39,369 nt of DNA from Fidelibacterota bacterium (GTDB taxonomy: Bacteria > Fidelibacterota > Marinisomatia > Marinisomatales > TCS56), in NCBI GenBank assembly GCA_013203115.1, contig JABMQW010000077.1, positions 1 to 39,369 on the forward strand, written 5' to 3'. This document shows positions 1-39,369 of this stretch, in pieces. The position numbers and the translations under genes are program-made. The notes beneath the pieces are model-generated. The model was not told the DNA's origin, did not search any database, and saw only the letters and a program-made list of their open reading frames with translations. How positions within the stretch are numbered: position 1 is the first letter of the stretch; the number at the start of each line of letters is the position of its first letter.

Positions 1-588
1 CTCCGGGAACGGCTGGACGAACGGATTGCCCTGTGTTATTTCTTCCATTCCGGGAATATTGCAACGGAGTGGAGTTTAGCCGGTGGTGACAAGTTCGTGT
101 ACATCGATCAGCGCGATCCTGCCACGGGTTGGACGCACTATGAGGTAGCGGAAAAGGCACCGGATGACGCGACTGGTATTTCAGTACGGGCGCGTTTCAC
201 ATCCAATCCTACCGGGACAGCCTGGTTCGATGACTTCAGTGCAATAAAGATGGTTGTGGCGCCGCCTCTGGTGGCAGTCGATGATGGTAATGAATCTTAC
301 CAGATTCCAACCGATTTCGAATTGAGTCAGAACTATCCGAATCCATTCAATCCAATTACGATGATTGATTTTGCCGTACCACACGATGAATGGATCAATC
401 TGACTATTTATAACCTGTTAGGTCAGAAAGTACGTACATTGGTCAATGGTGTGCATGCACAAGGTAGATATCAGATAAGCTGGAATACCCAAAATGATTT
501 TGGTCAAACAGTTTCTTCCGGTGTGTACATCTACACCCTGACAACCAAGGATACTCGAATCACCAAAAAAATGTTGTTGATTCGATAA
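1..588 (+). CDS. C-terminal part of a secreted protein with T9SS type-A sorting domain
   Basis: The reading frame is open from the first base, so the N-terminus lies outside the window; a GTG at 97 is probably internal. The visible part starts with a beta-sandwich-like segment whose GWTHYEVAEKAPDDATGISV and GTAWFDDFSAIKM stretches resemble the end of a carbohydrate-binding or galactose-binding-like domain (W...DDFSA is a typical closing strand). It ends in a classic type-A sorting domain: NYPNPFNPITMI, then IYNLLGQKVRTL, SSGVYIYTL and a basic KKMLLIR tail. In T9SS organisms this C-terminal domain directs the protein across the outer membrane and is then usually removed. The catalytic or main part is not visible, so no enzymatic function can be given. 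A hairpin follows the stop codon, so this gene probably ends a transcription unit. Confidence 0.85.
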   Translation, partial: LRERLDERIALCYFFHSGNIATEWSLAGGDKFVYIDQRDPATGWTHYEVAEKAPDDATGISVRARFTSNPTGTAWFDDFSAIKMVVAPPLVAVDDGNESYQIPTDFELSQNYPNPFNPITMIDFAVPHDEWINLTIYNLLGQKVRTLVNGVHAQGRYQISWNTQNDFGQTVSSGVYIYTLTTKDTRITKKMLLIR

Positions 589-600
589 TTCTACTTCAAT

Positions 601-632
601 ATGGAGCCGGCGTTTGTTGACGCCGGCTCTAT
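601..632 (+). terminator. Hairpin, probable intrinsic terminator
   Basis: A perfect 10-bp stem (604-613 GAGCCGGCGT against 620-629 ACGCCGGCTC) with a 6-base loop, extended by three more pairs including one G-T to 601-632. It starts 12 bases after the stop codon of the preceding gene. The downstream sequence is A/T-rich but has no real T-run, so termination efficiency is uncertain. It could also act as an mRNA 3' stabilising hairpin. Confidence 0.6.
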
Positions 633-678
633 AATATTGTTCAATCCGAACCTGGTAACCTAGCTGAAAGAGAATTCA

Positions 679-3321
679 ATGAAGATCGAAAGGCTACTTT
701 TCATAATGGCAATCCTGGCTCTTCCGGTGGCGCTAATGTCGGGAACAACGGGTAAAATAGTAGGTCGGGTAACCGAAATTGCCAATGGCGAACCATTGAT
801 TGGGGTTAATATTATTGTGGAAGGTACTTCTCTCGGAGCTGCGGCCGATATTGATGGGTATTATGTTATATTGAATGTGCGTCCGGGAACATATATTCTA
901 AGAGCCACCATGATTGGTTATAAAAATGTTATTCAGAAGAATGTAAAAGTTCTTATAGACCTGAACACAACAATTGATTTTTTTATGGAGATGTCAACTT
1001 TACAAGGTGAGGAAGTTGTTGTTATTGCCCGTGAACCGGCTGTCAAATTGGATGCCACTTCCACAACCTTCAGAATTGGTAGCGATCAAATTGAGCAGTT
1101 ACAGGTTGAGGAATTCGACGATCTTTTAAGTCTGCAAGCCGGCGTCTATGAAGGGCATTTCAGAGGTGGGCGCTCTAATGAAGTAATGTATATTATTGAT
1201 GGTATTCCCATGAATGATGCGTATTCCGGTGATGCCTTATTCGAACTTGATAATGATATGATCGAGCAAGTGGAAGTTATCAGTGGCACCTTTAATGCTG
1301 AATATGGACAAGCCATGTCCGGAATAATCAATGTTGTTACCAAGGAGGGTCAGCAGAATTTTGAAGGCAAAGTATCCTATTTTATGGGAAATTATTTTAG
1401 CACCAATACCAATCTATATTATTACATCGATAAATTTCATCCAACAGCGATTCAAAATATTAAATTCAATCTTAGTGGGCCAGTAATTGGGCTGGGAAAT
1501 AAATTAACTTTTTTTGCTTTGGGACGCTTATATAAAAATGACGGCTGGATTTATGGTCAGAGATTATTCATGCCTAGTGATTCTTCGGATTTTACAGGTG
1601 ATCGGGATAATCCCTATATCGAATCCTCCGGGGATAAAGAATATGTTCCCATGAATCCCAATCAGGAGCTTACTCTGAATGGTAAACTCACTTATCGACT
1701 CTCAAGTCACGATAAAATTAGTGTTTCCTCACTCTACCAGAAAAAAGACTTCCGTGAATATGAGCAACTCTTTAAATATAATCCGGATGGTAATTATCAG
1801 CGGGCGAGTATCGACTATCAGAATTCCATTCAATATAATCATATTTTTACCTCCGGTACTTTTGTAGTGGTCAACCTGTCCCAGATGTTTTCTAAATACG
1901 GACAATATGTTTATGCCGACACTAACGATTCACGTTATGTACCTTTGTCCTATTTGACGGGCACCGGCGCTACCGGTTTTTCGACCGGGGGGATGCGAAT
2001 GTGGCAGCACCGGCGCAGTAATCTGACTAATGTTGCTAAACTGGATTTAACCAGCCAGATTACCAAACAACAGAAGATTGATGTAGGCGTCAGTTATAAA
2101 TCATATAAATTATGGTTACATGAAAAATATCTCTATTTTGATGAAAATGATAGCTTACGAGTTGCACCACAATCCGGTTCGTATAATAATGCCTATACCC
2201 ATAACCCGCACGAAATCGCAGCTTATATTCAGGATAAAATTGAGATCGGTGAAATGATCATTAATGCCGGCTTGCGTTATGATTTCTTTAACCCGGATGG
2301 AGTTGTGCTGGACCAGTACTATGATACCAGGACGGCCAATAGGATTAAAGCGCACTCATCTTCACAAATAAGTCCACGGTTTGGAATTGCGTATCCTATT
2401 TCGGATGAAGGTGTGATTCATTTTTCTTACGGTCATTTTTTCCAGGTGCCAAGTTTTGAGTATTTATATGTCAATCCTGAATTTGAGGTGTCATTGATAC
2501 AAATTGCCGGAGATCAACCACCCCGCGGACGGTTCAATGCCATGGGCAATGCGGAATTAAAGCCGCAGAAAACAGTTCAATATGAACTTGGATTTAAACA
2601 GGCCTTGACCAGCGATCTGACGATCGAACTGACTGGATTCAACAAAGATATTCGTGATTTAATCAGCCAGGAGACTCGCAACGACGTATATGGTGGCAAA
2701 TTCTGGCGATTTATAAATAAGGATTATGCTAATGTCAAAGGTGTGACCATCGCCTTGGAACAGCTTCAACGACGCGCCGGCAGTTTCGGTTTTTCAATCG
2801 ATTATACTTATCAGGTGGCCACCGGTAATGCTTCCGATCCAAATGATGAATGGTTAAACCAGGGGCAGGATCCGCCAATCCAGGGAGAAAAGAAGAGACA
2901 ACCGTTGGACTGGGATCAGACCCATTCATTGAATGCCAGTGTTACTACTACCCAGAGTGGTTTCCACATCAGTCTAATTGGAAAACTTGGTAGTGGTACG
3001 CCCTATACCAGATCATCGCCACGTTATTCGAATCGGATTTTAAATGGTGAACGGAAACCGACGACCATGACGATTGATTTAAATCTAACCAAAGATATTC
3101 AGCTGGGCGGCAGTACACTGCATCCCTATCTAAAAATCTATAATCTCTTGGATGCCAGGAATAATAAAGAAGTGTTCAAATCCAGTGGTTCAGCCGAGTA
3201 CGCCTATGAAATGAACTTTGAGACTTATATAGGAATTCGGACCCAGGAAGAATATTTTACCCGACCGGATTATTATTATAAACCGCGTAGAATTATTGTC
3301 GGTATTTCTTTTGGATTTTAA
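679..3321 (+). CDS. TonB-dependent outer-membrane receptor with carboxypeptidase-regulatory-like N-terminal domain
   Basis: 880 residues. A signal peptide (about 1-22) is followed by a CarboxypepD_reg-like domain at about 25-108 (GKIVGRVTEIANGEPLIGVNI, DGYYVILNVRPGTYILRATMIGY). A plug domain lies at about 115-230 (MYIIDGIPMNDAYSGD, MIEQVEVISGTFNAEYGQAM, GIINVVTKEG). A long beta-barrel region follows, with NAGLRYDFFNPDG, SPRFGIAYPISDEGVIHFSY and a final IIVGISFGF strand, as expected of TonB receptors. Such proteins import bulky ligands across the outer membrane using TonB energy. No SusD-like partner is present in the window, so this is not a standard SusCD pair. The next gene starts about 40 bases downstream, which suggests co-transcription. 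The ligand is unknown; sugar oligomers would fit the neighbourhood, but metal chelates or another role cannot be excluded. Confidence 0.9.
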   Translation: MKIERLLFIMAILALPVALMSGTTGKIVGRVTEIANGEPLIGVNIIVEGTSLGAAADIDGYYVILNVRPGTYILRATMIGYKNVIQKNVKVLIDLNTTIDFFMEMSTLQGEEVVVIAREPAVKLDATSTTFRIGSDQIEQLQVEEFDDLLSLQAGVYEGHFRGGRSNEVMYIIDGIPMNDAYSGDALFELDNDMIEQVEVISGTFNAEYGQAMSGIINVVTKEGQQNFEGKVSYFMGNYFSTNTNLYYYIDKFHPTAIQNIKFNLSGPVIGLGNKLTFFALGRLYKNDGWIYGQRLFMPSDSSDFTGDRDNPYIESSGDKEYVPMNPNQELTLNGKLTYRLSSHDKISVSSLYQKKDFREYEQLFKYNPDGNYQRASIDYQNSIQYNHIFTSGTFVVVNLSQMFSKYGQYVYADTNDSRYVPLSYLTGTGATGFSTGGMRMWQHRRSNLTNVAKLDLTSQITKQQKIDVGVSYKSYKLWLHEKYLYFDENDSLRVAPQSGSYNNAYTHNPHEIAAYIQDKIEIGEMIINAGLRYDFFNPDGVVLDQYYDTRTANRIKAHSSSQISPRFGIAYPISDEGVIHFSYGHFFQVPSFEYLYVNPEFEVSLIQIAGDQPPRGRFNAMGNAELKPQKTVQYELGFKQALTSDLTIELTGFNKDIRDLISQETRNDVYGGKFWRFINKDYANVKGVTIALEQLQRRAGSFGFSIDYTYQVATGNASDPNDEWLNQGQDPPIQGEKKRQPLDWDQTHSLNASVTTTQSGFHISLIGKLGSGTPYTRSSPRYSNRILNGERKPTTMTIDLNLTKDIQLGGSTLHPYLKIYNLLDARNNKEVFKSSGSAEYAYEMNFETYIGIRTQEEYFTRPDYYYKPRRIIVGISFGF

Positions 3322-3360
3322 TTTGGCAATCCAATAAACAATATGGTAAAGGTTAGACCT

Positions 3361-6300
3361 ATGTCGTTTAAAAAACTGAACCTTTTTTTGGTTGGCAGGC
3401 AAGATTTATTCTGGCTGATGCAAATTTTGACAATCTTGTTCCTATTTGACTCAATAATAGCCCAGACGCCTCTGGATATGCGTGGTGATGCTCTAAATCG
3501 TCGGTTAGGGTTGATGGATGGTAACCTGGTTAAAACGCTTTTTAAAAATTATGGTGAGGTAACTGACTATCCCAATGAACCATCTGCTAATTGGCCGTCT
3601 TTGGGTAAACATTATTGCGATGGCGTAGCCCTGATTGTATCGGCCGAAGTCCTGAATGGCGATAGTGTTTTAATTCATCCGATGGAAACCCAATACCGTG
3701 AGTTTGTGGATACATCACCTGAAGGTATACTATGGGGGTTTGAACCGCGCCCTTACTGGTTTAATATGGACACGCGTGAGAATAAAGTACCGGCCATGAG
3801 CAACGAACCGCTAAGCTGGCCAACGCACTGGTTGGATAAACCGGATTCCTGGAATGGGTACTGGAACGGCTATTTTGGAAAGGGTATTTTCAATGCCGAT
3901 CTGGAGACAATGTTCGTTTTTGATGATGATCCCGATAAGGAACCGAATCTGGAAATGAATTATTATTGTGATGAGACTGATTCAACCCGCGGTGGTTTAG
4001 GCTTGTGGGTAAAAGCGCGTGGTTTTCAGTGGAGTCAAGTTTTGGCGGAAGACTGTATTTTCTGGCTGTATAATATCACCAATGAATCGACCCATGATTA
4101 TGATTCGACTTTTTATGCTCAATATATTGATTGGGGTATTGGTGGTGTAGAAGACGGCGCTGATGATATCGGTCAATATGATGTGGATCTGGATATTGCC
4201 TACGCCTATGATACCGATGGAAAAGGTACACCGGGTAACTGGTCCCCGGTCGGGTATGCCGGATATGCCTTTCTGGAAAGCCCGGGAATTGAATCCGATG
4301 ACGAGGATAATGATAATGATGGTATCATCGATGAAAAAAGATACAGTACCGGACCAGGTGTATATCTATCAGATTATCCCTATGGTTTTGAAGGTGCTCT
4401 ATGGGACAACTTCACCGATTATTATTTACAAACACCGCGACCCCACTGGTCAGAAGATGAAGATTGCGACTGGATCCCTTACACGGATCTGAATGCCAAT
4501 GGTGTTTGGGATGAGGATGAACCATTGAATGATGATGTGGGGGAAGATGGGGTAAGTCCTTATGACTTGCATTATGAGGGTCCGGATGATGGAGAGGGCG
4601 ATGGGTTCCCTACCGATGGCGAACCCAATTACAACGAAACTGACCCTGATGAATCCGATCAAATCGGTTTAACGGGCTTTAACGTATTCGCTACCCACTA
4701 TTACGAATTGAAAAATGATGAAGAAAACTGGGATGTTTTTCGACGGGCATTACCTCCCCACGATCAAATTCTTAAACCTAATAACCTGGCCATGTTTTTT
4801 TCCTCCGGCAAATTTCCTTTGTTAGTCGGGCAAACCGAACGTTATTCCATGGCGCTGTTGTTTGGCGAAGATCTGGATGATCTGATAAAGAATAAACGTA
4901 CTGTACAGCAAATCTATAATGCGGATTACCGCTTTTCCAAACCACCGCTTAAACCGACTGTGAAAGTACTGCCCGGTGATGGCAAGGTAACTTTGATTTG
5001 GGATGATATAGCCGAAAAATCATTCGATCCATTTTTACAGGAATACGATTTTGAAGGCTACATAATTTATAAAAGTACCGAACCACAGTTTCTGGAAAAT
5101 AAAGTGATCACCGATTCCTATGGTAACCTGACCTTTAGAAAACCAGTGGCTCAATTTGATTTGAGAGACGGAAAGTCAGGACCTCATCCGGTAGATATAT
5201 ATGGAATTAAATATAATTTGGGAAAAGATACCGGGCTTAAACATAGCTGGATAGATACAGACGTGAACAATGGTCAAACATATTATTATGCAGTCGTTTC
5301 TTATGATTATGGGTTGGTTGATTATGGACCTACCAGTGTTGAGGGGATTCCTCCTTCCGAATGTTCATCGATCATTAAAACCAATTCAGTAGGTGAAGTC
5401 ACATTTATGGATATTAATACCGGAAGAGGCACACCAAGACCAGCGGCGGCCGGCTACATTGAACCCCTGTTGATCGAGGATTTACAGCATATTGGGCCGG
5501 GCACCGGTACGGTAGCGGTACAGATAATTGAAGATTACTCCGTCCGGTCGGGGCAAACCACCTATGAAATGAACTTTCTTGAGGATACAAAATTCCATGA
5601 CAGTACCGAGCCTTATTTTGTGATACGAGATGTGGTCAAAGATTCGATTATAATTGATTCAATACTGATTAACCTCGAAGGCCAGGAAAGTCCGAATTTT
5701 GATGGAATGGTAGTGTCTGTTTATAACGATACTACTGTTGACTGGGATGAGGAGCAAAGTCATTGGATAGTCGGTTCTTCGGACTATGGGGTTAAGGTTC
5801 GCATGACTGAGGAGTATGATATACTAATCTTAAACGAATTATGGAATTTGCGGATGCCGGCGGATTTTGAAATAACCTTTATTGATACAGATTCTGTCGA
5901 TATCTATTCCAAAGATTTTTATGGATTGCATTCCCTACCGACAAACGTGGTGGTATTCAATAAAACAGATTCAGTTACTTTGGAGCACGCATTGGTTGAT
6001 AACGACGAAGATGGGAAATACAGTAATGGTGATGATATTGTTATAATTATTCCGGATAATGATTTTGTACTTGGTACACATCCCAGCTGGACCATACGGT
6101 TTGACAGTAAAATGAGAATTGATACTGTTTTGCAGGACGGTATCCCGGTACTCGATACTACCTGGCTGACGGTTGATCCGCCTGAAGCCGGCGAAACTTA
6201 TCTGGTGAAAACCAAGAAGCCATTTCGAGCTACGGTATATACGATGGTTTTTGATACCAGTGATATGATAATTGATACCAGTTGGGTTGTCAAGGATCAA

Positions 6301-6678
6301 GGCGATGTATTCCGATTCACAGTTCAGGGACCGGATTCAAGTATAACCCTGGCTAAAAATGAATTGAAAGATATCTGTGTCGTACCAAACCCCTACATAG
6401 TTACCGTATCTTGGGAACCACGGCATTATTATAAATTTGGCCGTGGTGAGCGGCGTCTGCATTTCTTCCATCTTCCGCAAGACTGTACCATACGTATCTA
6501 TAATCTGCGGGGACATTTGGTTGATACGATCGAACATCATAGCACCGCATCGGATGGAATGGAACCCTGGGATTTGCTTTCAAAAGATGGACAGGAAATC
6601 GCCTACGGAATTTATCTCTACCATGTGGATGCGCCTGGCATTGGTGAAATAACCGGGAAGTTTGCGGTCATAAAATGA
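3361..6678 (+). CDS. Large secreted protein with Asp-rich repeats, FN3-like domain and T9SS-like C-terminus
   Basis: An upstream in-frame ATG exists at 3343, but the ATG at 3361 has AAGG 8 bases before it and puts the signal sequence (FWLMQILTILFLF...IIAQ) nearer the N-terminus, giving 1105 residues. From about 47 to 511 there is a module also found in the protein at 10892-13633 (FKNY.E.TDYPNEPSANWPS, GKHYCDGVA, HPMETQYREFVD, STRGGLGL, GEDLDDL). Inside it are Asp-rich calcium-type stretches such as DDEDNDNDGIIDE and DLNANGVWDEDEP. An FN3-like segment follows at about 527-650 (KVTLIWDDIAEKSFDP, FEGYIIYKSTEP). The C-terminus (VVPNPYIV, IRIYNLRGHLVDTIE, AYGIYLYHV, GKFAVIK) is a divergent type-A sorting domain. 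No catalytic motif was recognised; a surface structural or binding role is an inference. Its stop overlaps the next gene's start (ATGA). Confidence 0.85.
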   Translation: MSFKKLNLFLVGRQDLFWLMQILTILFLFDSIIAQTPLDMRGDALNRRLGLMDGNLVKTLFKNYGEVTDYPNEPSANWPSLGKHYCDGVALIVSAEVLNGDSVLIHPMETQYREFVDTSPEGILWGFEPRPYWFNMDTRENKVPAMSNEPLSWPTHWLDKPDSWNGYWNGYFGKGIFNADLETMFVFDDDPDKEPNLEMNYYCDETDSTRGGLGLWVKARGFQWSQVLAEDCIFWLYNITNESTHDYDSTFYAQYIDWGIGGVEDGADDIGQYDVDLDIAYAYDTDGKGTPGNWSPVGYAGYAFLESPGIESDDEDNDNDGIIDEKRYSTGPGVYLSDYPYGFEGALWDNFTDYYLQTPRPHWSEDEDCDWIPYTDLNANGVWDEDEPLNDDVGEDGVSPYDLHYEGPDDGEGDGFPTDGEPNYNETDPDESDQIGLTGFNVFATHYYELKNDEENWDVFRRALPPHDQILKPNNLAMFFSSGKFPLLVGQTERYSMALLFGEDLDDLIKNKRTVQQIYNADYRFSKPPLKPTVKVLPGDGKVTLIWDDIAEKSFDPFLQEYDFEGYIIYKSTEPQFLENKVITDSYGNLTFRKPVAQFDLRDGKSGPHPVDIYGIKYNLGKDTGLKHSWIDTDVNNGQTYYYAVVSYDYGLVDYGPTSVEGIPPSECSSIIKTNSVGEVTFMDINTGRGTPRPAAAGYIEPLLIEDLQHIGPGTGTVAVQIIEDYSVRSGQTTYEMNFLEDTKFHDSTEPYFVIRDVVKDSIIIDSILINLEGQESPNFDGMVVSVYNDTTVDWDEEQSHWIVGSSDYGVKVRMTEEYDILILNELWNLRMPADFEITFIDTDSVDIYSKDFYGLHSLPTNVVVFNKTDSVTLEHALVDNDEDGKYSNGDDIVIIIPDNDFVLGTHPSWTIRFDSKMRIDTVLQDGIPVLDTTWLTVDPPEAGETYLVKTKKPFRATVYTMVFDTSDMIIDTSWVVKDQGDVFRFTVQGPDSSITLAKNELKDICVVPNPYIVTVSWEPRHYYKFGRGERRLHFFHLPQDCTIRIYNLRGHLVDTIEHHSTASDGMEPWDLLSKDGQEIAYGIYLYHVDAPGIGEITGKFAVIK

Positions 6679-8060
6679 GCCTGAAAGACCGCTATGGACT
6701 TTTGATCCTGGGAACCGTTTTAATGCTCCACTTTGGCTGTGAACGGGAAATCGATCAGGTTAAGATCATTGCCGAAGTTGACGGCCGTAAGATAGCGGTT
6801 GATGAATTTGTCCTGGCCTATGAATATGCTCCGACTTCAATCACCCAGCAAGCTGATAAAATAGCCTACGATCAGATTTTGGAAGGTATCATTGATCGCG
6901 TCATGCTGGCCGGGGTGGGCCGCCAACAAGGTATTGAAGCGGATCAACAGATTAACCGCATCGTAGATTACTACCAGCGCGCGGCTATTGTTCGTGAATT
7001 ATTTCTTGATCATATTCGAGCCGGGGTACAAGTTAGTGATGACGAAAAAAGACAGGCTTATCAACGCGGTAAAAAGACCTTATTCGTCAAACATTACGAA
7101 TTTGATTCCCTGCCTGATAATCAATTGACAACTGGTAAATTGCTCGAGCTTGAACACTCACCAATGTTGGAAGGTCTGAAGACAATCGACCATCCGAAAT
7201 ATGGCCCGGTCGATCTAATTGGTTGGAATGACCTTCGAGCAGAGCTTGAATCAATATTGTATAAACTTGAGCTCGGCCAGCCCTCGGAACCAATCTGGGA
7301 TACTGGTAAATATCATTTATTCATAGTCATGGATAATGAACAGGAAATACTGCTCACGGAAAATGATTATGTTACCAAACAGGCCTCTATCGCGACCGTA
7401 ATCAGGCATCGCAAGGAACATCGCCTCGCTTTCAATTATGTGCGTGAAATTATGGCTCCGCAACAACTGCGGTTCAAATCTGGTGGTTTAAAAAAATTGA
7501 GTGATTATCTTTGGCAATTCTGTCAAAAAATTCCTCCCGAATTGAGATTGCAGCAGACGATCGAGATTCCCGGACTAATCAATGAAGACACCGGCCTATT
7601 AAAGCAAGCATTGGCCGATTTCGGTGATTATTCATGGACAATTGAAGATTTTATTTTTCATTATAGCGTTAAACCGCTGCCGATTAACTATACCAACCGG
7701 TCCAGTGTATTGGCCGGTGTTAAAAATGCCGCAGCAATTTATATTCGCGACTTTGTCCTGTCCGAACAAGGCTTGTCCGAAGGGCTCGCTGAACGCCGTT
7801 CAGTTAAAAAGGAACGCCGTTATTGGAGTGAACAACTACTGGCGGACCGGGTGCGCCAGGAAATTTATACCGATTTTAAAGACCAAGTGACAGATAGTAC
7901 TCAGTTGGAAAAACAGTTTGCCGACTATTATGCCGATTATCTGTCAACCTTGCGTGGTTTTTCGGAAAGCAATATCGATACCAGCGTTTTGTACAGCGTT
8001 GTCACATCAAGCACCGGACTTTCGCGTAAGATAAATTTTGTTAGCACCTTATTACCGTGA
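6675..8060 (+). CDS. Lipoprotein related to SurA/PpiC-type peptidyl-prolyl isomerase chaperones
   Basis: 461 residues, starting in the ATGA overlap with the preceding secreted-protein gene. The N-terminus is a lipoprotein signal ending MLHFGC (Cys22). After it, IIAEVDGRKIAVDEFVLAYEYAP and the following helices match the N-terminal region of SurA/PpiC chaperones. Around residues 155-225 is a degenerate parvulin-like segment: GPVDLIGWNDL, ILYKLELGQPSEPIWDTGKYHLFIV corresponds to the usual L..G..S.PI.T..GYH.. pattern. The C-terminal half is helical and charged, with no recognised domain. Family members bind unfolded outer-membrane proteins in the periplasm. The position between a secreted cargo and a PorV-family gene suggests help with their folding or export, which is inferred. 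Isomerase activity is doubtful because the parvulin core is weakly conserved. Confidence 0.7.
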   Translation: MSLKDRYGLLILGTVLMLHFGCEREIDQVKIIAEVDGRKIAVDEFVLAYEYAPTSITQQADKIAYDQILEGIIDRVMLAGVGRQQGIEADQQINRIVDYYQRAAIVRELFLDHIRAGVQVSDDEKRQAYQRGKKTLFVKHYEFDSLPDNQLTTGKLLELEHSPMLEGLKTIDHPKYGPVDLIGWNDLRAELESILYKLELGQPSEPIWDTGKYHLFIVMDNEQEILLTENDYVTKQASIATVIRHRKEHRLAFNYVREIMAPQQLRFKSGGLKKLSDYLWQFCQKIPPELRLQQTIEIPGLINEDTGLLKQALADFGDYSWTIEDFIFHYSVKPLPINYTNRSSVLAGVKNAAAIYIRDFVLSEQGLSEGLAERRSVKKERRYWSEQLLADRVRQEIYTDFKDQVTDSTQLEKQFADYYADYLSTLRGFSESNIDTSVLYSVVTSSTGLSRKINFVSTLLP

Positions 8061-8077
8061 TTACATCGGAGAAAATT

Positions 8078-9112
8078 ATGTGGCATGAGCTAAAATTACC
8101 AATTCTGTTGGCGATTATTTTCAGTTGCTTAACCGTATCTACTGCCGGTGATACTGGCCGTTTAACTAATGTGGGAACAACGGCCGCATCATTTCTTGAA
8201 GTCGGTATCGGTTCAAGAGCCATAGCCATGGGCGGCGCCTTTGTTGCGGTCGCGAATGACGCTTCTGGGATCTATTGGAATCCGGCCGGCATCAGTCGAT
8301 TACGTAATGGAGAATTTATCTTTGAGCATATTGATTGGCTGATCGATATCAGTTTTAATCATGTGGGAGCGGTAATTCCATTACAGCGATACGGCAGCCT
8401 GGGGGCTTTTGTAACCTCGGTTACGATCCCGCGCATGAAAGTCCGTACGGTGGAATATGCAGACGGCACCGGTGAGTATTTTAATGCTTCTAATTTGGTC
8501 TTTGGATTATCCTATGCAAAAAATCTGACCGACCGGTTCTCGCTTGGGATGAATGTTAAATATATCAGTGAGCGGATCTGGCATGAACAAGCTCAAAGTA
8601 TTGCCCTGGATATCGGTACCCTGTACCACACCGGTTTGGGAGGTTTGGTAATCGGCGCCTGTATCAGCAATTTCGGTTCGTCAATGCAAATGGACGGTAG
8701 TGATTTAATAATTTATCATGATACCGATCCTCTGATCGATGGAAATAACGACCGTATTATGGGGAAAATGTTAACCGATAAATGGCCCATACCGTTGAAT
8801 ATGCAATTTGGCGTTTCCTATACTTTCCTCAATACCAAAGCGACACGGTTGGTGATGGCCGTTGATGCCTTACATCCTATCAATAATACCGAAAGTGTGA
8901 ACACCGGATTTGAGTGGAGTCTTTTTAATACCTTATTTATCAGGGGTGGTTATAAAGCTCTTGGACAACAAGATTCCGAAGAAGGTCTCACCCTGGGCGG
9001 TGGCTTGCGCTACAAATTGTTCGGGTCATCAGCTATCCGGGTTGATTATGCCTATGCCGACTTTGGTCGTTTGCCTGATGTTCAAAGATTTACACTTTAT
9101 CTACAATTTTGA
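8078..9112 (+). CDS. PorV/PorQ-family outer-membrane protein
   Basis: The frame can be read from a GTG at 8057 that overlaps the upstream stop, but the ATG at 8078 has a good GGAG 6 bases before it and begins directly with a signal peptide (MWHELKLPILLAIIFSC...STAGD); it gives 344 residues. The mature N-terminus FLEVGIGSRAIAMGGAFVAVANDASGIYWNPAGIS is the hallmark of the PorV/PorQ (UPF0164-like) family, and the remainder alternates beta-strands typical of a FadL-like barrel, ending in an aromatic strand (FTLYLQF). In Bacteroidetes, PorV shuttles T9SS cargo from the SprA translocon to the surface attachment complex. A second family member begins at about 38.9 kb. Placement directly after a sorting-domain cargo and a chaperone-like lipoprotein suggests a cargo-specific shuttle, an inference from order only. 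Confidence 0.87.
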   Translation: MWHELKLPILLAIIFSCLTVSTAGDTGRLTNVGTTAASFLEVGIGSRAIAMGGAFVAVANDASGIYWNPAGISRLRNGEFIFEHIDWLIDISFNHVGAVIPLQRYGSLGAFVTSVTIPRMKVRTVEYADGTGEYFNASNLVFGLSYAKNLTDRFSLGMNVKYISERIWHEQAQSIALDIGTLYHTGLGGLVIGACISNFGSSMQMDGSDLIIYHDTDPLIDGNNDRIMGKMLTDKWPIPLNMQFGVSYTFLNTKATRLVMAVDALHPINNTESVNTGFEWSLFNTLFIRGGYKALGQQDSEEGLTLGGGLRYKLFGSSAIRVDYAYADFGRLPDVQRFTLYLQF

Positions 9113-9167
9113 ACTTATGATTAATGCAGATGAATTAGGCCTAAATCAATAATCGGTTAAGCAGTTA

Positions 9168-10895
9168 ATGTGTCACACCCATATGATTTTTTTCCGAATG
9201 GAAGACCGTACAACACCGAAAAACTGTTTTATAATAAGGACATTTGTTGGTTATTTAGTATGTTTATTATTTGTTCTATTACCGACCTTTGCTTCAGAGA
9301 TTACTTTTTTAGTAACTGTTCCTGAAGAAACTGCCACGACGGATACAATCTACATCTGGGGCAGCGCTCCGGAGCTTGGGAATTGGGACATTGACGCCGT
9401 ATTCCTAACTGAAAACACTAATGGAAATTGGGAACTCCAGGCAGATTTAACAGTCAATGAAACTGTCTATTATAAATACACAAAAGGGAGCTCTTCAACG
9501 GTAGAACGTGGTCCTATCGGGGAGCTGATCGATTTTCGAATACTGGAAGTCCCCGATAGTACATTAGTAGTTCGTGATACAGTTTTCAGATGGCCGCGGA
9601 TTGGACCCTATCTCTCATGGGTAAATGATCCACAGACCACAATGACTATTTCATGGAGTACTGAAACGGTGGGTGACGGTTTAGTAGAGTTCGGACCGGA
9701 TGACAGTTATGGTTTTAGTGGCTATGATTCATCCTTTGGGGTATTGCATAGCGTGGAACTGACCGGATTGGAACCTTCGGCAGAGTATCATTATCGAGTA
9801 CTTTCATCCACCGGGGAAATAGGAACCGACCATACCTTCTCCACCGCTAAATTCTACACTGAACCCTTCACTTTTGTCGCCTACGGTGATACCCGAACCA
9901 ATGATGTTCACCGGGGAATGGTTGTCTCCCGAATTATCGAAATTAATCCCGATCTTGTTTTTAATACGGGAGATTTGGTTGAAAATGGTGAATACCCGGA
10001 TCTGTGGAGAAAGTGGTTTACTACTAATCAGGTACTTTTGGAAGATACACCCTTTTTCGTCGCTCTTGGTAATCATGAACAAAATGCCACGATTTATTTT
10101 AATTATTGGCATTTCCCCGGGAATGAACAATGGTATTCTATAAATTACGGGAATGCCCATTTTATTTGTTTAAACACGGAAACTAACCTTTACGGCGATC
10201 AACGGACTTGGCTGGAAACCGACTTGATTGCTGCCAGTGATTCAGCAGTATGGATTTTTGTCTTCTTTCACCGTCCTCCCTATAGTTCCGGGGACCACGG
10301 CAGTGATATTTCTGTCCGGCAAGCCTGGTGTAGTCTGTTTGAAACCTACGGTGTCGACATCGTATTCAATGGTCATGACCACAATTATGAAAGATCCCTC
10401 ATCAACGATGTTTATTACATTGTCACCGGAGGCGGTGGAGCTCCACTCCGCGCAGTGGGTAGCAGTAGCTGGACAATTTATTCCGAAAGCACTCTTCATT
10501 GTAATAATATTACCATTGAGGATTCACTATTAACATTAGCTGCCATTAAACCTGACGGCACTATTTTTGATTCCTTTTCTATCTATAAAGGAACTGTCAA
10601 TGTCACAGAAGATGTGAACAGGGGCTTGCTTACCTCTTTCCAACTACAGCAAAACTATCCTAATCCGTTTAATCCGGTTACTACGATTGAGTATTCTCTT
10701 CCGATTTCGGGAAATATGGCTTTGAAGATATTTAATGTTCTGGGGCAGGAGATTGAAACGCTGACTAGCGGGTGGCAAAAGCAGGGTAACTATCAGATCA
10801 TTTGGGAGACTGGTAATCTGCCATCCGGTATTTATTTTTGTCAATTAAGATTAAACGACTTCTCCCGGACTAAAAAATTGGTCCTGCAAAAATGA
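9168..10895 (+). CDS. Secreted purple-acid-phosphatase-like metallophosphoesterase with CBM20-like domain and T9SS sorting domain
   Basis: 575 residues from ATG 9168; in-frame ATGs at 9183 and 9198 are possible, and the signal sequence (IIRTFVGYLVCLLFVLLPTFAS) would begin close to the last one. Residues about 44-125 resemble a CBM20 starch-binding domain (ITFLVTVPEE, IYIWGSAPELGNWD, YYKYTKGSS). An FN3-like segment of the purple acid phosphatase type follows at about 140-225 (PQTTMTISWSTETVGDGLVEFG). The metallophosphoesterase core at about 233-450 carries the metal-binding motifs GDTR, FNTGDLVENG, GNHE, HRPPY and FNGHDHNYERS. The C-terminus is a type-A sorting domain with NYPNPFNPVTTIEY. The likely role is hydrolysis of phosphate esters at the cell surface, with the CBM tethering it to glucan; specificity is not evident. 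The next gene begins in the ATGA overlap. Confidence 0.88.
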   Translation: MCHTHMIFFRMEDRTTPKNCFIIRTFVGYLVCLLFVLLPTFASEITFLVTVPEETATTDTIYIWGSAPELGNWDIDAVFLTENTNGNWELQADLTVNETVYYKYTKGSSSTVERGPIGELIDFRILEVPDSTLVVRDTVFRWPRIGPYLSWVNDPQTTMTISWSTETVGDGLVEFGPDDSYGFSGYDSSFGVLHSVELTGLEPSAEYHYRVLSSTGEIGTDHTFSTAKFYTEPFTFVAYGDTRTNDVHRGMVVSRIIEINPDLVFNTGDLVENGEYPDLWRKWFTTNQVLLEDTPFFVALGNHEQNATIYFNYWHFPGNEQWYSINYGNAHFICLNTETNLYGDQRTWLETDLIAASDSAVWIFVFFHRPPYSSGDHGSDISVRQAWCSLFETYGVDIVFNGHDHNYERSLINDVYYIVTGGGGAPLRAVGSSSWTIYSESTLHCNNITIEDSLLTLAAIKPDGTIFDSFSIYKGTVNVTEDVNRGLLTSFQLQQNYPNPFNPVTTIEYSLPISGNMALKIFNVLGQEIETLTSGWQKQGNYQIIWETGNLPSGIYFCQLRLNDFSRTKKLVLQK

Positions 10896-13633
10896 GCTTA
10901 TACCTGATTAAAATTCAAGTAATTTTTATTACGGTAATATCTTTTTCTTTTGCAGCTACTATTTTTGTTCCCGCCGATGTGGATTCTATCCAGGGTGGTA
11001 TAAATATAGCGAATAATGGTGACACCGTTCTGGTAGCGCCGGGGATCTATCAGGAATCCATTAACTTTTTGGGCAAGGATATTGTGGTACTGAGCGAACT
11101 GGGAATGGATAGCACAATTATTCAAGGCGATAGTACACAAAGAGTTGTCACCTTTGAAAACGGTGAAAGCCACAATGCCATGATCATTGGTTTTACCATT
11201 GAAAATGGCAATGGCGGAATTATCTGTTTGGAAAATTCTAATCCGACAATCCTCCACTGTAGAATCAGAAATAATAATGCCACTATTGAGTTGAATACTG
11301 GATTTCTTTATGGTGGTGGTGGAGTAGCCAGTATTAATTCGGCTCCATTGATTATGAATTCAATCATTTATCGGAATGAAACATCAAGATTTGGTGGAGG
11401 TATTTTTACAGATGGATTTTCGCCACTTAAATTAACTAACTGTATAGTTTACAATAACCGATCTTTAGCATTTGATGGTATATTATACTTAAATAGCAAT
11501 AATTTAATTTTTAATTCAATTATTTGGGAGAATGATATTTTTCCTGATTATCTCGATAATTCTAATGAATTTCTTTATTGTGATATACAGGGTGGCTGGA
11601 TCGGCGAAGGTAATATCGATCAACTTCCGCAATTTGTTGATGCTGAAAATGGAAATTTTCACTTACAGCCGACTTCTCCCTGCATCGATGCTGGGTATCC
11701 TATGGCATTTTATAATGATCTTGATGATACCCGCAATGATATGGGTGCCTATGGTGGAAGCGGATTCTCGGTTGAGTTCCTGGAATTGGAGATGGGGAAA
11801 GTGGCGTTACAAACCAATAACACCTATCCCTTCAAAATTTACAATTTGCGAAGTCAACCCCTCACTATTTCAAGTCTTACTTTTTCTAATCCCGGTTCTT
11901 TCAATTCTAATTTATCATTACCATTTGACGTACCTGCTTATACCATACAGGAGATTCCTGTTACTTTTGAGCCTGGAGTTGTTGGTCCCGATTCCAGCGA
12001 ATTGACAATTTCTCTGACCGATGCTGTATTTACCGATTCAATCACCATCAATTTAAAAGGTGAGGGTGTGGGATTTTGTGGCCATTGGGTCTTTAGAAGA
12101 ATGGGAATTCTGGATGCCGGTTTGGTCAGTACACTATTTAAAAACTATAGTGAAATCACCGACTATCCGAATGAGCCATCCGCCAATTGGCCTTCCCTTG
12201 GTAAACATTATTGCGATGGGGTTGCTTTCATCATCCAGGCCGAAACACAGGATATTAGTGGAAACATCATTCATCCTATGGAGACCCAATACCGGGAATT
12301 TGTAGATAAGAGTCCGGAAGACATACCTTGGGGTTGGGAACCTCTACCCGGTTATTTTAATCCTCTATTCTTTGAGACGCCAGCTATGAGTAATCAGTCC
12401 CAAAGTTGGCCCACTCACTGGCCTAATCGACCACCGCAATGGGATGGCTATTGGGATGGGTTTAACGGACGCGGTGTAACCATCGCCGATCAGGAAACAT
12501 ATTTTGTGATTGACGATTATCAAGACCAGGAATGGGACTTTTATCCGACAAGTGAAGATACATCCCGTGGGGGACTTGGGCTTGTTGTAGACGTCCGTGG
12601 TTACGCGTGGAATGATCCACGGTATGAAGACATTCTTCTCTGGCATTATACTATTAAAAACATTTCGGATTTCGATTATCAGCAAGTCGTACTGGGATTA
12701 TATATTGATGCCGGTATCGGTGGAGTAGAGGATGGTGGTGATGATTGTGGAACCTACCTTCCTGAAGAAAAAATGGTTTATTTTTATGATACCGATGGTT
12801 ATGGTTCTCCCGATAATTGGTATCCGGTTGGTTATATGGGATTTAAATTTTTAGAAATGCCCGGGGATTCTTATGATGGCATTGATAATGATGGAGATGG
12901 GTTAGTTGATGAGTCCAGGGATAATGGTATTGATGACGATGGTGATTGGAATCCAATGACTGATGATGTAGGTATGGACGGTGTCCCGGGAACCGGTGAT
13001 TCCGGGGAGAGTGATGGGATTCCGACCATTGGCGAACCTAATTTTGATAAAACGGACCCCGCTGAATCCGATGATTTAACGGTTAACACGGCGAGGTTTT
13101 TCGCAACTCATGAATATGAACTTAGGGATGACGAAGAAAACTGGCAGATATTCACCAGCGGTATAATTGAATATGATATATGTCCTAACAACTTGGCCAG
13201 TTTTATTATTTCCGAATCTTTCCCCTTACACAGCGGTGAAACTACTTACTTTTCCATGGCTGTTGTCTTTGGTGAAGATCTGGATGATCTGTTAACTAAT
13301 GCCGGGGCAATTTCTGCTTTAAGTATCGACCAAAATGATAAAAACTTGCTACCACAGATGGTTTACCTTTATCCAAACTATCCCAATCCGTTTAATCCCA
13401 TAACCACAATTCGTTATCAATTAATGCAGGATAGTCATGTGACTTTAGCTGTTTACGACATTCTGGGTCGGGAAATTCGCACGCTGGTCGATCGTGAGAT
13501 GACCGCCGACAATCACAGTATTTTATGGGATGCAAAAAATAATGCGGGCAAAACTGTCGCTTCCGGTGTCTATATTTATCAACTGAAAGTTGGTGATTTT
13601 CGGACTGTTAAAAAAATGGTTTTATTGAGGTAA
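10892..13633 (+). CDS. Secreted beta-helix protein fused to the module shared with the large secreted protein; T9SS sorting domain
   Basis: 913 residues, start overlapping the upstream stop (ATGA). After a signal peptide (about 1-22) comes a right-handed parallel beta-helix region to about 290 (FVPADVDSIQGGINIANNGD, VAPGIYQESINF, FTIENGNGGIICLENSNPTI), as in pectin-lyase-fold and DUF1565 proteins. An Ig-like HYDIN/choice-of-anchor-D-type segment spans about 295-395 (FKIYNLRSQPLTISSLTFSN, IPVTFEPG). Residues about 402-805 repeat the module of the protein at 3361-6678, including NEPSANWPSLGKHYCDGVA, HPMETQYREFVD and the Asp-rich DGIDNDGDGLVDE. It ends in NYPNPFNPITTIRY...VKKMVLLR, a type-A sorting domain. 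No polysaccharide lyase or hydrolase catalytic set was recognised, so it may be a surface adhesin or glycan-binding protein. Confidence 0.87.
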   Translation: MSLYLIKIQVIFITVISFSFAATIFVPADVDSIQGGINIANNGDTVLVAPGIYQESINFLGKDIVVLSELGMDSTIIQGDSTQRVVTFENGESHNAMIIGFTIENGNGGIICLENSNPTILHCRIRNNNATIELNTGFLYGGGGVASINSAPLIMNSIIYRNETSRFGGGIFTDGFSPLKLTNCIVYNNRSLAFDGILYLNSNNLIFNSIIWENDIFPDYLDNSNEFLYCDIQGGWIGEGNIDQLPQFVDAENGNFHLQPTSPCIDAGYPMAFYNDLDDTRNDMGAYGGSGFSVEFLELEMGKVALQTNNTYPFKIYNLRSQPLTISSLTFSNPGSFNSNLSLPFDVPAYTIQEIPVTFEPGVVGPDSSELTISLTDAVFTDSITINLKGEGVGFCGHWVFRRMGILDAGLVSTLFKNYSEITDYPNEPSANWPSLGKHYCDGVAFIIQAETQDISGNIIHPMETQYREFVDKSPEDIPWGWEPLPGYFNPLFFETPAMSNQSQSWPTHWPNRPPQWDGYWDGFNGRGVTIADQETYFVIDDYQDQEWDFYPTSEDTSRGGLGLVVDVRGYAWNDPRYEDILLWHYTIKNISDFDYQQVVLGLYIDAGIGGVEDGGDDCGTYLPEEKMVYFYDTDGYGSPDNWYPVGYMGFKFLEMPGDSYDGIDNDGDGLVDESRDNGIDDDGDWNPMTDDVGMDGVPGTGDSGESDGIPTIGEPNFDKTDPAESDDLTVNTARFFATHEYELRDDEENWQIFTSGIIEYDICPNNLASFIISESFPLHSGETTYFSMAVVFGEDLDDLLTNAGAISALSIDQNDKNLLPQMVYLYPNYPNPFNPITTIRYQLMQDSHVTLAVYDILGREIRTLVDREMTADNHSILWDAKNNAGKTVASGVYIYQLKVGDFRTVKKMVLLR

Positions 13634-13696
13634 AAGAATGTCTGTCCAAAATGATATTGTGAAGGAGTATTCCAACTAAATGTCAAGGATTTTCAG

Positions 13697-15016
13697 GTGG
13701 AATTATTGAAGAAGTTAATGCAGAATAATACAGTCTGTTTTTTGTCTTTTACTGTTATCTTCCTGCTGAGCTGCGGAAAAGTTTCTGACACGGACGGAAT
13801 CGTGCGGTTAACCTATTGGTCATCCACTAATCCCTATGAAATCGAACTTGCTGAAGAACTTGTTTCCGAATGGAATTCCGCTCATCCTGATACGCAGGTG
13901 ATTCTGCAGCCCTTGCCAGAAGGACGGAGCGGCGAAGAAGTGCTGATTATTGCAGCGGCCGGCGGTACCGCTCCGGATATTTGTTCAAATGTCCCTCCGG
14001 TGATTGTTCCTCTTTTGGCTAAAGGCCATGTTCTTGTGCCCGTTGATAGTTTCGACGATGGACGTGATTATCTCGCTCAACGTATTCCCGAAGATTTATT
14101 GCATACGTTTGTTGCCGCTGATGGAAAGCTGTACCAGATACCTTGGAAAGGAAATCCGGTTATGGTGCAGTACAATATGGGTATCCTTAAAGAAGTTGGT
14201 TACGATCATCTGCCTGCTACTTGGTCGGAATGGGCGGAATTGGCAGAACTGGTGAGCGGTGATACGGATGGTGACGGACGGGACGATCGCTGGATGGGAG
14301 ATATCAACATCATCTCGGAATGGCGCCAACGTCTATTTGATTTCTACCCCTTTTTTATAGCTGCCAGTGGTGGTCAAACCATTCTAAAAAATAACTGTGA
14401 AATCAATTTTGATAACCAGGTAACACTGGATATATTCGCATTTTTTGCACGTGGTTTCCAGGAAGGCTGGTACGCCAATTCCACTTTTATCGGTGATCAA
14501 TTCCTGCGGGGACACATAACCGCCCATATAACGGGCCCTTGGAATATTTCGCATACCGAACGGTTTAAACCCGCGGGCTTCGAATATGCCTTCGGACCTA
14601 TTCCGGTGCCGGATGATTTTAAAGGAGATTATTACACTTTCGGCGATCCGAAAAGTATTGGGATATTTTCGACGGCCAAACACCCGGAAGCAGCCTGGAA
14701 TTTTGTGAAATTCCTTATCTCACGCCAGGCGGACCTGCGTTTACTGGAAATATGTGCGCAACTGCCGCTCCGGAAAAACCTGCTGCCAGACTCACTGTAT
14801 ATTCCCTATTTCAGAGAGAATCCGATGATGGGACAATTTGCCGAATTGGTGCCCTATACCCGTGGATTTGACCAGAATCCGGCCTTACAGGAAGTATTTG
14901 ACGCTATTAATGAACAGTTTGATGCGGTCTGTATTCAACGCCGGAGGGACCCGCAGCAGGGTCTTAGCCGAGCCGTAAAAAGGAGTGCTAACGTATTGAA
15001 AGCCCGGGGGCTTTAA
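13697..15016 (+). CDS. Sugar ABC transporter solute-binding lipoprotein (family 1)
   Basis: 439 residues from GTG 13697, which has AAGGA 7 bases upstream; ATG 13718 is an alternative. A lipoprotein signal ends FLLSC (Cys26). The mature sequence is that of family-1 extracellular solute-binding proteins of CUT1 importers: IVRLTYWSSTNPYEIELAEE, LVSEWNSAHPDTQVILQPLP, IIAAAGGTAPDICSNVPPV, YQIPWKGNPVMVQYNMGILKE, WAELAELVSGDTDGDGRDD and HPEAAWNFVKFLISR. It would capture a mono- or oligosaccharide in the periplasm and deliver it to the two permeases encoded directly downstream (1-base gaps). The ATPase is encoded further on at 21767. The substrate cannot be read from sequence; nearby GH130, GH63-like and GH32 enzymes suggest a small glycoside. 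Confidence 0.93.
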   Translation: MELLKKLMQNNTVCFLSFTVIFLLSCGKVSDTDGIVRLTYWSSTNPYEIELAEELVSEWNSAHPDTQVILQPLPEGRSGEEVLIIAAAGGTAPDICSNVPPVIVPLLAKGHVLVPVDSFDDGRDYLAQRIPEDLLHTFVAADGKLYQIPWKGNPVMVQYNMGILKEVGYDHLPATWSEWAELAELVSGDTDGDGRDDRWMGDINIISEWRQRLFDFYPFFIAASGGQTILKNNCEINFDNQVTLDIFAFFARGFQEGWYANSTFIGDQFLRGHITAHITGPWNISHTERFKPAGFEYAFGPIPVPDDFKGDYYTFGDPKSIGIFSTAKHPEAAWNFVKFLISRQADLRLLEICAQLPLRKNLLPDSLYIPYFRENPMMGQFAELVPYTRGFDQNPALQEVFDAINEQFDAVCIQRRRDPQQGLSRAVKRSANVLKARGL

Positions 15017-15017
15017 G

Positions 15018-15899
15018 ATGAAGTTGCCAACAATAAAAATGGTCAGCCGTGAACAGCGGGCGGGACACTTGCTGGTTGCGCCCTATTATATCTTTTTTGC
15101 TTTGTTTGTTGCCTATCCTTTAATCTTTTCCTTCGTATTGGTTTTTCACCGCTGGTCGATTGTGGGGCCGCTTGAGTGGGTAGGTTTAAGCAATTTCATC
15201 GAGCTTGGCGGCGATCCTTTGTTCTGGAAATCAATTGGAAATACATTAATATTTCTAATAATTCATGTTCCGTTACAAGTGTCTTTCGCTTTAGTGTTGG
15301 CGGCGATCCTGAATAGCAAAATCCCCGCTCAGGGCGTTTTCAGGGCTGCTTTTTTCCTCCCGGTTGTCGTGTCTGGCGTGGCCGTTACTATCCTGTGGAA
15401 ACAGATGTTTTCCACCAATCTGGGAATACTGAACCAGCTATTATATGAATTTGGTATCGATCCGGTACCTTGGGTTACTGATCCGAGTTGGGCTATGCCT
15501 TCGATCGCGATGATGGCAACCTGGAAGAATATCGGCCTGTATGTGGTGCTCTTTCTGGCCGGATTGCAAGGTATTCCAAGACACTTATATGAGGCCGCGG
15601 ATATTGATGGCGCTTCAACCGTGCAAAAGTTTTTTCATATTACCATACCGGCGATAAACCCGGTTTTCGTGGTGGTGTTGATCTTATCCACATTGGGAGG
15701 ATTCAGCCTGTTTATTGAGCCCTATGTCATTACCGGAGGAGGACCGATGAATTCAACCCTTTCCGGTGTCCTTTATATTTATCGCCAGGCTTTCTCGTTT
15801 TTCAGAATGGGTTATGCCGCTACGATTGGTTTTGCCCTGGCATTTATTGTCATGACAGTGGTTATCATTCAACGCCGCTTTGTGGAGCGCGAGGTTTAG
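15018..15899 (+). CDS. Sugar ABC transporter permease, MalF/UgpA type
   Basis: 293 residues with about six hydrophobic segments, beginning with HLLVAPYYIFFALFVAYPLI, the usual first helix of CUT1 MalF/UgpA permeases. The cytoplasmic EAA loop that contacts the ATPase is present (YEAADIDGASTVQKFFHITI followed by PAINP). The length is typical of the small MalF-type subunits that lack the large periplasmic loop of E. coli MalF. It lies 1 base after the binding-protein gene, and the second permease starts immediately after its stop, so the three are certainly co-transcribed. The gene product forms the inner-membrane channel together with the partner permease and imports the sugar bound by the upstream lipoprotein. 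Confidence 0.95.
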   Translation: MKLPTIKMVSREQRAGHLLVAPYYIFFALFVAYPLIFSFVLVFHRWSIVGPLEWVGLSNFIELGGDPLFWKSIGNTLIFLIIHVPLQVSFALVLAAILNSKIPAQGVFRAAFFLPVVVSGVAVTILWKQMFSTNLGILNQLLYEFGIDPVPWVTDPSWAMPSIAMMATWKNIGLYVVLFLAGLQGIPRHLYEAADIDGASTVQKFFHITIPAINPVFVVVLILSTLGGFSLFIEPYVITGGGPMNSTLSGVLYIYRQAFSFFRMGYAATIGFALAFIVMTVVIIQRRFVEREV

Positions 15900-16721
15900 A
15901 TGAAAGGTAAAATTAAAAAACTGTTTCTGCTCAGCTTACTCACCGTGCTGGCGTTGATGTTTATCTATCCCTTTTTCTGGATGATCGGCGGTACTTTAAA
16001 ACCCGAAATTGAAGTAATGAATTTCAGTCCTTTCGGCAGTAGCTGGTCACTCGATAGTTACCGGATAATGCTGGGTAAAATTCCGCTTTTCCGGGCCTTG
16101 TTTAACAGTATAATTGTATCGCTTATTTCGACCGTCAGCGTTTTGGTACTCAGTTCGATGACCGGCTATGCGCTGGCGCGCCTGCGCTTCCGTGGTCGCA
16201 GTGTCATCTTCAATATTATTCTCTTCACGATGGTTTTGCCTTTCCAACTAACCCTGATTCCGCTGTATGTGCTGATGGTGAAATTTGGCTGGGTGGATAC
16301 ATATGCCGCCCTCATTGTTCCGTATACAATAAGTGCTTTCGCGATTTTGCTCTTCCGCCAGTTTTTCATGCAGGTACCGCATGATCTTATTGACGCGGCC
16401 CGGATTGACGGGCTAAGCGAATTGGGGATTCTATTCAGGATTTTCTGGCCGCTCTCAAAGCCGGCCTTGATTACAGTCGGAATTATTCACTACATGGGTA
16501 TCTGGAATGAAGCCCTTTGGCCAATGATTGTAGTGCGCAAATTATCAATGATGACTATGCCACAGATGGTAGCTCTCTACGCGGTTGGTGGCCAAGCTGA
16601 ATCACAGGTGGGTACGCAACTCGCGGCGGCGACCCTTATGTCCCTTCCGATTATAATAATTTATCTCGTGCTACAACGCCATTTCATAGCAAGTATGGCC
16701 TCCTCAGGATTAAAAGGGTAG
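15900..16721 (+). CDS. Sugar ABC transporter permease, MalG/UgpE type
   Basis: 273 residues, starting directly after the stop codon of the first permease. The N-terminal helix (LFLLSLLTVLALMFIYPFFW followed by MIGGTLKP), the SMTGYALARLRFRGR motif and the EAA loop (IDAARIDGLSELGILFRIFW followed by PLSKPAL) identify a MalG/UgpE-type CUT1 permease. Length and the roughly six membrane segments are normal for the family. It forms a heterodimeric channel with the upstream permease, powered by the MsmK/UgpC-type ATPase encoded at 21767. A secreted T9SS cargo gene begins 3 bases downstream, which ties surface export and sugar import into one operon. Confidence 0.95.
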   Translation: MKGKIKKLFLLSLLTVLALMFIYPFFWMIGGTLKPEIEVMNFSPFGSSWSLDSYRIMLGKIPLFRALFNSIIVSLISTVSVLVLSSMTGYALARLRFRGRSVIFNIILFTMVLPFQLTLIPLYVLMVKFGWVDTYAALIVPYTISAFAILLFRQFFMQVPHDLIDAARIDGLSELGILFRIFWPLSKPALITVGIIHYMGIWNEALWPMIVVRKLSMMTMPQMVALYAVGGQAESQVGTQLAAATLMSLPIIIIYLVLQRHFIASMASSGLKG

Positions 16722-16724
16722 GTA

Positions 16725-19589
16725 ATGAAAATCTCAAAACTAACAATTTGTCTGTTGAGCTTTATTGGTATCTGTTTTTCAAGTCCGGAGGAACAATATA
16801 CCATAGCCCGGGTCGAACTGATGCCAGCCCTGCCTCAGCCTCTGCACATCCGTGACTGGAAAACGGTGGCATTGGATTATGATAATTTTGTCTTTGATTT
16901 CAATCGTCAGGGTACTTATTTACCGCTGATCGAATGGGATTTGGTCTATACGATCGATGCGCAACCTACTTTCAGTCTGCCTTCCTACGTGGGCGGCAGT
17001 AATAACAGCGGTGAAGCGATTAATACCATGGCGGCCGTTGTGTCGGCCACGCTGGTCGGTTTGGATAAAAGCGATCAGAATGGTTCCAATTGGGTCCGGA
17101 TGTGTCGGAAATATTTTGCGCCGAATTCTTGTGGTATCTACCTGAATAACGCCCCGGACGGCTGGGGCGCTTCATTCTGGTACGATTTGTTACCGAATAT
17201 TTTATTCTACCAGCTCTATGATATGTACCCGGCGGAAAATAATTTTAACCTGGAGTTTATTTCTGTCGCACAACAGTGGTATCAGGCCAGTGTTGTAATG
17301 GGGGGCAGTTCAACCAGCCTACCCGATTTCAATTATACTTACTTTAATTTTCAGTCGCTCTCACCGGTGTATAATGGCTATTGGCGTGAGCCGGATGCAG
17401 CGGCCGGGATCGCCTGGCTGGAATACAACGCCTGGCTGAAGACCGGTGGTTCTGATTTTCTCCAGGCCGCCGAATGGGGCCTGGATTATCTGCAGGCGCG
17501 AAATAATAATCCTCTTTATGAAATACTGTTACCTTACGGTGCTTATACCGCCGCGCGCATGAATGCGGAGATGAATTATGATTATGATGTCGGTAAACTG
17601 GTCGACTGGTGTTTTGGTCCCAGTTCAGCCCGTCCCGGTTGGGGTATTGTGACCGGAAACTGGAACGGTTATGATTGTGGTGGACTGGCTGGCAGCCTCA
17701 CCGATTCTGAGGGCTACGCTTTTGCCATGGGTACTTATGAATCAGCCGGTGCGCTGGCGCCGCTGGTGCGATATGATAATCATTTCGCCCGGGGAATCGG
17801 TAAATGGCTTCTGAATCTCGTTAATGCTTCCCGTTATTATTATGCTAATGGCCTGCCGGTAGAAAACCAGGATGGTGAAGCTTGGGCACTTACCTATGAT
17901 TCCACTTTTTGCATCAGCTTCGAAGGTCTTCGTAATCAGGGGCAGGGGGGCATCAGTCCATTGGCTACTGGTGATGCCGTCGGTGGCGGCTGGGCGCCGA
18001 CCAATTTTGGTCTGTACGGCGCTTCGCATGTTGGTATTCTGGGCGCTTTGGTTGACACTACCAATGTCAGCGCCATTTTACGCATCGATCTGTTGGCGAC
18101 CGATTATTTTCACGATCAGGCTTATCCATCCTATCTATACTATAATCCGTATAATACTCAACAATCGGTTTTGGTTGCTGCCGGACCGGATTCAATGGAT
18201 TTATATGACGCGGTTGCTAATTCCTTTATCGCCAATAATATCGTTAGTGACTACCTGCTGCCAATCCCGGGCGATTCGGCGGTTGTACTGGTGTTGGTGC
18301 CCAGTAACAGTACCATAACATATCGCGGTTATGCGCTTCTGGCTGATAATATCATTGTCGATTATCATTATACTGATATTCCGGATACCACAAATCGGTC
18401 GCCGGTCATTACGGGGTTATCGGCGGAACCGGAACAAGTATTGATAGAAAGCCAATCCGTCATTTCCTGTAGCGCCTACGACCCGGATGAAGAGGCACTG
18501 CAATATACTTGGCATGCCAGCGGGGGTAATGTCAGCGGGGCCGATTCTTCGGCGCTGTGGATAGCGCCTGATACGGTGGGCAGCTTTTTTATTACCTGTA
18601 CTGTACATGATGTGGCAGGGAACAGCACGCATGCCGGCGTCAATGTAACCGTGATTGATACCACCGAGCACCAATATCCGGAATTGGTGGCCTACTATCC
18701 TTTCAATGGCAATGCCAATGATGAAAGCGGACAGGCCAACAATGGTAATGTATATGGAGCTCAATTGATCCCGGATCGCCATGGTAATCAAGCCGCCGCC
18801 TACCGTTTTGACGGTCAGGATGATCGCATTCAAATTCCTAATTTACCACAGTTGAATTTTCAGGAGGCCATCACGGTGACCTGCTGGTTGAAACCGGGGG
18901 AGATACCGGCCAGTGGGGAGACTTATCCTCTTTCACACGGTAGTTGGGAAGAACGCTGGAAATTTTCGCATATGACCGATCGTCGATTACGATGGACCGT
19001 CAATGCCCAGAACGGTATCGGCGATCTTGATTCCGATACACAATTGGATACTTCCCATTACTATTTTGTAGCCGGCGTTTATGACGGCGCTCATATGAAA
19101 TTACTTGTAAACGGGCAGCCTGAAAGCACGCGAACCTTGACCGGCGGGATCAAGCAAACCGGTCTGGATATTACGATCGGTCAATCAAAACCAGGGGTCA
19201 CTGCCTATAATTTTAATGGAATTGTTGATGATATTCACCTGTACAGTATAGCTTTGTCCGACTCGGCAATAGCGGCGCTTTACCAGCAGGAACTGATTGT
19301 GGATCATGGCGATCCCGTCCTACCGTCCAGTTTTGTCTTGCGATCGAATTATCCCAATCCTTTCAATCCGGTTACTACAATCGAGTTTGAATTACCAATC
19401 TATACCCACGTGACTTTGACAATCGTAAATTTACTCGGGCAAAATGTGGCTGTTCTGGTAGATGATTACCACGCTCCCGGGCTGCATAGAGTCAATTGGA
19501 ATGCGCATAGTTTCGCTTCCGGAATTTATTTTTATCGTTTGCAAACCAAGGAATTTTCAGCCATTAAAAAATGTTTAGTCGTAAAATAA
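16725..19589 (+). CDS. Secreted multidomain protein: uncharacterised helical domain, Ig/PKD-like, LamG, T9SS sorting domain
   Basis: 954 residues. A signal peptide (about 1-19, KLTICLLSFIGICFSS) precedes a ~500-residue domain rich in W, Y, G and Ala helices (EPDAAAGIAWLEYNAWLKTG, EWGLDYLQARNNNP, YAFAMGTYESAGALAPLVRY). Its regular helix pairs suggest an alpha/alpha-barrel glycosidase-like fold, but I do not recognise the family. An Ig/PKD-like domain is at about 557-647 (SCSAYDPDEEALQYTWHASG). A LamG/concanavalin-like domain is at about 652-860 (LVAYYPFNGNANDESGQANN, FDGQDDRIQIPN). A type-A sorting domain with NYPNPFNPVTTIEFELP follows. The protein is probably exposed on the surface and may act on or bind a polysaccharide whose fragments are then taken up by the importer encoded on both sides. 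Enzymatic activity is inferred only from fold impression and context. Confidence 0.8.
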   Translation: MKISKLTICLLSFIGICFSSPEEQYTIARVELMPALPQPLHIRDWKTVALDYDNFVFDFNRQGTYLPLIEWDLVYTIDAQPTFSLPSYVGGSNNSGEAINTMAAVVSATLVGLDKSDQNGSNWVRMCRKYFAPNSCGIYLNNAPDGWGASFWYDLLPNILFYQLYDMYPAENNFNLEFISVAQQWYQASVVMGGSSTSLPDFNYTYFNFQSLSPVYNGYWREPDAAAGIAWLEYNAWLKTGGSDFLQAAEWGLDYLQARNNNPLYEILLPYGAYTAARMNAEMNYDYDVGKLVDWCFGPSSARPGWGIVTGNWNGYDCGGLAGSLTDSEGYAFAMGTYESAGALAPLVRYDNHFARGIGKWLLNLVNASRYYYANGLPVENQDGEAWALTYDSTFCISFEGLRNQGQGGISPLATGDAVGGGWAPTNFGLYGASHVGILGALVDTTNVSAILRIDLLATDYFHDQAYPSYLYYNPYNTQQSVLVAAGPDSMDLYDAVANSFIANNIVSDYLLPIPGDSAVVLVLVPSNSTITYRGYALLADNIIVDYHYTDIPDTTNRSPVITGLSAEPEQVLIESQSVISCSAYDPDEEALQYTWHASGGNVSGADSSALWIAPDTVGSFFITCTVHDVAGNSTHAGVNVTVIDTTEHQYPELVAYYPFNGNANDESGQANNGNVYGAQLIPDRHGNQAAAYRFDGQDDRIQIPNLPQLNFQEAITVTCWLKPGEIPASGETYPLSHGSWEERWKFSHMTDRRLRWTVNAQNGIGDLDSDTQLDTSHYYFVAGVYDGAHMKLLVNGQPESTRTLTGGIKQTGLDITIGQSKPGVTAYNFNGIVDDIHLYSIALSDSAIAALYQQELIVDHGDPVLPSSFVLRSNYPNPFNPVTTIEFELPIYTHVTLTIVNLLGQNVAVLVDDYHAPGLHRVNWNAHSFASGIYFYRLQTKEFSAIKKCLVVK

Positions 19590-19620
19590 TTGGAAAAGAA
19601 TTACCCTTAAGGATCAATTG

Positions 19621-20508
19621 ATGAAACTTCAAAGACTTACAACGCGGCCTGTGATGGAACCAATTGCGAGCCATGGATGGGAACGGGCGGCTGTTTTCAA
19701 TTCTGCGATGGTCTATCACGATGGATTATTTCACGCCATTTATCGTGCGACCGACATTGGCGGTCATGAAAAATTCGGCCGCTATATCAATACTTTCGGT
19801 TATGCTACCAGCCAGGATTTGATTAACTGGCAGCGCCAGGAAACCCCGATTCTGTCTAATGATGTACCGCAGGAATTGCGGGGGCCTGAAGATCCACGAA
19901 TAGTAAAAATAGGTGATACATTCTACATGAACTATACCGGATTCGGTGGTCGATTTCGAAATGATCACCGGATTTGTATGGCTGAGTCAAAGGATCTGCT
20001 AAGCTGGGAGCGCCAGGGGGTAATGCTGGATGAACCCAATAAGGATTCATCCTTTTTTCCGGAAAAATTCGGTGGCCGGTTTTGCATGTTCCATCGTCGC
20101 CATCCCGATATCTGGATTTGTTATTCCGATGATCTGAAGACCTGGACCGGTCACCAAAAGATAATGTCACCACAAGCTGGAGCCTGGGACTCCGACCGGA
20201 TTGGTATCGCCGGTCCGCCGGTAAAGATTGCTGATGGCTGGTTCCTGATTTACCACGGCGTGGATGATAAAGAGGTTTATCGATTGGGGGCCGTACTGTT
20301 GGATTACAATGATCCTTCAAAAATATTAGCCAAGTATCCGGAGCCGATCATTGAACCGGAACTGGAGTGGGAAATCAATGGCTTTGTTCCCAATGTGATT
20401 TTCTCTTGCGCTACGGTCCTGAAAGATGATGTGATCTACTGTCTGTATGGTGGCGCCGATACGGTATTGGGTATTGCCAGTATGAAATTGAAAGATATTG
20501 TTTTTTAA
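19621..20508 (+). CDS. GH130 family glycoside phosphorylase (mannoside phosphorylase type)
   Basis: 295 residues from ATG 19621, which has AAGGA 7 bases upstream; a TTG directly before it is unlikely. There is no signal peptide, so it is predicted cytoplasmic. The five-bladed propeller signature of GH130 is visible: AVFNSAMVYHDGLFHAIYRA, GYATSQDLINWQ, RGPEDPRI (residues 87-94, the conserved E-D-P-R active-site stretch), YMNYTGF, WDSDRIGIAGPPVKI and WFLIYHGVDD. Known members phosphorolyse beta-linked mannosides (for example mannosyl-glucose or mannobiose), releasing mannose 1-phosphate, and some subgroups are hydrolases. It lies between a surface protein and a lipoprotein gene in the transporter operon and should act on the imported product. 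The exact linkage and acceptor cannot be deduced. Confidence 0.9.
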   Translation: MKLQRLTTRPVMEPIASHGWERAAVFNSAMVYHDGLFHAIYRATDIGGHEKFGRYINTFGYATSQDLINWQRQETPILSNDVPQELRGPEDPRIVKIGDTFYMNYTGFGGRFRNDHRICMAESKDLLSWERQGVMLDEPNKDSSFFPEKFGGRFCMFHRRHPDIWICYSDDLKTWTGHQKIMSPQAGAWDSDRIGIAGPPVKIADGWFLIYHGVDDKEVYRLGAVLLDYNDPSKILAKYPEPIIEPELEWEINGFVPNVIFSCATVLKDDVIYCLYGGADTVLGIASMKLKDIVF

Positions 20509-20521
20509 AGAGGTTCATTAA

Positions 20522-21751
20522 ATGGGAAGATATAAACTAAGAATCCTTATCTTACTATCGGGATTGTTGTTATTGTTAAACGCTTGTTCCACAAAGTCCC
20601 GCTCTGAAGTGAATCTCGACCATGCATTATCTTTGGTTGATAGTGTCGAGGTAGACGATCAAATATTAACCTATCTTTGGATTTACGCTGAAGCGCCGGA
20701 TTACCAGCCTGTTCCGGCCCAGGGCGAAGGTGTGACCTGCGTCGATGATGTGGGACGCTTTATGGAAGTTTTGGAAAGGAGCATCCTGGAATATGATCGT
20801 ACCGATCTGTTGCCAATTGCCAGAGGGATGACTAAATTTCTTTTATACTTGGCCCGCGATGATGGACTATGGTATAATTTTATGGAGTCCGATGGTACGA
20901 TCAATACAACTCATAAGAATAGCCAGGCCGAATTTGGCTGGTGGGCTATACGAGGTTTACGCGGATTGGCGGCGGCCTATAACCTGTTCCACGAATTGAA
21001 TCTTAATTATGCCTTACAGGCTGAAATTGCGCTGAAAGTAAATGCGGCCACTGTTCACATCGAAAAAGTATTAAGTAATTATTCCCAATATGAAAGTTCG
21101 CTTTTAGGGAAGCAACCGACCTGGCTGGTCCACGGGGCTCCTGATAAGTCAAGTGAGTTGGTAATGGCTCTAACTAAACTGCACCAGACCGGTGAATTCG
21201 ATTATTTTACTGAAATCAAACAATTGTCACAGGGACTGGTAGCGAGTCAGTTTAGGGTCCCGGGTCATGAACTGAACGGGATGTACTTTTGCTGGGAAAA
21301 TGTCTGGCACGGTTGGGGTAATACCCAGGCTTATGCTCTGATGGAAGCATATAGAATTACCGGTGATATTGTTTTTCTAAAAAGTGTGCGGTTGTGGGCT
21401 GATAATTTCGCGTCATTTTTAATCGATCATCAATTTCCCCGGCGGATTACGGTCAATCCTGATCATACCTATTCCGTGGCCGAATTTCCCCAAATCGCTT
21501 ATGGTATTAATTCTTCCTATCAAGGGCTGAAAGCATTGTGGAATGTTACACAAGAACAGAAATATTTGATCCGGGCTGACCGTATTTATGATTGGTTCAA
21601 TGGAAATAATGTGACCGGACAGAAGCTGTATGATCCCCTGACCGGGCGCTGTTTTGACGGGATCATTGCACCAGCGGATATTAATCGTAATTCCGGGGCT
21701 GAATCGACAATAGAATGTTTATTAGCCGCCTTGGAAAAATATACTAACTAA
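20522..21751 (+). CDS. Lipoprotein with alpha/alpha-barrel (six-hairpin glycosidase-like) sequence
   Basis: 409 residues with a clear lipoprotein signal (ILILLSGLLLLLNAC, Cys22). The mature part has repeated helix pairs with aromatic and acidic residues (CVDDVGRFMEVLERSILEYD, KFLLYLARDDGLWYNFME, GWWAIRGLRGLAAAYNLF, YFCWENVWHGWGNTQAYALM, NRNSGAESTIECLLAALEKY), which looks like a six-hairpin (alpha/alpha)6 glycosidase. I cannot assign a family with confidence. Candidate catalytic acids are the Asp pair in CVDDVGRF and the Glu in GAESTIE. It begins 13 bases after the GH130 gene and 15 bases before the transporter ATPase, so it belongs to the same operon. A periplasmic or outer-membrane role trimming substrate before ABC import is inferred. 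Confidence 0.75.
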   Translation: MGRYKLRILILLSGLLLLLNACSTKSRSEVNLDHALSLVDSVEVDDQILTYLWIYAEAPDYQPVPAQGEGVTCVDDVGRFMEVLERSILEYDRTDLLPIARGMTKFLLYLARDDGLWYNFMESDGTINTTHKNSQAEFGWWAIRGLRGLAAAYNLFHELNLNYALQAEIALKVNAATVHIEKVLSNYSQYESSLLGKQPTWLVHGAPDKSSELVMALTKLHQTGEFDYFTEIKQLSQGLVASQFRVPGHELNGMYFCWENVWHGWGNTQAYALMEAYRITGDIVFLKSVRLWADNFASFLIDHQFPRRITVNPDHTYSVAEFPQIAYGINSSYQGLKALWNVTQEQKYLIRADRIYDWFNGNNVTGQKLYDPLTGRCFDGIIAPADINRNSGAESTIECLLAALEKYTN

Positions 21752-21766
21752 CTGGAATAAAAAGTT

Positions 21767-22825
21767 ATGGCTTCAGTTCAATTAAAAAATCTGAAAAAAG
21801 CTTACACGAAAGATAACTTAGTAATTGATGATTTCAGCCTCGATATTTCCGACGGGGAATTCCTTGTATTAGTGGGGCCGTCCGGTTGTGGAAAATCAAC
21901 CATTTTGAGGATGATCGCCGGTCTGGAAGATATTACGGCCGGGGAGATATTTATCGATGGGAATCTGGTTAACGACCAACCACCCAAGAATCGTGATATT
22001 GCCATGGTATTTCAGAATTATGCTCTGTATCCCCATATGAATGTTTACAACAATCTGGCCTTTGGTTTGAAACTCCGCAAATTCCCCAAGCAAGAGATCG
22101 CTAAGCGCGTTAAACTAGCGGCTAATATTCTGGAAATCGGGAGATATTTACAGAAAAAGCCCAAGGAATTATCCGGTGGGGAACGTCAGCGGGTGGCTTT
22201 GGGGCGTGCCATTGTTCGTGATCCCAAAGTTTTTCTATTTGATGAACCATTATCTAATCTCGATGCCAAGCTGCGGGTACAGATGCGGGCGGAGATAAAG
22301 AAGCTGCATAATGAGCTGCAAACCACCATGATTTATGTCACTCATGACCAGGTTGAAGCCATGACCATGGGTGATCGGATTGTAATCCTGAAAGATGGTA
22401 TTGCCCAACAGATAGGCTCACCAATGGAAGTATATCAGGTGCCGAGCAACAGGTTTGTTGGTAGCTTTATTGGATCACCGGCCATGAATTTTATCGAAGG
22501 AGACCTGACCGGAAATGTGTTTGAAGGTCCGGGAGTAAAAGTTGAGCTAACGGACATTGAAGACCAAAGCAACCAGAAACGTTCGATCACCCTGGGTATC
22601 AGACCCGAAGACATCAGTATCGGCCAGGGTCAGATTACCGCACAGGTAATAGTAACGGAACCATTAGGCAGTGAAACGATTATTCATATCAAATTGGCTG
22701 ATAATCCGTTAGTGATTAAATATCCACAATTGGTGTTTTATAAACCCGGCGAAAAGATTATTATCAATTTCAATACCGCCAGGATAATGTTGTTTGATAC
22801 TCACACCGGGAAGCGCTTAAAATAG
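21767..22825 (+). CDS. Sugar ABC transporter ATP-binding protein, MsmK/UgpC/MalK type
   Basis: 352 residues. All ATPase motifs are intact: Walker A GPSGCGKST (37-45), Q-loop MVFQNYALYPHM, signature LSGGERQRVALGRA (from 135), Walker B FLFDEP (Asp159, Glu160), D-loop SNLDAKLR and switch His193 in YVTHDQ. The C-terminal ~110 residues form the TOBE/regulatory region typical of CUT1 ATPases (GIRPEDISIG, VTEPLGSETIIHI). It energises the MalF/MalG-type permeases encoded at 15018-16721. Its separation from them by three catabolic or secreted genes, still on the same strand with short gaps, supports one long operon. A 15-base palindrome follows the stop codon and a 101-base gap separates it from the next gene, so a transcript boundary could lie there. 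Confidence 0.96.
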   Translation: MASVQLKNLKKAYTKDNLVIDDFSLDISDGEFLVLVGPSGCGKSTILRMIAGLEDITAGEIFIDGNLVNDQPPKNRDIAMVFQNYALYPHMNVYNNLAFGLKLRKFPKQEIAKRVKLAANILEIGRYLQKKPKELSGGERQRVALGRAIVRDPKVFLFDEPLSNLDAKLRVQMRAEIKKLHNELQTTMIYVTHDQVEAMTMGDRIVILKDGIAQQIGSPMEVYQVPSNRFVGSFIGSPAMNFIEGDLTGNVFEGPGVKVELTDIEDQSNQKRSITLGIRPEDISIGQGQITAQVIVTEPLGSETIIHIKLADNPLVIKYPQLVFYKPGEKIIINFNTARIMLFDTHTGKRLK

Positions 22826-22840
22826 CTAAGATAATCTTAG
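22826..22840. promoter_or_regulatory. Perfect 15-base palindrome in the intergenic gap, possible operator
   Basis: CTAAGATAATCTTAG is a perfect inverted repeat (7-base arms, 1-base centre) placed immediately after the ATPase stop codon, in the only sizeable gap of the sugar locus (22826-22926). No T-run follows, so it is not a good intrinsic terminator. A second weak inverted repeat, CGATG-CTCT-CATCG, lies at about 22892-22910. A regulator-binding site controlling the downstream GH63-like and GH32 genes is possible. No regulator gene is present in the window to support it. Confidence 0.35.
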
Positions 22841-22926
22841 TCTGTTGGCAGATATTTAGGCTAAGGGTGTTGCTCGGTTAATCAAATGAATTCCTCGATG
22901 CTCTCATCGGACGAGTTGTAAATCCA

Positions 22927-24297
22927 ATGACCAGCGCCTTTTCCAAGTCAGAACTCCGGCAATTGATACAGCAGGCCGGTGCGGTGTTAACGGCCAATAA
23001 TTTTGGGAACGCCACTAAACCGGCACCTTCACTTTACCCTCACCAGTGGAATTGGGATTCGGCTTTCATCGCAATCGGTCTATCGCACCTGAATCAGGTC
23101 CAAGCTCAACGGGAAATCAGTGCTATGTTTAGAGGACAATGGAAAAACGGTATGGTACCGCACATTATTTTTAATCCCACGGCGTCTGATTATTTTCCCG
23201 GTCCCGCATTTTGGGCCAGTCGGATCAACCCGGCAGCACCCGACAATATTCTCACTTCCGGTATAACACAACCACCTATATTGGCTTGGGCGGCCTTGCA
23301 GATTTATTATAATGCCGGTGATACTCGCTCAGCTTTGGATTTTCTCAGGTCTATTTATCCCCGTCTGTGTCGCTATCACAGTTTTTTTCACACCAACCGA
23401 AATCCTGATGGCAACGGTTTGGTCTATATTATACATCCCTGGGAAAGTGGCCTGGATAATTCACCACGCTGGGATCAGATTATGGAGGGCATTGTACCCA
23501 AAGAAGCACAATCGGTTCTGCGAACTGATGTGAATATTATCGCTGAGAATGAAAGACCAACTGACCATGAGTATAATAAGTATTCCTATCTGGTCGATCT
23601 GTTCCGGAAAACGCAGTACGATCAGGGGCAAATTTTGCAGGAAAGCCCCTTTATTGTACAACCGGTTTTATTCAATTCCCTATTGTATGTAGATTTGGAA
23701 GCCCGGGAAAGAATTGACACATTGCTGGGAGCAGATACCGGAGTGATTAAGGCTTGGCGCGGACAATTGAAGGTGGCAATTCAAACAAAATTATGGGATG
23801 AAACCAGTGGTAGTTTTGGTGATTACGATCTAAAAAACCGACGTCTTTTTCTGAAGGATACACTGGCTAATTATGCTCCTCTATTCACAGGAATACCATC
23901 CCAAGCTGTTGCTGATAGATTAATTGCGCGCTTGTTTTCCTCAGAGCAATACTGGCCGGATAGCGGATTTCCTCTGACCAGTGTTTCCATGGCTGTTCCG
24001 GAATTTGATCCGGTTAAATACTGGCGTGGGCCGGTATGGATTAATATGAATTGGTTGATGATTCAGGGTTTGCAAAAATATGGATATCATTCACAGGCTA
24101 AGGAACTGACGGAAAAAACTATTACTCTTATTCGTGATCACGGATTCTATGAATATTTTAATCCCTTGACCGGCGCCGGTTGTGGTACCGACCAATTTTC
24201 ATGGACGGCTGCGCTCTTAATCGACTTGATTATGAAATATCTGAGTACTGGTGCAGGAATAAATGAGGAGACACCCGGGTCTTTGGTTAACGAATAA
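22927..24297 (+). CDS. GH63-like glycoside hydrolase (mannosylglycerate/glucosylglycerate hydrolase type)
   Basis: 456 residues without signal peptide, so predicted cytoplasmic. The sequence has the MGH1-like (alpha/alpha)6 signature: YPHQWNWDSAFIAIGLSHL (38-56), RGQWKNGMVPHIIFNP, HPWESGLDNSPRWD (170-183), KYWRGPVWINMNWLMIQGL and GFYEYFNPLTGAGCG near the C-terminus. By analogy with characterised mannosylglycerate and glucosylglycerate hydrolases, Asp177 in ESGLDNSP is the probable acid and Glu409 in FYEYF the probable base; both are present. Characterised relatives hydrolyse alpha-mannosyl- or glucosyl-glycerate, while other GH63 members act on alpha-glucosides. The GH32 gene follows 6 bases after the stop, so the pair is co-transcribed. 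Substrate may be a compatible-solute glycoside or another short alpha-glycoside. Confidence 0.87.
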   Translation: MTSAFSKSELRQLIQQAGAVLTANNFGNATKPAPSLYPHQWNWDSAFIAIGLSHLNQVQAQREISAMFRGQWKNGMVPHIIFNPTASDYFPGPAFWASRINPAAPDNILTSGITQPPILAWAALQIYYNAGDTRSALDFLRSIYPRLCRYHSFFHTNRNPDGNGLVYIIHPWESGLDNSPRWDQIMEGIVPKEAQSVLRTDVNIIAENERPTDHEYNKYSYLVDLFRKTQYDQGQILQESPFIVQPVLFNSLLYVDLEARERIDTLLGADTGVIKAWRGQLKVAIQTKLWDETSGSFGDYDLKNRRLFLKDTLANYAPLFTGIPSQAVADRLIARLFSSEQYWPDSGFPLTSVSMAVPEFDPVKYWRGPVWINMNWLMIQGLQKYGYHSQAKELTEKTITLIRDHGFYEYFNPLTGAGCGTDQFSWTAALLIDLIMKYLSTGAGINEETPGSLVNE

Positions 24298-24303
24298 TAT
24301 CAA

Positions 24304-25689
24304 ATGGAAGCTGTCCATAAGAATTTAATTGCCAAAGCCAATGCAGCAGTAACAGCAGCCCAAAGCGCTGTTTCTGATGATCCCCTGCGTCCGAAGTATC
24401 ACTTTACTGCACCGGCTCACTGGATGAATGATCCCAATGGACCCGTTTATTATAAGGGCGCTTACCACTTGTTCTATCAACACAATCCCTACGGTCCGGA
24501 TTGGGGGAACATGTCTTGGGGACATGCCGTTAGCAAAGATTTGGTTCACTGGAAACATTTACCCATCGCCTTAACACCAACCCTGGGTACAGTCGATAAG
24601 GATGGCGTTTTTTCCGGCTCCTGTGTGATCTACGATAATGTTCCGACTATTATTTATACCGGCGTACAACCGGAAGTTCAGTGTATCGCCCATAGTTATG
24701 ATGACCTGACTACCTGGATCAAATATGAAGGTAATCCAGTGATTTCCATTCCACCACGGAAGGATTTGACCGGTTTTAGAGATCCATTCGTCTGGCGGGA
24801 GGGGGCTCACTGGTACATGCTGATTGGGTCAGGAATTAAGGATGTTGGCGGTGCGGCCTTATTATATAAATCCGGAGACTTAATCCGGTGGACTTATCTG
24901 CATCCGTTCTGTACCGGTTTTGGAAAGATCTGGGAATGTCCCCTCTTTTTCCCTTTGGGAGATAAGTACATCCTGATCGTATCTCCCGAAAGCACAGTTC
25001 AATATTCGATTGGTGAATATATAGATCACAAATTCTATCCCGAATCCTGGCAGGCTCTGGATCTGGGTGAAAGCGATGCTTTTTATGCTCCCAATGTACT
25101 TCCGGATTCTAATAACCGCTGTATCTTGTGGGGCTGGATTAAAGGTGGAGGTAAGCCAGGATATCCCTGGAATGGTCTACTGACCCTGCCGAGGATATTA
25201 TCGATCAACTCCACTGGCAGTCTTATGCAGGCTCCTGCTCCGGAACTGAAAATATTACGTGAATCGGCTTATAGTTTCAGTGATATTAAGTTATTGTCCA
25301 CCGCTGAGTACCTGTTACCAAACATCCGTAGTGGTTGTTGGGAGATAAAAATTAAATTACATCTCAGCCAGGCCGACAAATTTGGTATTTGCTGGGGATG
25401 CATTAACGATCCGGACGACGAACTTATGATTGTATACGACAGTACCCATAAAAAGTTAATGATTAGTCCCTTGGCTAAAAGCTATTCTTTAACTGATCTA
25501 AAATCACAGATTATTTTCCATGTTTTCTTCGATCAATCGGTATATGAGATATTCATCGACTACCGCATCTGTATTACTGGTCGGTACTACCCAAAAAAGA
25601 TACAAAACCATCGTTTAGCATTAAATTTATTCGGCTCAGCAGCCCTAATTCAGTCGCTGCAATTTTGGGAATTGAAGTCTATCAATTGA
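24304..25689 (+). CDS. GH32 beta-fructofuranosidase (sucrase/levanase type)
   Basis: 461 residues, no signal peptide. The GH32 triad is complete: WMNDPNG with nucleophile Asp43, FRDP with Asp160, and the WECP motif with acid/base Glu211. The preceding AHWMNDPNGPVYYKGAYHLF and YGPDWGNMSWGHAVSKDLVH segments are the canonical first propeller blade. A C-terminal beta-sandwich module (about 330-461) is present but diverged. The enzyme releases fructose from sucrose, sucrose 6-phosphate or fructo-oligosaccharides; being predicted cytoplasmic it favours imported di- or trisaccharides. It follows the GH63-like gene after 6 bases, pointing to a substrate or mixture containing a fructosyl unit. No fructokinase is present nearby. 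Confidence 0.94.
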   Translation: MEAVHKNLIAKANAAVTAAQSAVSDDPLRPKYHFTAPAHWMNDPNGPVYYKGAYHLFYQHNPYGPDWGNMSWGHAVSKDLVHWKHLPIALTPTLGTVDKDGVFSGSCVIYDNVPTIIYTGVQPEVQCIAHSYDDLTTWIKYEGNPVISIPPRKDLTGFRDPFVWREGAHWYMLIGSGIKDVGGAALLYKSGDLIRWTYLHPFCTGFGKIWECPLFFPLGDKYILIVSPESTVQYSIGEYIDHKFYPESWQALDLGESDAFYAPNVLPDSNNRCILWGWIKGGGKPGYPWNGLLTLPRILSINSTGSLMQAPAPELKILRESAYSFSDIKLLSTAEYLLPNIRSGCWEIKIKLHLSQADKFGICWGCINDPDDELMIVYDSTHKKLMISPLAKSYSLTDLKSQIIFHVFFDQSVYEIFIDYRICITGRYYPKKIQNHRLALNLFGSAALIQSLQFWELKSIN

Positions 25690-25734
25690 TATTTCAAAAG
25701 AACCAACCTGCCGGCCAAAAAATAGGGAATGCAG

Positions 25735-26496
25735 ATGGGTAGGGTACTTAAAAAATATGAGAATGAATTGCACAAGCGTTGTATTGGTGTTTTTAAAGCA
25801 AATATTCTTGAAGGACGGTTAGGTTTAGCGAATCTAAAGTTCCACCCTAATGGAAATGTAAAACCATTTTATGGACTGACCTGTATCGCCTGGGTCGATA
25901 AAAGATCGGATTTATATCAAAAATTAGGTGATTTACAAAAAATATTCAGAAAACTGTTTAATAAAGTGCAGTTGGGGCATATTTTCAGTTTTTTGGCTCC
26001 CGAATCTTTTCACATGACAATCTGTGATATCGAGGCCGGTTCACTTCCTCTTTCAGCCCAGCATATTGTGACCCAGATCGAAAAAGTAAAGCGTGCTTTT
26101 AAGCAGATTAAAACACCATTAATAGTGACTTCCCAAGTCCAAGGTATTGGTTTGGATATCGGTATTACAGCCCTCGTAAGATTCGATTATGAAACTGAAC
26201 TCGTAAAAATTCTTGATATGGAGTGCTTGATTAAACAGTCTGCCGGCGTCGATGTCAGAAATTTTACCGGACATATCAACCTGGCTTATTTTGTTCAACA
26301 GCCCGGAACAAATATTAAACTGATCAAGGAAATACTGCTTCCATATGATAATAGGGCTATCAGTGATTTTTCTTTTGCCAAGTTTGATCTCGTCTATTTT
26401 ACTGACATGAATACTTATCAGCCGATATTGACACTCGACTTGTGGGATGGTAAGCTGATACACCATCAGAATGAACAAGAAGGATTTAGTTATTAA
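25735..26496 (+). CDS. 2H phosphoesterase superfamily-like protein (DUF1868-like)
   Basis: 253 residues from ATG 25735, which has AGGGA 6 bases upstream; ATG 25729 would add two residues. No signal peptide. The sequence has the two-lobed pattern of 2H (LigT-like) phosphoesterases: VKPFYGLTCIAWVD, then PESFHMTICDIEAG with an H-x-T motif at His93, and FTGHINLAYFV with His180. In the usual H-x-T/S motif the second position reads HIT; here it is H-I-N, so one active-site hydroxyl is replaced by an amide. Known 2H enzymes open cyclic phosphates or 2'-5' linkages in RNA or nucleotide substrates; DUF1868 members are poorly characterised. Why one sits in a glycoside operon is unknown; processing of a cyclic phosphate sugar ester is conceivable but speculative. 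Confidence 0.65.
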   Translation: MGRVLKKYENELHKRCIGVFKANILEGRLGLANLKFHPNGNVKPFYGLTCIAWVDKRSDLYQKLGDLQKIFRKLFNKVQLGHIFSFLAPESFHMTICDIEAGSLPLSAQHIVTQIEKVKRAFKQIKTPLIVTSQVQGIGLDIGITALVRFDYETELVKILDMECLIKQSAGVDVRNFTGHINLAYFVQQPGTNIKLIKEILLPYDNRAISDFSFAKFDLVYFTDMNTYQPILTLDLWDGKLIHHQNEQEGFSY

Positions 26497-26529
26497 TTTG
26501 ACACAGGCTGTGAAGTCAATGATATTCCA

Positions 26530-28101
26530 ATGGCAAATAAGGGAACCTCGACAATGGATTTGATCACTAAATATATGAAAGTAAATATCCCCACCAAATC
26601 AATGATCGTTGTTGATTTAAGCCGGGATAGGATGGATGGACAAATTGCGGCCTGCATTCTGCAAGGGATCGTCAACCGGGACGATGAAAATAAAATCTAT
26701 GTTACCAATACTTATTGTTATGATAATAAACGGGGTGGAGCGACTCAGATTCAGATTGCCGAACGGTATATCGAAACGCTTTTTGCCGATATTCCGGTGG
26801 AACGACTAACTCCGGTGGTTGACCAGGATTGGCCTGGGTTCAAAGCCCTGCTGGAACGCTACACGGACCGGGTTAAGGGTCTGATTATTTGGGATCCCAA
26901 ATTGGAACAGGCTACTATAGAAGCTGCTACCACTGTAGCGGCCCAAACCGATGGATTGGTGGTTTCGCCGGAATTGGCTGCAGCTCTAAGCGATATGAAT
27001 TTCAAAGTCATCCAGGATTTCCGGGAGTTGGCGTTTGAAAATAATTCGCAGTGTCTGGATTGGTTATTGAAAAATTGGTTCGCCGACGCTTGTAAAGAAT
27101 TTGCTTTCACCTGGTCTCATATGACCACAGACGACAGGAGTTGGGGTGCGGCCAATAAGGATTACGTGGTGGCAATGAAATTGTTTACTTACTACCTTGA
27201 TATTTCCGATCCGGAAGAAGCTGCGTTATATGCAAAAGTATTACGGAATTATCCCCAGGGTACCCCGATTTTGGGTTGGACCGATGAACGCTGGGCAGAC
27301 GCCTTGTTTGCCCGATTGGGATATTTTATGGTTCCGTATATTTCAGTTGAAAATCTCACTGTTCATTCTTCCTTTCCATCGACAACAGGACAACAATCCG
27401 AACCCAAACCGGCAGAGGTTGTCTCAAATGGCGTTTATATCAGCATGTTTGTAGCCGACGGAGATAATCTGCTGCATTCCATGGTTTACGAACCGGATAT
27501 AATTATGACCAGTGCTTCATATAATAAAATATCCATGACCTGGATTATTAATCCGGGGCTGGTCGATCTGTCGCCCCGCCTATTTGACTGGTATTTCAAC
27601 AATCTTGGCAATCAGGAAATGGGAGCCATGCTCAGCGACGGTCACCCGCACAGTGACAGGTATCTTGCCTTTAAACGATATTGTAATTTCTGTGATTATT
27701 ATTTAGAAAAATCCGGAATGTTCACCCTCAAGCAAATGGAGGAATCTGAGGCAGTTGGCTGGAATGTCCAACCATATGTTATGAACAGTGGGTATGCCGG
27801 AACCTGTGCGAAGGGGATCGGAGAGTATGAATATCATATGGACGATGAAACATTTCATATTGGAAGTATTAAGCTTAATAATGCTCAAACGATAAGAAAA
27901 TTAGTCCAGGCTGCACATCGGCCGGAGCCTTTGTTTTTAAATATATTTTGTGGCACTGCTGTGGAAGATTTGCCCCAAAAAGTGAATGATATTGCCAATG
28001 AATTACTGCAATCGGAAAATGCGGATGATGTTCGCTATTTCTTTCTGCGAAGTATGGATCTGGCTGCTACTTACCGGGTTTGGAAAGGTTTGCCAGTTTA
28101 A
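26530..28101 (+). CDS. GxGYxYP-like protein (putative glycoside hydrolase related)
   Basis: 523 residues from ATG 26530; ATG 26554 is an equally possible start. No signal peptide. The N-terminal half (MIVVDLSRDRMDGQIAACIL, QGIVNRDDENKIYV, WTDERWADALFARLGYFMVP) and a central VADGDNLLHSM motif (Asp310, Asp312, Asn313) followed by SMTWIINPGLVDLSPRLFDW resemble the GxGYxYP family, which has been suggested to contain glycoside hydrolases. The name-giving G-x-G-Y-x-Y-P motif is not seen at the expected place; AMLSDGHPHSDRY stands there instead. It is the last gene of the sugar locus before a 188-base gap. A role in metabolism of the imported glycoside is inferred from position; the reaction is unknown. 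Confidence 0.65.
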   Translation: MANKGTSTMDLITKYMKVNIPTKSMIVVDLSRDRMDGQIAACILQGIVNRDDENKIYVTNTYCYDNKRGGATQIQIAERYIETLFADIPVERLTPVVDQDWPGFKALLERYTDRVKGLIIWDPKLEQATIEAATTVAAQTDGLVVSPELAAALSDMNFKVIQDFRELAFENNSQCLDWLLKNWFADACKEFAFTWSHMTTDDRSWGAANKDYVVAMKLFTYYLDISDPEEAALYAKVLRNYPQGTPILGWTDERWADALFARLGYFMVPYISVENLTVHSSFPSTTGQQSEPKPAEVVSNGVYISMFVADGDNLLHSMVYEPDIIMTSASYNKISMTWIINPGLVDLSPRLFDWYFNNLGNQEMGAMLSDGHPHSDRYLAFKRYCNFCDYYLEKSGMFTLKQMEESEAVGWNVQPYVMNSGYAGTCAKGIGEYEYHMDDETFHIGSIKLNNAQTIRKLVQAAHRPEPLFLNIFCGTAVEDLPQKVNDIANELLQSENADDVRYFFLRSMDLAATYRVWKGLPV

Positions 28102-28289
28102 AATTCCCGCAGACGGAAATCCACAGGATTTTCCAGGGACGAAACCTGAATCCGTGGGGCTCCATAAATGTTCTCCGAAATTAGTGGCTTTGCTCACATA
28201 ATTCCACATCAATCCGAATGAGTCGCTGAAATTACTTGTCTCCCGTCGGGAATTCGGCTATGTTCGGCGGCATTATTTTTGGTAATATT
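28102..28289. other. Intergenic gap without a convincing gene
   Basis: 188 bases between the GxGYxYP-like gene and rdgB. It holds an imperfect hairpin at 28115-28134 (GGAAATCC / GGATTTTCC, one bulge, 3-base loop) without a T-run, and an 11-base palindrome TCCCGTCGGGA at 28241-28251. No tRNA-like cloverleaf or convincing short ORF was recognised. A TTG-initiated in-frame extension of rdgB (from 28236) runs into this gap but adds residues atypical of the family. A promoter for rdgB-sprA probably lies here, though no clear -10/-35 pair could be picked out. Confidence 0.5.
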
Positions 28290-28901
28290 ATGCAAATTGT
28301 ACTGGCTACGCATAACAAACATAAAATTGTGGAATTCACCCAAGCCCTCCGGGACTTCGACCACCAGGTTTTGAGTCTGTCTGATTTCCCCCAAGTAGGG
28401 GAGATCAATGAGACTGGCGCGACCCTGTTGGAAAATTCACTGCTAAAGGCACGGACTGTTCATAAGCTTACCGGATTACCGGCTATTGCTGATGATACCG
28501 GCCTGGAAATTGATGCACTGGCTGGTGCCCCTGGCGTCTATTCCGCCCGCTGGGCGGGGTTAGGAGCAACCTATGACGATAATAACCGCCGCCTGTTGAC
28601 CGAATTGTCTAATATTCCCGAAGAAAAACGTACCGCCCGCTTCCGCTGTATAATTTCCTATGTGGATGAAAAACTGGAACTATGGACCGAAGGTACAGTT
28701 GAAGGAGTAATTCTGAAGCAACAACGGGGGACGGGTGGATTCGGCTATGATCCTGTCTTCTTTGTTCCCGAGCTGGAAAAAACCCTGGCACAATTATCTA
28801 CTGAAGAGAAAAACCGCATAAGTCACCGTGGACTTGCTATTCTAAATTTCTGTAAACTATTCCGTGATAAAATTCAACCAAAATATAAACTTAAGGAGTA
28901 A
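28290..28901 (+). CDS. rdgB: XTP/dITP pyrophosphatase (RdgB/HAM1 family)
   Basis: 203 residues from ATG 28290; an upstream in-frame TTG at 28236 gives an 18-residue extension not expected in the family, while MQIVLATHNKHKIVEF is the canonical N-terminus. Diagnostic motifs are present: ATHNKHK (6-12), ENSLLKA, ADDTGLEIDALAGAPGVYSA, GTGGFGYDPVF and the late SHRG. The enzyme hydrolyses non-canonical purine nucleoside triphosphates (XTP, dITP) to the monophosphate and pyrophosphate in the cytoplasm, preventing misincorporation. It is a housekeeping gene between the sugar locus and sprA and marks a functional boundary. Nothing suggests truncation or loss of activity. Confidence 0.96.
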   Translation: MQIVLATHNKHKIVEFTQALRDFDHQVLSLSDFPQVGEINETGATLLENSLLKARTVHKLTGLPAIADDTGLEIDALAGAPGVYSARWAGLGATYDDNNRRLLTELSNIPEEKRTARFRCIISYVDEKLELWTEGTVEGVILKQQRGTGGFGYDPVFFVPELEKTLAQLSTEEKNRISHRGLAILNFCKLFRDKIQPKYKLKE

Positions 28902-28972
28902 AATTTAGACCCACCGCTACCAGTTTGTCGTAAATAATAAAGGTTGATTTAATCGTAATTAACGGAATCCCG

Positions 28973-31900
28973 TTGAAAATATATCGGATTACCGCCAAAT
29001 TGGTTATGCTGATTCTGGCAGGGACCAGTATGCCCGTGGGTCAGGATGTTGATACAACTCAGATCGAGCCACCGGTGCACCTGATTCAGTCGCCCTTTAT
29101 TGTCGATGCTTTTCCCGCGCTGCCGCTTCCAATCGGGTTGATCGGGGATACTTTAATTAAACCGATTGGACTATTTGATCTGCCGTTTACAAAGACCGAA
29201 ACCAGGGTCGAGATTGCTGAAGATTGGAGCACTATCACGATCACGGAAATATCCGACGGTAATATATACAAGCTACCATTCACTGCCAGCCTGGATTGGT
29301 ATGTTCAAGCCATGCTGCAGCGCAATCGGCGGGTCAAATTTATCGAAACCATGCAGGGTGTTACCAAACCAGCCAGTCAACAGCCCGGTAAGCGGCGGTC
29401 CGGAAAATCGATTGAAGTGGTCGGTGTAGATGTAGGCGACTTTGGGCGCGTTTCCCTGCGGGTACGGGGAAATGTCAATATTTCTGGTAAAATGGTCTTT
29501 CAGGATCAGCAGTTGATTCATTCAAATATCAATGAAGCCCAGAATACCCACATCGAATTTGACCAAAAACAGAATCTGAATATTGAAGGGAAAATCGGCG
29601 ACCGGATCACGGTGTTGATGGATCAGGACTCCGAACGGGACTTTGACTGGGAAAATAATATACGGATTTCTTATAAAGGTGAAGAGGATGAAATTCTGCA
29701 GAGTGTGGAAGCCGGGAATATCTCCCTGTCTTTACCGGCTACTCAATTTGTGACTTTTTCGGGAAAAAATAAAGGACTGTTCGGTTTAAAAGCCACTTCA
29801 AAATTGGGACCGGTAGATATTACTACCATTGCCTCAATCGAACAGACCCGCAAGGAAAAGCAAAAATTCGAAGGCTCCAACGAATCCACTACCCAGCAGA
29901 TACAGGATTATAATTTTCTCAAGTACCGCTATTTCTTTATTCACAAATGGTATCGAAATGGTTATAATACTTTCGGAATAAACTCATTTTATCCACTGGA
30001 TAATGAAGGTCGACACTATCTGAATCTGGTAGTGGTAAAAGATTTTGAATTATATAAATCAGTAAGCGGTAAAACTCCGGGTAATATTCAAGGCGTGGCT
30101 TATGTTAATCCTGATAGTATCGAAAGTTATTCTGAAGATTTGGAGGAAACTAACTTTATTCGCCTGGAACGGGATGAAGAATATTATATCAATGAAGACT
30201 TGGGCTATATACGAATGCGGTCTACGGTTTCTGATGCCATACTTGGGTGTACATTTAATATTATTGAGGTTGTCAGCGGGGATACGATAAAATCTATTGG
30301 TACCGTACCAGTGGAGGGTGATTCAATCGGATTGCAATTACAACTTATTAAGCCAAGATCTCACTTCTCCCCGGGAAAGCCTTCTTGGGATCTGATGTTT
30401 AAAAACGTATATTTTCTGGGTACGGCTAATATCAATACAGAAGGTTTTGCAGTGCGGATTATGGACGATCGCGCACAACCGGCCAGTGAGCGCGATGCTG
30501 ACGGAACTTCGTATCTTACCCATTTTGGACTGGATTTAAAAAATGAAAGCGGTGTTTTAGAGCCGGATGAAATAATTGATATTGCTAATCCAAATTTAAT
30601 TAATCTAACTTACGGGGAATTGATTTTTCCTAACTATCTGCCTTTTGTACATTCCGATAGTTTGGAAGGTGGCTCCAATGTTGATGCTCTGAGTGGACAA
30701 CTCGGTTCTGGTATTATGTACTTATCAACAATTGATAGTGATATTCGCAAGGACAAGCGTTTCATTATCGAAGTCGATTATACTAACCAGGCCAGTAATA
30801 TCAGGTTGGGTTTTATGGTGGTAGAAGGCAGTGAAGAAGTCAAGCTGAACGGACTGACGCTCCAGCGTGGAATTGATTACCAGATCGATTATTTTGGCGG
30901 AACGCTGGTATTTCTGAATGAAGATGCTCTGGCACCTAATGCCAACCTGGAAGTTCTTTATGAAAAGCACGAATTGGTTTCATTCGATAAAAAGACGATT
31001 GTTGGTACCCGGGCTCAGATGGACCTGGGGCAGAATTCATTCATAGGTGCTACAGCCCTGTATTATAACCAGTCCGTATTGAATGAAAAAATCGAGGTCG
31101 GATATGAGCCGACCCGTAATTTCATTTGGGATTTGAATGGTCGCTATCAGGCTAACTTGGAAGGTGTTACTCGTTTTCTGGACCGTCTTCCCCTGATTGA
31201 AACGGAAAAAATAACCACATTTTCCATGGAAGGCGAATTTGCCCAGGTACTGCCCAATCCAAATCCGATCAATAATAAAGCAACCGGTGATCCCAGTGGT
31301 GTTGCTTATATAGATGATTTTGAGGGCGCCAAGCGGACCACCGCCCCGCAGATATTGCAACGTTTCTGGAAACCGTCTTCTGCTCCAATGGATCCAATCA
31401 CTGAAGTTCCTTTAAAGCAGGCCAATCGGGCCAAGCTGTTCTGGTTTACTCCTTATGTGCCGGTCAGTACAAAAAATATCTGGCCCAACCAGTCCACTTC
31501 AACCCGGGCACAAAATGAGACCACCAATATTCTCTGGCTGGATTTTTCAAAGTATGAATACCAGTCGGATACAACCAATGATTCGGTCTGGGCCGGCATT
31601 ATCAGCTCCTTTTACAGTGGCGATCACGACCAGACCCGCAGTAAATTTTTTGAGATCTGGCTGCGCGGCGCGGAAGGCCGGCTGACAGTCGACCTGGGGC
31701 GGATCAGTGAGGACTGGAACGGCAACGGCGTTCTGGATACTGAAGACCAGCCGGAAGCGGGTTTTACCCTGGGAAATGGTTTCCTTGAAGATAATGAGGA
31801 CGTAGGTCTGGACGGCTGCCCCGATGAATTTGAGGACGGATGGGGCGGTTGCCTGGACTCCCTGACCTTCCTGGAATATTATAATGCCGGTGATACGATC

Positions 31901-34900
31901 CACATCAATCACCGGGTGTTCGATACTGACGATCCCAACGGTGATAACTGGGCCAAGTATACTGGTGGCGGTATCGGTAAATCCAACGGTCCCGATCAGG
32001 TTAACGGTACCGAAGGCAACCGGCGCCAGGAAGGGGGTATTTACCCAGACACGGAAGATCTCGACGGTTCTGGCTTCCTGGACCGGGTCAATGATTATTT
32101 CACCAAATCTTTCGAGCTCAGCAAAACATCAGGGGACGTCGAATATGTGGCCGGCGAAACTGTGAAGGATGGTGGCCTCACCGGCTGGAGGTTGTACCGG
32201 ATTCCCCTGAGCCATTTTACTCGAGCCAAGGCCGAAGGTATCATTGACTGGAATGATATCCGGAATATACGTATGACGATCACTGAAGTTGAATCAAATG
32301 CCACCTTACAGATCGCTAAAATTGAATTAGTTGGTAATGAATGGATCGAGCTGGGCGTCAGCAGCGATACCACCGGTTTTGTAAAGGATGACAGTGTTTT
32401 TGCCATTACAATCATTAATACAGAAGATAATGCGACAGAATATGAACCCCCTAAGGGTGTAGAGGGTGAATATGATCGCATCAACCAAATTCGTTCTAAG
32501 GAACAATCGCTGGTTCTTAAATTTAATAATTTAAAGGGCTATCACCAGGGTGCAGCGGAAAAAACACTCTTCGAATTGGGTGGTAAACGTGCTCAGAGTT
32601 ATCTGACCTATGACCGGATGAAAATGTTTATCTACGGCAATAGTTCCAGAATTTGGGAAGATGATACGGATGTGGAATTTTTCATGCGTTTCGGAAAAGG
32701 AGATGCTTATTATGAAATCACACAACCAGTATATGAAGGTTGGGATGAATCTAACGGTCGAAACTCAATTGATCTGGACCTGGAATGGCTGACGGCATTG
32801 AAGCTGGCAAATGTTTCTAATGTAAATAAAATCAGGCCAACCGATACCTTGAAAGTGTGGGATAATAAACGGGAGTACATTTTTCGAGATGCCAATCGTG
32901 ATCCGACTGGTAAAAGGATAGTAATACAAGGTACTCCGGCCATTTCTCGAATCCAGTATATCAGGGTTGGTATCAGGAATACATCGGCCGATTCAATTTC
33001 AGGTGAAGTGTGGCTTGATGAATTACGCATGAGCGGCGTAAAAAAAGATCGTGGCGTTGCCATGCGTATTCAAGGTAAGCTGAACCTGGCGGACATTGGT
33101 AACATTGCCATAGCATACAGCCGCAGGGATGCCGATTTTCACATCCTGCAGGAACGTTTGGGCTCAAATAGCACCAGCGAAGATTTCAGGATAAATGCCA
33201 GCCTGACATTGAGTAAGTTTTTACCCCACTCATGGGGTTTGAAAATTCCGTTTAGTATGGCCTATTCTAATAGTATCAAGCAACCAAAATATCACCCACA
33301 GAATGAGGATATATTAGTTACCAGCGGTAATGTAGCCGATTCAATTTTAACGATCAATAACTCTGTCAATTTTAGTACTTCGGTGTCAAAAACTACTAAA
33401 TCAGAACGTAAACTGATTAAATATACTCTAGATCGGATCAATACTAATTTCAGCGCTAAACGCAGTGTTTCTTCCAGTTTTCAGATTGCTGAAAACCTGA
33501 ATGAAAATTATTCTGGCAAGCTATCCTACTCCCTGCCATTCGGAAAGGATAATTTTATATCACCATTCAAATGGTTGGGAAAAGTACCATTGATAGGTCC
33601 GAAACTGGGTGGTTTTCATTTATATTATTTGCCAGTCACGATTAATGCCAATATGAGTTTCAAAGAATCGCTTTCACAAAAAACACCACGGATTGGAAAG
33701 AAAACCGAAAATTATAATCTTGGTTTAACACGTAATTACGGACTCGATTATAAACTGACCGAAAATCTGAAATCGATAAAATATAGTCGTAATATTGCAA
33801 GTGATATGGATGATTATCGCGGTTATGTCTGGATGGCTGTCAGGGATCTTGATCCCGGGATTGTTACTAACTCGACTGAAAGCATTTCGGCGGCCTATAC
33901 ACCAGCGGTATTGGAGTGGCTGAGACCTAATTTCAGTTATTCTGCGCAATATCGCTGGAGCAAACCAATCGGCAGTAATATTGACGGCGCTAATATCAGC
34001 ACTGGCTTGAATTTTTCTTCCAGTATGAATTTAAACCCCACTAAGTTATTTGAGTTGGTGTATAAACCAACTACCAAAGCCACTGGACGCAGACCACGCG
34101 GTAACCAGAATAATAATCAGCAGCAAGAGGAGAAAAAACTCCCGCAAAAAGACAACCCGATTTTGAAAAAAATTCATTCCATTGTCAAGAAAATAAATCC
34201 GGTCAATATCAGATATACATCCAATTTAGGCCGCAATGGGAACGGGATTCAGGGAACAGTGCCGGCTGGTTATAAATTTGGCTGGTTGCCGAATCATGGT
34301 TTACCCCATTCACTCCAAGTAGGCTCCAATACAGGGGATTGGAATCATAAACAGGATATATCACTAAGCTCCGGAATAAAGTTAACCAGCTCAATATCGA
34401 CTACCTTTAATTACTCTCAGAACATATCATCCAATATAGGCGGTTCCGGTGGTGAAACGCGCACTCTTAAACGGGATATGTTACCGTATGGTGAACAACT
34501 GGAAGGCAGGATACCTTTTCCTGGTTGGAATCTGCGCTGGAGCGGTTTGCAAAAATTACCGCTCTTGAATAAAATTGCCCGGTCGGTTTCATTGGAACAT
34601 AGTTTCCGAGGTTCTGAAAGCCGTAACTGGCGTATGGAAACCGCCATACCTGACCCTATGCCCTTGTTTAATGTAAATTCATTTATTGACGAATATGGCG
34701 ATAACCAACGATCCTCCAGAATTGATGCCAGTTTTTCCCCCCTACTCAGCCTCACAATGCAGTTAAATAAAGGTATTTCGATGACTACCCGTTTGAACTA
34801 TTCCCGATCAATGGATCAACAGGAAAATGGTCAAACATATAAAGTCGATAAATCTTTATCCAGCAGTGCAAATTACAGCCATAAAGGTGGCCTAACCATT

Positions 34901-35185
34901 CCATTGCCGTTCTTTGATAATGTTGATGTACAGAATAATGTTAATTTCACCTTAAATTTTGACCTTAACGAAAATAGCACCAAGACCAGGAACAACATTG
35001 ACGTCAAATTCACAAAGCCTAAAGAGATTTCCAGTTGGAAAGTAGGGCTGCGAATTTCTTATTCCTTTACTACACGGGTCAGCGGCGGAATCATCTACGA
35101 GTATCGTGAAAGTGACAATTTTACCACCGGCAAAAAGATCGATCGCGACTTTGGTTTCGATGTTAAAATTGCTATTAGCGGATAA
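28973..35185 (+). CDS. sprA: SprA, type IX secretion outer-membrane translocon
   Basis: 2070 residues from a TTG at 28973; the in-frame stop at 28931 allows no ATG or GTG start before it, and KIYRITAKLVMLILAGTSMP is a sensible signal peptide, so TTG is likely. SprA hallmarks: GRVSLRVRGNVNISGKM and QNLNIEGKIGDRITVLMDQD with EDEILQSVEAGNISLSLPAT (about 158-260), the AYIDDFEGAKR motif at about 777-787, Asp-rich NGNGVLDTED...EDVGLDG (about 910-945) and a C-terminal barrel ending GFDVKIAISG. A basic, Gln-rich insert (GNQNNNQQQEEKK) lies at about 1705-1720. SprA forms the giant pore through which T9SS cargo leaves the periplasm, here presumably the sorting-domain proteins encoded in this window. 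It is somewhat shorter than the ~2400 residues usual in Flavobacteria. Other core T9SS genes (gldKLMN) are not in the window. Confidence 0.95.
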   Translation: MKIYRITAKLVMLILAGTSMPVGQDVDTTQIEPPVHLIQSPFIVDAFPALPLPIGLIGDTLIKPIGLFDLPFTKTETRVEIAEDWSTITITEISDGNIYKLPFTASLDWYVQAMLQRNRRVKFIETMQGVTKPASQQPGKRRSGKSIEVVGVDVGDFGRVSLRVRGNVNISGKMVFQDQQLIHSNINEAQNTHIEFDQKQNLNIEGKIGDRITVLMDQDSERDFDWENNIRISYKGEEDEILQSVEAGNISLSLPATQFVTFSGKNKGLFGLKATSKLGPVDITTIASIEQTRKEKQKFEGSNESTTQQIQDYNFLKYRYFFIHKWYRNGYNTFGINSFYPLDNEGRHYLNLVVVKDFELYKSVSGKTPGNIQGVAYVNPDSIESYSEDLEETNFIRLERDEEYYINEDLGYIRMRSTVSDAILGCTFNIIEVVSGDTIKSIGTVPVEGDSIGLQLQLIKPRSHFSPGKPSWDLMFKNVYFLGTANINTEGFAVRIMDDRAQPASERDADGTSYLTHFGLDLKNESGVLEPDEIIDIANPNLINLTYGELIFPNYLPFVHSDSLEGGSNVDALSGQLGSGIMYLSTIDSDIRKDKRFIIEVDYTNQASNIRLGFMVVEGSEEVKLNGLTLQRGIDYQIDYFGGTLVFLNEDALAPNANLEVLYEKHELVSFDKKTIVGTRAQMDLGQNSFIGATALYYNQSVLNEKIEVGYEPTRNFIWDLNGRYQANLEGVTRFLDRLPLIETEKITTFSMEGEFAQVLPNPNPINNKATGDPSGVAYIDDFEGAKRTTAPQILQRFWKPSSAPMDPITEVPLKQANRAKLFWFTPYVPVSTKNIWPNQSTSTRAQNETTNILWLDFSKYEYQSDTTNDSVWAGIISSFYSGDHDQTRSKFFEIWLRGAEGRLTVDLGRISEDWNGNGVLDTEDQPEAGFTLGNGFLEDNEDVGLDGCPDEFEDGWGGCLDSLTFLEYYNAGDTIHINHRVFDTDDPNGDNWAKYTGGGIGKSNGPDQVNGTEGNRRQEGGIYPDTEDLDGSGFLDRVNDYFTKSFELSKTSGDVEYVAGETVKDGGLTGWRLYRIPLSHFTRAKAEGIIDWNDIRNIRMTITEVESNATLQIAKIELVGNEWIELGVSSDTTGFVKDDSVFAITIINTEDNATEYEPPKGVEGEYDRINQIRSKEQSLVLKFNNLKGYHQGAAEKTLFELGGKRAQSYLTYDRMKMFIYGNSSRIWEDDTDVEFFMRFGKGDAYYEITQPVYEGWDESNGRNSIDLDLEWLTALKLANVSNVNKIRPTDTLKVWDNKREYIFRDANRDPTGKRIVIQGTPAISRIQYIRVGIRNTSADSISGEVWLDELRMSGVKKDRGVAMRIQGKLNLADIGNIAIAYSRRDADFHILQERLGSNSTSEDFRINASLTLSKFLPHSWGLKIPFSMAYSNSIKQPKYHPQNEDILVTSGNVADSILTINNSVNFSTSVSKTTKSERKLIKYTLDRINTNFSAKRSVSSSFQIAENLNENYSGKLSYSLPFGKDNFISPFKWLGKVPLIGPKLGGFHLYYLPVTINANMSFKESLSQKTPRIGKKTENYNLGLTRNYGLDYKLTENLKSIKYSRNIASDMDDYRGYVWMAVRDLDPGIVTNSTESISAAYTPAVLEWLRPNFSYSAQYRWSKPIGSNIDGANISTGLNFSSSMNLNPTKLFELVYKPTTKATGRRPRGNQNNNQQQEEKKLPQKDNPILKKIHSIVKKINPVNIRYTSNLGRNGNGIQGTVPAGYKFGWLPNHGLPHSLQVGSNTGDWNHKQDISLSSGIKLTSSISTTFNYSQNISSNIGGSGGETRTLKRDMLPYGEQLEGRIPFPGWNLRWSGLQKLPLLNKIARSVSLEHSFRGSESRNWRMETAIPDPMPLFNVNSFIDEYGDNQRSSRIDASFSPLLSLTMQLNKGISMTTRLNYSRSMDQQENGQTYKVDKSLSSSANYSHKGGLTIPLPFFDNVDVQNNVNFTLNFDLNENSTKTRNNIDVKFTKPKEISSWKVGLRISYSFTTRVSGGIIYEYRESDNFTTGKKIDRDFGFDVKIAISG

Positions 35186-35340
35186 TAGACATGTTGACTG
35201 AGCGTACACAACCATTCATCCCATATATGAAAAACAGGTCTGTAAAGGCACAGATGGAATGTGCATCGGACGAGATAGCGCAACAAAGTTGCTGTGGACC
35301 ACTCAGACCCCGGGTAAAGGTTACGGTTGGAACCAGATCT

Positions 35341-36282
35341 GTGGTCGCGTGGGGCGCCATAATTCGAAATAATCTGATATACATGGTTTCATTTGTCCTG
35401 ATTATTTTTAACGGTTGCCAGTCAACGGTTCCTGAATTCAATTCTGATAGTGCCTTTGGTTTTCTGGAACAGCAATGCGATTTTGGCCCGCGGAATCCAG
35501 GTTCGACCGGTTATTATCAATGCCGTGATTTCCTGATCGGAGAATTGCAGGCCAGCGCCGATACGGTCATTCAACAGCAGTTCCAATTGACTGATCCAAT
35601 CAGTGGCGAAGAATACCAACTGACTAACCTGATTGGTCGCTTTAATCCATCGGCCACTAAACGGTTATTGCTCGGCGCGCACTGGGATACGCGCCCTTGG
35701 GCAGACCGGGACCCCGATCCTGCTCGACGCATGGAACCCATCCTGGGCGCCAATGACGGAGCCAGCGGGGTAGCGGTTTTGCTCGAATTGGTCCGGCTCA
35801 TGAAATTGATCCCTCCGCCCATCGGCGTGGAAATCGTTTTTTTCGATGGAGAAGATATGGGTCTGAGCGGCGACCCACGGTCATTTGCCCGAGGTTCGCT
35901 GGCTTTTGCCAGTGATTTGCCAATTCCGAGGCCTGATGAGGCTATAATTATCGATATGATCGGCGATGCCGATCTATCCATACCGGTGGAACGCTATTCA
36001 ATGCAGCAGAATCCGACTTTGGTACGGGAGTTATGGAAGCTGGCCAGGGAGTTGGATTTACCGGCTTTTGAGAATCGTGTGGCAAACGCGATTTTCGATG
36101 ACCATATTCCCCTGTGGGAACAAGCCCAGATTCCGGCGGTGGATCTGATCGATTTTTTCTATCCCAACCGCTATGCGAATTTCTGGCATACCCACCAGGA
36201 TTTACCCCAAAATTGCTCCCCCGTTAGCCTGGGGCAGGTGGGAACATTGTTAACGTATTATATTTATAAGGATTCTAATTAA
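35341..36282 (+). CDS. M28 metallopeptidase-fold lipoprotein, glutaminyl-peptide cyclotransferase-like
   Basis: The frame is open from ATG 35191, but that start would place the hydrophobic signal at residues 53-75; GTG 35341 gives a normal lipoprotein signal (IIRNNLIYMVSFVLIIFNGC). The mature part matches the M28/glutaminyl-cyclase fold: LLGAHWDTRPWADRD, GANDGASGVAVLLELVRL, IEIVFFDGED-like VEIVFFDGEDMG, IIIDMIGD, FDDHIPLWEQAQIPAVDLID and FWHTHQD. Metal ligands (Asp in GANDG, Glu in DGED, His in FWHTH) and the DDHIP Asp correspond to those of animal and bacterial type-II glutaminyl cyclases; the Trp equivalent to human W207 is not obvious. Such enzymes convert N-terminal Gln to pyroglutamate. 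It begins right after sprA. An aminopeptidase activity remains the alternative. Confidence 0.85.
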   Translation: MVAWGAIIRNNLIYMVSFVLIIFNGCQSTVPEFNSDSAFGFLEQQCDFGPRNPGSTGYYQCRDFLIGELQASADTVIQQQFQLTDPISGEEYQLTNLIGRFNPSATKRLLLGAHWDTRPWADRDPDPARRMEPILGANDGASGVAVLLELVRLMKLIPPPIGVEIVFFDGEDMGLSGDPRSFARGSLAFASDLPIPRPDEAIIIDMIGDADLSIPVERYSMQQNPTLVRELWKLARELDLPAFENRVANAIFDDHIPLWEQAQIPAVDLIDFFYPNRYANFWHTHQDLPQNCSPVSLGQVGTLLTYYIYKDSN

Positions 36283-36300
36283 ACTATAGCCCCTAAAAAT

Positions 36301-37167
36301 ATGCGAAAAATAAATATTCATAACCCAATCAACCTCACCAGTCTTATTACCCTGGTGCTGGTTTTAATATTTGTGTTGAACTTTGGCTGTGAAGATCCTT
36401 TACGTGCGCCGGACCCCGCTGGTGATCCCATAACGGAAATTCAGTTCAGTTATAATAAATGGACCGGGGATATTTACCTGGCGGCAAAAGTAGCTCCCAG
36501 ACTGAACGGGGTAGTTCTTGATACGTTATACGCGGTTATTTTTGATTTTGCGGATTCTACTATCATGGCGGATACTATCGCAATAACGGATGACGGACAG
36601 GCTGGCGATATTCTAAGTGATGATGGTGTTTTCGCAACGGTTATCCCCGCCGATTCCACCACCTTGTCCACCACGCTTGATTCGATTACATCTACCGTGA
36701 TCGGGATGATAGTCGAAGCTGTTTACGGTACCCAGGTTACGAATGCCTCCCATATTTTTGATCTGAGCAACTACCACCCGGAAATAATTGCCGTATCCAT
36801 GCCCACGGCCATGTATACTCCCTGTGCCGGTGACCCTTTGGGTTACGATCTGGACACACTGGTGGTCACGGTAATCGATTCCAACGGTCTGGATGATATT
36901 CAGACCTGTTATCTGAATTTTCAGAGACCTGATGGAACCTATTCCATTGGAAGCCCGATCGCTCTCTTTGATGATGGTTATGAGGAGGATGGCTTATTAA
37001 AGTGGGATGAGTTGGCCAATGACGGCAAGTACAGCCGCCTGATCCTGATTGATGGGAACAGCCAGGTGGGTCTGTATCGGTCACATTATTTTGTGCGTGA
37101 TTTCAATGGACTGGTCTCAGACGACTTCATGGTCGAACTGGCAGTTATTGACACTTGTGGATCATAG
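36301..37167 (+). CDS. Lipoprotein with two Ig-like segments, function unknown
   Basis: 288 residues with a lipoprotein signal (LITLVLVLIFVLNFGC, Cys30). Two beta-rich segments follow. The first contains IAITDDGQAGDILSDDGVFA, a motif seen in choice-of-anchor-type Ig-like domains of FCB surface proteins; the second has a similar FDDGYEEDGLLKWDELANDG then YSRLI, suggesting internal duplication. No catalytic residues are recognised and no sorting domain is present. It lies 18 bases after the cyclase-like gene and 1 base before the propeller gene, so it is part of the sprA operon. A structural or assembly role at the outer membrane in the secretion pathway is inferred from position alone. Confidence 0.78.
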   Translation: MRKINIHNPINLTSLITLVLVLIFVLNFGCEDPLRAPDPAGDPITEIQFSYNKWTGDIYLAAKVAPRLNGVVLDTLYAVIFDFADSTIMADTIAITDDGQAGDILSDDGVFATVIPADSTTLSTTLDSITSTVIGMIVEAVYGTQVTNASHIFDLSNYHPEIIAVSMPTAMYTPCAGDPLGYDLDTLVVTVIDSNGLDDIQTCYLNFQRPDGTYSIGSPIALFDDGYEEDGLLKWDELANDGKYSRLILIDGNSQVGLYRSHYFVRDFNGLVSDDFMVELAVIDTCGS

Positions 37168-37168
37168 G

Positions 37169-38812
37169 ATGAATAGGGAAATGCCTGGCCTGTACCGGAA
37201 TTTGAGAATGCTTTTGTCGCTGATTGTATTGATTGCTATGCTTCCGGGAGCGGATCTGATTCCCCGGTCTTTTTCGCTGAAAAAGTATTTGGATACTACC
37301 TCGGCATCCTTCCCGGACAGCACTTATTCCGGATTATCCAGCAATTCTATTGCGGTTATTCGCTTACAGAATGATACGCTGATTTGGCTGGGAACCGGCC
37401 AGGGCCTGTCCTGGTTGAATAATAGATTGCTGGATATTAATACCTATTACAGCAGTAACAATCTGGTTGACAACACCGCCACCGATCTGCTGCCAGCCGG
37501 GGGTGTATCGGCTCTGGCGATTGATGGAGAACGTATTGCGGCAGCTGTGGCCGGCCAGAAAAGTGGTGTAACAGCAGGAATGGGCATTGTAATTACCGAT
37601 TCCAGCCGTAACAACTGGCTGTATTATGAACAACCGATGGATGATTCTACCGAGATATTGGCAACCTGGTTTGACAGTCTTTCTTTCGCAGCCCTGCCGG
37701 TTACGGTGTCCGAACAGAATGTTACTTATGATGCATCCATCGCCGGTGATTATCTTTGGATCGCCTCCTGGGCTGGTGGTATTCGTCGCTACAGTTTCAG
37801 TGATAGTACCTGGGAACGGATTCCCCTGCCGGAGGACAATGATCCCCAATTGATTACTTGTCAGGACTCGCTCTATGAAAATGGTGTTTTGAAGGATTTC
37901 TATTTAAATCCCCGGGATCCTAAAGGGGGGGGTAATCATAACCATAAAGGATTCTCTGTCCTGGCCTATAATGATACGGTTTGGGTGGGAACTCCCAATG
38001 GGATCAACCGTGGTATTGTCGATACGGTTAACGGCTGTATCGACTGGCAACATTATTTTTTCCCTCAGGATGGTCTTCCCGGTAACTGGGTAATCAGCCT
38101 GGCCCGCCAGGACTGGAACGGCCAGCGGATTATCTGGGCCGCCACTTGGAGCGCCGATGATGAGAAACAGCTTGAACAGCGTGGACTCAGTTACACAATT
38201 GACGATGGCGAGACTTGGCATTCCACCTTGTTGGGTGAGAAAGCCTATAATGTAGTGGCCTATGATTCCTTAGTATTTGCGGCGACTGATAACGGTCTCT
38301 GGCGCTCGAACGATGGCCGGAACTGGGCACTCTACAAACCGGCCCGGCAGTCCCTGGCCGAAACAAATGGTATTACCTATCTGACTGACGAAATAACCAC
38401 CAATGTAGTGTATTCGGCCCTGTATGACCCCAATCGTTCCGAACTGTGGATCGGTACCAGTGATGGCCTGGCTATGACGGATGATTTAAACGGGCTTAAC
38501 TGGCGGATATTCCGCACCGACGTGTCCGGCGACTATGTTTATCCTAATCCTTTCTATAGCGGACATGCTGGCGAACGCTATGTGCGTTTTCATATTAATG
38601 TAAAAGAATCGTATGTCGTGAAGCTCGAGATCTTTGATTTTGCCATGCAAAAAGTCTACTCTCAGCAATTTGACCGGCGGGATAATGATATGGGAACCTA
38701 TAAATGGAATGGCCAGGACAATAACGGTAAAATGGTGGCTAACGGGACCTATTTTATCCGGTTGGATTATGATAACACCGACCATTGGTTCAAACTGATC
38801 GTGGTGAAATAA
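37169..38812 (+). CDS. Secreted beta-propeller protein with T9SS-type C-terminal domain
   Basis: 547 residues from ATG 37169, one base after the upstream stop; the same frame is open from 37049 but that part overlaps the preceding gene and is unlikely. Signal region LLSLIVLIAMLPGADL. Repeated two-component-regulator-propeller-like blades are visible: DTLIWLGTGQGLSWLNNRLL, DYLWIASWAGGIRRYSF, DTVWVGTPNGINRGIV, SLVFAATDNGLWRSNDGRNW and SELWIGTSDGLAMTDDLNG. The end (YVYPNPFYSGH, VKLEIFDFAMQKVYSQQF, MVANGTYFIRLDY, FKLIVVK) is a sorting-domain-like beta-sandwich. In Bacteroidetes, PorZ combines propellers with such a domain and belongs to the T9SS attachment complex; this protein is shorter, so it is a PorZ-like candidate rather than a proven orthologue. 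The stop overlaps a downstream ATG (TAATG). Confidence 0.82.
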   Translation: MNREMPGLYRNLRMLLSLIVLIAMLPGADLIPRSFSLKKYLDTTSASFPDSTYSGLSSNSIAVIRLQNDTLIWLGTGQGLSWLNNRLLDINTYYSSNNLVDNTATDLLPAGGVSALAIDGERIAAAVAGQKSGVTAGMGIVITDSSRNNWLYYEQPMDDSTEILATWFDSLSFAALPVTVSEQNVTYDASIAGDYLWIASWAGGIRRYSFSDSTWERIPLPEDNDPQLITCQDSLYENGVLKDFYLNPRDPKGGGNHNHKGFSVLAYNDTVWVGTPNGINRGIVDTVNGCIDWQHYFFPQDGLPGNWVISLARQDWNGQRIIWAATWSADDEKQLEQRGLSYTIDDGETWHSTLLGEKAYNVVAYDSLVFAATDNGLWRSNDGRNWALYKPARQSLAETNGITYLTDEITTNVVYSALYDPNRSELWIGTSDGLAMTDDLNGLNWRIFRTDVSGDYVYPNPFYSGHAGERYVRFHINVKESYVVKLEIFDFAMQKVYSQQFDRRDNDMGTYKWNGQDNNGKMVANGTYFIRLDYDNTDHWFKLIVVK

Positions 38813-38851
38813 TGAATTATCTGTCGCCATTCCGATCAAAACATCCAGCCT

Positions 38852-38859
38852 GGGGGAGG
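38852..38859 (+). promoter_or_regulatory. Strong Shine-Dalgarno site deciding a TTG start
   Basis: GGGGGAGG ends 9 bases before the in-frame TTG at 38869. This is by far the best ribosome-binding site in a window where most sites are weak. It favours TTG 38869 over the ATG at 38812 as the start of the last gene. Confidence 0.55.
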
Positions 38860-38868
38860 TTAATTGGA

Positions 38869-39369
38869 TTGAGTCGCAGATATCAGCATATTACCTGGCT
38901 GATTCCGTTCCTGATCTTCTGGTTGGTTACGGCTGGATCCGCCCAGGATTATGCCGGCTATGCCGGATCTTTTTTACGGATTGGCAGCAGCGCTCGTTCG
39001 GTTGCTATGGGCAGTGCTTTTACCGCCAAGCTGGACCGGGGATTTACCGCTTATCACAATCCCGCCGGTGTAGTATTCCTTGACCGTAAACAATTTACCG
39101 TATTGCACCATTTTTTATCCCTGCAGCGTCAGTATTTTGCCACCAGCTTCTCGACTGGTCTACCACCAACAGCGGGTCTTGGTATCGCCTGGATCAGTGC
39201 CGGGGTTAAAGATATTGATGGCCGCAGTTACTCCGGATTCCAGACCGAAACCCTGTCAACCAGTGAAGATGCCATCTTTGTTACCTTTGCTAATCAGATA
39301 GCGTCCGGACTGTCGGTGGGCCTGAATTTCAAGCTGCTTTTTCACCGCTTGCCAGTTGATGGGGAAAAC
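38869..39369 (+). CDS. PorV/PorQ-family outer-membrane protein, cut by the window end
   Basis: The frame is open to the last base, so the C-terminus is missing. TTG 38869 is chosen because of the strong GGGGGAGG site and because it gives a compact signal peptide (SRRYQHITWLIPFLIFWLVT ending AGSAQ); the ATG at 38812, overlapping the preceding stop, would add 19 residues. The mature start DYAGYAGSFLRIGSSARSVA followed by MGSAFTAKLDRGFTAYHNPAGVVFL is the PorV/PorQ family signature, followed by barrel strands (GLGIAWISAGVKDIDGR, IASGLSVGLNFKLLFHRLP). It is the second family member in the window and follows sprA, a cyclase-like gene and a propeller gene, so this one is the better candidate for the general PorV shuttle. 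Predicted mature N-terminus is Gln. Confidence 0.87.
   Translation, partial: MSRRYQHITWLIPFLIFWLVTAGSAQDYAGYAGSFLRIGSSARSVAMGSAFTAKLDRGFTAYHNPAGVVFLDRKQFTVLHHFLSLQRQYFATSFSTGLPPTAGLGIAWISAGVKDIDGRSYSGFQTETLSTSEDAIFVTFANQIASGLSVGLNFKLLFHRLPVDGEN

What the first reader, a model, noticed from the sequence alone, without database searches (positions are those of the whole stretch)
28973..36282. sprA next to a glutaminyl-cyclase-like lipoprotein, with predicted Gln N-termini on envelope proteins
Seen: the M28 protein has cyclase-type motifs (FFDGED, DDHIP, FWHT) and directly follows sprA. Predicted signal-peptidase sites leave Gln at the mature N-terminus of SprA (PVG|QD), the large secreted protein (IIA|QT) and the last PorV-family protein (GSA|QD). 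Known: in Bacteroidetes many signal peptidase I substrates have N-terminal pyroglutamate made by such a cyclase (the Q-rule). Inference: the Q-rule extends to this non-Bacteroidetes FCB lineage and the cyclase is wired to the T9SS locus.
Basis: partly seen in the sequence, partly recalled or inferred. Interest (0 to 1): 0.6.

Follow-up and report, generated by a model that had tools for sequence, protein, structure and literature searches.

The report
Glutamine-capping enzyme paired with secretion gene
An uncultured ocean bacterium of the Marinimicrobia group makes many exported proteins that are predicted to begin with glutamine, and carries the enzyme predicted to cap that glutamine directly behind the main gene of a protein-secretion machine, a pairing kept throughout its phylum although this capping system has been described as special to Bacteroidetes.

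Summary
The window is a contig of a Candidatus Neomarinimicrobiota (Marinimicrobia/SAR406) genome. The M28 protein behind sprA is a type II glutaminyl cyclase (QC) by sequence, residues and fold; its nearest solved structures are Bacteroidetes QCs, and it is predicted to be a lipoprotein.

The Q-rule inference is supported in silico. With a signal-peptide predictor blind to residue +1, Gln follows 23% of predicted sites in a 21% sample of the genome (background 5%; E. coli 5%; Bacteroidota controls 37-42%). A motif fit gives 0.34 here, 0.40-0.42 in relatives, 0.36-0.52 in Bacteroidota and 0.01 in E. coli. SprA and a PorZ-like protein keep Gln across relatives with diverged signal peptides.

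The 'wiring' is real as gene order: sprA is directly upstream of QC in 104 of 117 genomes of the phylum and in several other phyla, but in none of 28 QC-bearing genomes of a Bacteroidota-side sample. Functional dependence on T9SS is not supported: Aminicenantes have QC and Gln enrichment without SprA, T9SS cargo is not Gln-rich here, and only 3 of about 9 plausible SPI substrates in the window have Gln. Cyclase activity is untested.

The parts
28973..35185 (+). sprA/sov, T9SS outer-membrane translocon; predicted mature N-terminus Gln (MPVG|QDVDTT)
   Evidence: TIGR04189, 803.6 bits; N-terminus read from sequence; Gln at a permissible site in 24 of 34 Neomarinimicrobiota orthologues
35191..36282 (+). 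type II (animal-like) glutaminyl cyclase, predicted lipoprotein; start uncertain (35191 ATG or 35341 GTG)
   Evidence: PF04389; closest PDB chains 6qro, 3tc8, 3gux, 6qql at E 4e-54 to 1e-47; catalytic residues conserved; AlphaFold model pLDDT 91, best Foldseek matches are QCs or proteins reassigned as QCs
35407..35418 (+). lipobox FNG|C of the cyclase; Cys codon 35416-35418
   Evidence: Cys at the position of the lipobox Cys of most Neomarinimicrobiota QCs
35680..35706 (+). HWDTRPWAD: equivalents of PgQC H124, R128, P129, D132
   Evidence: H, R and P invariant in 80 of 80 relatives
35839..35856 (+). FFDGED: E = PgQC E182 (human E201), D = PgQC D183, the bacteroidal-QC zinc ligand in place of human E202
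   Evidence: E and D invariant in 80 of 80 relatives; the genome's other clear M28 protein has E-E
36097..36111 (+). DDHIP motif
   Evidence: Both Asp and the His invariant in alignment A1
36169..36192 (+). RYANFWHT: W = PgQC W298, H = PgQC H299 (zinc ligand), Y at PgQC F294
36301..37167 (+). predicted lipoprotein with a choice-of-anchor X domain, conserved next gene
   Evidence: NF041940; syntenic in most Neomarinimicrobiota loci
37049..38812 (+). PorZ-like surface protein with a T9SS-type C-terminal domain (true start probably near 37200)
   Evidence: Partial NF052228, FlgD_ig and CHU_C matches; Gln at a permissible +1 in 42 of 49 orthologues though not in this one
38785..39369 (+). PorV/PorQ-family outer-membrane protein, cut by window end; predicted mature N-terminus Gln (GSA|QDYAGYAG)
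   Evidence: NF033709 partial; N-terminus
3343..6678 (+). large secreted protein with predicted mature N-terminus Gln (SIIA|QTPLD)

Best explanation
The protein at 35191-36282 is a periplasmic, lipid-anchored type II glutaminyl cyclase, the only QC candidate found in this genome. Signal peptidase I cleaves many exported proteins before a Gln, including SprA and PorV-type barrels, and the cyclase converts that Gln to pyroglutamate, probably shielding the N-termini from aminopeptidases as shown for Porphyromonas gingivalis. It acts on exported proteins in general and not on T9SS cargo in particular. In Neomarinimicrobiota its gene is the second gene of an old sprA-QC operon. Shown here: enzyme family, residues, fold, Gln enrichment and conserved linkage. 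Inferred: catalysis, pyroglutamate in vivo, the protective role and co-transcription.
For: Family: nearest PDB chains are bacteroidal QCs at 4e-54 to 1e-47, animal QCs about 1e-14, first aminopeptidase 7.5e-7. Zinc ligands and the catalytic Glu kept in 80 of 80 relatives, including the Asp specific to bacteroidal QCs. Foldseek: TfQC TM 0.90, BtQC 0.89-0.91, PgQC 0.84-0.87. No type I QC (PF05096) over cut-off in 31 genomes. QC in 117 of 120 genomes of the phylum, including 0.8-1.0 Mb genomes. Gln at +1: own 14/60 (shuffle p 0.001), streamlined relative 11/33, E. coli 1/22, Prevotella 7/19, Persicobacter 11/26. Motif fit: own 0.34 (0.22-0.49), E. coli 0.01. Orthologues with Gln at a permissible site: PorZ-like 42/49, SprA 24/34, PorV 20/44. 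Linkage 104/117; gaps mostly -17 to +10 bases.
Against: No enzyme or proteomic data. The signal-peptide predictor is home-made, not SignalP, and the sample is 21% of an 88% complete genome. Against E. coli alone the own-genome excess is modest (Fisher p 0.044). Own Gln frequency is below the pooled Bacteroidota controls (14/60 versus 18/45, p 0.087). PgQC W193 is Phe or Tyr in nearly all Neomarinimicrobiota QCs and F294 varies. Eight relatives have His for W298.
Confidence: 0.82

Rival explanations
1. The cyclase is dedicated to the T9SS: it is coupled to SprA synthesis and needed for SprA or its partners, or for T9SS cargo.
For: sprA-QC adjacency in 104 of 117 genomes of the phylum and in KSB1, LCP-89, Zixibacteria and Calditrichota; overlapping or abutting genes; SprA, PorV-like and PorZ-like proteins often begin with Gln.
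Against: Aminicenantes have QC and Gln enrichment (10/38) but no SprA. QC and sprA are unlinked in Cloacimonadota, Ignavibacteria and all 28 QC-bearing genomes of the sample around G138. T9SS-domain proteins in the own sample have Gln in 1 of 7 versus 20 of 53 others. Gingipain mutants argue against Gln as a general T9SS signal (PMC5837995).
Confidence: 0.12
2. The M28 protein is an ordinary zinc aminopeptidase or exopeptidase.
For: M28 includes many aminopeptidases, and Pfam and NCBIfam do not separate the two. Bacteroidal QCs were first annotated as leucine aminopeptidases.
Against: Bacteroidal-QC Asp, Trp-His and Arg-Pro hallmarks kept; the best folds are QCs or proteins reassigned as QCs (PMC7948796). 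The genome's other clear M28 protein has the peptidase-type pattern instead.
Confidence: 0.05
3. Gln after signal peptides reflects only a signal-peptidase preference or a predictor artefact, with no cyclisation.
For: No mass-spectrometric data; a home-made predictor; Cloacimonadota have QC but no clear Gln enrichment (4/35).
Against: The predictor ignores +1, finds almost no Gln in E. coli and finds it in Bacteroidota; a QC is present in 117 of 120 genomes of the phylum.
Confidence: 0.06

Closest known systems
Bacteroidetes Q-rule with PgQC/TfQC/BtQC (PMC5837995, PMC7948796, PMC10653852)
   Same: Type II QC with the bacteroidal zinc-ligand Asp, predicted lipoprotein, Gln enriched after SPI sites
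   Different: Other phylum; QC gene directly behind sprA; PgQC W193 replaced by Phe or Tyr; Gln frequency perhaps somewhat lower; activity untested
Ignavibacterium album and Chloroherpeton (high Q-values outside Bacteroidetes in PMC5837995)
   Same: Gln after SPI sites outside Bacteroidetes
   Different: Reported as outliers without a pattern; Ignavibacteria QCs seen here are not next to sprA
Type II QCs of Fimbriiglobus ruber (7d1b) and an Acidobacteriales bacterium (7d18)
   Same: Type II QC outside Bacteroidota, similar fold
   Different: More distant (Foldseek TM 0.80-0.81)
SprA/Sov translocon of T9SS (TIGR04189)
   Same: SprA-family protein, with a PorU sortase and many CTD-type proteins elsewhere in the genome
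   Different: Next gene is QC; the GldM model TIGR03517 finds nothing in six genomes, though that search had no positive control

Membership tests
Type II (bacteroidal) glutaminyl cyclase | Zinc ligands D149, D183 (bacteroidal Asp), H299 | tested here: met
   D, D, H in window and in 80 of 80 relatives
Type II (bacteroidal) glutaminyl cyclase | Catalytic E182 and D218 | tested here: met
   Both present in window
Type II (bacteroidal) glutaminyl cyclase | W298 and R128/P129/D132 lining the access to the active site | tested here: met
   All four in window; some relatives vary at W298 and D132
Type II (bacteroidal) glutaminyl cyclase | W193 and F294 at the substrate pocket (secondary, conserved in characterised bacteroidal QCs) | tested here: not met
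   Phe and Tyr in the window; W193 is Phe or Tyr in 53 of 54 Neomarinimicrobiota QCs. Treated as secondary because both changes keep an aromatic residue; effect on activity not tested
Type II (bacteroidal) glutaminyl cyclase | Fold closer to QCs than to aminopeptidases | tested here: met
Type II (bacteroidal) glutaminyl cyclase | Lipoprotein anchor | tested here: met
   Lipobox Cys at the conserved position; prediction only
Type II (bacteroidal) glutaminyl cyclase | Gln-peptide cyclase activity | not testable with these tools
   Needs purified protein
Q-rule organism | Gln enriched at +1 of SPI substrates genome-wide | tested here: met
   14/60 blind, shuffle p 0.001; motif fit 0.34 against 0.048 background, on 21% of the genome
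Q-rule organism | Gln in a majority of SPI substrates (mean 71% in Bacteroidetes by SignalP) | tested here: inconclusive
   Blind and any-site counts give 23-35% here but also only 37-62% in Bacteroidota controls; SignalP not available
Q-rule organism | N-terminal pyroglutamate in proteins | not testable with these tools
   Needs mass spectrometry
SprA/Sov of T9SS | TIGR04189 above cut-off | tested here: met
   803.6 bits, cut-off 200
SprA/Sov of T9SS | Other T9SS parts in the genome | tested here: inconclusive
   PorU sortase 571.5 bits and over 30 CTD-type hits; GldM model negative, without a positive control

The most novel reading that the evidence does not exclude
sprA-QC is an ancient functional unit of the FCB group: the cyclase is made together with the T9SS translocon because SprA and its partners need pyroglutamate N-termini to be stable or to assemble, and the Bacteroidota later separated the two genes.
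Probability: 0.15. Interest if true: 0.75.

Novelty: new variant of a known kind. Interest (0 to 1): 0.55.

Why it matters
The Q-rule has been presented as exclusive to Bacteroidetes (PMC10653852). Here the same kind of enzyme and the same Gln signature appear across a widespread uncultured marine phylum and, with thinner data, in Aminicenantes and possibly Zixibacteria, so the trait looks older or more mobile than described. A sprA-QC pair fixed in a whole phylum reopens the question of a link between pyroglutamate and T9SS, which was set aside in earlier work. Aminicenantes, with QC and Gln enrichment but no SprA, offer the natural test. Searches that allow for pyroglutamate would also improve signal-peptide prediction and metaproteome matching in these lineages.

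Tried and rejected
NCBIfam and Pfam cannot tell cyclase from aminopeptidase here, so the decision rests on residues and fold. 'of' does not accept locus ids; genome handles were obtained through the handles scope instead. That the Gln excess marks T9SS cargo was considered and rejected: cargo has less Gln in the own sample (1/7 versus 20/53) and Aminicenantes lack SprA. That the adjacency is a local accident was rejected. L080, titled Actinomycetota, falls beside the Calditrichota locus L084 in the tree and is probably misbinned; it was not counted as evidence for another phylum. The literature search for sprA with glutaminyl cyclase was swamped by unrelated matches; searches for Marinimicrobia, SAR406 or Neomarinimicrobiota with T9SS or secretion systems found nothing relevant.

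Full report
What was checked. The window is contig 36 of a 2.64 Mb, 244-contig genome. Its nearest named relatives are Candidatus Neomarinimicrobiota, also called Marinimicrobia, SAR406 or, in the origin labels used by the tree tool, Fidelibacterota. sprA is real (TIGR04189, 803.6 bits) and the M28 ORF starts five bases after its stop codon.

The enzyme. By sequence the protein is closest to bacteroidal type II glutaminyl cyclases (6qro, 3tc8, 3gux, 6qql; E 4e-54 to 1e-47), then animal QCs (about 1e-14), and only then a peptidase (7.5e-7). Numbered on PgQC (PMC7948796), the zinc ligands D149, D183 and H299, the catalytic E182 and D218, and R128, P129, D132 and W298 are all present. D149, E182, D183, H299, R128 and P129 are invariant in 80 of 80 relatives. 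Asp at 183, where human QC has Glu, is the mark of bacteroidal QCs. The genome's other clear M28 protein (contig 98) has Glu there, Tyr for W298 and neither R nor P, so it looks like a peptidase. Two pocket residues differ: W193 is Phe here and Phe or Tyr in 53 of 54 relatives from the phylum, and F294 is Tyr. The AlphaFold model (pLDDT 91) is closest to Bacteroidetes and planctomycete QCs, then animal QCs. A lipobox Cys (codon 35416-35418) lies where most relatives have theirs. No type I QC passes the cut-off in 31 genomes.

The Q-rule test. Because a trained predictor could bias the answer, one was written that ignores residue +1, and the same code was run on controls. In 549 kb of this genome (21%), Gln is at +1 in 14 of 60 predicted SPI substrates, against 3.6 expected when the first 20 mature residues are shuffled (p 0.001). 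A streamlined relative gives 11/33, Aminicenantes 10/38, Zixibacteria 10/57, Cloacimonadota 4/35, Prevotella 7/19, Persicobacter 11/26 and E. coli 1/22. A motif fit that lets the cleavage site move gives 0.34 (bootstrap 0.22-0.49) here, 0.40 in the streamlined relative and 0.42 in the other Neomarinimicrobiota loci after removing the conserved locus genes, 0.36 and 0.52 in the Bacteroidota controls, 0.35 in Aminicenantes, 0.18 in Zixibacteria, 0.10 in Cloacimonadota and 0.01 in E. coli. Against E. coli alone the own-genome excess is only p 0.044, because that control is small. Further support comes from orthologues: across Neomarinimicrobiota loci with diverged signal peptides, Gln sits at a permissible site in 42 of 49 PorZ-like proteins, 24 of 34 SprA and 20 of 44 PorV-like proteins.

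The linkage. Loci fetched by QC alone have sprA directly upstream on the same strand in almost all Neomarinimicrobiota, usually followed by a lipoprotein, a PorZ-like protein and a PorV-family protein. In 120 genomes drawn from the phylum, 117 have QC and 118 have SprA. In 104 of the 117, sprA lies upstream on the same strand within 5 kb; in 11 of the other 13 the two lie on different contigs of fragmented assemblies, and in two no sprA place was listed. Most start-to-stop gaps lie between -17 and +10 bases, as in an operon. The pair also occurs in KSB1 (3 of 3), LCP-89 (1 of 1), Zixibacteria (2 of 2) and Calditrichota (2 of 3), but not in Ignavibacteria, Cloacimonadota or Aminicenantes; the last have no SprA. 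On a QC tree the linked and unlinked lineages are interleaved, which fits an old pair lost several times, though many inner branches are weak.

What it most likely does. The simplest account is a general periplasmic cyclase that caps Gln N-termini made by signal peptidase I, as shown for P. gingivalis, where the enzyme is essential and stabilises exported proteins (PMC5837995, PMC10653852). One copy kept even in 0.8-1.0 Mb genomes fits an important role. Dedication to T9SS is less likely: Aminicenantes show QC and Gln enrichment without SprA, T9SS-domain proteins in the own sample are not Gln-rich (1/7 versus 20/53), and Cloacimonadota have both genes without clear Gln enrichment. The last point is unexplained.

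What is new. Bochtler et al. (PMC5837995) describe the Q-rule as specific to Bacteroidetes, noting high values in Ignavibacterium album and Chloroherpeton; Marinimicrobia are not mentioned in its text. No paper in the searched library was found that reports the rule, T9SS or the sprA-QC pair in this phylum, but most subscription papers are not held. The parts are known kinds; the phylum and the fixed gene pair are the new element.

Limits. The predictor is home-made, gene starts are unverified, the genome-sample figures for groups other than Neomarinimicrobiota rest on one genome each, MAG names may hide misbinning, and no activity or mass-spectrometry evidence exists.

Noticed in passing
L086, L101, L107, L110, L112 (Aminicenantes and one Acidobacteriota-labelled MAG): Type II QC about 50% identical to the window's, no SprA in the genomes, and Gln enriched after signal peptides (10/38 in one genome; also the exported proteins next to QC in L086, L110 and L112): apparently a Q-rule without T9SS.
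   Followed up: partly
L209-L228, L090, L097 (Cloacimonadota): QC sits between a queF-like and a comEA-like gene, SprA is present elsewhere, yet there is no clear Gln enrichment (4/35). The role of QC there is unexplained.
   Followed up: partly
L063, L068, L071, L072, L074, L075, L076, L108: QCs in which the pocket Trp (PgQC W298) is His (HHT instead of WHT), while SprA and PorZ-like proteins there still tend to begin with Gln; activity may differ.
   Followed up: partly
own sample and L034-L109: The fitted -3 position of signal peptidase sites favours Leu, Ile and Val over Ala, unlike E. coli; possibly a different signal peptidase preference or a fit artefact.
   Followed up: no
L069, L073, L078: Some Neomarinimicrobiota QCs lack the lipobox Cys and appear to have an SPI site followed by Gln (e.g. 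VFG|QEIP), so the cyclase may itself be a substrate.
   Followed up: no
G000:C138:17141-20362: PorU-type T9SS sortase (571.5 bits) on another contig, with over 30 T9SS C-terminal-domain hits in the genome; GldM model negative.
   Followed up: partly
window 13697-28101: A sugar-uptake and glycoside-hydrolase block (ABC transporter genes, sucrose/fructan-type and trehalase-like enzymes, read from the translations only) lies upstream of the T9SS locus.
   Followed up: no
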